NCBI RefSeq assembly: GCF_042242105.1
Contig: NC_092027.1
Span: 5,182,006-5,246,005 of the forward strand
Reading direction: 5' to 3'
Length of the DNA stretch: 64,000 bases
Origin: Pempheris klunzingeri
Lineage: Eukaryota > Chordata > Actinopteri > Acropomatiformes > Pempheridae
Shown here in pieces: positions 1 to 64,000 of this stretch; within the stretch, counting starts at the first letter, position 1, and each line of letters starts with the position of its first letter. Below the pieces are notes generated by a model. It was given only the letters and a program-made list of their open reading frames with translations. It was not told the DNA's origin and did no database searches. Position numbers and translations under genes: made by a program.

Positions 1-102
1 AGGAAATATTTCAGATAGAGCGGAGAGGTATTTTATGGTTGCCTGCATACAGACTAAAGGTTGCTTGGCTGAGCTGTTTCTAATGTTTCATGTTGCCTAC
101 AG

Positions 103-3100
103 AGTCAGATCTCTCCTGCCAGTAAAGCTGCCTATCGCGACTATCTGGGAAAACTAGAGCTGCAGTACAGCAAGCTGCTGGTAAGTTACAATAAGACACT
201 AAAAAGAAAACACAAACGACCCATAAAAAGGGCCAATGAACTGTGAACCCTGCAGAAATCCTCAATAAAGAAATTTAGATTTCAACTTAAGCACCAACTA
301 GAGACTGAACACTAATCTACCAGCAACAGCATGGAGTTTCTATTAAGTCTAAATAGTCTAAACAGATGTAAATGCTCCTTTCTAGTCAGTTCGACTACTC
401 GAGCACCTTTACATCACATCCTCCTTCACCCACCAACACATCATTCATACAGGAGGAATCTAAGTCTTTCACATACTGAAGCTGCTTCAGGAGCAGGTTG
501 GGCTTCAGTGTCTTTGACATGCTGACTTGTAGGAGCCGGGGATCGAACCCCCAACCCTCTGATTGATGGACGACCCACCCCCACTATTTAGTTCCTTCTT
601 TCTGTCCCACAAAATGCATCATAACATCTGCTTTCTTTCAGAACGCCTCTAAGGCTCGTCTGCACTGCCTGGACCAGCTTCACACCTTCGTCACTGCAGC
701 CACCAAAGAGCTGATGTGGCTGAATGAGAAAGAGGAGGAGGAGGTCAACTACGACTGGAGTGACCGAAACACCAACATGGCTGCCAAGAAAGAAAACTAC
801 TCGGTAGAGTAACAGTGTGATGATCTAATGATTTTACCCACGGCGCTTCGTAGTGATGATGGTGGTGATGTGACTCTGGCTGTTGTTTCTGATGAGCAGG
901 GTGTGATGAGAGAGTTGGAGCTCAGGGAGAAGAAGATGAACAGCGTCCAGGCCACAGGAGACAAACTGCTGAGGGACGGACACCCTGCCAAGAAGACCAT
1001 AGAGGTGAGGCCATTTAAAATGGAGAAGGACTCACTTATTCTACTGTATTATTTCTACTGTGTTTGTTCTCCTCCTCATCATCTTTCCCTCTGCTCTCCC
1101 TCCTCAGGCCTTCACTGCAGCTCTGCAGACTCAGTGGAGTTGGATCCTCCAGCTGTGCTGCTGTGTTGAAACCCACCTTAAAGAAAACACGGCCTACTTC
1201 CAGGTATGTTTACTGACTTACACTGTGTCCAGTTAATGTGGTCAGTTTATCCATGAGTTGACTTTATTAGAGCACACTTAATATTCTTCTTTGATCACCT
1301 CACCATCAGTAAATCCGCAAGTTTATTTCTCCACCTTCTTCTTGGTCCAGTTTTTCTCTGACGTGAAGGAGGCGGAGGATAAGATCAAAAAGATGCAAGA
1401 CACAATGAAGAGGAAGTACACATGCGACCGCTCCATCACAGTCACACGGCTGGAAGATCTGCTGCAGGACGCAGCTGTGGGTCTATTCATCCTTATGTTG
1501 TTTACTTAGCAAACACATCAGGACACTGTTATTATACTGTGGACATGCAGGGAAATCATACAGTATTTGTTGAGGTGCTTCAGAGCAGAGGCTGCAATAA
1601 CACCAGAAAACATCATTTTCAGTATTCACTTTGAATTTTTGCAGGATGAGAAAGAGCAACTGAATGAGTTCAAAACTCACCTGGAAGGCCTGAAGCGAAG
1701 AGCCAAGACCGTCGTCCAGCTGAAACCACGTAACCCTGCAACAGCAATAAAGGGCAAACAGCCCATCCAGGCCGTCTGCGACTTCAAACAGATGGAGGTA
1801 GCTGTTCTAAATTCATTAATTCTGTTTAATATTTTAGACATACACAGGGTTGCTACATGCAAATAAAAATCACAGAAGTAATTCATTTCTTAAATTTAGT
1901 TTAATACAATTATAGTTGCCAAACCCAACAGTAACTTAATGAAGCATGAATGAGCTTCCATGTTTGTGTCTCCAGATCACCGTCCACAGAGGAGACGAGT
2001 GCGCCCTGTTGAACAACTCGCAGCCCTACAAGTGGAGGGTGCTGAATGATAAAGGCAGCGAAGCGCATGTGCCGTCCATCTGCTTCCTGGTTCCACCCAC
2101 CAATAAGGACGCTGTGAACAGTGTTGCCGGGTGAGCCGAGAGTCGCCTCAGGTTTTCTTCTAACAATTAAAATCCAAATTCTCAAGCGCTAATCTTCACT
2201 CAACCTTCCTCAGACTGGACGGAAACCTCCAGAGGCTGCAGACGATGTGGCAGATGATGTTTGTGGACATGAAGAGCCTGCTGTCCTGGCAGTACCTGAT
2301 GAGAGACATCCACATCATCAACAGCTGGAACATCAGCATGGTAACAACACAATGCATTAAAGAAACAAACAAATACACTAACAGTGCCTTTAAGTCCCCG
2401 AAGCACAATGACATATTGTATTAATGTTTTTACAATAGACAGGAGGGAGATACTTTATGTACATTAAAGCCAGAGAACTTTTGTGAAGCATGTATTTGTT
2501 ATTTTAGATTTGTGTGTGCATATAAGTATGAATGGTGAATAAAGACAGAGTATAAAGTTTATGCATGCGCTGATTTGAGTTTTTTTTATAATTATATTAT
2601 ATAATATATTTGCTTTATCTGGTTTATTCTCTCCTCTTGCTGGTGGATAAGTCAGCCAATAATGACTTTTGAAAGGCTTTTTTTTATAATGACTAGAGTT
2701 TTTGATTTTGACTGATTCTTCACTACAGCTAGAGAAAATACTTCCTGTGCTTTACACTCTACATGATTATATACTGTAAATCATCTATCTAAAATAAAGG
2801 CACATCTTTGTGTTGAACTAGTATTTTCACACCATTTCTAATAACCATGTTCCTGCCCCTCCTTCTTCTGCACCCCTGTAGTTTAAGACCCTGACCGTAG
2901 AGGAGTACCGGCTGGCACTGAGGAACCTTGAGCTACACTACCAGGACTTCCTGAGAGACAGCCAGGATTCCCAGATGTTCGGGGCCGAGGACCGCATGCA
3001 GGTGGAGTCCAGCTACAACAAGGCCAACCAGCACTACAACACAATGGTCAGCTCTGCAGAACAAGGTGTGTACTGTTTGGGAGCTATATTTAATGAACCA

Positions 3101-3321
3101 CTGTGGGTTCTTTCATCATCCAAACGTGGTCCGAAACCTTCTGACATTTTGTTTTCTCATTGAATCATTGTTCAGACATTTGTGTTGAAATCCTGTCATG
3201 GTCATCTGTGTGTAAGTTGATTGTTGGGTTCATGTTACAGGCTATGTGCCGCCCAGAGCAGGTAAGGTGCTTCAGTTACAGCGCCAGATGTGCAGTAGGA
3301 GCTTCTGATTGGCTGAACAGG

Positions 3322-3356
<35 letters not shown>

Positions 3357-6300
3357 ACCGAGGGCTGTTGTGCTGTCATGTCTCATTTCACTCATTAACT
3401 CAATCAGCTTCATCATCCTCACTGATTTTGATATCACCCCCCCTAACTTCACTCATTGCTGCATTCTTGTCTGTGAGCATGGGTTTCACAGCAGCTGATT
3501 TCTAATCTTTATCGCTAAATGACTATGAATAAATGAATAAATTGAATTAATGAATCAATAAACCACTATGATGCATAAAAAGGAACCAATCAAGCATGAA
3601 GAAGTAAATTTATTGTGTACAATGTGACATAGATCTATAGATCATACACAGTAATTGTACAAATGCTCTTGTTTTCCAAAGTATTTCAAGTACTTTTGAC
3701 AAATTTTGGATTTTATGGGCAACAGTCAAAAACCATGAAACAATTATTCTCTAGAATGTTAAATAACGGTTGAATAATACTGTACCTTTAGGAGTATGAT
3801 TTTATTTATGCAGTTGTTTGATTGGTCTAACATACGAAGCACATTCTGACTTTGACTAACAACCGTCTTGTTTATCCAGAGTTTGTGTTCTCTGCAAACT
3901 AATAAAATCTAGCACCCGTTTTTCAATCCAACCAGGAGAGCAAGACGAGTCTTTGTGCAAGACTTACCTGACAAGGATCAAGGACCTTCGTCTGAAACTG
4001 GAGGGCTGCGAGAATCGAACGGTGACACGCCTCCGCCAGCCTGTGGACAAGGAGCCGCTGAAAGCCTGCGCTCTAAAGACCACAGAGCAAATGGTAACAA
4101 CACGAGAGGGAAAGACTGAGACTTAGATATAAACTCAAAGTCAGGTGCAGAAGGAAGGGGAACCACTTAACATTAAACAGAGTTCCTTCTGAGAGTCATG
4201 AATGTAGTCATGGAGCGTGTTAGGTATCCTGTTACTTCTCACACTGACTCCATTTGATTTCACTGCCAACTCAAAGGTAGCGTGTGCGTATTATTATTAT
4301 TAATAGTTCACTAAACCATCTCTCTTGCTTCTGATGACAGAAAGTCCAGTCGGAGTTGGAGGGCTTAAAGAAAGACTTGAGCTCGATCACTGAGCAGACG
4401 GAGGAGGTTCTAGCGTCTCCTCAGCAGTCCAGCTCCGCCCCGATGCTGCGCTCCGAACTGGACATCACGCTGAAGAAGATGGACCACGTCTACGGCCTCT
4501 CCTCCGTCTACCTGGACAAGTGAGGCCTCGCTGCTCTCTGAGCACTGATGGGTGTCCAGCTGTCGTTGTGCTTTTTATAAAGTGTTGATCTGTTGATTTC
4601 AGGCTGAAGACCATCGATGTTGTGATCAGAAACACTAAAGATGCAGAAGACACGCTGAAGAATTACGAGACTCGTCTGCGTGATGTTAACAAAGTGCCAG
4701 CTGAAGAGAAGGAGGTGGAGGACCATCGTAGCCAGCTGAAGGTATTTCCTCTTTTTGGACTTGTGTTAAGAATTCATTCATATCTACAATCAATGTCCAT
4801 GTTTAGTTTTATATTTCTGCACTGCTTTAATGTTACGGTGACCACGTCGTTCTTTTGTCTGACAGTCAATGAAAACTGAAGCAGAGGCCGACCAGGTGGT
4901 ATTTGACCGCCTGCAGGACGAGCTGAGGAGGGCAACAGCCATCAACGACAAGATGACGAGGATCCACAGCGAGCGCGACGCCGACCTGGAGCATTACCGT
5001 CAGCTGGTCACCAGCCTCCTGGAGCGCTGGCAGGCTGTGTTCGCTCAGATGGACCTGAGGCAGCGGGAGCTCGACCTCCTCGGCCGCCACATGAAGTCCT
5101 ACCGCGGAAGCTACGAGTGGCTCATCCGCTGGCTTGGAGAGGCGAGGCAGAGGCAGGAGAAAGTTCAGGCCGTGCCTATCAGTGACAGCAAGGCTCTCAA
5201 GGAGCAGCTGGCAGAGGAGAAGGTACAGAACAAGCCGTGTGGGGTAGAGCGCCCTCTGGTGGTCACGCTGATTCAGTAAGAGTGCACTGAATCGAGCTTT
5301 TTTCACAGCAGACGTTTTGACTTGTCAAAGCAGGAAAAGCACTGGTGGGACTGATAACGTTAATGATGGCTGCATTCCATTTAGGTTAGGCAGTTCCAGG
5401 GCTCTGGTGCTCATTGGCACGGCTTACTGGGACATTTAATGGAATAGAGCCATGTTCATGTTATTATTTTCACCTGTGCTGTTCCTGCAATGACAAGTCA
5501 AACAGTCAGTTGTGAAAAGGGTCAGTTCTCATGAAAACAGGCTTTCGGTATCATATTTGATTACTGATTAACTGTTGTGTGATGTGTCTACATTAATGAC
5601 AATAAGAGTAACACAGTGAAATATTGTCTCTTCTACTATTTGTGTTTACATTTACAGAAACTCCTGGAAGAGATTGAGCAAAACAAAGACAAGATTGAAA
5701 ATTGCCAGAAAAATGCAAAGGCTTACATTGATTCAGTCAAGGTAGGTGCTGACATCAGCTTTACAACTAAACAAAGTGCATTTTCTGGCTTGATTTAAGA
5801 GCGTTTTCTTCTTTTTTCTGTAGGATTACGAGCTCCAGATTTTGACTTACAAAGCCCTCCAGGATCCCATTGCGTCTCCTTTAAAGAAAGCCAAAATGGA
5901 GTGTGCGTCTGATGATATTATTCAAGAGGTAGGGCAAAGATGTGCACATACGTCCAGTTTGGGTGTTATGGTTGAACGTGACTGCTATTTGTTTTACCAT
6001 TACTGTGATCACTCATCAAAAAAAAACATTAAACTTCATCCTGGGAGCTAAAAGTATCGTAAAGAATGTGAGAAAAGTGTTTCTAAAGTCATTTATATAC
6101 AATGCTGTGTGCCGCTGTATTTATTACAGTACGTTACTCTGAGAACCCGCTACAGTGAGCTGATGACTCTCACCAGCCAGTACATTAAGTTCATCCTGGA
6201 AACACAGCGCCGCCTGGAGGATGACGAGGTAATTACACTCAAACTCTGAAGATGTGCAGCTGCAGGTTTCTGACAAAAACCCACTAACACAAACGATGCC

Positions 6301-9300
6301 TCCTTTACCTGACTGATGTATGGGAAATCATTTGTCATCAGATACTCCAAAATGTTGGCACTCAATTTCTGATCCTTTTACTCAGAGTCCAGATCTGTTT
6401 AGAGTGACAGGACAGCGTACAGTGGTGAAGCAAACTGTTTCATCCGATGTTTCAGCACATCACATCCCCACTACAGTATATGTCTCTCATTCTACACTGT
6501 GTACTTAGTCAATTCATGCCACATAGTTTGTACGTATGACGCTGATTTGGCTGCAGGTGTCAGCCCTGAAGTCAGTCACATTCTCCAACTGCTTAAGTGC
6601 TTCCTTAAAAACGTTTGATTTAGTATTTGCTTCTTTATTTCCTCTTGAAATCACCCACACTTGTGATTTGAAGGCTTCAGTTTGGCCACCTGCCTTCTCA
6701 GATATCTTATTTTTCAATCTACCTTGCCTTTACTTTCCCCCTTTTCTTCTTTTCTAACTTGCTATTGTGTTTGATCCTTTTGACCTGCTCGCCAGTGCTT
6801 TGTCATGGTGAATATTAAGCTCACGCTTAAGAGATGAATTAACCTCAAAGCACCAGGTATTTAAAAAAAGACCCTCTCAGTTCACGCCATTCGTCTCTAC
6901 ATCAGACCCTTGTGTGTAGCGAAGGGAAGGTTCAGGATTTTTTGGAGACCTTTCATAATTGAGCTTGTGTCTTTGATTCTTTGAGCAGCTGGCATCAGCT
7001 TCCTGTCAGCGTGTTTTAATTCGCTAGTGTAAATGTAACATTTCAATGTAATGTACAAGCAATTATATCCACAATATTTCTATTGTCTTAATATAATAAT
7101 GTGACGTAAAAGCACTTTTTTTGGAGAACTTATTGGGATCTGTGGTAATACTGTTCAGAGCAACTAATGGAGACAAAGAACAACGAAAAGCAACAAAATC
7201 TCTCACTTTAAAATCTAGAAATTGGAAAATGCTGAGAATTTTTTCAATAATTGAAAAAAATCAACTGAAATTATTAATTGACTATCAAAATAGTTGCTGT
7301 CTGTTGATCGACTAATCATTTAATGGACTGCTTGCTCCAGCTTTAATGCCGTTTATTTTCTTTGCTGATTTGCACTAGCAAATAAATACAGGAGGCTGAT
7401 ATACCAGAAATAACTGCGTCCTAAACCAGAGCTCCATTAGAGCTCCATGTGACAGGTTTCTAAAGATCTGGATCTTCCTTTTAGGTGTCAATCACAACGT
7501 ATCGCCCATTCTCACTAAAGAGTAAAGCTCATGTCTGGATGTTTGACCATTTATCTATCTAGTTAGTGAACTTTGATCTTGGATTTTTGTCTCGTCACCT
7601 ACATTTTAATCCAAGCTTACTTTGCGTTCTGTGTGACATCAAATCATGCTGTGTTTGCTGCATCACTATGCTATTCTTCATAGTGAGGGTGTTCTGGTCA
7701 AATCTGACTTCCATATAATCATTTTTATTTGGGCTGCTTCTTAACTTCTTTGCGAGGTCTTCAGTAGCTTTCCCGCTGAGCTCCGTACTTTTTTGCATGC
7801 TGATAATTATTTATTCCCTTTATGCCTATTTCTTCTCAATCACTTTACACATTTTACAAAAAGCTGATTTATTTTGAGAATGTAAAAACTGAGGGGAGAA
7901 AATACAAAAACAGTGACTGAATTATGCAACAATGATCTTTTAGAAAACTAAATATTAAATATTTTAGTGGAAACACAGCAGAAGCAACACACTTGTCACA
8001 CCTTGAGTTTTCCTGTATTACTACTTCATACAGGTAATGTTCTGTTAGTTAGTAACAAGCCTACAATATACAGATGTGTGCATTGTGACCAGGCTTTATT
8101 ACACACATTATATATAAGTATAGACACTGAATAATTAAAATACCTCAACTGCATGAAAGCAAAGTGTAGTGCCGTGCTGTGTTGTGAAGTTAAGTGTCAT
8201 TCTGTGTGCCATACATGAAATAAACATGACGAGCATTTCCCAATACAGGTTTTTCCTTCTAGTTAAAACAGCTGTCTATTTGTTGTAGACAATTAGCTAT
8301 AACATATTCTCATGTATTTACATTTTAATGTACCTACATGTTGTATAACTACTTTTAATATTGAAGTTTTTTTTGTAGTCTAACACCTTTAACAATCTCT
8401 CAATTCCCTTTACTCCCCCTGTGCTTCTACTAATACAGAAAGCTTCTGAAAAACTTAAAGAAGAGGAGAGGAAAAGAATGGCAGAGATACAAGCTGAGTT
8501 AGATAAGCAGAAACAGTTGGCTGAGGCTCATGCTAAATCAGTGGCCAAAGCAGAACAAGAAGCCCAGGTACTGAAGCTGAAGATGACAGAAGAAGCCAGC
8601 AAGAGACAAGATGTTGCAGTGGATGCTGAGAAGCAGAAGCAAAATATACAGCAGGAGCTGCATCATCTGAAGAGTCTGTCTGAGCAGGAGATCAAATCCA
8701 AGAATCAGCAGCTGGAAGAGTCACTAGTCTATCGCAACAGAATTGAGGAAGAAATCCACTTAATCAGAATCCAGTTAGAGACGACAATAAAACAGAAGTC
8801 CACAGCTGAGGGCGAGTTGCAGACGCTCAGAGACAAGGCTGCTGAGGCCGAGAAGCTCAGGAAAACTGCACAGGATGAGGCAGAAAGGCTTCGTAAACAG
8901 GTGACTGAAGAGACTCAGAAAAAGAAAAATGCAGAAGATGAGTTGAAACGCAAATCTGAGGCAGAAAAGGAGGCTTCCAAGCAGAAGCAGAAGGCACTGG
9001 ATGACCTACAGAAATTCAAAATGCAAGCTGAGGAGGCAGAGAGGTGCATGAAACAGGCTGAGGAGGAGAAACTGAGGCAGATCAAGGTGGTCGAGGAGGT
9101 GGCGCAAAAGTCTGCTGCCACAGCATTGCAAACCAAGGCCATGTCCTTCAACGAAAAGGCAACCAAACTGGAGGAATCCCTTAAGAAAGAGCAGGGCACT
9201 GTCCTCCAGCTGCAGGGGGAAGCCGACAAACTCAGGAAACAACAGGTGGAAGCTAACAAAGCCAGGGAGCAGGCAGAGAAGGAGCTTGAAACATGGAGAC

Positions 9301-12300
9301 AGAAAGCAAATGAGGCTCTCCGCTTGAGGCTACAAGCTGAGGAGGAAGCTCAAAAGAAGAGTCAGGCTCAAGAGGAAGCAGAGAGGCAGAAACTTGAAGC
9401 TGAGCGTGATACCAAGAAAAGGGCTAAAGCAGAAGATGCTGCTCTTAAACAGAAAGAGAATGCAGAGAAAGAGTTGGAAAAACAGAAGGAATTTGCAGAG
9501 CAAGTTGCCAAGCAAAAGCTGACTGCAGAGCAGGAGTGCATTCGACTAAAGGCTGACTTTGAACATGCCGAACAGCAGAGGGGCCTCTTGGATAACGAGC
9601 TCAAGCGCCTAAAAAATGAAGTGAATGCTGCTGAAAACCAGAGGAAGCAACTGGAAGACGAGTTGGCTAAAGTCCGAAGTGAAATGGATGCTCTTCTACA
9701 GATGAAGATTCAAGCTGAGAAGCAGACGCTGTCGAACACAGAGAAGAGCAAGCAGCTCCTAGAGTCTGAAGTGCTGAAAATGAAACAGCTTGCTGAGGAA
9801 GCAACTAGACTGAGATCAGTTGCTGAAGAGGCGAAGAAGCAGAGGCAGATTGCAGAGGATGAGGCCGCTCGGCAGAGAGCTGAGGCTGAAAAAATACTCA
9901 AAGAAAAACTGGCCGCCATCAACGAGGCAACCCGTCAGAAGACTGAAGCTGAAATTGCTCTGAAAGCTAAAGAAGCTGAAAATGAAAGACTGAAAAGAAA
10001 AGCTGAGGATGAAGCTTATCAGAGAAAGCTGTTGGAGGATCAAGCTGCTCAGCATAAACAAGACATACAAGAGAAAATCACACTCCTGAAGAGCTCATCT
10101 GATTCTGAGTTAGTGAGACAAAAAACAATTGTGGAGGAAACTCTGAGGCAAAAGAAGGTGGTTGAAGAAGAAATTCACATCATTAAGATCAACTTTGAGA
10201 GGGCATCGAAAGACAAGTCGGATTTGGAGGTAGAGTTGAAGAAACTGAAGGGCATTGCAGAAGAGACACAGAAGAGCAAACTCAAGGCTGAGAAGGAGGC
10301 TGAGAAACTGAAAAAGCTTGCTGCAGAGGAGGAGAAGAAAAGGAAAGAATCTGAGGAGAAAGTGAAGAGGATCGCTGCAGCAGAAGAGGAGGCTGCTCGG
10401 CAGTGCAAAGCTGCTCAGGAGGAAGTTGAGCGGCTCAAAAAGAAAGCTGCCGAAGCAAATAAAGAGAAAGACAAGGCTGCGAAAGAGGCAGAGAGGCAGG
10501 TCATTCTGGCCAAAGATGCCGCACAGAAATGTAGTGCCGCGGAGCAGAAAGCCCAAGATGTTCTCAGCAAGAATAAAGAAGACATTCTCTCTCAGGAAAA
10601 GATGAAAGAAGAGTTTGAAAATGCTAAGAAACTCGCACAAGCAGCTGAGAAAGCCAAAGAGAAAGCCGAGAAAGAGGCTGCCCTGCTCCGTCAAAAAGCA
10701 GAGGAGGCTGAAAAACAGAAAAAGGCTGCAGAGGACGAAGCTGTGAAACAAGCCAAAGCTCAGAAAGATGCAGAGAGACTGAGGAAAGAAGCACAGGAAG
10801 AGGCCTCCAAGCGAGCGGCCGCCGAGGCAGCAGCTCTGAAGCAGAAAAAGCAGGCTGACACGGAGATGGCCAAGCACAAAAAAGAAGCAGAACAAGCACT
10901 TAAACAGAAGTCTCAGGTTGAGAAAGAACTTTCAGTGGTTAAACTGCAGCTGGATAAAACTGATAAGCAGAAAGCCGTGTTGGATGAGGAGCTTCAGCGA
11001 GTTAAAGGTGAAGTAAATGATGCCGTCAAGCAAAAGGCACAGGTGGAAGACGAACTGTCCAAAGTTAAGATCCAGATGGATGAGCTCCTGAAATTCAAGC
11101 TTAAGATTGAGGAAGAAAACCGGCGCCTGATGAAGAAAGACAAAGACAATACTCAGAAGTTACTCGCAGAAGAAGCAGAGAAAATGAAGAAGCTGGCGGA
11201 GGAAGCTGCCAGACTTAGTGTGGAAGCTGAGGAAGCCGCCAGACAGAGACAGATCGCTGAGTCTGACTTGGCTGAACAGAGGGCGCTTGCAGAGAAAATG
11301 TTAAAGGAGAAAATGCAGGCCATCCAAGAGGCTACAAAACTGAAAGCTGAGGCAGCGGAGCTCCAGAAACAGAAGAACCAGGCACAGGAAAAGGCCAAAA
11401 AACTACTAGAGGACAAACAACAGATCCAGCAGCGCCTTGATAAGGAGACAGAGGACTTCCAAAAGTCATTAGAGGCTGAACGAAAGAGGCAGCTCGAAGT
11501 TTCAGCTGAAGCAGAGAAACTGAAACTGAGGGTGAAAGAGCTCAGTGATGCTCAGGCAACAGCTGAGAAGGAGGCTAAGAAATTCAAGAAACAAGCGGAC
11601 GAAGCAAAACTGCGTCTTCAAGAGACAGAAAAACAAACCACAGAAACTGTCGTACAGAAGTTGGAGACACAGAGGTTACAGAGCACCAGAGAGGCCGGAG
11701 ACTTGAAAGAAGCCATTGCTGCCCTTGAAAAAGAGAAGGAGAAACTGAAAAAAGAGGCAGAGGAGCTTCAGAAAAAATCGAAAGAGGTATTTTGACATGA
11801 ATTAACATTGTCAGTCATCGTACACAACCCTTGTTATTAACATAATCCTGTTAGACACACTAACTACAGTATTTGTTGAAACACATGCAACATTTCATGT
11901 AAATTGCAGAGACTTAAAGTAACATCCAGCAATTTATATGAATGTGTTTCAAAACAGAGTGCAAAGTTTAAAAAAAAAAGGTCTGTATTAAAACACTAAG
12001 ACTTTTGGGCAAATACTCTCATTTGCTGTCTTGCCCGGAGTTGGATCAAGAAAGATATCACTCTCGTGTCTGTATGCAAAATATGAAAACAGCCAGCCTG
12101 GTGCTGTCCAATTCAGGTCAGTACAGGTGTTCACAGGTATGTAACTTATTCTAGAAGCATTTTTTGTTATATTTGTCGAAATTCTCATGACAGACAGACA
12201 GTAATAAATAAATCAAATTGTTTGGCACAAAAAAAAAAAAAGGATATCTGTGACTGTCACAGACCTGTAATAAGCCTGTCCAATCATTTGATTTAGCATG

Positions 12301-15300
12301 AATGAAATGACTGGGCGGGCTTATAACACGTTGAATGTCATGGCTGTGTGTGAACCTGTGCACTCGGTGCGCATTGACTTGTTAGACTTATTGCTAAAGT
12401 TAGCAAGCTAGTTGCACAATAATGGCAGAAAAAGTACAGAGGATCAGTAAATGACTGCTGTGAGTGACCCAACTTGAAGCACACACACACTGAGCTGAAG
12501 AATGACAAAAAAGCTGCGGCTCTCATGACAGACTGTTGTTTAGTGACGCTTTAATCCGAGTGAGCAGTAACTCTGAGCTAAAGGTAACGTTATGTTCATG
12601 ACAGTTTGTGTTTGTATGACTGACATTCAACAGAGTTGTTGATTTGTTGGACTAGAAAAGCTCAGCTGCAGAGCCGCTGTGATGCCAATCTTCTGATGTC
12701 TATCATGGACTCATCTCCAGCAGTAATCAGCCCGTGTGTGTTCATGTGTTGTGGGGGAGTAGCTTGGAAGGGAGGGATGGGATTTCTTCATTTGGATAAT
12801 CAAGCCACAATCTAGCCTACTTTACACTTGTTTCTCCAATGTTACAGACCTCCAATGTTACAGACCCTGTAAAGAACGAGATAATGTGTTAATTAGTGAG
12901 GTTAGAGGTGCTGATTGGTGAATTTTGTTACCCAGAGAGAGGCCAGGCTTCTGGCTGTAGCTGCTTAAAGTGTGCGGACATGAGATCGATTTTCTTATCT
13001 AACTCTCGGCAAGAAAGCGTATTCCCAAAATTGTTGAACTATTACTTTAAATATTTCTTTACATGCAATGATTGAGTGATGTTTCGTTGACATATTTCTG
13101 ATTTTGTTATCTTCTTTTTTCCAAACAGATGGTAAATGCGCAACAAGAACAAATTGAGCAACAGAAGGCCATTCTTCAGCAGTCCTTCTTCACAGAGAAG
13201 GAACTTTTGTTGAAAAGAGAAAAGGCTGTTGAAGCTGAGAAAAATAAGCTTCAGAAACAGTTTGAGGATGAAGTGAACAAGGCCAAAGCTCTCAAAGATG
13301 AGCAAGAGCGTCAGCGGAAGCTCATGGAAGAGGAGAAGAATAAACTTAAGGCCATTATGGATGAAGCTGTAAAGAAACAAAAGGAGGCTGAAGCAGAGAT
13401 GCAGAGCAAGCAGAAAGAAATGGAAGTGATTGAAAAGAAAAGGCTTGAACAAGAAAAACTCCTGGCAGAGGAAAACAAAAAGCTCAGAGAGAAACTCCAG
13501 AGTCTTGAGACTGCCTCCAAACAGGGAGCATCCAAAACGAAGGAAATTGAAGTGCAAACTGATAAGGTTCCTGAGGAGCAGTTAGTTGCCATGACAATGG
13601 TGGGAACAACAAAGAAAGTTTTCAATGGCTCTGTTGAAGTGGACGGTGCGAAGAAAGACGGAGAATCACCTTTGGCATTTGATGGAATTAGAGAGAAAGT
13701 TCCTGCTGAAAGGCTTCATGACATTGGTGTCCTGAACAAAAAAGAATTTGACAAATTGAAAAAGGGCAAAGCCTCTGTGCAAGACCTAGCAAAGACTGAT
13801 AAAGTTAAATCATGTCTCAAGGGACAGAACTCTGTTGGAGGTGTCTTGACTCCATCCAAAGAGAAAATGAGTGTCTATCAGGCTATGACAGAGAACAAGA
13901 TCACTCCCAACACTGCCGCAATGCTCCTGGAAGCTCAAGCAGCTTCAGGTTACATCGTAGATCCAGTGAAGAATAAACTCCTCTCTGTAGACAAGGCTGT
14001 TAAAGATGAGTTAATAGGCCCTGAGCTCCATGACAAGATGCTCTCTGCAGAGCGAGCAGCCACTGGCTTCAGAGATCCCTATACTGGAGCCAAAATCTCT
14101 CTCTTTGAGGCCATGAAAAAGGGACTTATTGAAAAGGAGCAAGCCACCAAATTCTTAGATGTACAGCTTGCAACTGGTGGCATCATTGACCCCATCAATA
14201 GTCACAGAGTGCCACTTCAGACCGCCTACAAGCAGGGTCAGTTTGATGCAGACATGAACAAGAAGCTCAGTGATCCCAGTGATGATTGCAAATTATTCAT
14301 TGACCCCAGCACTCAGGAACAACTCACTTACAAACAGCTACTGGAGAAATGCATCAAAGATGCAGAGACGGGACTGCTGATCTTACCAGTAACAGAGCAA
14401 GCTGCTCAAAGTAAGAGAACATTCACAGATCAGGAGACGAAAGAAATGCTCAGTAAATCAAATGTTAATGTGCCTTTTGGAAAATTCAAAGGCAAAACTG
14501 TCACCATTTGGGAAGTCATAAATTCAGAGTATTTCACTGAAGAGCAAAGAAGAGAATTGATTCGCCAGTACAAAACAGGAAAGATCACAGTAGAGAAGAT
14601 TATTAAAATTGTCATCACTGTTGTGGAAGACAAGGAGAAGAATAATGAAAATGTCTTTAATGGTTTGAGGGCTCCAGTCTCCACAAGTGAACTGTTGGAG
14701 ACAAAGATTATAAACAAAGATTTGTTCAACCAGTTGAGTACTGGCAAGATTACGGTTAAAGAAATCTCTGAGATGGAGCCCGTGAAGAAAGCACTACAAG
14801 GAACACCGAGCATTGCTGGACTGTTGAATGAACCAACCAAGGAGAAAATGCCTTTCTATCAAGCTATGAAGAAGGAATTACTCTCACCAGAAACTGCAAT
14901 GAACCTTCTTGAAGCTCAAGCAGCGACTGGGTTTATAATCGATCCTGTCAAAAATGAGAGGGTCCCTGTTGATGAAGCTGTTAAATCGGGTCTTGTGGGA
15001 CCAGAACTGCATGAACGACTTCTGTCAGCAGAGAGAGCCGTCAGCGGCTACAATGATCCATACACAGGAAAGAAGGTGTCTCTGTTTGAAGCCATGACCA
15101 AGGGCCTTATAAAGAAAGACCATGGCATCCGTCTGCTTGAGGCACAACTCTCAACAGGTGGAATTATTGACCCTGTTAAAAGCTATCGCATCCCACATGA
15201 GGTTGCCTGCAAGCGTGGCTATTTTGATGAGGATATCAGCAAGATCTTGAACAAAAACACTGAGGAAACAAAGGTCTTTTATGATCCTAACTCGCAAGAG

Positions 15301-18300
15301 GATTCAACCTATGCTCAGCTCATGAATAAATGTGTCCCAGACAAAGAGACTGGACTCCCATTGCTTCCTCTGTCAAAGAAAGCTGCAAAGCCAAAAGAAG
15401 AGAAACAGATTACAGAGGCTAAAACAAAAGAGACTTTGAACCAGAAAACTATGGAGCTGGAGTATGGCCCTTTCAAAGGAAGAAAAGTCACAATTTGGGA
15501 GATCATACACTCTGAATATATCACTGAGGAGCAAAGGATACAGCTCATTCGGCAGTACCGAATGGGACAGGTGACAATTGAGAAGCTGATAAAGATTGTG
15601 ATAACAATGGTTGACGAAAAAGAGGACAAAACACAGGAAGAGGCCTGTTTTGAGGGCCTTAGAGCACCAGTCACTGCCGAGTCTTTGCTTGATTCAAACA
15701 TCATCGATAAGGCCACATTTGACCAACTCAAGCAGGGTAAAAAGACACCTAAAGAAGTTAGTGAAACGGATAATGTCCGCAAATACTTGCAGGGCACAGA
15801 CAGCATTAATGGCATCACTATGGGGGATACAAATGAGAAGTTAACCATATATCAAGCAATGAAAAAGAATGTTTTGCAACAAAACACTGGGCTTGCGCTA
15901 CTTGAGGCCCAAGCTGCAACTGGTTTCATAACTGACCCAGTCAAAAATCTGAAATACTCTGTGGATGATGCTGTAAAAGATGGAGTTGTTGGCCCAGAGC
16001 TGCATGAGAAACTTCTGTCAGCTGAGAAAGCAGTGACGGGATACAAAGATCCATATACAGGCAATAAAATTTCTCTATTCCAAGCCATGAAGAAAGAGCT
16101 CGTTCTGAGGGAGCACGCTATTCCTCTCCTAGAGGCCCAGTTCGCTACAGGGGGGATCATTGATCCAGTCAGCAGTCATCGTGTTCCCAGTGATGTGGCC
16201 TTTCAGCGAGGCTATTTGAGCAAGCAAATGTCCAAGTCCTTCAATGAACCCTCAGGTGACGTTAAAGGCTTCACCAATCCCAACACCAATGAAAGTGTTA
16301 CTTACAAGCAGTTGGTAGAGAAATGTGTAAGAGATCCCAGCACTGGTCTGTGCTACCTGCCTCTGTCAAAGGTCGAAGCTCCTGCTCCCACTGAGAAATC
16401 GTATCAATACACAGAAGAGCAAGCTCAAACAGATCTAGCAAACACTCAAATTGAGATCCCTCATAAGAGCTTTGCAGGAAAGAGCATGACTATTTGGGAG
16501 GTCATGAACTCAAATATGCTTCCAGAAGAGGACAGACGCCGCCTCATGGAGCAGTATCGCTCAGGGCAAATAACAAAGGATAGAATGCTAATCATCATCA
16601 TTGAAATCGTTGAACAAAGGGAGTCTCTAAAGACAGAGCAGAGCATGTCATGTGACGTAATCAGAAGGAGAATTACTATTGAGGAGCTATACAGTGCTCG
16701 AATTATTGACTTGCACACATACAACCTCTTGAAACAAGAAAAGATGACTATTCGTGAGGTAATGGAAATGCCGTCAGTAAAACAGTACCTCTTTGGTACT
16801 GGTTGCATTGCTGGAATCATGTCAGACAGTCCTCCAAAGATCAGCATTTACCAGGCTATGAAGAGCGGAAAGATTAAGCCTGAAGTTGCTTTGAATCTCC
16901 TCGAGGCCCAAGCAGCAACAGGATTCATGATTGATCCAGTGAAAGATGAACTTCTCACAGTTGATGAAGCTGTACGCAAGGGGCTCGTGGGCCCTGAACT
17001 TCATGACAAACTTCTCTCTGCTGAGAGAGCAGTTACCGGGTACAAGGACCCATACACCGGGAAGGTGATTTCTCTCTTCCAGGCAATGAAAAAAGACCTT
17101 GTTCTTGAAGATTATGCCCTGAGGCTTTTGGAGGCCCAGAATGCCACTGGTGGACTAATGGACCCAGAGTACTACTTCCACCTCCCCACAGACGTTGCCA
17201 TGCAGCGTGGATACATCAACAAGGAGACACTTGACAGAATATCTGAACCCACTGGGGATGTGCGAGGTTACACTGATCCAACAGCAGATGAAAAACTGTC
17301 CTACGGCCAACTACTGAAAAGATGCAGAGTTGATAAAGAAAGTGGTTTGCGGCTACTTTCACTGGCAGATAGAAGACTTCTCTTCAAGGGTCTCAGAAAG
17401 CAAATCACTGTGGAGGAGCTACTTCGTTCACAGATCATCAACCAAAAAACATACAACGAACTCACCGAGGGTACCATTACAGTGGAGGAGGTCAGCAGAG
17501 ACGTGAAAAAATACCTCGAGGGTACCAGCTGTATTGCTGGTGTGTATGTAGAATCCAGCAAAGACCGCCTGTCTATTTACCAAGCAATGAAGAAAAACAT
17601 GATCAGACCAGGGACTGCCTTTGAGCTCCTTGAGGCTCAAGCTGCCACAGGATATGTCATAGATCCCATTAAAAACCTGAAACTAAATGTCACTGAAGCT
17701 GTTAAGATGGGTGTTGTTGGCCCAGAGTTTAAAGATAAACTCCACTCAGCTGAACGAGCTGTCACAGGCTACAAAGATCCTTATTCTGGCAAGATCATCT
17801 CACTCTTCCAGGCTATGAAAAAGGGCCTCATTCTGAAAGACCACGGCATTCGTCTGCTAGAGGCTCAAATTGCTACTGGTGGAATCATTGATCCACAGGA
17901 GAGCCATCGCCTGCCCGTCGAAACTGCGTACGAACGTGGTCTCTTTGATGAGGAAATGAATGAAATCCTCACTGACCCATCTGATGACACAAAGGGCTTC
18001 TTTGACCCAAACACTGAGGAAAATCTCACCTATCTGCAGCTGATGGAAAGGTGTATGACAGACCCAGAAACAGGCCTCGCTCTGCTGCTGCTTAAAGAAA
18101 AGAAGCGTGAGAGGAAGACGTCATCCAAGTCTTCTGTTCGCAAACGCAGGGTTGTCATCGTCGACCCTGAGACAGGCAAAGAGATGTCTGTGTACGAGGC
18201 ATACCAGAAAGGACTCATTGACCACCAGACGTATCTTGAGCTTGCAGAGCAGGAGTGTGAATGGGAGGAAGTCACCATCACCTCATCTGACGGTGTTGTG

Positions 18301-19329
18301 AAATCCATAATCACTGACAGAAGGTCTGGTCGGCAGTATGACATTGATGACGCAATCTCAAGGGGCCTGATTGACAAGTCGGCTTTGGATCAGTACCGTG
18401 CAGGAACTCTGTCCATCACAGAGTTTGCAGATATGCTGTCTGGAAACATGAGCGGCGTCAGGTCACGTTCATCCTCCTTTGGCTCCTCTTCCTCTTACCC
18501 CATGAGCCCAATACCTTCTATAAAAACACCAGCAACCACATGGAACGACCCAACAGAGGAAACTGGCCCTGTGGCCGGAATCTTAGACACAGAAACACTG
18601 GAGAAGGTGTCCATCACAGAGGCCATACACAGAAACCTTTTGGACAATATAACAGGTCAAAGGCTTCTGGAAGCTCAGGCCTGCACAGGAGGTATTATCG
18701 ACCCAAACACTGGAGAGAAATTCTCTGTCACAGATGCAATGAACAAAGGGCTTGTGGATAAAATCATGGTGGACCGCATCACTCTTGCCCAGAAGGCGTG
18801 CAATGGATTTGAGGATCCCAGAACCAAAACCAAAATGTCAGCAGCCCAAGCTCTAAAGAAAGGCTGGCTGTACTACGAGGCCGGGCAGCGATTCCTCGAG
18901 GTCCAGTATCTCACTGGTGGATTAATTGAACCAGATGCCACCAGCAGGGTCTCCATAGATGAGGCTGTGAAGAAGGGCACCTTGGATGCACGCACTGCGC
19001 AGAAGTTACGAGATGTCAGTGCATACTCAAAATACCTCACATGCCCTAAAACCAAGCTTAAAATCTCTTACAAGGATGCCATGGAAAGAAGCATGATAGA
19101 GGAGGGGAGTGGTCTGCGACTACTTGAAGCATCATCTCAATCAAGCAAAGGCCTCTACAGTCCCTATAGCATAAGCGGCTCAGGCTCCGCCACTGGGTCG
19201 CGGTCTGGCTCAAGATCTGGTTCCAGGTCAGGCTCCAGAAGGGGCAGCTTTGATGCCACGGGTTCAAGTTTCACGACAACCTTCTCTTCCTCCTCCTACA
19301 GTTCACCGAGCTATGGCCGCCGATACTGA
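103..19329 (+). CDS. plec: Plectin, 3' part (18 coding exons; 5' end outside window)
   Basis: Plectin is a giant cytoplasmic linker that ties intermediate filaments to actin, hemidesmosomes and other junctions. Coding exons: 103-180, 642-803, 900-1004, 1108-1203, 1351-1476, 1645-1797, 1976-2130, 2214-2340, 2882-3065, 3936-4093, 4341-4519, 4603-4741, 4866-5222, 5658-5741, 5824-5928, 6130-6228, 8439-11786, 13129-19329. All have AG/GT borders and phases agree, giving 3,951 residues to a TGA stop. The first 16 exons are the plakin domain (spectrin repeats with an SH3 insert at about residues 215-290). Then come a coiled-coil rod and six PRDs. Diagnostic matches to mammalian plectin include [36 protein letters not shown] and the GSRxGSR tail. 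The actin-binding domain and first plakin exons are missing because the window starts inside the gene. The protein ends at YGRRY, without the short extra tail of mammalian plectin. Fish often keep two plectin copies; I cannot say which this is. Confidence 0.96.
381..595 (-). mobile_element. tRNA-derived SINE fragment in a plectin intron
   Basis: Read on the minus strand, this intronic stretch contains GGGGGTTCGATCCCCGGC, which includes a good pol III B box. It continues CTCCTACAAGTCA, then TGAAGCCCAACCTGCTCCTG. This order is familiar from a tRNA-derived SINE widespread in teleosts. The A-box end and the 3' tail are not clear, so it is a degraded partial copy. Confidence 0.55.
3241..3261 (+). 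other. plec: Candidate 21-nt in-frame microexon of plectin
   Basis: Between plakin-domain exons 2882-3065 and 3936-4093 there is a 21-nt segment preceded by TGTTACAG and followed by a strong donor, GTAAGG. Its phase matches on both sides (phase 1 in, phase 1 out), so including it would change EQ-GEQDES to [15 protein letters not shown] without a frame break. I infer an optional microexon; without transcripts it is unproven, since splice-like sites arise by chance. Confidence 0.45.
3324..3355. repeat. (GT)n microsatellite
   Basis: A run of GT dinucleotides in the plectin intron just after the candidate microexon. Confidence 0.95.
6229..8438 (+). other. Plectin intron before the rod exon (2.2 kb)
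   Basis: AT-rich intron between the last plakin-domain exon and the rod exon. I see no coding exon with good borders in it. The only recognisable content is a repeat fragment near 7235-7345. In mammals, isoform choice around the rod exon occurs at this position, but no alternative exon is visible here. Confidence 0.6.
7235..7345 (+). mobile_element. Fragment of a teleost dispersed repeat (TTAATTGACTATCAAAATAG family)
   Basis: It contains TATCAAAATAGTTGCTG and CTGTTGATCGACTAATCATT, the hallmark core of a very common teleost repeat whose terminal parts are better preserved at 33861-34218. Ends are degraded and no target duplication is visible. Confidence 0.5.
8439..11786 (+). CDS. plec: Plectin rod-domain exon (coiled coil)
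   Basis: This single 3,348-nt exon encodes 1,116 residues of nearly unbroken alpha-helical coiled coil, rich in Glu, Lys, Ala and Gln, with heptad-like blocks such as EEAxRxR and AExExxK. The rod drives parallel dimerisation of plectin. It starts after the acceptor at 8437-8438 in phase 0 (AAA GCT TCT) and ends AAA GAG before the donor at 11787. Mammalian plectin also encodes its rod in one large exon, which isoforms without a rod skip. The length is a multiple of three, so the same skip would stay in frame here. An apparent Met-like start a few codons upstream (a GTG at 8421) is intronic. Confidence 0.95.
11909..13052. mobile_element. Transposon-like element with long inverted arms in the last plectin intron
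   Basis: The left arm (about 11909-12115) and right arm (about 12940-13052) are imperfect inverted copies. The left has TTAAAGTAAC, then TCTTGCCCGGAGTTGGAT and AAGAAAGATATCACTCT. The complement of the right end reads TTTAAAGTAATAGTTCAACA, then TCTTGCCGAGAGTTAGAT and AAGAAAATCGAT. This sequence (GTTGAACTATT..TTTAA end) is a widespread teleost DNA-transposon-like repeat with long terminal inverted arms. It fills most of the 1.34-kb intron between the rod exon and the PRD exon. A 17-bp local direct repeat (CTCCAATGTTACAGACC) lies near 12834-12866. Confidence 0.6.
13129..19329 (+). CDS. plec: Plectin last exon: rod end plus six plakin repeat domains
   Basis: This 6,201-nt terminal exon encodes the end of the coiled coil (about 130 residues) and then six PRDs starting near 13680, 14655, 15651, 16660, 17386 and 18562. 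Each PRD carries the hallmark [13 protein letters not shown] and [14 protein letters not shown] motifs. Linker modules of the type [23 protein letters not shown] follow PRDs 1, 2 and 3. After PRD5 comes the basic linker with [16 protein letters not shown], which in mammals is part of the intermediate-filament binding site. PRD6 is the diverged type ([15 protein letters not shown]). The tail is Gly-Ser-Arg rich ([19 protein letters not shown]), a feature shared with desmoplakin; [10 protein letters not shown] and [16 protein letters not shown] identify plectin rather than desmoplakin. Confidence 0.96.
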   Translation: MVNAQQEQIEQQKAILQQSFFTEKELLLKREKAVEAEKNKLQKQFEDEVNKAKALKDEQERQRKLMEEEKNKLKAIMDEAVKKQKEAEAEMQSKQKEMEVIEKKRLEQEKLLAEENKKLREKLQSLETASKQGASKTKEIEVQTDKVPEEQLVAMTMVGTTKKVFNGSVEVDGAKKDGESPLAFDGIREKVPAERLHDIGVLNKKEFDKLKKGKASVQDLAKTDKVKSCLKGQNSVGGVLTPSKEKMSVYQAMTENKITPNTAAMLLEAQAASGYIVDPVKNKLLSVDKAVKDELIGPELHDKMLSAERAATGFRDPYTGAKISLFEAMKKGLIEKEQATKFLDVQLATGGIIDPINSHRVPLQTAYKQGQFDADMNKKLSDPSDDCKLFIDPSTQEQLTYKQLLEKCIKDAETGLLILPVTEQAAQSKRTFTDQETKEMLSKSNVNVPFGKFKGKTVTIWEVINSEYFTEEQRRELIRQYKTGKITVEKIIKIVITVVEDKEKNNENVFNGLRAPVSTSELLETKIINKDLFNQLSTGKITVKEISEMEPVKKALQGTPSIAGLLNEPTKEKMPFYQAMKKELLSPETAMNLLEAQAATGFIIDPVKNERVPVDEAVKSGLVGPELHERLLSAERAVSGYNDPYTGKKVSLFEAMTKGLIKKDHGIRLLEAQLSTGGIIDPVKSYRIPHEVACKRGYFDEDISKILNKNTEETKVFYDPNSQEDSTYAQLMNKCVPDKETGLPLLPLSKKAAKPKEEKQITEAKTKETLNQKTMELEYGPFKGRKVTIWEIIHSEYITEEQRIQLIRQYRMGQVTIEKLIKIVITMVDEKEDKTQEEACFEGLRAPVTAESLLDSNIIDKATFDQLKQGKKTPKEVSETDNVRKYLQGTDSINGITMGDTNEKLTIYQAMKKNVLQQNTGLALLEAQAATGFITDPVKNLKYSVDDAVKDGVVGPELHEKLLSAEKAVTGYKDPYTGNKISLFQAMKKELVLREHAIPLLEAQFATGGIIDPVSSHRVPSDVAFQRGYLSKQMSKSFNEPSGDVKGFTNPNTNESVTYKQLVEKCVRDPSTGLCYLPLSKVEAPAPTEKSYQYTEEQAQTDLANTQIEIPHKSFAGKSMTIWEVMNSNMLPEEDRRRLMEQYRSGQITKDRMLIIIIEIVEQRESLKTEQSMSCDVIRRRITIEELYSARIIDLHTYNLLKQEKMTIREVMEMPSVKQYLFGTGCIAGIMSDSPPKISIYQAMKSGKIKPEVALNLLEAQAATGFMIDPVKDELLTVDEAVRKGLVGPELHDKLLSAERAVTGYKDPYTGKVISLFQAMKKDLVLEDYALRLLEAQNATGGLMDPEYYFHLPTDVAMQRGYINKETLDRISEPTGDVRGYTDPTADEKLSYGQLLKRCRVDKESGLRLLSLADRRLLFKGLRKQITVEELLRSQIINQKTYNELTEGTITVEEVSRDVKKYLEGTSCIAGVYVESSKDRLSIYQAMKKNMIRPGTAFELLEAQAATGYVIDPIKNLKLNVTEAVKMGVVGPEFKDKLHSAERAVTGYKDPYSGKIISLFQAMKKGLILKDHGIRLLEAQIATGGIIDPQESHRLPVETAYERGLFDEEMNEILTDPSDDTKGFFDPNTEENLTYLQLMERCMTDPETGLALLLLKEKKRERKTSSKSSVRKRRVVIVDPETGKEMSVYEAYQKGLIDHQTYLELAEQECEWEEVTITSSDGVVKSIITDRRSGRQYDIDDAISRGLIDKSALDQYRAGTLSITEFADMLSGNMSGVRSRSSSFGSSSSYPMSPIPSIKTPATTWNDPTEETGPVAGILDTETLEKVSITEAIHRNLLDNITGQRLLEAQACTGGIIDPNTGEKFSVTDAMNKGLVDKIMVDRITLAQKACNGFEDPRTKTKMSAAQALKKGWLYYEAGQRFLEVQYLTGGLIEPDATSRVSIDEAVKKGTLDARTAQKLRDVSAYSKYLTCPKTKLKISYKDAMERSMIEEGSGLRLLEASSQSSKGLYSPYSISGSGSATGSRSGSRSGSRSGSRRGSFDATGSSFTTTFSSSSYSSPSYGRRY

Positions 19330-19414
19330 TAAGTTTGAAAGTAAAGGAGTGATTTTCTAAGGGAAGGATACACTACAAAACCACAGTGTTCACCAGATGC
19401 CTAATCCTCAGTTG

Positions 19415-19420
19415 AATAAA
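19415..19420 (+). promoter_or_regulatory. First poly(A) signal after plectin
   Basis: AATAAA 85 bp past the stop codon, followed within 30 bp by T-rich sequence. Further AATAAA hexamers occur up to about 21.2 kb, so a longer 3' UTR is also possible. Confidence 0.45.
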
Positions 19421-21858
19421 GACTTTCTTTATTCTGCTCTGCATGTGGCTGTTATAGGACTTTGCATATTTAATTTTATACAAGTTGGATTATTTTGTCT
19501 GTTGTATATTTTACATTTACTTTATGTTTGTGCTATCTTACAAGACTTCACAATTACCGTACTGTAAGCAGCATTTGTGAGAGCTGTTTATTATTTCCAA
19601 TATCTACCACAAAAGTTTAAAGTGTTTATGAATTTTATTTTTGGTTTTTAAAGTTTAAAATTATAAGCATTTACTGTTCCACAGATAATATTTACAATAT
19701 TATGTGCGTGACACTATAACCGAAACTGTCCATTACCATTAGCCTGATTGTTGAGGAGAACCAAAATTAGTGTAAAACAAAACTTTCTGTTCATGTGTAT
19801 ATTTCTGAATGTTTTGAATATATATATATAAAAAAAAATAGATAATACAGAAAGATAAATGCCACTCTGCAGAGCAGAATAAGGAGTCTCCCGAAGATGA
19901 ATAAACACTAAGACTGTCTGCTTTAAGAACGCCAAGCTTCAAGATCTTTTCTCTCCTGGCCTAAACTGCCACATATACTCTGCCAATATCTGCTCCATTC
20001 CCAGCTGTCTGTCATAACACACCTGGAGTTACACCTGGAGTAGCCTATTATCAACATTAACACAATTCGCAAGTTGTGGATTTAACACATCCAACCTCAA
20101 GACCAACACAATCAAGTCCCTGCCCTTCTTGACAGTTTCACAAGGTACGAAGAGTTACATCTAATCACTTCATCATTTTGTGGGTATGTTTGTGTCATTC
20201 AGTGTCTGTTAAGCCCAGAAGTCTAATGTTCTTGTTCAATGTTGAATCTCTTCCAGATATCGTCTTCACAGTTCATCTCGTCTCCTCGGCTCTTTGCTCA
20301 GATGTCTTCCAGAGACCAGTCGCATTAATTTGGACCGTCACTGTAATCAACGATTTTATGCAACAGTACAGAAACACACTTGCCCACATGACGTTTCATC
20401 ATAGTCTTATAATGATGGACCATTTTGAAACTCGCATCTAATCTTGAACTCATTTAAAGGCCTAAGCCGTGCTTTGTAAGTGCCTGCAGAATACTCTTTA
20501 ACACTTCAATGTCGAGCATTATGAGGTGGTGCAGTGGCTACACTGTAAACGTACTAATGCATGACTGAAAGAGCAATGCTACACATAACCTATGATTACT
20601 GTGTTTTCAGGTAAGCCTTTTTACAGTCCAACTATAATATGTCACAGTCTAACTTTAAAATAACAACTGTTTATTTCTGCGTCATAAAACCTGGTAGTCA
20701 CACAGGGCTCAAATGTATGGTTTGAATGTTAAATAGATAAGATCTACATTATTTTATTTTTTTTTCCCTTCAAGTAATGTATGTACTGTATATTGATGAT
20801 GATATAGAGCACTATTGCTAAAAGCCATTACATAACATTTCTTTGAGAGAGATCTTTAAGCTTCGCCACCAGATCCAGTATTTGTATTTTCCACCGCACA
20901 CACTCGTTTGACTTCTCCTTTGTAAAGCAACACATTCAATCTATATCATTTTATTTTCGTACTCTATATTTTTGCTTTGCATGATTTACTAACATTTTAA
21001 AAAGGTGCAAAAACGAAAAAGATGTATCCATTAAAGCATTTGTTTTATTATCACGTTTCAAATGGTTTGAAGGATGTATTTTAATGAGGGTTAGCAGGCC
21101 TTGGTTAAAATGGTGTATTTATAATAAAATGGTGACAAGGAATTTTATTGTAACACCTTACGCTATGTAAATAAACATGGAAATGAAATGTTTTGTCTTT
21201 AGCTCATTATTTGTAATATTTACATATCAGATATTTTTGGTCCTTATGATTTTATCCGTTAATAGATTCATTTGAATTAAGATGGATTACCATGGACAAA
21301 CGTATAGAATTACTTAGTAGAGCTATAATTATTGTGGGGGGGAAGGTATAATTATTTAGTAATCAATCAGAACTGTCTTATAGTGAGGATTTTGCATGTT
21401 TGAATATCTGCCTGATGTTACAGTGAACAGGATGGATGGTTTTGAAAATCAGCAGGCGACTGACATCTAGTGGTCACTTAAGTAGAAATAACAGTACCAC
21501 AATGTGAAAATACTCCATGACAAGTAGTAGTACTTGTAAAAGTACGTGTGATTATATTCCAGCTATGTAACTGCTTATGCTTTAGTGTGTAAACGGCTAT
21601 TTAACCTTAAAGCTGTTGAACGTGATGATAATTTTAATTTATACTGTACTAAAGTACTGTTAAGGTATGCAATATATTTAGTTTTAAACTTTTAGATTTA
21701 GTTTTTGTGTAAAATCTTAATCTGCAAAGTAACTACCTGTGAAACAAACACGGTTAATATGGAAATTGGAACATTAGACTTAGATGAATAAACTGCTTCC
21801 CTGACACCACTGTTGTAGATAACCTACAGTCACTGGGCCTGAACTACAAGTGGTACTA

Positions 21859-21932
21859 GTTAGAGGCCAGTTATAGTTAGTTAGAGGCCAGTTATAGTTA
21901 GTTAGAGGCCAGTTCTAGTTAGTTAGAGGCCA
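21859..21932. repeat. 21-bp minisatellite, about 3.5 copies
   Basis: Tandem copies of TTAGAGGCCAGTTATAGTTAG, nearly perfect (one copy has TTCTAG in place of TTATAG). It sits about 270 bp upstream of the DMRT start codon. Confidence 0.9.
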
Positions 21933-22206
21933 TATTACCTTACAGATGCATTTTACACACATAATACAGCAGCTCTGACTTTGTGTCACAGTATGCTGAG
22001 TCTGACCATCTGCCCAGTGATCATCCTGGAGACTCTCATTGGTCTCTACGGTCTGTGGCCATGAGCCAATACAGTCAGTCACATTTTCCCACACCTGCAA
22101 ATGATACATTCTATCCAAAGTTCAGATCAGGTCACAAGACCCTTCAAATCAGAGAAGGGTCCATCTTCTCTGACCACCACCGAGGAGCCATCAGTGGAAT
22201 GACAGC

Positions 22207-24123
22207 ATGTCTCTGTCTAAACAGCAGCTGTCTGTAGAGGAGCCACCGCGGCAGCCGAAGTGCACCCGCTGCCGCCACCATGGGATCATCGTCCCGCAGA
22301 AGGGCCACGTCAAGTTCTGCCCTTTTCTCACGTGCGACTGCTGGAAGTGTTACCTCATCACCCAGAGGACTCGGATCACGGCCCTCCAGCGCGACCTGAA
22401 GAGGGGCAAAAGTAAGGAGCAGCGACCCGGCGGCGGCAAGCCAGCGGCTGACGGGGGGGCGTGTAGCGCCTCGGACGCGGATGGGGGCGCTCGTCCGTCG
22501 GCCACAGGTGGACCGATGCGGCCCCCGGCAGGAGGGGCCCTGGAGCGGGCAGACACCACCGCCTCGAGCCCCCCGGAGCCCCGGAGCAGACCTGCCGCGG
22601 GAGGAGACGGTGTGGCCGGTTTGGACGACAGAAAAACGCTGCCCTTCGCTTCCAACGATACTTTTAACACTTTTAGTAAGTTATGTTGTTACTGTGTTTA
22701 ATATGTCGACCTGCCTCCAAGTCAGCAAACTGTTCCTGCACATAAACATTTAGGTTTAGCTGAGTAGTTGTGACTTAACAAACCTGTTTAGAAAACAGAA
22801 GAGTTAAAGTCCACTAAAACATCATGGCTACATGAAACAGAAGAGTAGAACTGAACGTGTTTGGGTATTTTTTTAGCTACTTTTAACATTAATAATTAGC
22901 TTGAAACAGACGAGATAACGTCGTTAACAGAACGTGAGATCAGTTTTATTCCACTTTATTTAAAACAAAACATTCGAACTGTCGAACGCTCGGTGGCGCT
23001 GACGTCATCAACGGGCGGCAACGGAACGCCCGCTGATTGGTCGAACGGTTCGGTGGCGCGAAATAGGAGTTTGTTTTTGTTTGTTTTTAATTTAGAAACT
23101 ACTGTGATTATCAATAAGTCACACTGAGACACTTTCAGTACATCTAAAGCTTTTATAGTAAAAAGGACGAGTGATTGATCTGTCCAATAACAGATAATAT
23201 TTATAGAACAGCTCATGCAGCTCTGTGTGAAAACAGATATTATAATAACATGAATGATATTTATAAAAAACATCATCTTTAAGAGGTTCATAAATATGTA
23301 ATATTAAAATATAATTAAATGTTTTAGGTCTGAAATAATGTATTGAATAACTGATAATGAATCAGCACCTATAATGAGTAGCAGTTTGTCATTTTTCAAA
23401 TATAAATACTACATAGGTTTTTGCTCCTGCTGATTTTCTTGGTGATATAGTTGGTTACATTTTCTCTGGGTTTTTGACTGTTGGACTGTCAAAACAATCC
23501 TTTTTTTGATGGTATTTTGTCACTTTTTTCATTTCATACACAAAAATAATTGGCAAATTAATAAACATTCAAAGCAACCATCAGTTACAGCCACTGTAAT
23601 TATTAATTACCTTGAGTTATGGTGTGACTGTGAATGGATGGACCTCTTTGCTCATCCTAAATCAGTCTGATCAGATGTACCTTATAATGTCTTACCTTTC
23701 CTTCCAGACGTCCCTCACTTTGGCCCGACCGCTCCGCTGCATCATGTTCACTTTCCGTTCAGGATGTCAGGTCACTACCCCGGCGGCTACGCACCGTTTC
23801 CAAACGCCCTCTTCAACATGCCATGGTTGCCGCCCGTGCCTGCTGGGCTTTACAGCGGTGGCCTCTGTGGACCGCTAATGTTCTCCCACTACGAGTCGGG
23901 TGCTGTGCTTTACCCACCTCCGTCCGAGCCTGGACCTCCTGCTGTAAGTGGCTGTTCTCTTCATATCCTGTGGGCCAGATGCATCGAAAATACATCATCA
24001 AAATGTCATTCTCTCGTTTGTTTGATGTGTCAGGATTGCAGAGAGCCACCGTCCACCCCCCTCACGCCCCAAGCCCTGGCAGGAGACCCAGATGCAGCAC
24101 CCACATCAATCGATCAGTTGTAA
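22207..24123 (+). CDS. DM-domain transcription factor, DMRT6/DMRTB1-like
   Basis: Three coding exons (22207-22675, 23708-23943, 24034-24123) join in frame to 264 residues. DM proteins bind the DNA minor groove and commonly control gonad development and germ cells. The DM domain (about residues 16-65) has all zinc ligands: CTRCRHHG, KGHVKFC, then C-D-C-W-K-C. Its end, YLITQRTRITALQRDLKR, resembles the YLI..RQKIMAAQ of DMRT6/DMRTB1 more than the LI.ERQRVMAAQVALRR of DMRT1-5. A Gly/Ala/Pro-rich low-complexity region follows, then a Pro/aromatic part (HYPGGYAPFPNALFNMPWLP) that faintly recalls the YPGG..PFP stretch of DMRTB1. No DMA domain is seen. The canonical RNHG is RHHG here and MAAQ is TALQ, so it is diverged. 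Exon 1 is far more GC-rich than its surroundings. Orthology is an inference; the family call is firm. Confidence 0.88.
22981..23059. promoter_or_regulatory. CpG-rich block with full CRE and inverted CCAAT box in dmrt intron 1
   Basis: In otherwise AT-rich intron DNA there is a compact CpG-rich block. It has a palindromic CRE, TGACGTCA (23000-23007), an NF-Y type GACCAATCAGC on the minus strand (about 23032-23042), and two direct copies of a TCGAACG-CGGTGGCGC unit (22982-22999 and 23041-23059). An ACGGGCG/CGCCCG-like inverted pair lies between. This looks like a small promoter or enhancer; function is inferred. Confidence 0.45.
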
Positions 24124-24139
24124 ATCAGCGGTAACTATT

Positions 24140-24145
24140 AATAAA
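24140..24145 (+). promoter_or_regulatory. Possible poly(A) signal of the dmrt gene
   Basis: AATAAA 17 bp after the stop codon. It is very close to the stop, so a later signal may be used instead. Confidence 0.3.
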
Positions 24146-25249
24146 TCAGCAGTGCAGCACACTTGTGTTCAGTCCACTTACATAACAGTTGGCATGTCAT
24201 TTCTTGTTGGCACTGAGTTTGTTTATAAGGACGATAAAAGCTGAATAGGTTTATCGTTCCTTATCTATTTTTTATCAAAGCATTTCTTCAATACAGTTTT
24301 TACAAAAGCAGTTGGTGCCAGTTCTTACTAACCTGTGGTGTCATGTTGTTGTAGCTAAAACAGTTTACTTTGATTCTAACAGAAGAACTATTCTTTCATG
24401 TGGTATTTCCTTCCGTTTTCTAATTAAAAAGTTAACTTCTATTTGATGAGCCAACAATTTTGCCAGTCTAGTAACTACTAGTATTAATCAACCAGTAACG
24501 TTTCATCTCTTCCACACTCGTCATTGCTAACGTTGAAATGAAGATATTTTAAACTGTGTTGAATAGCCAGTGCTTTTTGGTCTATTGACAGGTTTGAGCT
24601 TCACCCCAATTAAAAAAGTGAGGCCCTTTTAAAGGATGAATTTGGTGGGTTTGCACAATTTTAAAGGGGTTTTCACCTTCTAAGCATATAATCCATTAAG
24701 ATTACAATAAATTACAATTCTTTAGTCCATTCATTCATCATCTCCTTGAAATACCTCAGTTACATCATTGTTAATGTGCCAATTTAATGTCATTTTAAGG
24801 TAAAATAATAAAGGATATGGTTTGTTGTTTCATCCCCATCATCTTCTTTATTTCCCCCTTGTTGCTTCCATCTTCTCTCTTTCACCCACATCAAAAAGGG
24901 GCAATTCTGGGATTAATAACCATCATTTTAACACGTGTCTTGTGATTTCAGTGAAGCTCACCCTCTGATGCTAATGCTAATGCTCAGATGTACACTTCTG
25001 TTTGATGTCCACACGGAGGAGCAGACACACTTTCAGTTCCCGTCCCAAATTCTTCCACTGCCAAGACCTTTGCTGGTTCATTAGTCTCAGATTGTGTAAC
25101 TCCTCCTCTGGGTTTCTACACTGTTTTTGTGTTTGTTCAAGGCACTGGGGCACTGCGAGAGGGAGGAATAACCCAAATGTCCCATTTGGTGCATTTACTT
25201 AAAACAGTCAACAGTTTGAAGGAAGAAACTTATCAAGCGATGTAATCAC

Positions 25250-25725
25250 CATTGGTGGAATGTAACTAAGTACATTTACTGTGTTCAAGTAAAACTTTAC
25301 TTTCATGTTTTCATTTAATGCTACTTTATACTGTTACTTCTCTGTGTCGGAGGTAAATGCACTTTTTAGTTGTTTTGTTACGTAAGACGATAAAAATGTT
25401 CAAGGCCAAAGTTACAGATTTATCTTGTGTCCCTTTGGAAACCACCTAATAAAGTAATTACAGCTACAACAGTACTGGTGCATAAACATTAACAATCTAA
25501 TGATAAAATATCCAATAATCTGTATCAGTCACAGGGCTACTTGTCTGCAGAAAAATACTTTTACTTTTGATAGTTAAAGTTCCTTTAGCTGATTATACTT
25601 CTGTACTTTCACTAAAGTGGGATTTTGAATGCAGGACTTTTTAGCAGCGGTGGAGCACATGAGAGTTTACATTGTTGTATCGCTGCTTTTACTCTATAAG
25701 GATCTCAGTACTTCTTTCACCGCTG
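25250..25725 (+). mobile_element. hAT-like non-autonomous transposon with perfect 8-bp target duplication
   Basis: The 476-bp element is flanked on both sides by GTAATCAC (25242-25249 and 25726-25733). Its ends are imperfect inverted repeats: CATTGGTGGAATGTAACT on the left, and the complement of the right end, CAGCGGTGAAAGAAGTACT. Inside are GTAACTAAGTACATTTACT and the phrases TACTTTTACTTTTGATAGTT and GATTTTGAATGCAGGACTTT, typical of an extremely common teleost repeat. An 8-bp duplication and CA(G/T)-start ends fit the hAT superfamily. There is no transposase ORF. Confidence 0.8.
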
Positions 25726-26800
25726 GTAATCACATTAAAGCTAAATGTAGACGCAGAGCAGGTGATAGTACAGAGAACCACAGTACGTAACAATGACCCT
25801 GTGCTGCTGTTTATTTGTCACTAACATGTTGGAGCGTTATGAAGGACTTCAGGAGGAGGCGAACAGTGCAACACCGCACCCTCATCCTCTTCATGCTGGT
25901 GTGATTTTCATTAGACCGATTCATGTTGGCATCAGCAACTTGAGGGACTTAACTGAGCTGCCAAGAGGTGAAGCATGTGTGTGTCTACGCTTGTGTACAC
26001 TTTTGTTTTTCTCTTAATTCCTGTTTTTTTTTTTTTTACCACAATCGAGACATCTATGCTGGGTTTACCAGACACCCTCATAACTTTCAGAAGGACTGTC
26101 AGTCTGAATCATGACATATGCAGGTATTTGGTCTACAGCAAAAGTATTGAACAAACCAAAAGTTAGGAATAATGGTGGTGCTACATGACAGTTCAGGAAA
26201 ACTTTCATGTTTCATGTCAGGACGGACTTTTAACTTGAAAATTCACATAGAAAAAGGTCACATCTGGGTAACAGATTTCCTCACATAGTTTCTAAGATTG
26301 TTCAAACTAAATTTTGGAGGACAAGGAGAAGCCAAATCAGTCAGCACAGACTAAATACAGCAGGTCAACACTGGTGTTTGTACGACTGTGCATCAGAGTT
26401 GAACGCTGCTAACACTGAAGCAGGTGATGAAAGCATCAACGCCACACCCGCCTTGGCGCCGAGTACAACTGTAAGAGGATCTGTGTCGCTGCTGTCAGTA
26501 GTTTTTATGCTTGTTTAAACTTAAGTGAGCGAACAAATGGCAAAGATAGGAGTTTCTGGGTGTGATCACAAATGGCCCTGCTTGGGTCTCCACCACCTCC
26601 AACATAAAGGTTACATTCACTCCTGTTCAGATTCGACATGTGAGACTTCAATCCTAAAGCTCTGCTCAGTCAAAGCTAACGAGCACATATTGTCTATTGT
26701 GGTCTGGTTTTACTATTTACAAAGGGCTATATTGCGCAACATGTTTCTATGATTCTGTTTCAAACGCCTGGCAAAGACTGCAAATGAATAGCCTGCAGAA

Positions 26801-26827
26801 TGTGGGTGTGTGTGTGTGTGTGTGTGT
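26801..26827. repeat. (TG)n microsatellite
   Basis: TG dinucleotide run with one GG interruption. Confidence 0.9.
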
Positions 26828-27048
26828 CCTCTGTGCAGTGAAAACGGAAACACAACACATTTGTCTGGCTTTGCAAGAGGTTTGTAGGAAATTCATAACT
26901 TTCCTCATCATGTAACTCTGTAACAGTAGACACATAAGATGATCGATGGCTGCTGTAACACACCCAGAATATCTGGCAAAAGACCTTCACTGCTTTGTGT
27001 CTGCAAAGGCTGGCCGACAAAGCCTCAGTGTGTTCAGACCGGTTCAGA

Positions 27049-27110
27049 CATCAGTGATGGAAGAAGTATTCAGATCCTTTACTATCCTTTGGTATTGTCA
27101 GAGTAAAAGG
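27049..27110 (-). mobile_element. Fragment of the 25250-25725 hAT-like family
   Basis: It reads GTGATGGAAGAAGTATTCAG then ATCCTTTACT, the reverse-complement form of the terminal part of the element at 25250-25725. It is truncated and has no visible target duplication. Confidence 0.5.
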
Positions 27111-27814
27111 TCATTGTTATATTCTTACATGACACCTTTTTATATTTTATTCTTTTATATTTGTCATCGATTTTTATATTTGTATTCTTTATATTCGTTA
27201 TATCTCGTCTTTGCACTTCTGTCACTGACACTTTGTTTCTGCACCTTTTCTGTCTCTTGACAAGATAAATAAAGTCTCTCTTATCTTACTGGATTATGAA
27301 AAGTTAATGCAACAACATGAAAGCAGAATTTTAAAGGAGTTTTCTTGTGAACAAAGTTTCTGTCTACTCCGTTAACTTTTTTTCACAATTCATTTTCAAG
27401 GATTTGAGTTTCATCTCCAGTGTAACTAAACCCACATGATTCACCTGCTGTTCCGCTGTGACTTTAAAGGGTAAATGCACCCTAAAATCAGTCGTAGCCA
27501 TGCTGTTGATCACGGTTAACTTTACTGTTCACCAGCCCTAAAGCTCTGATGATAGCGCAGGTGTTGTGTTCACTGACACGGCAGAGGGATAAATCTTGTT
27601 CAGCTCTGTATGAAAGGGGGGTCGGTGGGTCCAGCATACGTAAAATACCTCACGTCATGGTCAGAGAGGAGCAAGAGAATTCAGCTGAGTCAAACTTTCA
27701 AATCAAGCTCATTGGAATACAGTTACACACCAACTAAAGAGAAGAGGGAGAGTTAGATAAGACGTTTTGTCGACTATGGCTGAACAAAATCCATTTAGCA
27801 GCCTTTCTAAAGTT

Positions 27815-27968
27815 AATAAAGAGCATGTTATATCTTGTTTGTTTGATATAGGAACATATGAACAAGTATAACTAGATGTCCACACTGATACGAGAGATCT
27901 TGTCGTCCAACTGTTGGTAAGAGGCTGAATTCAGTGTATTTCTCAAAGAGTTGAACTATTCCTTTAAC
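27815..27968. mobile_element. Fragment of the inverted-arm repeat family found at 11909-13052
   Basis: It has GTTATATCTTGTTTGTTTGA, later GAGTTGAACTATTCCTTTAA, matching the interior and the end of that teleost repeat. It is degraded; only one end is present. Confidence 0.5.
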
Positions 27969-30788
27969 AGAATGTCTACAGAATTCACTGCTTGATCTTC
28001 CTTTTTCACCTGTATAACAGTTAAGCTACAACATTTTAAATTAGCATGAATATCAAACATGTCAAACTGTTCTCCATTCCATGGTGTTTTCCACGGTCAT
28101 TGGGTTGGGGTCACTTTGATGAAGAACAGAAGAACAAATGTAGATGTTAATGATTAGTTTCACATTCATTCTTTTGCACACTGAGCACTTTGACATGTGC
28201 AATTAAGCAGCAAGTAAACAGCTCACTGTCAGCATGTGCAGCCCTGTCAGGGGAAGAGAAAGGCTGGGTGTGCCTGAGATAACACAGGCTGATAAAACCT
28301 GTCCAGTGTGGTCCAGGAATGCAAATCAAACCACATGTTGTCAGGAGACACACTAACCAGATTAAGGATTAATCCATTTCAACAGAAAAAGCTGTTGAGT
28401 GTTCCTCAGAATACAAACAGCTAAAACTGAAAGTACAAACTGTGTGTGATGACAAATCAACTCGGGGGCAGAAGCTGCTGAATATTTTCATACCATTTTT
28501 GCTCTTGATCCATGTCACTGTCGTATCTGCATACATGTTGAGTATGTGGATGTGTTTTTCAACCTTTTCATGAGAATCAGTTTCAGCCATTAGAGTTGTC
28601 AAGTCACATTTTTATGCAGCCAGATTTCAACATTCCTTTTGGTTGTCACATGTCCAAAGGGTGGGTTTCAGATTAGCAAATAGATGTAGGTTTTAAGTGA
28701 GAGTTGGGACGAGCTGGGTGTGCATGCGAGCGGTGGAGAGCCATGTGAGTAAAGAGAGAGAGCGAGAGAGTCTTTTAAACAGTCAGAACAATAACACATA
28801 ATCTTTGTTTTTAAATGCTCCCAAAGAAAAGTGGACAGGTGTTGATGATTTGAGGCAGTCAGGGGCTCTCGGAGCAGAGGGAGCTGGGCGTGGTGCTGAC
28901 AAGAATGGACAATGGAAGCACTATTTAAAAAAAACATTCCTGTCCCGGTGGATTCTAGTGAGCAATATCCTGCAGGACTTTTAACAATGAGGACACCGAA
29001 AAAAATCTTTTGCTGATAAGTGGGCAATGAAAGACAGATGACAGGGGTTATGGGGAGGAAACTGAAATGGAAGGAATGCCGCTCAAAACACGCAGCTATC
29101 TTAGCTGGAACTGTGTCCTGATAGTGCACAACAGGGAGTTTTTGTTTCTATAAATAATGTGGATAACAGCCAAGTACTGTGTGTGAATTCTGTGTTTTTA
29201 AAACGGTGCAGTTAGGTTGATTTGATCATTTTAATCGTGGCAAAATAATCAAATGTCTCCAGGAGTCTTTGTGGCATCAGCATTCAAGCATCTCCCAGAC
29301 TTTTTAACAGCTGTACTTTGATCATGAAACTGGCCTGACCACTGCAGAAACTGGCCCTTTCCCCTCAGCTGAACGCCTGAAAGGTACCCCCCCCCCCCTA
29401 AACAACACGTCTGAGCAAGCACTGGTTTGTAACAGGTTACTAAAGTCAGTTTAGCGCAGCTTCCAATCTAAATATCAAACTTGGCTCAGTTTCAAAGCCT
29501 GAGCCAAAGACTGGGGCCTCCAGCTACCGAGGTGTGTTCTGCCAAACAGCAGAAATACCCAATGCACCTCATGATTCTCCCATCATGTGCACTGTGCAGT
29601 TACTCCCATGTTCCCTGCAACAAAAGCACTGCATCCATGTACCAAGGACTTAAATACAAAGCAAATACCAATCACTATTTTCTATATCAGCAAGGGAACT
29701 GGATATTCGTGATGTGACAGCGGCCTGTTACAACAACGAACCCACAGAGCAACAGCTCTAGATTCCAGCTAAAGCATTTCATTGTTATTTTGCAACAAAC
29801 CGGGAACAGACAGTGACTAGTTCAAAACCACAACTGAACATGTTGCAGCTATAGATCCACACATTTTTCTCAGGAGTAGGTAGGTCTGTGTGCATCCTAT
29901 CATTAGCTTTTTCCTGAGAAACTGATAGCCTATGATATCTGGCCAAACCTGTGTTTCTGAGTTCAGTGAAGGCATGCAGGATGTTGGACAAGTAAAAGTC
30001 AAACTGAAAGATATTTGCATATAAATGCTGCACTGGCGAGTGCCACCGCATTACCATTAGCACGGCTCTATTAAGGCTTGCTGACAAGAGCTGCAATGGT
30101 GTAACTGTGATCACACAGAGATGTATCACATGACAACGCAATCATTTAGAAAGGCTTGTGTGTCTCAGCAAGTTTTTTTTATTAATGATTTCTTTAAAAA
30201 AGTTGCTTAAGTAAACACTGCATCACGTTCATCGCTGTCGAGAGTGTGTAACAGTAGCCTGCGTGGTTCATGTTTGTTTAAACGGCTTGTGATGAGGAGC
30301 AAAGCACTGTGCTTAAAGTGTGTGTTCATCAGGATTAAGAGTGAGAGTGAAGAAATGAAAACAGAACCATCTGGAAAATGAAGATGAAAGTCCTGAGAAA
30401 GCTGCATGTAATATTGAACAGCAGCGCAAAAACACAGGAGTAAAGCGTGCATTCATGAACACTTACTTAGTATCATTATCATATAATTATTATTATTATT
30501 ATCATGAATATGATTATTAGATATAATTGCACAAAGATTAAAGATTTGTACTTGGTATCATGGGTTGTTGATTTCTTCCCTTGCAGATTTTAAAAGGTAC
30601 TTTTTTCAGTGTGGTAACATGGTCGGCAGTGTAAACAGGAACAACATAGTTTCAGTGAGTAGCTCCCCAGTGGTCGAACATTAGTATATTTTCTTTACCA
30701 CATCAGAGGCACTACAGCTACTTTGAAGATTTTACATACTAAACGTGAACATTTTATAATTTATGATGTGTTGTTAGAGATTAAAGGC

Positions 30789-31240
30789 GGAGACCATGAA
30801 TGTCACGGCAAAAGTCAAATAGTTGAGATATTTCACTCAAAACCACAGAAGTCAGCCTCATGGAGGCCTTACAGGAAAACTCAGGGGATCATCAAAGTCA
30901 ACGTTCATCATCTGGGCTCCCATGTTGTCCCAATCCACCCTGTAGATGTTAAGGAATTTCACAGTGACAACTTTGACCAGTTGGTAGCACCAGAAGAAAA
31001 GTCAGAGGATCACCAGAGTCACCACGAGCCATTGAATATCAAGACACTCCACCCAGTACTTGTAGAGATGCGTCAGTCTGGAGCAAAGTGGTGAACGGAC
31101 TGACTGACTGACTAACTGACTGACTGACTGACTGACAGATTGACTGACTGACTGACTGACTGACTGACTGACGGACTGACTGACTGACTGACAGCCATCT
31201 CTAAAAATCACGCCTCTAGAACACGTTATGTCAGTGCCTT
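30789..31240. mobile_element. Degraded teleost dispersed repeat carrying a (GACT)n tract
   Basis: It contains GACCATGAATGTC, TAGTTGAGATATTTCACTCA, GTCAGAGGATCACC and GTCTGGAGCAAAGTGGTGAA, the usual word order of an abundant teleost repeat that ends in a GACTGACTGAC tract and ACAGCCATCTCTA. A 123-codon ORF (30723-31094) across it is a chance reading frame. Confidence 0.6.
31097..31193. repeat. (GACT)n microsatellite
   Basis: About 24 units of GACT with a few substitutions (CTAACTGA, ACAGATTG, ACGGACTG), inside the dispersed repeat. Confidence 0.9.
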
Positions 31241-32540
31241 CATTTCCAGTACAAGTTATTACTCAGTTGACTTGTTGCAACATTTCAGTGCTGTGAGGCT
31301 TTTTCTCAGGTATCTCACACACTCATTTTGCTCAAAGCCAAAAACCTAAATGTCAGAGTAGGATTGACGACACAACCACAATGTGTAATTAAAACGTCCT
31401 CCTAACTGTGATTTTTGACAAATCCTGCCTTCTTGTCGCTGCCACACCTGGGCTTTAACTATGGCGCCCTGAGGTGTTGATTCTGGAAGACAAACGTGAG
31501 GTGGCAGGTTTTATTCAAAAGAGTTTTACACAGGTGGGGAAATCTCTTTATAACCAAATAAGGAGCGGCTTGGTTGCGTATCAGGTTAATCACTTGAGTT
31601 TAATTTGACACTTTGGTATCTGTTTCGCCATAAGTCAAGTTGATTTTGGCCCATGGTTTCTCAGGAAAGGTTCCCGGTAAACACCCATTACTTTTTGGCA
31701 CAAGTGTTACTTAAGTACTCGACTCTAAACAGAAGAAAAGAGTTATTTCCTGTTGGAATCATTCAAAAACTCTTTATTTTCAATTTATTTGAGACAGACT
31801 TTTATTCTAGTCACCAGTAATAAAATGTGTCATGTCATTTACAATACAGTGACTGAATCAGCCAATAAAATGTTTTTTTTTTTTAATCCTTTTTGAGCAC
31901 AAACCTGTCGGAAACCAGACTGTTTTTAAAGTGACATTATTTTTTGTGGTCTCATATTTGATTGAATGGAGCTTCGTTATCACCTGCTGTAACTTTCACC
32001 TGGTTAAAATGTGTCCTCACTGTTTCCACCTGCACATAAGTCCAAACATGACTTCACAGTCGTCATTGAAATGTGACTAATGTCTTCGTGTCTGGTTTAT
32101 GACAAAATAACAGATGTTTCTGTACAGGTTGTCGTTTTTGTGACGCAGCTGATTTCCTATATTGTTGATGAAGACAGACCAGCATCCACCCTCCTCTCCC
32201 CAGCTATCAAGTCTCTGCTCGTTTCACTTGAAAACCTGCCAAACTTGGGGGAAGTACACTCACAAAGAAAAAGCCGTCCCTAACCACAGGGCATCCAGCT
32301 CTGCTTGTCAGGTCTGGTCAGACAAATAAGATAAGCGCCTGGATTACTGCTCACTTTTCATTACATTGTGATAAGAAGAATCATTTACTGTACATCAATA
32401 CAAGACAAAGAAGGTTTAAGACCCCCCCTGTTTAACCAGAATACCTTCTTAGACCTTCTTAGATTATATTGTCAAGTTAATAAATCGGCTCACCTACAGT
32501 ACAGCTAGAAACGCTCTACTTTTTGCTGTTATTGTTTTAG

Positions 32541-32820
32541 ATCACAATGGGGACACTTCTGAGGAAGTCTACAGGAATTTCTGGCATCCTGACCTGAGTG
32601 CAAAGAGTTCTCCAGCCGTTACTCCCTCACAGTCAGAGTCAGGAGGCAGTTCCTCAGGAGGGGAGGGACTTAACAGCCGGCCCTGCTGTATATCTGACCA
32701 GCCAGCACAGAGGACTACGTCCACTACCTCAGAGATGTTGGGAGCACCTCAGAATCCCAGTGTGTCTCGTACCAGCTGAGACCGACTGCTAACCAGAGTG
32801 GGACTCCAGGAAACGTCAGG
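32541..32820 (+). other. eppk1: Candidate non-coding 5' leader exon of eppk1
   Basis: This block is more GC-rich than the DNA on either side and ends at a strong donor (AACGTCAG|GTAAGAGC; donor from 32821). Together with the block at 36422-36487 it can form a spliced leader for the epiplakin coding exon. The left edge is not defined and no transcript evidence is available. An ORF of 64 codons inside has no recognisable content. Confidence 0.35.
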
Positions 32821-33860
32821 TAAGAGCTGATTTTATTTATTTAAAATTCAACCATTTCTTTTACTTGGTTCCAAGTTTTAAAGAAAGCGATTGACACTTT
32901 CAGTGAAAATCATGATTTGAGTGAAAGTGTTTAATCCCAAGTGAAAGCATATTTAAACTGCACCTTTTCTCTTTTTGCTTGGGACGTTAGTCAGAGATAG
33001 TGCTGAAAGCCAAATGTGAGGTAATAACTGTGTATCCTGCACTGTCAGCCAACACCCTCCTGATAAAGAGGAAAAGCAAACATTCCTCACAGATTACCTT
33101 TGACCACACTTGTTAAATTAAAGTTTTACACAAAGTAATCCAATTTATCAGTGTTAAAGCTTTGGACAAGTCTGAACACTGTGTCTACAGTACATCACCC
33201 TCGAGGCTATTGACACACATAATGAAAGTCCTACATGTTCCACAGCCACAGAAACCATTACGTAACTCCAAATGATTCTCTGTTCCCACATTCATTCCTG
33301 TTTTCTTCGATGGTGTACTGCAATACACTGCACTGCAATAAGACTTGAGTGTCATAGATATGATGCAACAGGTTGTGCTCTGAAAGCAGAGAGCCGACAG
33401 GCAATTAGCAGCGTGGTGTCAATCTTAAGATTGGTCGACCACTCCTTTTACTTCAAGGAAAGATGGTAGCGACTGTAAATTGTTCTTGTCATTCAGACGG
33501 ATTCTTGGCTAAACTGAAGCTGCAGGTAGAAGCCTTATAACTAATTTCAGACAAGTAGTTGTAACCTGAACTTGCATCAAAGTCGTTATGTTTTCTTGAG
33601 AGAAGTTTCACTCTTTGCAGTAAATCAGTGTCGGCGAATCATTTTGACTTTGAAATCAATGCAAAAATATCTGGCTTTTTTCTTATTATCTCTTTTTTAA
33701 TCTATTTTCATTTATTTAATCTTTTGGTTATGTGCCTTCTATGTATGTGGAAAATATCTAGTCAAAGTTAACTGGATTTGCTTTGTAAGTTGACAGAATG
33801 AATGAAAACAGATGTTATGTAGCTCCTGCTGCGCTACAGTAACGGTGATGTCTTTAGAAT

Positions 33861-34218
33861 TAGAGCTGTAAAGTTGCTGTAATTCGAGCTGTTACTCAAT
33901 TAACTGAGTAATTGACTGACAAGAAATTAAATGATAACTATTACAACAATAGATTAATTGTTTGAGTCTATTTTTCAAGCGAAAACACCTAAAATGACCC
34001 AGCTCCACCTTCAGAATTTGGCTGCTCTTCCTTGTTTAGATAATGCATTAAACATCTTTGGGTCTTGTGCTGTTGGTTGGACAGAATAAGACATCTGAAG
34101 ACACCATCATGGGCTCTAAGAAATTATGACGGGCACTCTTCTGAGGCTCATGATGTTTTATAGACCAAACGACTGATCAATAAGATAATGGGCAGATTAA
34201 TCGTTAATTGCAGCCCTA
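33861..34218 (+). mobile_element. hAT-like non-autonomous element (TAGAGCTG...CAGCCCTA)
   Basis: Its ends, TAGAGCTG and CAGCCCTA, are inverted repeats with one mismatch. The flanks TTTAGAAT and ATTACAAT match at six of eight positions, consistent with a decayed 8-bp target duplication. The inside has TTAATTGTTTGAGTC and the right end ATTAATCGTTAATTGCAGCC, both typical of a teleost repeat that also left the fragment at 7235-7345. There is no transposase ORF. Confidence 0.6.
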
Positions 34219-34269
34219 ATTACAATTTGATTAGTAATAGATTCCAAACAGATAATGAGGTATATCTAA

Positions 34270-34385
34270 ACTCAGTGGCCACTTTATTAGGTACACATGC
34301 AAAAACTAATGCAATCCAGTAGCTGTTCTGCCATAAAGTCTACTGTTATCATGTCTATAATGCTGTCACACTGTCATAGACGTGT
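34270..34385 (+). mobile_element. Fragment of a CTCAGTGGCCACTTTATTAG repeat
   Basis: It begins ACTCAGTGGCCACTTTATT, then AGGTACAC, and continues AATGCAATCCAGTAG. This is the recognisable end of a widespread vertebrate/teleost dispersed repeat. The other end is missing. Confidence 0.5.
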
Positions 34386-36421
34386 TAATTAAATGATATG
34401 TTTTAGGACCGAGGTCGTATTTAGTGGTGACGAGAAACAATAGAAACAACATTAACTACGACCACAGTAATAGACATACAGTTCACTTCACACATTTCTG
34501 ACAATGTCAACAAAGTGGAGAGAGACAACTAAGGGAAAAGCCTTGTTCTCTTCCAATATTATGGAATATATTTATTTCTGTACCTTTGGGACAGGAAACT
34601 GAATTTGACTAAACAGGAGAGTGTCAGACAGTAAACACTGAAGCCACAGTTTGTTAACAGTGTTTGGTAACTCTTTAGCTTCAGGCAGGTAAGATATTTG
34701 CCTTTACATTATGATAAGCAAACACACAGTGTAATAAATGTAAAGTAAATGTTCAACATCTTTAAAAACATTCAAATATTTACAAAGTGGGTGACAGTCT
34801 TAGAGGCAGAGATACTGCAGCGCTGCATAACTGTTGTTGTACCAAAACACCGGCTTCAGTCTACTTTGCACGAGCAGAAGTTTGTGTTACTTGGCCTCAA
34901 GGTTTTCATGTCACGATGCTGTAACAGTAACATAGTGATCCTGTTGGTGTTGTATTGCATGCAGTAAAACGCAGTACACACCTTGAGTCCACTGAGACTA
35001 TAAATGAAGACTATTTTTTAACTCCATGGTACTCACATGCTATTGTGAAGAAATGCTTGAATGACAGCTGGTGGTTTCTGTCTCATGCAGTAAAACTAAT
35101 TAAGGTGATTTTCTGACAAAATCCCCCACAGAAGGAAACACATGGAAATAATATTGCACAGAACAGAGGCTTGTCTGTGGTCCTGATTTACTCTCTCAGT
35201 TGGGCATTAAAACAGTGAGCAGGCTTTGGGACTTGGCCAGGTTTTCACTCACACTCGTCTTTCTGAGAGTGATTATAGTCACTCCCTCTGGCCACCATGA
35301 CATCATCTATTACACTTAAAACTGGTAATTCAGCCATTGCAGAAAAGCACTGTATAACCCGAATATTAAAAAGAGACAGTTCTCTACTCCCTTTACGCTG
35401 CTTTAAGCAACTATAATCAACAACTTTGTTAACAAATGATTACATGAATACTGCTGCAGGCACGACAAAGTCAGCAAGTGCCAGGTAAACAGTGGAGTGT
35501 TTGGCATCTTAAGAGCCAGATTATCCCCTCAGGAGTTAGTGAAGACTAAGAAAACTAAGGTGAACGGGAGCGTGACTACTGAGAATTGTAGTGGCGAGGT
35601 TTAAAAGCTTAAGATTTGTATACTGTTTGTGATTGGTGCATTTCGATGCATTGGTGCATTTTCGATGTTGCAGCACAGAACATCTGGCTGTTCCAGTTTT
35701 GAAGCATTACGTCTTTTCACACCAAAGAAAATATTGTACATGACTCTTGTGCAACAGGTTCATCAACTGGCAGAGAATTCATTTCATTTCTGTGCAGGAA
35801 CAAAATTAAAAGGTCAATCGATCAATGTAACATTAAAAATAAAATATCTTTTGATATATGTACACCATGTACTAATGCATGAATAACGTATTAAAACAGC
35901 TATTGCCACATGAAAATATTAAATTCTTAAATTCTGTAGGGTATGTAGAAAAAAGCCTCAGTTGGAATATAACTACAGTTATTGGGAGATGCTCATTTGG
36001 TTTTATTGACTTAAAAATTTCAAATCAATAGCTAAATAAATACTTGTATTTATCCTACAAACATGCCTTTTATATCTGCAAAAAGGAAGTCTGTACCTAC
36101 AAAAATAATTATTCTGAATGTACTAATGTACTTATCTTTTATGGCATCATATCTTTTTTACTGGATTAAGCGGCCCAAAGACAACATCACTGTTATATCA
36201 CTATCACCCTTATCTAAATTGTGCGAATTTTATTGTTGTTGGTAATCTGATATCTGGTATGTATGTGTATCAATTGAATTTTATAGTATAGCTTCAAAAC
36301 AAGTAAATGAACTCAGTAAATAAACAGGTGCAATAAATATTTAGAGCACATGATAAAAGATATGTATCATAACGTATCATAATAACCATGCTTTTGATGT
36401 CTCGCTTGTCTTATCTCTACA

Positions 36422-36487
36422 GGGACAGAATTTCAGCATCACTCAAGGATCTGAGGCTTCCCCCAGGCTGAAAAGGAAACTAAGAGG
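36422..36487 (+). other. eppk1: Candidate second leader exon of eppk1
   Basis: Preceded by a good acceptor (TTATCTCTACAG) and ending near AACTAAGAG before GTTTGATA, a weak donor. It would join to the coding exon whose acceptor (CACCTCTTTAG) sits at about 37391. No ATG in frame with epiplakin occurs in it, so it would be 5' UTR. Confidence 0.3.
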
Positions 36488-37391
36488 TTTGATATAAAGT
36501 TGAATGTCAGATCATATGTTGTAAAATATATTTTTGGGAGCCATCAAGTTCTCTGACTTTAAGGAAAACAAAAATCATTACCTTCTCTTAACATTTTCAA
36601 TTTGTATTTTCATTTCTCCAGGCTTATAATATTTGCTTTGAAGGCTTTACTTAATTATTTTGAAACTTTATGGGCTGCACTTAAACACTATTCATTTATA
36701 CATTTTACCTGTCATATATTGCTGCCATACATTACATCTTTCCTCAAGGGCCATAGTGAGACAAATAGTTTGCATTGATTTTACATCCCCTGAAAACAAA
36801 CACAGACATACGCTGCAATTATAAATCAGCATGAGACAACCACAGTTAGCATCATGTTTTCATGTTTAAAATGCTTTAAGGTTTTTTATGTATGCAAACA
36901 TGAAGAGGAATAGGAAGTGCTTCATCAACACTTTATATGTTTTTACTTTTTGTTGCAACTGTTTTAGAGAGGTGTTCAAACTTTATGGTCAGTTTGAAGG
37001 CTTTAAATATTGGTACTGTTGTACTGTCTACACTTATCTATTTATTCATCTATCCATCCATTCATTCATTAATTTCTTTATCTATATCACTGTTATCTAA
37101 AGGAACTATAAGCTCAAGCTTCATTGTAACACAACACAATTCAACAGCATCATAAACTACAGACTACAAACCATACAGCTGGATCAATAACTCTAAAACA
37201 GTTTTACTTAATATAAAGGTGGGACTTCATGAAGCTACAATTTATAACAGGGCTGTTGTATTATATAATTTCAACACTGTACACAGTAGCTTGTTAGGAA
37301 TCACAAATTATTTTCAAATCTTACTTACAGACAATGCATCCAATATCTAAACCAATTTAAGCTATTGTTTCTGTGCTATACACCTCTTTAG
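36488..37391. other. AT-rich DNA upstream of the eppk1 coding exon
   Basis: Nothing recognisable beyond simple AT-rich sequence; read as the last leader intron of eppk1. Confidence 0.4.
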
Positions 37392-37397
37392 GTCAAG

Positions 37398-40300
37398 ATG
37401 GGCTCCATCACTGAAGATATTGAGGTGAAGCAAAATGGCCACACAGAAGTCCATGAACCTGTGGCTGGCATATTACTGGAGAAGACAAAAGAGAAGATAA
37501 CCATATACCAAGCCATGAAAAAACGTCTACTTAAGCCAGGAACAGCATTAGCCCTGCTTGAGGCACAAGCAGCCACAGTAGGCATCATAGACCCAATACA
37601 AAATCGAATACTTCCTGTTGCAGATGCTGTTAAAGAGGAAATAGTTGGACCAGAGATGAAAGAGAAACTCCTCATAGCAGAGAAAGCTGTCAGTGGCTAT
37701 GTAGACCCCTACACCAACCAAATGATATCTGTATTCCAAGCTATGCAAAAAGATCTAGTCCCAAGAGATTATGGATTAAGGCTGCTGGAAGCACAGATAG
37801 CCACACATGGACTGTTTGATCCTGTTGAGAAGACAAATATTTCGGCTGAAGCAGCGATTCAAAAAGGCTACTATGAAAAAGGTTTGCTCGATAACCAGAT
37901 GTCAGAGCTCAAAGTGTTCTACAATCCAAGTTCACAAGAAAATCTTAACTACCAAAGCCTCTTGGAGAAATGCACTGTGGAGCCTGACACAGGCCTGTTG
38001 CTCCTTCCTGTCTGCATCGCCTTCAAAGGTCTACGAAGAGGTATTTCCTCCACAGAACTCCTTGAATCAAAGATCATTGACAAAGAAACATTTGATGACT
38101 TGCAGAAGGGAAATACCACAACACAGGATGTAATGTTGATGGAAACAGTGAGAGAGTACCTTGAGGGCAAAGGCAGTATCGCAGGCATTGCTGTACTCTC
38201 AACAAATCAGAGAATAAGCATTTATCAAGCCATGAAGCAAGGTATACTGATGCCAGGAACAGCACTTGTTCTACTAGAGGCGCAAGCTGCAACTGGATTC
38301 ATGATTGATCCTGTAGAAAATAAAAAGTTCACTGTTGATGAGGCCATCAAAAGCAAACTTGTTGGCCCAGAATATCATGCAAAGCTGCATTCTGCTGAGC
38401 GGGCAGTAACTGGATATAAAGACCCTTACTCTGGTGAAACTATATCCCTGTTTCAAGCACTGTCACAAGACCTCATCGTTAAGGAACATGGGATCCGCCT
38501 ACTTGAGGCACAAATTGCAACAGGTGGAATAATAGACCCAATCAACAGTCACAGACTTCCCACAGAAGTGGCCTTCAAGAGAGGTTATTTTAATGAAGAA
38601 ATGAATGCAATACTAAAAGATTCAGGCGATGATACAAAAGGGTTTTTTGACCCAAACACAGAAGACAATCTAACTTACCTTCAGCTGATGGAAAGGTGTG
38701 TCACTGATCCCGCCACTGGACTGTGCCTCCTCCCTCTCCTTGAAAAGTCAGACAGGCTGAATTTTAACTTCATTGACTACCAAACTAAAATGGCCTTCAA
38801 AGAGGAGAAAGTGAACATGACATGTGGGAAGTTCACGGGAATGACAGTATCTCTGTGGGAACTCATGATGTCAGAATACTTTGATGAACAACAGAGGACA
38901 GACATCATTCAAAAATACAGAGAAGGGAAGCTCAGTATCAAGAAAATCATCACAATGGTTATGGAAGTCATAGAGAAGTCTGTGAAAACAACTGAAGTCA
39001 TTTTCGAAGGCATCAGAGAAACTGTTACGGCCAAACAGCTTGTGGAGGCAGATATCATTAGTGAGGAGGTCCTGGATGATCTGAAAAGGGGAAAGAAGTC
39101 AGTGAAAGAGGTGATAGAAGATGAAAATGTAAATATGTACCTACAGGGAAAAGACAGCATTGCAGGTATTCTGCTCTCTGATTCTCAAGTCATGACCATT
39201 TATCAGGCCAGACAAAAAGGAAAGCTGATGCCAGGAACTGCTCTGATTCTACTGGAGGCACAGGCAGCGACAGGGTTCATTATTGACCCTATTGGAAACA
39301 GGAAATTTTCAGTTGATGATGCTGTCAAAGCAAAGATTGTGGGGGCAGATGTCTGTCAAAAGCTGCGCTCAGCAGAGAAAGCCGTCACTGGGTACAAAGA
39401 TCCAAGTGATGGCAAAATAATCTCTTTGTTCCAAGCCATGCAAAAAGATCTCATCCTACAAGACCATGGGATTCGACTCCTGGAAGCACAAATCGCCACT
39501 GGTGGGATCATTGACCCAGTGAACAGCCATCGCATTCCTGTGCACGTGGCCTATAAGAGGGGATACTTTAATGAGGAAATGAATCAGATCCTGAAAGATC
39601 CAAGTGATGACACCAAAGGATTCTTTGACCCCAACACCCACGAGAACCTGACATACTTGCAGCTCATGGCCAGATGTGTAACAGATCCTAGTACAGGCTT
39701 GTGCCTCTTGCCAATCAAAAGCAAAAGTAACAAAATTAACATAGACAATAATATTAGGGAAATGTTCAAAGCAACAACAGTTACTGTTAAGTACGGCAGG
39801 TTCAAGGACAAACACACAACACTGTGGGATCTTATAAATTCAGAGTATTTGTCTGAAGACAAAAGACGGGAGTTTTTCAAGCTCTTCAAGTCGAGGAAAA
39901 TCACAATTGAGCAACTCACCGTCACCATTGTAGAGATCATTGAGAGTAAGGAGATAAAACAGCAAGCAGGGCTGAAGTTTGAAGGTCTCAGAGGAGGCAT
40001 CTCTATTGTGGATCTTATGGAGCTTGACATTGTGGATGAAAAAACATACAACAGCTTGATAGATGGACAGATGACAAGCACTGATGTGATGAAAATGGAC
40101 AGTGTGAGAACCTACCTACAAGGGAAAAGTTGTGTGGCTGGAGTGATACAGCAACCCTCCAATAAGAAGCTAAGCATCTATGAGGCACAGAGAGCTGGCA
40201 TCCTGACACCTGGGACTGCACTTTGCCTCCTTGAAGCACAAGCAGCCACAGGGTTCATTGTTGATCCTCTGAAAAACAAAAAACTTACAGTGGAACAAAG

Positions 40301-43300
40301 TCTCAAAGAAAAGGTAATTTGTCCTCAGATGTATGAAAAGCTTCTGTCTGCAGAGAGGGCAGTGACTGGTTACAGAGATCCGTACACTGGTCAGAAGATC
40401 TCACTTTTCCAAGCCTTGCAAAAGGATCTGATTGTCAAGCAGCATGGCATCCGTTTACTTGAGGCCCAGATTGCTACAGGTGGTATCATTGATCCTTGTA
40501 ACTGTCTTCACCTACCCCTTGAGGCTGCATACAGGAAAGGATATTTTGATGCAGAACTTAATAAAATCCTGTCAGACCCAACTGATGACACAAGGGGCTT
40601 TTTTGACCCAAAGACACAAGACAACCTGACATACATGGAGATGTTAGGTAGATGTGTAAAAGACAAGGAAACAGGACTATTTCTCCTGCCTCTGAATGAC
40701 ACACCAAAAGCTACAGAAATGAAGGCAAAAATGTACACTGACACAGAGATAAAGCAAGAGTTTGAAGAGACAGCTGTGAGCATATCAGTAGGACGCTTTT
40801 CAGGAAAATCAGTTTCTCTATGGGACTTGATTCATTCTGGATACTTCACTGATGATCAGCGGCTTGAATTCATTGAAAAATTCAGAACAAGGAAGATAAG
40901 CACACACACTATAATCACATTAGTGATTTCCACCATTGAAAAACTGGAGAGAAGTGAAACTTCCGAAATGATAATGGGCCTGAGAAAACCCGTCTCTGCA
41001 CAACAACTACTGGATTCTGATATTATTGATGCAGATACATTCAGACAGGTGAAAGAAGGAAAAGTGACCCTCGAAGCAGTAACCCAACGTGAATCTGTGA
41101 GAGGATACCTGAAGGGAATTGGAAGCATTGCTGGAATTAAGGTTCATCCATCCCAGAAAATCATGAGCATATATGAAGCGAAAAAGGAAGAGCTGTTGAC
41201 ACCTGGCATTGCACTTGAATTGCTTGAAGCGCAGGCTGCAACAGGATGGGTCATTGATCCTCTCAAAAACAAGTTCTATGCTGTTGATGAGGCAGCAAGA
41301 GAGAAAGTAATCGGACCCGATGTACATGAGGAACTTCTCTCAGCTGAACGAGCTGTTACTGGCTACAAAGACCCATATACAGATTCAACAATATCACTGT
41401 TTGAAGCCATGAATGAACAGCTGATTCAAAGAAGCAATGGCATTCGTCTTCTTGAGGCACAGATAGCAACTGGAGGAATCATTGACCCCAATCAAAGTCA
41501 CAGACTACCTGTTCATGTTGCAATTAAAAGGCGATATCTGGATGAAGAACTGAAGGAAGTTCTGTTGAACCCCACTGATGATGCAAAGGGATTCTTTGAC
41601 CCAAATACCAAAGAAGACCTCTCTTATCTTCAGCTCATGAAGCGATGTGAGAAAGATCCTGAAACTGGGCTACTTCTTCTACCCCTGTATGAAGAAAAAT
41701 CCCATGTATTTCATACAGATGAGACAATAGAGCTTGCATTCAAAGACAAAACTATTGCCTTGAATGCAGGAAAGTTTAAAAACAAAGAGGTGACATTGTG
41801 GGAAGTGTTGCTCTCTGAATACATATCAGAACAAAAAAGACAGCAGCTCATACAACAATACAGGACAGGAGCCATGAAAATGGAGGAGATGATTGAAATA
41901 CTCACTGTTATCATTACAGAGGTATCATCCAAAGAAAAAAAGTTCAAAGGACTAAGAAAGCAGGTCTCAGCCAGTGAGCTGTATGAGTCAAAGATTATCT
42001 CAAAAGATCTTTTCACACAGATTATACAAGGAGAAGTAACTGAAGAGAATGTTAACAAAATGGAATCAATTCAGAAGTACCTTGGAGCTACAAACTGTAT
42101 AGCAGGTGTCAGAGTTGAATCTACAAAGAAGGTTATGAGCATCTACGAAGCAAAAACCAAAGGCCTACTGACCCCTGGCACATCTCTGGTTCTGCTGGAG
42201 GCTCAAGCTGCCACTGGGTTTGTCATCGACCCAGTGAACAACAAGAAACTTTCTGTAGAGGAAGGTGTGGCTCAGGGAGTGGTCGGCAGAGAGTGGAAAA
42301 ACAAACTGCTTTCAGCAGAACGAGCAGTTACAGGGTACAAAGATCCCTACACTGGAGACACTATTTCTTTGTTCCAAGCCTTGAAAAAAGATCTCATTGT
42401 CAAAGATCATGGAATTCGCCTTCTCGAGGCCCAAATTGCCACAGGAGGCATAATTGACCCAGTGCACAGTCACAGAGTGCCAGTGCAGGTGGCATACCAA
42501 AGAGGCTACTTTGATGAGGAAATGAACCAGATTCTGTCTGATCCTGATGATGACACCAAGGGCTTTTTTGACCCCAACACACAAGACAATCTCACCTATC
42601 TCCAGCTGGTAGAAAGGTGTATTACAGATCCCACCACAGGACTTACCTTACTGTCCATTGTAAAGAGAGGAGAGTTTTATTTCTTTGTTGATGAGGCAAC
42701 AAAAATCATTCTGAAATCTACAACAACAACCAAAGCAGGAGGGAAATACCAAGGAACAACAGTGTCTCTGTGGGATCTGCTCTACTCCAAATACATCACG
42801 GAGGAGAAGAGGAGAGAGCTTGTTCAACAGTACAAGTCTGGATCAATTACAATTGAACGCTTTTTGGAAATCATCCTGACAATCATTCATCAGCAGACAA
42901 CAAAGACCTCATCATCATCAATCGTCAAATGTCAACCACCGATTACAAAAGTGGAAAGCAGCAAGACAAACACTACCATCACCACTACAGTCACAGAGAC
43001 AACTGAAGTTCAAAACTTCCATGGAATCAGAAAGGATGTCACTGCTGCTGAGCTACTTGAATCAAAAATCATCAATGAGGACCTCTACAAAGATCTTAGC
43101 ATTGGAAAAGTCACAGTGACGGAAGTGAGTGAAATGGACTCAATACGTAAATACTTGGAGGGAACTAATAGCATTGCAGGGGTGTACCTGCAGTCCACCA
43201 AGGAGACCCTGAGTATCTATGAAGCCAAAAGCAGAGGTCTGCTGAGTCCTGGGACTTCTCTGGTTCTGCTGGAGGCTCAAGCTGCCACTGGCTTTGTCAT

Positions 43301-46300
43301 CAACCCAGTGAACAACAAGAAACTTTCTGTAGAGGAAGCTGTGGCTCAAAGAGTGGTCGGCAGTGAGTGGAAAAACAAACTGCTTTCAGCAGAAAGAGCA
43401 GTCACTGGATACAAAGATCCCTACACTGGAAACACAATTTCTTTGTTCCAAGCCTTGAAAAAAGATCTCATTGTCAAAGATCATGGGATTCGTCTCCTTG
43501 AAGCCCAAATTGCCACAGGAGGTATAATAGACCCAGTGCACAGCCACAGAGTGCCGGTACAGGTGGCATATGAAAGAGGTTACTTTGATGAGGAAATGAA
43601 CCAGATTCTGTCTGATCCTGATGATGACACCAAGGGCTTTTTTGATCCAAACACTCAAGAGAACCTCACCTATCTCCAGCTGGTTGAGAGGTGTATCACT
43701 GATCCCACCACAGGCCTGAGTTTGCTAGTCATTGCGAAGAAAGGCGAGTTTTATTTCTTCGTTGATGAGGCAACAAAAATCATTCTGAAATCTACAACAA
43801 CAACCAAAGCAGGAGGGAAATACCAAGGAACAACAGTGTCTCTGTGGGATCTGCTCTACTCCAAATACATCACGGAGGAGAAGAGGAGAGAGCTTGTTCA
43901 ACAGTACAAGTCTGGATCAATTACAATTGAACGCTTTTTGGAAATCATCCTGACAATCATTCATCAGCAGACAACAAAGACCTCATCATCATCATCAATC
44001 GTCAAATGTCAACCACCGATTCCAAAAGTGGAAAGCAGCAGGACAAACACTACCATCACCACTACAGTCACAGAGACAACTGAAGTTCAAAACTTCCATG
44101 GAATCAGAAAGGATGTCACTGCTGCTGAGCTACTTGAATCAAAAATCATCAATGAGGACCTCTACAAAGATCTTAGCACTGGAAAAGTCACAGTGACGGA
44201 AGTGAGTGAAATGGACTCAATACGTAAGTACTTGGAGGGAACTAATAGCATTGCAGGGGTGTACCTGCAGTCCACCAAGGAGACCCTGAGTATCTATGAA
44301 GCCAAAAGCAGAGGTCTGCTAACTCCTGGGACTTCTCTGGTTCTGCTGGAGGCTCAAGCTGCCACTGGCTTTGTCATCAACCCAGTGAACAACAAGAAAC
44401 TTTCTGTAGAGGAAGCTGCGGCTCAAAGAGTGGTCGGCAGTGAGTGGAAAAACAAACTGCTTTCAGCAGAAAGAGCAGTCACTGGATACAAAGATCCCTA
44501 CACTGGAAACACAATTTCTTTGTTCCAAGCCTTGAAAAAAGATCTCATTGTCAAAAATCATGGGATTCGTCTCCTAGAAGCCCAAATTGCCACAGGAGGT
44601 ATAATAGACCCAGTGCATAGCCACAGAGTGCCGGTACAGGTGGCATATGAAAGAGGTTACTTTGATGAGGAAATGAACCAGATTCTGTCTGATCCTGATG
44701 ATGACACCAAGGGATTTTTTGATCCAAACACTCAAGAGAACCTCACCTATCTCCAGCTGGTTGAGAGGTGTATCACTGATCCCACCACAGGCCTGAGTTT
44801 GCTAGTCATTGCGAAGAAAGGCGAGTTTTATTTCTTTGTTGATGAGGCAACAAAAATCATTCTGAAATCTACAACAACAACCAAAGCAGGAGGGAAATAC
44901 CAAGGAACAACAGTGTCTCTGTGGGATCTGCTCTACTCCAAATACATCACGGAGGAGAAGAGGAGAGAGCTTGTTCAACAGTACAAGTCTGGATCAATTA
45001 CAATTGAACGCTTTTTGGAAATCATCCTGACAATCATTCATCAGCAGACAACAAAGACCTCATCATCATCATCAATCGTCAAATGTCAACCACCGATTCC
45101 AAAAGTGGAAAGCAGCAAGACAAACACTACCATCACCACTACAGTCACAGAGACAACTGAAGTTCAAAACTTCCATGGAATCAGAAAGGATGTCACTGCT
45201 GTTGAGCTACTTGAATCAAAAATCATCAATGAGGACCTCTACAAAGATCTTAGCACTGGAAAAGTCACAGTGACGGAAGTGAGTGAAATGGACTCAATAC
45301 GTAAATACTTGGAGGGAACTAATAGCATTGCAGGGGTGTACCTGCAGTCCACCAAGGAGACCCTGAGTATCTATGAAGCCAAAAGCAGAGGTCTGCTGAC
45401 TCCTGGGACTTCTCTGGTTCTGCTGGAGGCTCAAGCTGCCACTGGCTTTGTCATCAACCCAGTGAACAACAAGAAACTTTCTGTAGAGGAAGCTGCGGCT
45501 CAAAGAGTGGTCGGCAGTGAGTGGAAAAACAAACTGCTTTCAGCAGAAAGAGCAGTCACTGGATACAAAGATCCCTACACTGGAAACACAATTTCTTTGT
45601 TCCAAGCCTTGAAAAAAGATCTCATTGTCAAAAATCATGGGATTCGTCTCCTAGAAGCCCAAATTGCCACAGGAGGTATAATAGACCCAGTGCATAGCCA
45701 CAGAGTGCCGGTACAGGTGGCATATGAAAGAGGTTACTTTGATGAGGAAATGAACCAGATTCTGTCTGATCCTGATGATGACACCAAGGGATTTTTTGAT
45801 CCAAACACTCAAGAGAACCTCACCTATCTCCAGCTGGTTGAGAGGTGTATCACTGATCCCACCACAGGCCTGAGTTTGCTAGTCATTGCGAAGAAAGGCG
45901 AGTTTTATTTCTTTGTTGATGAGGCAACAAAAATCATTCTGAAATCTACAACAACAACCAAAGCAGGAGGGAAATACCAAGGAACAACAGTGTCTCTGTG
46001 GGATCTGCTCTACTCCAAATACATCACGGAGGAGAAGAGGAGAGAGCTTGTTCAACAGTACAAGTCTGGATCAATTACAATTGAACGCTTTTTGGAAATC
46101 ATCCTGACAATCATTCATCAGCAGACAACAAAGACCTCATCATCATCATCAATCGTCAAATGTCAACCACCGGTTACAAAAGTGGAAAGCAGCAAGACAA
46201 ACACTACCATCACCACTACAGTCACAGAAACAACTGAAGTTCAAAACTTCCATGGAATCAGAAAGGATGTCACTGCTGCTGAGCTACTTGAATCAAAAAT

Positions 46301-46973
46301 CATCAATGAGGACCTCTACAAAGATCTTAGCACTGGAAAAGTCACAGTGACAGAAGTGAGTGAAATGGACTCAATACGTAAGTACTTGGAGGGAACTAAT
46401 AGCATTGCAGGGGTATACCTGCAGTCCACCAAGGAGACCCTGAGTATCTATGAAGCCAAAAGCAGAGGTCTGCTGACTCCTGGGACTTCTCTGGTTCTGC
46501 TGGAGGCTCAAGCTGCCACTGGCTTTGTCATCAACCCAGTGAACAACAAGAAACTTTCTGTAGAGGAAGCTGCGGCTCAAAGAGTGGTCGGCAGTGAGTG
46601 GAAAAACAAACTGCTTTCAGCAGAAAGAGCAGTCACTGGATACAAAGATCCCTACACTGGAAACACAATTTCTTTGTTCCAAGCCTTGAAAAAAGATCTC
46701 ATTGTCAAAAATCATGGGATTCGTCTCCTTGAAGCCCAAATTGCCACAGGAGGTATAATAGACCCAGTGCACAGCCACAGAGTGCCGGTACAGGTGGCAT
46801 ATGAAAGAGGTTACTTTGATGAGGAAATGAACCAGATTCTGTCTGATCCTGATGATGACACCAAGGGATTTTTTGATCCAAACACTCAAGAGAACCTCAC
46901 CTATCTCCAGCTGGTTGAGAGGTGTATCACTGATCCCACCACAGGCCTGAGTTTGCTGCCCTTGAACAAGTAA
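37398..46973 (+). CDS. eppk1: Epiplakin, ten plakin repeat domains in one coding exon
   Basis: Epiplakin is a cytoplasmic plakin made almost only of PRDs that binds and bundles keratin and vimentin filaments in epithelia. This ORF is 3,191 residues, with its ATG six bases after a predicted acceptor. PRDs start near residues 20, 207, 535, 859, 1192, 1514, 1872, 2231, 2590 and 2949. Each has an [12 protein letters not shown]-type motif and most have [12 protein letters not shown] and [14 protein letters not shown]. Linker modules (WDLL.S.YI.EEKRRELVQQY type) follow PRDs 2-9, not PRD1 or PRD10. There is no actin-binding, plakin, SH3 or coiled-coil domain, which separates it from plectin. The last four PRD-linker units are almost identical and carry a Ser/Thr-rich spacer with KTSSSSSIVK. 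PRD1 is the most unusual (AATVGIIDP). The protein ends LLPLNK straight after PRD10. Mammalian epiplakins have more PRDs (13 in human, 16 in mouse). It lies downstream of plectin in the same orientation, as in mammals. Confidence 0.95.
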   Translation: MGSITEDIEVKQNGHTEVHEPVAGILLEKTKEKITIYQAMKKRLLKPGTALALLEAQAATVGIIDPIQNRILPVADAVKEEIVGPEMKEKLLIAEKAVSGYVDPYTNQMISVFQAMQKDLVPRDYGLRLLEAQIATHGLFDPVEKTNISAEAAIQKGYYEKGLLDNQMSELKVFYNPSSQENLNYQSLLEKCTVEPDTGLLLLPVCIAFKGLRRGISSTELLESKIIDKETFDDLQKGNTTTQDVMLMETVREYLEGKGSIAGIAVLSTNQRISIYQAMKQGILMPGTALVLLEAQAATGFMIDPVENKKFTVDEAIKSKLVGPEYHAKLHSAERAVTGYKDPYSGETISLFQALSQDLIVKEHGIRLLEAQIATGGIIDPINSHRLPTEVAFKRGYFNEEMNAILKDSGDDTKGFFDPNTEDNLTYLQLMERCVTDPATGLCLLPLLEKSDRLNFNFIDYQTKMAFKEEKVNMTCGKFTGMTVSLWELMMSEYFDEQQRTDIIQKYREGKLSIKKIITMVMEVIEKSVKTTEVIFEGIRETVTAKQLVEADIISEEVLDDLKRGKKSVKEVIEDENVNMYLQGKDSIAGILLSDSQVMTIYQARQKGKLMPGTALILLEAQAATGFIIDPIGNRKFSVDDAVKAKIVGADVCQKLRSAEKAVTGYKDPSDGKIISLFQAMQKDLILQDHGIRLLEAQIATGGIIDPVNSHRIPVHVAYKRGYFNEEMNQILKDPSDDTKGFFDPNTHENLTYLQLMARCVTDPSTGLCLLPIKSKSNKINIDNNIREMFKATTVTVKYGRFKDKHTTLWDLINSEYLSEDKRREFFKLFKSRKITIEQLTVTIVEIIESKEIKQQAGLKFEGLRGGISIVDLMELDIVDEKTYNSLIDGQMTSTDVMKMDSVRTYLQGKSCVAGVIQQPSNKKLSIYEAQRAGILTPGTALCLLEAQAATGFIVDPLKNKKLTVEQSLKEKVICPQMYEKLLSAERAVTGYRDPYTGQKISLFQALQKDLIVKQHGIRLLEAQIATGGIIDPCNCLHLPLEAAYRKGYFDAELNKILSDPTDDTRGFFDPKTQDNLTYMEMLGRCVKDKETGLFLLPLNDTPKATEMKAKMYTDTEIKQEFEETAVSISVGRFSGKSVSLWDLIHSGYFTDDQRLEFIEKFRTRKISTHTIITLVISTIEKLERSETSEMIMGLRKPVSAQQLLDSDIIDADTFRQVKEGKVTLEAVTQRESVRGYLKGIGSIAGIKVHPSQKIMSIYEAKKEELLTPGIALELLEAQAATGWVIDPLKNKFYAVDEAAREKVIGPDVHEELLSAERAVTGYKDPYTDSTISLFEAMNEQLIQRSNGIRLLEAQIATGGIIDPNQSHRLPVHVAIKRRYLDEELKEVLLNPTDDAKGFFDPNTKEDLSYLQLMKRCEKDPETGLLLLPLYEEKSHVFHTDETIELAFKDKTIALNAGKFKNKEVTLWEVLLSEYISEQKRQQLIQQYRTGAMKMEEMIEILTVIITEVSSKEKKFKGLRKQVSASELYESKIISKDLFTQIIQGEVTEENVNKMESIQKYLGATNCIAGVRVESTKKVMSIYEAKTKGLLTPGTSLVLLEAQAATGFVIDPVNNKKLSVEEGVAQGVVGREWKNKLLSAERAVTGYKDPYTGDTISLFQALKKDLIVKDHGIRLLEAQIATGGIIDPVHSHRVPVQVAYQRGYFDEEMNQILSDPDDDTKGFFDPNTQDNLTYLQLVERCITDPTTGLTLLSIVKRGEFYFFVDEATKIILKSTTTTKAGGKYQGTTVSLWDLLYSKYITEEKRRELVQQYKSGSITIERFLEIILTIIHQQTTKTSSSSIVKCQPPITKVESSKTNTTITTTVTETTEVQNFHGIRKDVTAAELLESKIINEDLYKDLSIGKVTVTEVSEMDSIRKYLEGTNSIAGVYLQSTKETLSIYEAKSRGLLSPGTSLVLLEAQAATGFVINPVNNKKLSVEEAVAQRVVGSEWKNKLLSAERAVTGYKDPYTGNTISLFQALKKDLIVKDHGIRLLEAQIATGGIIDPVHSHRVPVQVAYERGYFDEEMNQILSDPDDDTKGFFDPNTQENLTYLQLVERCITDPTTGLSLLVIAKKGEFYFFVDEATKIILKSTTTTKAGGKYQGTTVSLWDLLYSKYITEEKRRELVQQYKSGSITIERFLEIILTIIHQQTTKTSSSSSIVKCQPPIPKVESSRTNTTITTTVTETTEVQNFHGIRKDVTAAELLESKIINEDLYKDLSTGKVTVTEVSEMDSIRKYLEGTNSIAGVYLQSTKETLSIYEAKSRGLLTPGTSLVLLEAQAATGFVINPVNNKKLSVEEAAAQRVVGSEWKNKLLSAERAVTGYKDPYTGNTISLFQALKKDLIVKNHGIRLLEAQIATGGIIDPVHSHRVPVQVAYERGYFDEEMNQILSDPDDDTKGFFDPNTQENLTYLQLVERCITDPTTGLSLLVIAKKGEFYFFVDEATKIILKSTTTTKAGGKYQGTTVSLWDLLYSKYITEEKRRELVQQYKSGSITIERFLEIILTIIHQQTTKTSSSSSIVKCQPPIPKVESSKTNTTITTTVTETTEVQNFHGIRKDVTAVELLESKIINEDLYKDLSTGKVTVTEVSEMDSIRKYLEGTNSIAGVYLQSTKETLSIYEAKSRGLLTPGTSLVLLEAQAATGFVINPVNNKKLSVEEAAAQRVVGSEWKNKLLSAERAVTGYKDPYTGNTISLFQALKKDLIVKNHGIRLLEAQIATGGIIDPVHSHRVPVQVAYERGYFDEEMNQILSDPDDDTKGFFDPNTQENLTYLQLVERCITDPTTGLSLLVIAKKGEFYFFVDEATKIILKSTTTTKAGGKYQGTTVSLWDLLYSKYITEEKRRELVQQYKSGSITIERFLEIILTIIHQQTTKTSSSSSIVKCQPPVTKVESSKTNTTITTTVTETTEVQNFHGIRKDVTAAELLESKIINEDLYKDLSTGKVTVTEVSEMDSIRKYLEGTNSIAGVYLQSTKETLSIYEAKSRGLLTPGTSLVLLEAQAATGFVINPVNNKKLSVEEAAAQRVVGSEWKNKLLSAERAVTGYKDPYTGNTISLFQALKKDLIVKNHGIRLLEAQIATGGIIDPVHSHRVPVQVAYERGYFDEEMNQILSDPDDDTKGFFDPNTQENLTYLQLVERCITDPTTGLSLLPLNK
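42665..46973 (+). repeat. eppk1: Four near-identical tandem units of 1,074/1,077 bp within eppk1
   Basis: Measured from the word GAGTTTTATTTC, units begin at 42672, 43746, 44823 and 45900, giving periods of 1,074, 1,077 and 1,077 bp (358/359 codons). Only a handful of base differences per unit are visible by eye, including synonymous ones. The shorter first unit lacks one TCA codon in the serine run. Each unit holds one linker and one PRD. Confidence 0.95.
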
Positions 46974-47426
46974 AGGAAAAAAAACCTTTATATAAGCATA
47001 TACTTGTTTTTCTTGCATTATCAGTTTTACTGTACTTATCTCAGAATTGCAGTTAGCATTACTCTCTCTTCGCATTTTTATAGGCATAAAATAGATAAAT
47101 ACTGTACTCTACTGAGCACTGTTATATTCATGGTTGAAAGAAAGAGAGAAGGTGATTTTAGAAAACTACTTCCTGTATGAGATGTTTTGGTTACAATTTT
47201 TGACACCAAGAGCACTGTAGACCTTTTCAACCAGTGCTCACAAAACAAGGGCTGTGGCACTGACACACCAAAATGGAATTCAACCCTTGACAGACCCTAA
47301 AATAAACCAAAACTGGGGATATTGTGAATGAATGGGCTCAAAACCTCTCACAGACTGCTACAATTCTCTCATTTGAGGGAAATTCTTAAGATCACACTGT
47401 TTTTGATATGTTGTCTGCTGTGAAAA

Positions 47427-47432
47427 AATAAA
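47427..47432 (+). promoter_or_regulatory. Possible poly(A) signal of eppk1
   Basis: AATAAA about 450 bp past the stop, followed by TG/T-rich sequence. Two other hexamers (47301, 47845) are equally possible. Confidence 0.35.
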
Positions 47433-48235
47433 TCCTTATTACATGAGTTAACAGTGAAAAGTGTCGCATTTATCTGTGACCTTGGTTTTTTCTTATTTTC
47501 AAGCTCTTTGTAATTACCAAATTGTGATCTTCTTTAAATGCTTACATGGTAGTACTTTTTGGATTTGTGATACCTAAATGTCCCTGTTTTAATGCGGTTT
47601 CATGTTATTTGTGGGATATATGAATTTAATTGTTTTCACACTGATGTAACTACATGGAGTTCGGCAGAATCTACTTTGACCTCACCAAAAGAGGCCGGAC
47701 TAGTAACGTTTTACAACATTGTATTTTCTATGCAAGTAAATGTGAGTACAGTGAATATAGCTTTGAAGAGTTTTGACCCCTACTGGAAGCCAGCCATGAA
47801 CTGTTGAACTGTTTTTTTGCTCAAACAATTTCAATGTGTAGCAAAATAAACATGTGACACATGAATACAATATTTTGGCTTTTTTTCAACAGCTTTTCTG
47901 GAACATCTTGACATTTTAACAACCATCATACTGGTCTTGATGTGTATAAGCTCAGTACAACACATACTGTACAAGAATCCTCACATGGGCTAAAAAACGT
48001 TGAGAAGCATTGATGCTACCAATTCAACATTAGTAAGGCAAATAAAATGTAAACAGATGTAGTTTCAGGATGTGTGAAATACATCTCTCACCTAAAAACA
48101 CTACTAATAATGTATAATATGTCCTCAACAACTGAATGAGCGCAGATCATTCTGTAAATTTAGCCTGATAGCACAGCACTCTCTAGTGGAAAGAAAGTAT
48201 ATAGCCTTTAACTTTTAAGTGGCAAGCTAAATATT

Positions 48236-48241
48236 TATTCT
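48236..48241 (-). promoter_or_regulatory. Possible poly(A) signal of fbxl6
   Basis: AATAAA on the minus strand about 370 bp past the fbxl6 stop codon. Confidence 0.45.
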
Positions 48242-48607
48242 CAGTTTCAAAATGTTCTTGACAAACTTTTGTCTGAAATTATAATAAAATTGGTGGTAAA
48301 AACAAAAAAACAAAAAGAGTTCAAATTTACATTCAAGAAACCTTGGTATACACAGCTCAACATCCCTGTAGGTTAACAATTGGGGCGATTTATATAAATG
48401 TATTCAGATTTTCCTGTTGGATTCCAAAGTCTTGAACAGTTTTTATGTGAACAGTACACATATAAAACAATATTTACAAAACCAAAAACCTGAGGATAAA
48501 ATATCCATATTTCCTAAGGAACATAATCCACAGAGGCGTGTTTTAAGAAACTCGGTTCTGACTTGTAAATTCAGTTTACAGTTTCTGGAACCAAATGAGT
48601 ATGAGAG

Positions 48608-51600
48608 CTACTCTAATTTGTCCAGCAGCTGGCGAATGTCTTCTAGGCCACGGTAGATTCTCTTCACTCCTCTTGGAAGATAACGACAGGAGGAAAGGTT
48701 GAGGTAGGTAAGAGTAGTGATTTGGCTGATGACTGGCCTGTAAAATAAAGTACAGATACACATTTTATTTCTTGTGAAATTACTGGAAAGACAAAGGATT
48801 TATGAGTGTGAATGCTCATCCTACATGCCAGCAGACTGCCTTTTAAAAAGGTTGGCTCATAATTTATTGGATTATTTGGACTCGTAGAGTTAAGAGGGAA
48901 AACTATTGAATACCTGAGAGCAAGTGATGTGATCCTGGTCCCGCTCAGGTTGAGTGAACGCAGGGTGTCGGTCTCTGTTGCCTGAGCGAGGTGACTCATG
49001 GCTATCTCCAAGTCCTCCTCCGTGAAGAGCTGGTTTGCGATGTCAAGCTGCTGCAGTGTTCGACGCCATTTCTGGGTCACCATGTGAAGCCCCTTCTTAG
49101 GTGATGACAGCCCAACATGGCTGCTGAAATACTGTCCCCAGAAGAGACACTCAAGCTCTGCCAAATCACACGTGGAAGAAGTCAGCATTTATAAATAAAT
49201 GGGCTTTTGATGCAAATTCAGACCACTGATGTTATGAATGCAGTTGGGTATTTTAAATGTTATGAATGTAAAGGAAATTAAAGATAATTACCATACCATA
49301 GTATGCCCATATACATTTTCAGGCCATTGTGGATTAAATATGAAAAGATCAAACTGTCCTTTTCAGTATTTCACATTCTCACGCTTTATTACTGTTTTAG
49401 ACTGTTGCAATCCCCCTTTTCACTGTATTACCTAAGAAGTCTATTAAAAAAAATACAGCTTGGTCAGAGTGCTGCAGCCGGAGTCTTAACCAAAGCTGAC
49501 GAAATGGATCACATTACCTCACTACTTAAGACTTTCCACTGGCTACCTGTGTCTTTTACAAATGATTTTAAAAGCTGTTAGCTGTTTATAAAGCTGTAAA
49601 TGACCTTAACTCCTCCTACAACAGAGATTTTTCCAGCCAGATCACTAATCTGGCTGGAAGTCCTCCACTGTTTTTTTAATGTTCCTTATGTGTTCAATAA
49701 AAGTACCAGTAAGAGCATCTTCTGTTTTTGTCCCTAAACTGTGATATTCACTGCCTCTGGATATCAGAATCATAAGCTCCCTCTGTATCTTTAAAAGGAA
49801 ACAAAAGACCTATCATTTCTATCTGGCTTTTAAGTTGGGGTAATGCTATAGCCTTAGTTTTTAAGTTAGAATCATTGGTGCTTATTTTTTTTTTAATAAT
49901 AATAATTAATAATTAACTAATAATTTAATAATATTTGATTATTTTATTGACTCTTATTTATCAATTTCAAACATTTTATTGTTTTATTTTGCTCTGTGAA
50001 GTACTTTGGGCTGCTGTTTGTTTGAAAGGTGCTAAATGAATAAAGTGTTGGGCTGAGATGACTATTGACCCAAAAATAGGTCGTATTTTAAATCATACTT
50101 CAAGGATTACTCTCTGTTGAGTTCCATTTTTACATATTTTGGGTTCAAAGGAATTGGTAGGTACTACATTTTTTTGAACCCAGTTTGAAAACATTGTACC
50201 TCATTCACCGCCCATTCTCAGCTCTAAACCCTAACTGAATAAATGAACAAATTTAACAAAGTCAAGGTATAAATCTCATGACTGCCTTACCAAGACAGGG
50301 TAGTGCTGCGAGACCAGCCGGCGTGATTCGCGAACAGCCTCGCAGATCTAGCACCCGCAGCCTGGTGGAGCCAAAGAGAATGTCCCACAAATCTTTGTCG
50401 GTCATGTAGGAATAAGACGTGGTTGCGATACATAGCTCCTCCAGTAACGGGAAGCCTAATGGTGTATCAGCACCGTTACGCATTGTCTTATGCAGCGGTC
50501 TGACATTCAGCATCCGGAAGGTCTGAAGTACAATAGATATAGAATAGATGTACAAGTTTTCGTGGGTGAGCACGGTGCACACATACAGTTCACTGATTCA
50601 TTACACACTCACACATAACATGGAAAGAGCAAGATTTCAGAAAAAAGTGAGAAATACCTGAGCTAAGAGCTCATGGTACCATTTTTTAAATGTTCTTTTG
50701 TCTGACCTACAGTCTAAAAGCCAAAGATATTAAGTTTACAGTGACATAAGAGAAGCAGCAAATCCTCACATTTGAAAAACTGGTACCAGCAAAAGTTTGC
50801 CATTTTTTCTTGGACAATATCTCACTTTATATGTACATGCATGTGTATTTAGCAAAGCTGTCCCTTCAAAGCGAGAACATTATAGTGCCAGATACAGAAA
50901 ACATATAATGGCCATCACACTTCAGTCACATTAGTCACACTGGCACAGAGAGCTGGAATATTAGCTGCATTTGTTTTACCTTCAGTTTAGGGCATGCTGT
51001 CTGTAGTGCCTGGATGTAAATGGGAAGTTCACAATCTTTACTGTCGAGCTTTGTGTTGACCTCCAGCAACTCCAAATCAGGACAGTGTCCCCTCTGAGAA
51101 AAGGATCACAACATGTTGTGTTTGTACCAAAGTCATCCGCGCTCTGTGGCGTGGGCTGTGTGTAATGCATACATTAAAAAAAACAAAAAACAAATGGAGA
51201 TAAGAAAAAAGGAGGAGAGGCTTACAGTGATGGCAGCCAGAAGTCTGTCGTTCTTTAGTCCATGAGTGAATAAAATTTGCTTAATCTGGTTTCCATGATT
51301 TTCAAGGTAATCCAGGAGTCCCTCAACCTGAAACTACAGCAAAAAAAAGTTTTGAACAACTCTACAGTTTTATATGTAACCAAGCAGGTGGAAAATGAAC
51401 ACCTGCTGACTGTGACCGAACTGCACAAAAACTATGATGGGACTTTATTCTATTCTATCTGCATTGTTGATTTGCACTGTTGTATTTTTGTGCTTAAACT
51501 GTTGGATTTTTGCCTTTGCTGTCATGCAAAAGCTGCTCTCATTGAACCTCCCTGTTATGAATATTCTCAACCTGAAATCGTCAGCTTTAAAGTTGACAAC

Positions 51601-53552
51601 ATCTTGTGCATTTTACGGTGCCTCCACCAACAAACATTATGTAACACCAAACTAAAAGAATAACATTTTCTACATTATCAAATATTAATATTAAAACATA
51701 TGAATAACATTTTCTCTTGCTGGCTCTTCGTGTACCTCTGAATACTGGAGATTTATGCTCTGCAGAGAGCGGCTGTGCAGACCGAGGCTGTGGAAGGCCG
51801 TCGCTGTCAGGCCTGTACAGTAGGAGAGTGTGAGGGAGCGAAGGTGAGGACAAAACTGCGACACAACCTAAACATGATCACAACAAAAGCAGATAAAACA
51901 TATGGTAAATACAAAATGTGTTGATAAAATGTAAAACCCATTATAATTCCCCAGAGCCCAAGGTGATGTATTGAAATCACCTTTTTAATCCCACCAACAG
52001 TCAGACACCCACAAGTAATCTTTAACTTCACTGTCATATGTGACATGTGACAAAGAACAGTTGTCATATTTCAAAAGCTGGAATCAGTAAATATTTGGCA
52101 TTTTTAGGGGAAAAATAACTGAATCAATCAAACAATTATCAAAATAGTTGCCTGATCGGTTTTTGAGTTTAGGAGCTTATCAATTAATAAATGAGGAGGA
52201 CAGATATTTAGCTTTGATGACGTACCTCTACTGCATAGCTGGCATTCTTCGTCCAGTGACAGAGAGAGAAGTCTCGTAGCTGGGAGAATCTAAAAAAACA
52301 AGAAGTACAGTATATTATTTTATTTTCCAGAGAAATTCATTGTTAAAGGATAAGACACCTAAGCTCAGACGAGCTCACATTATGTATATGACCTCTTCAT
52401 AAAACCAAAAATACCGACCTGTTCTGCGCCAGCCAGTTAAATTTGTCCTTAACCTTCTTCTCAGTTTTTGGAAGCTGGTTTTTCCCTGGTGCAATCAAGC
52501 AGTAACCTACAGTCACTTTACGCCACAGAACCGGACTGGAGGCAGCAGCGTTCCACAGGCGACAAACTCTGCCAACCCTACACCAGAAACACACAAGGAA
52601 AAAAGGGATTTACTACAGTGTGGAATTTATGGTTCCCCAATAACACGGATGGTGTGGTTAAAATCATTATCACAACACTTAAAATATTATTACTGGTATC
52701 AATAAGAAAATATCCTTTTCTATAAAACACAATCAGATCTCAAACACTTAGTCAATTAACATATAAGTTAATGAACACATTGTTCAGGATTAATACTTTA
52801 TGAGCCAAAATGACAATAACTCACTGGAATCAAATGTGAATATTTGCTACTTGTCTTGGTCTGTTAGTTGGACAAAATTGCCCATCTGGGGCATTTTTAA
52901 GACGTCTTGACGTTGCCTTGAAGTGAAATTGCACTCACTATGTTCTAACATGTATTGGACCAAATGATAATTAGGAAATTAATTAGCAGTTGAAACAACT
53001 AAGGAAATATGTCTATTACCTGCATAGGAATGGTACAGCACCATCTTGGAGAACCACCATCTGAAAAATATTGATTAGCACCTCCTCGGGAAGACTTTGA
53101 CCCCATCTGTGATCTGTTGCGTTCTGTGGCACGAACAAAACGGTGTCCTCTTTTTCCTTGGCAACTGGATTGTTTGCCAGTTTAGGCTTGGCACGGGCTG
53201 TCTTTTTTTTCTTAATCTGAATAGCTTTCCTTTTTCCTTTAATTAGCTTCTTCTTTTTGCTTGCCTTCTTTGGGGGAGTCCAGGCTGAACCGTGATATTG
53301 AGAAGTAGTACTTGATATGACAAGAAGCATATCTTCCCCTTGATGGACAGTGTAGCCAAGCTGGGCAGGCCTGGAGACTCTGGCCCTTTTTTGCTTCTTG
53401 GCTTTTGCATTTAAAGGCTTGCCAGAGGTCCTCTTCAAAGATACCTTCGTTGGCTTTGGTCCATCTTGACCTGATGTATTTGATGTGCTTGGTGCGCCGT
53501 CTTCTTTTCTCTCAGTCTGGGCTGAAGCCTCTGCTTCAGAGGGATCCATCAT
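48608..53552 (-). CDS. fbxl6: F-box and leucine-rich repeat protein 6
   Basis: FBXL6 is a substrate-binding subunit of SCF (SKP1-CUL1-F-box) ubiquitin ligases. Nine coding exons on the minus strand, in transcript order: 53020-53552, 52419-52577, 52226-52289, 51736-51867, 51226-51327, 50980-51093, 50291-50522, 48914-49157, 48608-48737. They join in frame to 569 residues. The N-terminal 140 or so residues are Lys-rich and probably disordered or nuclear-targeting. The F-box spans exons 1-2 ([16 protein letters not shown], then [19 protein letters not shown]). Leucine-rich repeats follow ([23 protein letters not shown]-type in [35 protein letters not shown]). These match human FBXL6, notably the RG(C)xRITPAGL and LPRG.KR.YRGLE regions. 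The first of two adjacent ATGs is used as start. The gene lies next to slc52a2, as in human, but with one extra gene in between. Confidence 0.95.
49365..50046 (+). mobile_element. 5'-truncated LINE (L2/Rex1-like) 3' end in an fbxl6 intron
   Basis: It reads AGAGTGCTGCAGCCGGAGTC, GGATCACATTACCTC, CTTTCCACTGGCTACCTGT and TTTTAAAAGCTGTTAGCTG. Translated with frameshifts, this matches the end of a reverse transcriptase ORF. It finishes with AAGTACTTTGGGCTGCTGTT and AAAGGTGCTAAATGAATAAA, the classical 3' end of fish L2/Rex1-type LINEs. Orientation is opposite to fbxl6. No intact ORF remains. Confidence 0.7.
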
Positions 53553-53558
53553 TTGCAG

Positions 53559-53626
53559 CTAACTAGTCTTTATCATGAGCTTCAGTCCAAGAGAACCAGA
53601 CAGACTGAGAGGTGACGTATCAGCAT
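53559..53626 (-). promoter_or_regulatory. fbxl6: Two short upstream ORFs in the fbxl6 leader
   Basis: After a predicted acceptor (GTTTTCAG|ATGCTG) the leader contains a 14-codon uORF (53626 down to 53582, MLIRHLSVCLVLLD) and a 5-codon uORF (53576 down to 53559). The main ATG follows 7 nt after the second uORF stop. Such uORFs often lower translation of the main frame; here that is inference. Confidence 0.5.
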
Positions 53627-54902
53627 CTGAAAACAGAACCAGGATAAGATCAGTCTATATCTGTGTGGGTGATTTAACCTTTCCAGTTTGGATAAGAATG
53701 TCATGTACATAGCGAATTGTAAGAAATGCAACAGAATGGATGGGGAGAAAGTAAAAGATGCATTTATTTGTCATTTTACAACACAAGGTGGCACAATGAA
53801 TGAATCAGCCCCAACTGCTACATACCAAAAAAGTACAGAAACATGGGAGGCTGTTTTGGGTGACACACATGAGCTCAGATTTCCTCAAACGTCAGAGCTA
53901 CAGGGAATAGGACAATAAGGCATCATGAGGATCTGCACAATCCAGCAGCTATCCAGCACATTCCTGCACTGGGTTGGGTGCATGCGGGTACTTGATATGG
54001 AGCTTTGAGATTAAATGCACAAATTGCAAAGCCAGTGGGTGGATAATGTACATTAGTAGCTACCTGCTTGATGGAAGTTGCAGACAAATGGCTTTGTGTG
54101 GAAATACATAGCTTTCTAAGAAAACACAAGTAGATTCAGGTATACAGCCTTTCCCTTTGTTCCTCTGCAGGTGAGGAATCCTGCTGAATGAGTAGCTTGC
54201 TGATACCTAATTTTAGTTTTTGCACAAGACATCTGGCATATTTTGCTGACAAACAACAGGATTTCCAGGTGGTCTGAAGTATTTTGAGGTCCATTTACTT
54301 GAGTTTTTCTATTATGTGGTTCTACAAGTTGCATTTCTCTACATTAATACAACCAAAGTTTGATATAATCTATATTACAGAATGGGAATTTATGCCTGTT
54401 TGCTCTTAACCTTGTGCTGACCAGCTGTGGTGCCGCAAACTGCAACGGCTGGCAAAAAGTTTCTAAAATGCGAGCATGAAGGTAAAAGAGTAATTTACTC
54501 CTTTGAAATGTGTTTCCTGTGTCGAAGCTGCATGCGCATCCTCAATTGTTTGTAAACAGAAGAACAGTCACATCAATCATCTAGTTTTAGACGATTTGGA
54601 AGTGAGAAAACAAAGATAAGCAAATAATAAGAATACTTAATACAACAACATGTTCGGTGGCGTTAAATATAAACTAAGCATTGACCCATCACTGCCCTGA
54701 TGGCAGCGTTACTTTGTTTGCTAAATGAATCACACTGGCTGTAAGCTAACGTTACTGGTCTACAATAACCTAGTTAACTGCAACATAAGGTAGCCGAACT
54801 ATGGCATAACAGCTGCTGCTGCGTTGACAACAAATATTATGAAGATAAATGCTTTCTAAAATAAAAATATGAGTAATTCGTATTGTTTCTATCTTACATT
54901 AC
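53627..54902 (-). other. Leader intron of fbxl6
   Basis: AT-rich intron between a predicted non-coding first exon (54903 to about 54960, donor GCTAGCAGCAG|GTAATG on the minus strand) and the coding exon. Nothing else is recognisable. Confidence 0.45.
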
Positions 54903-55120
54903 CTGCTGCTAGCTCTCAAAAACGACTAGCCTGGCAACCGCCAGTCTAGTAAACCCACAATGCATTTCACCCCCCTCAGTGATTGGTGGAAACCCCAACG
55001 GCGTCCCGCCTTCTGTAAAAACTGTCCAATCAGTGACCAGCTCGCCGTCCTGACTCCTCCTCCAACGTGTGTTGTGGTTGTGAACAAGGCAGATCCTGAT
55101 GGTGGGCTAGTTTCTGGGTA
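54903..55120. promoter_or_regulatory. Probable bidirectional promoter of fbxl6 and the 846-residue gene
   Basis: The two genes are head-to-head. Between their predicted first exons are two CCAAT boxes in opposite orientation, ATTGG at 54982-54986 and CCAAT at 55026-55030 (within CCAATCAG). The DNA is more GC-rich than its surroundings and has no TATA box. This layout is typical of short bidirectional CCAAT promoters. A leader exon of the plus-strand gene probably ends TTTCTGG|GTAACA near 55118. Confidence 0.6.
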
Positions 55121-56055
55121 ACAATTTATGCTTTTAAATGCTACATTTTCAGTTTGTATATTTGGGGGGGAAAAAAGGAAATGTTATAGCATGCAACACT
55201 CTTCTGGTGTGATATTATTATGAGAGTTATTGTGGTAGTACGCTGAATTTCCCTTAGGTAATGTTGATGCTAACACTAGCCAGTTGCTTTAGCATTAGCT
55301 TGCAGAGGTACTGCTATCTGCTTATAGTTAGAGTCAGTAAGCCACAGAGATCGTCTGGATTGTTGTCTGAATTTTACTGAAGAGAAATAAAACGATTATT
55401 CTTGCATGTCTTAAGCTGGTAGAGAATCTTCAGGGGTGGCGGTGAGGTTTCTCCCTCATAACCTAAAGCTCCAGCTTCCACAAACTGGCACAAAATAACA
55501 CAGATGTAGGCTAATTTTTCAGTTAACTGTGTGCGCACCTTAAATTAATGCAGTCTAATACAACAAGCATGCAATACATCCAAACAGATATTCAGGTTTT
55601 GTTGAAACTGATTCACATAGTTGCTTTAATATTTTATTTGTAAAACAGATACTTAATTCAGATGATCCTCTAATGAGTTATTATGATCTTTGTCTGTTTA
55701 TAATGTATACATATATAACAGCAGGTGGATGGAAATGTACCTTGTAAAATGTTTAGAATTTATTTTCTTTTGTTGGAAAGGGAGTCACTTTACAGAGCTT
55801 CAGTGTTGTGTCTTTGTGCATGCTAATGCCAAGAGTAGTCATTTTCTGCTGGGGAGAAATTGTGATAGATTATTAAAACCTAAATCACAATTGAACTGGT
55901 CACTTTCACACATTCAGTATCAACCAGACTTCAGTTATGACTTCACATGATGCCAAATGGCATTAACAAACAAGACTTCCCCTTTTTGTCATGAAGTTGT
56001 CGTGGTTGTACATTCTGAGGATTTAAACGGTTTGACTGTGTCTCTCTTTTAAAAC
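55121..56055 (+). other. Leader intron of the 846-residue gene
   Basis: AT-rich DNA up to the acceptor TTTTAAAACAG near 56057. An 86-codon ORF in it has no recognisable features. Confidence 0.4.
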
Positions 56056-56063
56056 AGCACGCT

Positions 56064-58791
56064 ATGGAGGAAGGCCAAGACTTCTCCCTTTGTGGTAAAG
56101 CAGTGGAAACTGAAGCTAATCTGAGTAAGTAAAATGGCCATGTAGTAAAGCTGTTAGTTTGATGACTGTATATGAGCTACACAAGTATTAATTTAGTATA
56201 ACCTCCATACATTACCAGAAAATGTTGCATTGGTAGTGGATACCTATTTCATCAGAAAGCATAAATAAAGTCATGCATTACTTTTCTGCTCTCCTTTTTT
56301 CTGTTTTTCAGGAGATGAGCACTATTGGAAGCTTGTCGCAGACTTCATTGGCCCTCAGTCAGGAGAAGGGTTAGAGCTTGAAAAGGCTCCATGCAAGAAC
56401 AGATGTTTGATTCAAGTAGGACTTATAAAAGAGGACAATAATTTTCCGTGGATTGCCATTATAGAATGGCTAAAGAAAATCTTCCCCCGCCATCATTCAG
56501 CTGATTTTCGTCGTTTGGTGGAAAGAGGCATCGCGGCAACGTTGAGTCTAGGAAGCGAAGCAAGGCAGGCCTTTCTGGAATCAGACGTCAACTTCAGTTT
56601 TGTTGGCCCGATATGTGACAGCATCTCGGTGGAACGAGAACATCTTTTGGAAATGAGGGATTTTGCAGAGCGAGCTCAGTCAATTGAAGTCACAAATGCA
56701 TTGATCCTCGAGTTGAGCAACTTTGTCACCAGGGAGAAACTTGCACCAGTCGTTTTAGTTAGCTGGCTCAGAAACTTCAACCCTGAGTTTTGTAAGAATG
56801 GAGACATTCAAAAGGCATATAAAGTTCTTAGAGCCAAGATAAAAAAGTTAAAACTGCATTACCGCAATCATGAAACAAGAAGTCACAGGAGGAATGCAGC
56901 GATGGAAAATCTGCTTCAAAGTCCATTTGAACTGGTGCGGAAAAGAACGCCTCGAATGTTTGTGAAGAAACGCATAAAAAGAGAGGATGTCATAAATTAT
57001 GAAAAAGTTACAGTCAAGGAAGAATACGAGAGCTCTGAAATCATGCAAGGTGAGATGGACAGAGGACACGTAAAGAAATTAATACGTGTCTCTGAAAGTG
57101 ATGAGGATTTCACAGAGGCCCAGACGCTGCTCGACGTCACCATGCTGTCTGTCCAAAAGCTGTCAAGTATGTACGGTGGGAAAACCACAGCATGCAAGAA
57201 AGTCTCCTTAGATCTCCTCAGAAATCAGTACGCTCTAACATGCAAGGAGCATCCAGCTATGGCAGAGTTTCAGAAAAAACTCAACTCTGTCTGTGAAGAT
57301 GTTTCACTTGCCTCTCCAATGGTGTTTCTGAACTACAACGCCAATTTCCTTGTTGACATGCACAACACCGTTGAGCAGCAGATTGCGGGCTTTGAAAAAG
57401 AGATCATTATGTCGACGGAAGAGAAACTGGGCCGAGACAAGCTTCCAAAATTCAGCAACTTTGTGAATATGCCAGAAAGTGCCACTTCGCGCTACATTCA
57501 CATGGCTTGTAATATCTTGGCCCCTCGCACCCCTGGCACACAAAACTACAGAAAACACTGGGTGGCTTTCTGCGATGAAAAGAAAAATCCTTCCAGACTC
57601 ACAGGGGATCAATCGAACCTATTCAACTACTACTTTGAAGCTGCAGCGGCCCTCATTCACCATCACAAAGAGACCTCGCTCTTCTTCTCCGATTTGCTGT
57701 CGCTGAACAACGACGATTGTCCAAACATTATTCTGGAGAGTGTTGCCGCTGATGCTAATGATCCTGTGATACAGAGCCTTGTGTGCGTTCTGGCCATCGT
57801 TTACTGCAAAATCCTCGGTCCTTACTGGCAGCTTCTAAAAAGTGGAGGAGAGTACTCACACTTCAGCCGGTACATACTCTGCCTCTACCAAAAGTTCCTC
57901 GATTGGTCCAAAAATCCCTCAACACTGCTGGAACCTGAAGGGGCCACAAATGTTTTCCTGCAGTTTCCATTGCAGGAGAAAACCTTTGACGGCGTGTTTC
58001 ATTTCTGCGGCCAGTGGCACACAAACAGAGACCTGATCCGAGCTTGCTTGAAGAGGACGGTGAAGGTGATTGCTGCTGTCACTGAGGAACACCTGAAGGA
58101 TTTCCTGCCAGGAGGAACATTTTCTCAAGTCCCTTCACCAGATGTGAGCTTAGAGCTTGCAAGCTGCACTTTCTCCGTCTTGATGGCGGAATATCCCTTC
58201 AGCCAGGCCCACCCTGAAAAAAAGAAAACACCTGACAAGTCCTCCAAACGCTCCTCACACAAGAACCTGTCGTCGGATAGCTCTCAGGAAGAGGACAACC
58301 GATCCGGTTCATCTGATGGCAGCTCAGATGAATCTCCTGGTGGGCAAACTAAAAAGAATACATACGTTAGCCAAAAGGATGACAGCAGTCTGAAAGGAAA
58401 AGAAAAGGGAGGAAAGGCACATGAAGTAAAGCGGGAGGAGAACATGGATAGGGAGTACATAACAGCTACAGTGAGCAAAAATGGAGGGCCGTGCAAGACA
58501 CAGCAGGATGTTGACAAACTGATGCTGCGTTTTGATGGCAAACCCAGAGCTGAGAAACGGGAGGCGATCCGTTGTGAGATACTTTACCAGAAGATGATTC
58601 TGAACAACACAGACCCAAACCTGCAGTGTGTTTTCCAAAACAGCACGCAGATGGTGTTGAAGCTGAAGCTCTCACTCCCCCGGGTCAAACCTGGGTACTC
58701 TCTTGTCTGGGCGCCAAGAAAGACCAAGATAAAGCCGGCGCTCAAAGACAAAAAGAACGCCGCTGCTGGTGAGAGTGAAGGAAAAGTGTAA
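56064..58791 (+). CDS. Unrecognised 846-residue protein, possibly nuclear
   Basis: Two coding exons, 56064-56124 and 56312-58791, join in frame (CTG A|GA GAT) to 846 residues. I do not recognise the family with confidence. Visible parts: an N-terminal region; a basic stretch (about residues 175-240: KIKKLKLHYRN, FVKKRIKRED); two SUMO-type motifs, IKRE (about 242) and VKEE (about 255); a long mixed-helical middle with MACNILAPRTPGT and VLAIVYCKILGPYWQLL; an acidic Ser/Asp-rich segment (about 673-698); and a C-terminal motif, EAIRCEILYQKMIL, followed by a Lys-rich tail. The C-terminal motif faintly recalls one in uncharacterised fish and invertebrate proteins that travel with mobile elements. 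The almost intronless body and that hint make a domesticated transposon gene possible, but no DDE motif or zinc finger can be pointed out. The intact long ORF, head-to-head promoter and clean leader introns support a real gene. Confidence 0.85.
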
Positions 58792-59607
58792 TAATGAGGG
58801 ATGGAAATGATGTAAGACTTGCAAAGACGGGAAGAAAATTGTGTTAACTTGTGACTTCTTCATATGATTCACAGACAAAGCAGAAATACACACAGTGACC
58901 TAAATCTGTGTGTTACATGCTGTGTTTTCAATACCAATAGCTAAAAAAATGAGGTCAGATTTTTTTGTTATTAATATTTTTGATAATGTGTTTCTTAATT
59001 TGCATGGTGATATACTGTAACCAGAGCTATTCAGAAGTTAACTTTTTTTTTTGCTGTTGTTTTTTTTTATGAGATTGTTCCTATTGTGATCACGCAAGAG
59101 TCAACATAAGATTTTGACAAAATAAACATCTTATTCTCATCTAATCTAATAAACATCTTATATTTTGCTGCTTTTAACGTGTGATAAATTAGAGTCTCTG
59201 TTAGTCGGACTAACATCTAGTCAGTGAGACAAAAGTTCAGTGTGAGGAAGTCAAGCCAGCTTTCGTTCAAGTTCACAGTTATTTTTCACAATCAATCACA
59301 TCGTTTTGTCAGCCACACAGCAGACCTCGTGTTTCTCAGATTTGAAGGGCATTTGTGGTTACATCACAAGCAACCCGGAAGAGTAGGAGTTGACCAATCA
59401 TCAACAGCAGCTGTCGCACACTGAACTGGGTTAATTTAGCTAAACCATATCTGTAAGAAGCATTACTTTCTGGTTAAATTCAAGGGCTGATTTTGTGTCC
59501 AACAACCAGGATACAAACAAAAGGGCTTTGAGAACTTTTAATGGAGATGTGGAACTTACGAGGGGTCCGTGAAGGCAGCTGAAGGGGCGGAAACTTCGCG
59601 TAGGCGT
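58792..59607. other. 3' UTR of the 846-residue gene and intergenic DNA
   Basis: T-rich tracts around 59043-59069 and nothing coding. The last 60 bases, with GAAGGGGCGGAAACTTCGCG, look like the upstream part of the slc52a2 promoter, now cut off from the gene by the transposon at 59608. Confidence 0.45.
59121..59126 (+). promoter_or_regulatory. Possible poly(A) signal of the 846-residue gene
   Basis: AATAAA about 330 bp past the stop codon, followed by T-rich sequence. Confidence 0.45.
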
Positions 59608-60553
59608 TAGAGATGGGATTTATGGGTCTTTGAAGGGAGCCGGATCTTCAGGAGCCGTTCCTTTCAAAGAGCCGTTCAAACGACTGACTCATTGTTATAT
59701 TTACTTATTTATTTATTAGAAGTCAACCATGGGTAACTTGTTTTCATCAAGGAAACAATCACTGGTAGCAGTTGTAAAATAAGATTTGATTCAGAATAAT
59801 TAAAACTTATACATATCTATTCTGAAATATTGATTATAATTTCATTTGGCTTGTGTTTTCAGTGTAATCATTCCATGAGATGGTGCCATACCAACATGCT
59901 TTGACAGTGAGATCACTATTTTGAATTTTCCCCTCACCTAAAAAACTTTGTGGCACAATAAAAGCTATGCAGGCTGCAGATAACTTCCATGACAAAATAA
60001 CTTTAGTGTGAAATTTTCCACATATGAACATTTTAACAATACAGAAAAAATATGAAAATAATAAATAAGTATATATATATATATAAATAATATAAATAAA
60101 ACTAGAATAGAAATTAGGACATGATACAAATGTGAATGCATAATTGTACTAAACTACCTGGTGTGTGTTCACCTGAACTACTTTACAAACAGCTCTTTGA
60201 CTCAAATCCACATCAGAACAATGGAAACAATAATAAATAACTTTTCTTCAGTCGTTAATATCTCCTGCTCCCTGAATGTAAATCTCTTCAGTCCGGTCCA
60301 GTCACTAATGTCTCCTCCCCTGATGCTGCGCATCTGTAGCTGCGTTCACGTGAATGCAGCGTGCTGTGGACGACTCAAACTCGACGTCATTAGTCGTTCA
60401 GGTGAAGGCAGCGTGGACAATCACACAGGTGACACTTAAACGCAGCACAGGCAATTTGCATATAAGAAAGGCTCGCGACTGCGAATCGGTTCTCATCGTT
60501 CACTTAAAAGAGCCGTTCAAAGACTCGACTCGTTCGCGAACGTCACATCTCTA
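59608..60553. mobile_element. 946-bp hAT-like transposon with perfect 8-bp target duplication
   Basis: The element is flanked by GTAGGCGT at 59600-59607 and 60554-60561. Its ends are inverted repeats: TAGAGATG starts the left end and CATCTCTA finishes the right. Just inside both ends are repeated AGAGCCGTTCAAA and TTCxxxGAACG-like words (for example 59668-59680 and 60510-60522), like the subterminal transposase-binding repeats of hAT elements. The interior is AT-rich without a transposase ORF, so it is non-autonomous. It sits between the slc52a2 start codon (60652) and the upstream GC-box-like DNA. Confidence 0.85.
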
Positions 60554-60651
60554 GTAGGCGTCCACCATTCTTCAGGTCAACAAGACAATGTGTGGAGAAG
60601 CTCTTTGTTTTACCGGACAAAATCAAACTATTTCCCGGCAGTTTCTTTATT

Positions 60652-60976
60652 ATGTCGGCCGGACCAAGCGGCGCCATGTGCGGTAGCTGGTGGAGCAGTG
60701 CAGCGGTGGCCCACGGGCTCATAGCCCTGTTCGCCATGGGCTCCTGGGTTTCCGTCAACAGCCTGTGGGTCGAGCTCCCGGTGGTGGTCAATGTGCTGCC
60801 CGAAGGTCGGTGGTCGTCTTATCTGGCTCTTAGTTTACTGCATCAAAGCCTCTAGCAAAACCTAGTCGCTCCGTTTGGACCTCTTTGCCTTATTATTGCA
60901 GGTTTGGTGGCTTCAGTGGGACTTTAGCCCAAACCTGGCGGAGCTAGCATGTCCTAAATGAAGCTAGCTAGCTAGC

Positions 60977-61064
<88 letters not shown>

Positions 61065-63868
61065 GTGTGTAATGTGAACACTACAGGTGTGCTATTGTGA
61101 TGTTTTCTCAGTTCAGAACGATAAAATATTACCTGTAAATATACAGAAATATAATACCAGTAATTATATACCTGTAATTTCTGGTAAAACAGTGCCAATG
61201 AATAAAAACAGTTATATGTTGAATAACTGTCCTTTTTTTTTACTCTATTTAAGTAGAATTTGAACGTACTTGTACTGTGTGTTTCCATTTTATTATTGTA
61301 TTTCTTAAGAATTATTATTATAATTTATTATTACTATTATTTGGACACTTAAACGGGGAAAATGAGGTGCAAGGGATACTCGAAAACTCATGTCCGGGTT
61401 TAAATACTTTTTTTTTTTTTTTTTTTTTTAAAGCCAAATATGCGTTAGTTTTGGCATTTCCGTGCACCCATATAAGACACCCACACGTCACCAGAAGGTG
61501 ATGGCTGCTCGTACCTGGCTGGCTGCTCGTACCTGTCAATCACACCTGCAGCGCTCAGCTCAGTTTGTTTGCGCAGCTGCACTGACGCCGCAACAACCTT
61601 AAAGGAGCCGCAGCAGCTTTATCGCAGCTTTACTATGTTGATATATTGTAAACCCACCATATATGAACAAACGGTCTCAGTCACAGGCTGCTAATAATTA
61701 CAAATTAAGTGATGTGGTAATAAATAAATTTAGGTTATCGTACTTTGTCTGGTATGGACAGGTCTCACATTTTATTGCATGTTATGTAAATAAAAAAGTC
61801 TTAAGTTGAACTTAAGTGAAACCCTGGAGGATGATTGATTCCTGTCAGTAACTGAGAACATGCACAATCGGTACAGAACACGAGACGAGTGATGTATCTC
61901 AATGTTGATCAAATACTCTAGAAGACTATATAGAATATAAAAAAAAAAATGTTTTAAATCTACAAAAGAAATTAAAGATTGTAAGTACTTCTGAAAGCAC
62001 CAGCTGTTATTCCCAAAACGTTGTCACACTGTGAAAAAATATGGTGAATGTAGTGTTTTCATCAATACCTGAACTGATAATTGGCTTTTCTTGCTTTAGG
62101 GTGGAACCTGCCCGCCTATCTCTCAGTGCTGATAGCGTTTGGGAACCTCGGCCCTATAGCGGTGACCATCACACACCACTGTGCTCCAGGACGTCTAAAC
62201 GAGCGCCTCGTCATCCACTGCATCCAGGTGCTGGCGGTGGTAGCGTCCGCTCTTCTGGCCGTCTTCTGGTCACACACCGTCAAAGTAGCAGGAGAAGAAA
62301 GGTCACTGCCGTTCCTGCTCTTCAGCTTTGTGTTGTCTGTGGTCTGCTGCACGTCCAACGTCACCTTCCTGCCTTTTATGTTTCGTTACCCCCCAGAGTA
62401 TATCCGTACTTTCTTCATCGGTCAGGGCCTCAGCGCCTTGTTCCCCTGTATTGTGGCTTTAGGGCAAGGCGTCAACAAGCTGGAGTGTAGAACTGTGAAC
62501 GGCACGGTGAAGCCAGACTATTTAAAAGAGAACTTTCCAGCACAGAACTTCTTTGGGTTCCTGTGTGCCATGCTGTCAATCTCCGGTCTGAGTTTCTGGG
62601 CTCTGACACAAAGACAGACGTCGTCTCAGGAAGACGCACCGCCACAGGAGTTTGACAACGCAGTAGCATCCAAAAACGGAGAGGAAACGCACCCACTACA
62701 CAACGGAGGGACGCCGGTGTCTGAGGAGGAGACACAGGTGGAGGAACAGCCGCCTGCTCAGAGGTTTTGGACACAGCGGAACATCTACCTGCTGTCGCTG
62801 CTCGCTGTCTCCAACGCCCTCACCAATGGCGTCCTGCCGTCTGTGCAGAGTTTCTCCTGTTTGCCTTATGGCACCATGACCTTTCACCTGTCTGTGGTCC
62901 TCGGCAACATAGCGAACCCCGTGGCCTGCTTTCTAGCTATGTTTATCGTCCTGAGGTGAGGAAACATCAGAGTATGAACTCATGCATTACTGTTAGTACT
63001 GAGTCTCTTTCTTTCTAATAAAACATTGGCTACAGTGTTTTGATTGGCCCCATTTTTCTCTTCCAGGTCCTCCACTGGTCTGGGCTTCTTGTCTGTAGCA
63101 GGAGGAGTATTTGCTGCATATCTCATGGCGTTAGCAGCCCTCAGTCCCTGTCCTCCACTCCTAGGAAGCTCTGCTGGCATTGCTTTAGTGGTGAGTGGTG
63201 ATGCATATTTCCAGAGTTGGGTATAAGTTTAAAACTTACTAACACGAGACCCAGGATTTAAATACACTTAAATACAATACAGTACTTTGAGGATTACTAT
63301 TTTGAGAATTACTATTTTTTTCAAGTCAGGGTTTTTTTTAATGGTTTCTGCTAAAGTTAGACAGATTTAGACAATTTCACATTAGAGATTTCTGTATTTG
63401 TGTTTTTGCCTGTGCTCTTCTTGCTGGTTTGAAGTTTGTTGATTCAGCTGGAAAAAAAGTGTTCTCTCAGTCACAGTCACAGGCTGCTAATAATTACAAA
63501 TTAAGTGATGTAGTAATAAATAAATTTAGGTCATCGTACTTTGTCTGGTATGGACAGGTCTCACATTTTATTGCATGCTATGTAAATAAAAAAAGTCTTA
63601 AGTTGAACTTGCTGAACCCTGAAGAAACCCTGGAGGATGATTGATTCCTGTCAGTAACTGTCAGTAACTGAGAACATGCACAATCGGTACAGAACAGGAG
63701 ACGAGTGATGTATCTCAATGTTGATCAAATACTCTAGAAGACTATATAGAATATATAAATTTTTTTTTTTTTACATCTACAAAAAAATTCAAGTGCAGCG
63801 AAAAAATGTAACTCAAAGTGAGAAACACACTGCGAACACAGACTGTTGTCAGGACAGTCAGTCCTCAT

Positions 63869-63915
<47 letters not shown>

Positions 63916-64000
63916 TTTTCTGCTCTGATCTCCTGGTCCTACGCTAATGTCAGTCACTCGCCTGTGCCACCCCACAGATCATCTCCTGGATTGTTTTCAC
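60652..64000 (+). CDS. slc52a2: Riboflavin transporter 2 (solute carrier 52A2), 3' end outside window
   Basis: SLC52A2 imports riboflavin (vitamin B2) across the plasma membrane. Coding exons visible: 60652-60805, 62100-62955, 63067-63190, and 63978 to the window edge, all in phase. Predicted membrane spans include [106 protein letters not shown] and [17 protein letters not shown]. These match human SLC52A2 closely ([35 protein letters not shown]). A charged Gln/Glu-rich loop lies between spans 6 and 7, as in the family. NGT in an early loop is a possible glycosylation site. I chose ATG 60652; ATG 60676 (MCGSWW) is an in-frame alternative. SLC52A3 is the main alternative identity; adjacency to fbxl6 favours A2. 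Confidence 0.93.
60963..61062. repeat. (GCTA)n and (AC)n microsatellites in slc52a2 intron 1
   Basis: About four GCTA units (60963-60978) run directly into an 84-bp AC run with one TAC interruption. Confidence 0.95.
61408..61429. repeat. Poly-T run in slc52a2 intron 1
   Basis: 22 consecutive T residues. Confidence 0.95.
61678..61965 (+). repeat. Duplicated intronic segment, copy 1 (slc52a2 intron 1)
   Basis: It begins CAGTCACAGGCTGCTAATAA and ends in an A-rich run followed by AATCTACAAAAGAAATT. It matches 63473-63785 nearly base for base, apart from a 15-bp gap, a doubled TGTCAGTAAC and a few substitutions. It does not code for protein. Confidence 0.9.
63473..63785 (+). repeat. Duplicated intronic segment, copy 2 (slc52a2 intron 3)
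   Basis: Second copy of the segment at 61678-61965, same orientation. Here the homopolymer near the end is T rather than A, and CTGTCAGTAA is doubled. Confidence 0.9.
63870..63912. repeat. (CA)n microsatellite in slc52a2 intron 3
   Basis: Uninterrupted run of 21 CA units, 65 bp before the fourth coding exon. Confidence 0.95.

Follow-up and report, generated by a model that had tools for sequence, protein, structure and literature searches.

Four near-identical PRD units at the 3' end of a putative epiplakin gene in the fish Pempheris klunzingeri, probably homogenised through recurrent unequal crossovers

The window, a 64,000-nucleotide stretch of the Pempheris klunzingeri genome with zero N, carries a plectin PRD-bearing exon and, downstream of it on the same strand, a long ORF that runs from ATG to stop with no internal stop (Table 1). 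A Pfam search placed plectin repeats in 27 stretches of the 3191-residue product, with no plakin or spectrin family among the matches to this ORF; four further families fell below E 0.001 on the whole protein, no single stretch of them passing alone. Within the ORF, as Pfam reads it, the product consists of PRDs and linkers only, without plakin domain or rod, and cuts at the conserved end of each PRD divide it into ten units. Judged from the single ORF, the coding sequence appears to occupy one exon, and an acceptor-like AG 6 bases 5' of the ATG at 37398 is consistent with a non-coding first exon. We predict from sequence that the gene is epiplakin (eppk1), having PRDs only, one coding exon and plectin as its neighbour; plectin likewise adjoins zebrafish epiplakin, according to an excerpt of the published account (PMC8782857). 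The initial annotation had given the gene this name, and Pfam content, PRD profile, tree and plectin neighbour all bear it out. Downstream of eppk1 lie an ORF of 794 aa with no Pfam match (56407-58791) and another for a riboflavin transporter (SLC52; 62081-62959).

Table 1. Features of the putative eppk1 gene and its plectin neighbour, in window coordinates
Feature	Coordinates	Strand	Remarks
Plectin PRD-bearing exon, neighbour of eppk1	13129..19329	+	6 PRDs
Putative eppk1 (epiplakin) coding exon	37398..46973	+	3191 aa, 10 PRDs and linkers; from ORF, profile and tree
Units 1-5	37398..41681	+	PRDs mutually saturated at silent sites
Unit 6, linker and head	41682..42135	+	Saturated against the array
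PRD6 body	42136..42653	+	Homogenised earlier than the array; about 90% identity with its PRDs (dS 0.43-0.48)
Array unit 1 (U1; linker and PRD7)	42654..43727	+	1,074 bp, without one TCA codon
Array unit 2 (U2; linker and PRD8)	43728..44804	+	1,077 bp
Array unit 3 (U3; linker and PRD9)	44805..45881	+	1,077 bp; 5 differences from U2
Array unit 4 (U4; linker and PRD10)	45882..46958	+	1,077 bp, then private C-terminal tail and stop

The PRDs of the 3' half are of the B type, by bit scores for U3 and by the tree for PRDs 6-10. The best match of the array unit is human desmoplakin PRD-B: U3 reached 315.7 bits with chain 1lm7, 313.7 with the second half of 5dzz, and less with the first half of 5dzz (202.6) and with 1lm5 (90.1). 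All three chains matched the desmoplakin gene on contig C15 of the same genome, 1lm7 falling on its second PRD and 1lm5 on its third. PRDs 6-10 come together in the tree as a single clade (support 100/99) that excludes the genome's plectin and desmoplakin PRDs, and this clade clusters with plectin PRD5 and desmoplakin PRD-B at a modest 81/77.

The last four linker-plus-PRD units make up an intragenic tandem array inside one long exon. Pairs of units differ by between 5 (U2-U3) and 20 (U1-U4) nucleotides, with dS of 0.012-0.035 and dN of 0.002-0.015; with unit boundaries set slightly differently, dS comes to 0.012-0.033. The 22 variable codons, counted without a one-codon indel, comprise 11 silent and 11 replacement, too few for a claim of selection. 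In self-comparison, 100-bp windows from 43000 to 45700 were 98-100% identical at an offset of 1,077 bp, and those at 42700 and 42800 were 100% identical at 1,074; identity fell to 89-92% in windows that span the indel or run into the C-terminal tail. The control for this comparison, background identity at the same offsets, gave 17-40% at 41000-41800. The longest exact runs shared between units span 234-495 bp. The repeat is internal to the gene: U1 begins with codons unlike those of the others, similarity stops before the tail of U4, every unit is a whole number of codons long, and the repeat ends within the ORF. The self-comparison and pairwise dN/dS thus confirm what the initial annotation had claimed, namely four consecutive 1,074/1,077-bp units near-identical even at silent sites, and the low dS of U1-U4 beside saturated PRDs 1-5 upholds its reading of a recent homogenisation. 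At an assumed silent rate of 4e-9 changes per site per year, the depth of the array would be about 1.5-4.4 million years.

The linkers of the array hold 43-44 Ser and Thr per 172-173 residues, against 17-28 in the linkers before PRDs 3-6, which are 138-145 residues long. Part of this is an insert rich in Ser and Thr, about 31 residues long, at 42915-43010 and at the corresponding position of each of the three following units; it has no counterpart in the alignment of units 2-6 or of plectin units.

The initial annotation had described the first six PRDs as clearly diverged, which is right for PRDs 1-5, as it is for the linker and head of unit 6, and wrong for the PRD6 body. Among themselves and against the array PRDs, PRDs 1-5 show dS from 1.74 to beyond measure. 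Between units 6 and 7 a single change point at 42136 (likelihood ratio 171) divides 454 sites, 46% of which differ, from the 518 that follow, of which 10% differ; past it the PRD6 body lies at dS 0.43-0.48 from all four array units, with a bootstrap interval of 0.31-0.68 against unit 9. Unit 6 is a mosaic, its linker and head saturated and its body partly homogenised with the array. A mosaic of this dS points to an exchange, older than the present array, that involved PRD6, and because the PRD6 body stands as an earlier layer of its own, sharply bounded, recombination has acted at least twice. Two age layers of exchange are visible within one exon.

Among U1-U4 there are 27 variable columns, three of which represent one indel and six of which lie at the unit junction. 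Most single out one unit (U1 in 14, U4 in 5, U2 in 3 and U3 in 1), and four divide the units two against two, three of them pairing U2 with U3 and one pairing U2 with U4 against the tree. With PRD6 as root, three columns place U1 outside U2-U4, and one, in the last PRD codon, places U4 outside instead; the two conflicting columns could come from conversion or from repeated mutation. When junction and gap columns are left out, private changes number 5 in U1, 5 in U4, 3 in U2 and 1 in U3. The closeness of U2 and U3 and the larger number of private changes in the end units fit the prediction of unequal crossing over, under which units at the ends should exchange least, though there are only four units and few columns to order them.

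We consider it probable that recurrent unequal crossing over has homogenised the eppk1 array, perhaps aided by gene conversion, an earlier exchange having extended into PRD6. Such exchange would add or remove whole in-frame units, so that PRDs would be gained or lost with the frame kept, and we infer that the copy number of the array may vary between individuals. A distinctly less probable account, though one with a real chance, is one recent burst of tandem duplication from a single unit with no continuing exchange. Such a burst would leave dS low across the whole array, as it is (0.012-0.035), and one unrooted tree fits 26 of the 27 variable columns, only 4 of which are informative; what it leaves out is the PRD6 body, an older layer bounded at 42136 that requires recombination at least twice.

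Near-identical kilobase repeats are difficult to assemble, and the assembler may have repeated one or two real units. Assembly duplication is nevertheless an unlikely source of the array, as differences private to one unit occur in all four, a codon is missing from U1 and U4 has its own tail, the repeat is in frame throughout and confined to the ORF, and the repeat score typical of the array was found four times in the search of the own genome, all here, with 150 of 195 candidates scored. Very improbable indeed is that the silent sites are alike through constraint at the DNA or RNA level rather than through recent exchange: GC3 was the sole test applied to this idea, and the array values of 0.42-0.48 are ordinary against 0.34-0.50 in units 1-6, while silent sites in PRDs 1-5, which lie in this exon too, are saturated. 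GC-biased conversion was also considered as the main explanation and rejected, the GC3 of the array not being raised.

Homogenisation at this end of the gene has close parallels in mammals. Human and murine EPPK1 carry 9-17 PRDs, a number that varies through almost identical C-terminal PRDs, and one cell line holds two EPPK1 variants with 4 and 7 almost identical PRDs, according to an excerpt of PMC9563781, which agrees with the mammalian likeness drawn in the initial annotation. Excerpts of two further papers list mouse Eppk1 among coding VNTRs, with a unit of 984-990 bp (PMC12903361), and report non-reference human sequences that align to chimpanzee EPPK1 exons (PMC6984370). Going by published descriptions, the gene studied here shares with human and mouse EPPK1 a PRD-only make-up, a single coding exon, a homogenised 3' end and plectin as neighbour; it differs in having 10 PRDs, 4 of them alike, and a partly homogenised PRD6, and its unit, though of about 1 kb as in mouse Eppk1, is 1,074/1,077 bp rather than 984-990 bp. 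A 2021 paper on mouse and lower vertebrates reportedly finds, going by its title, that the repeats are conserved in lower vertebrates. The one sign that this homogenisation would have arisen independently of the mammalian one is its low dS. The type of array is already known from human and mouse EPPK1, so that the fish array, though real, is an instance one would expect. What it contributes is evidence at silent sites, from a fish, on a coding repeat of variable copy number in mammals, and it opens to testing the idea that epiplakin is homogenised at this same end in all jawed vertebrates.

The gene product would be an intermediate-filament binding protein built of PRDs and linkers. Five basic residues in the groove of the envoplakin PRD are important for vimentin binding, as stated in an excerpt of PMC4782060. 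We transferred the groove numbering onto the envoplakin chain with its start assumed at residue 1822, whereupon eight of the eight named residues had the correct letter. PRDs 6-10 have a basic residue at three of the five groove positions, the other two not being basic; filament binding by the array units is plausible on these residues, and we infer it as part of the overall explanation.

The plectin-repeat model search of the fish's own genome (646 Mb, 439 contigs) gave at least 131 matches, all on contigs C3, C6, C8, C12, C15, C16 and C17, with 150 of the 195 candidates scored. The top repeat score of the array, 71.7 bits, had four occurrences among the scored matches, all in the eppk1 array, and no further copy of the array was found among these candidates. 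Relatives of U3 were confirmed in none of 10 candidate stretches from viral contigs and none of 291 from bacterial and archaeal genomes.

Plectin and desmoplakin are each present as two genes in this genome, a duplication that points to a teleost host. Five plakins of the genome were scanned with a profile built from epiplakin PRDs 2-10, which, eight matches below 30 bits being dropped, counted 10 PRDs in eppk1, 6 in each of two plectin exons, and 3 and 25 in the desmoplakins. The plectin exons, one in the window and its copy on C8, are built of the same PRD and linker modules as eppk1. Five of the six PRDs in each copy pair one-to-one in the tree, PRD2 being left unresolved there, and through this pairing no within-gene homogenisation is seen in plectin.

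The second desmoplakin-type gene, at C6:26538189-26558018, has 25 PRDs against 3 in its C15 paralogue, with which it is co-linear across the stretches compared. The PRD exon of this gene stays open over 6,609 aa and begins with 23 A-type PRDs (22 of them in 729-bp units); after these come PRD-B, a spacer rich in Ser and Thr, PRD-C and finally a GSR-rich tail. Units 1-21 differ from one another at dS 0.01-0.84, and the last, the 22nd, lies at dS 1.2-1.9 from the rest. Units three apart are the most alike: they average 56.6 differences, and the remaining lags up to 12 give means of 74-101 (p 0.003 by permutation over the first 14 units, lag and stretch both picked after looking). At the envoplakin-groove positions, four of five are without a basic residue in PRDs 2-22 of this gene, and PRD-A of the C15 paralogue has a basic residue at none of the five.

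Like eppk1, the C6 desmoplakin has tandem PRD units that are alike within a single exon; unlike eppk1, its PRDs are of the A type, its unit measures 729 bp and its units number 22, of which 21 are alike and the last is diverged. Among the literature matches listed, as seen in titles and abstract openings, we found no expanded desmoplakin, and the C6 array appears, from its sequence, to be less expected than the epiplakin array. We lean towards recurrent intragenic PRD amplification, in which epiplakin (B-type) and one desmoplakin (A-type, with 25 PRDs rather than 3) would have been expanded and homogenised independently. If this is true, the tail of one desmosomal protein would be giant and might also be variable; the C6 array suggests that PRD number is more fluid among plakins than the three-PRD layout of desmoplakin implies. 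In translation, the spacer between PRD-B and PRD-C of the C6 gene, at about 26556.5-26557.2 kb, contains short tandem Ser/Thr-rich repeats.
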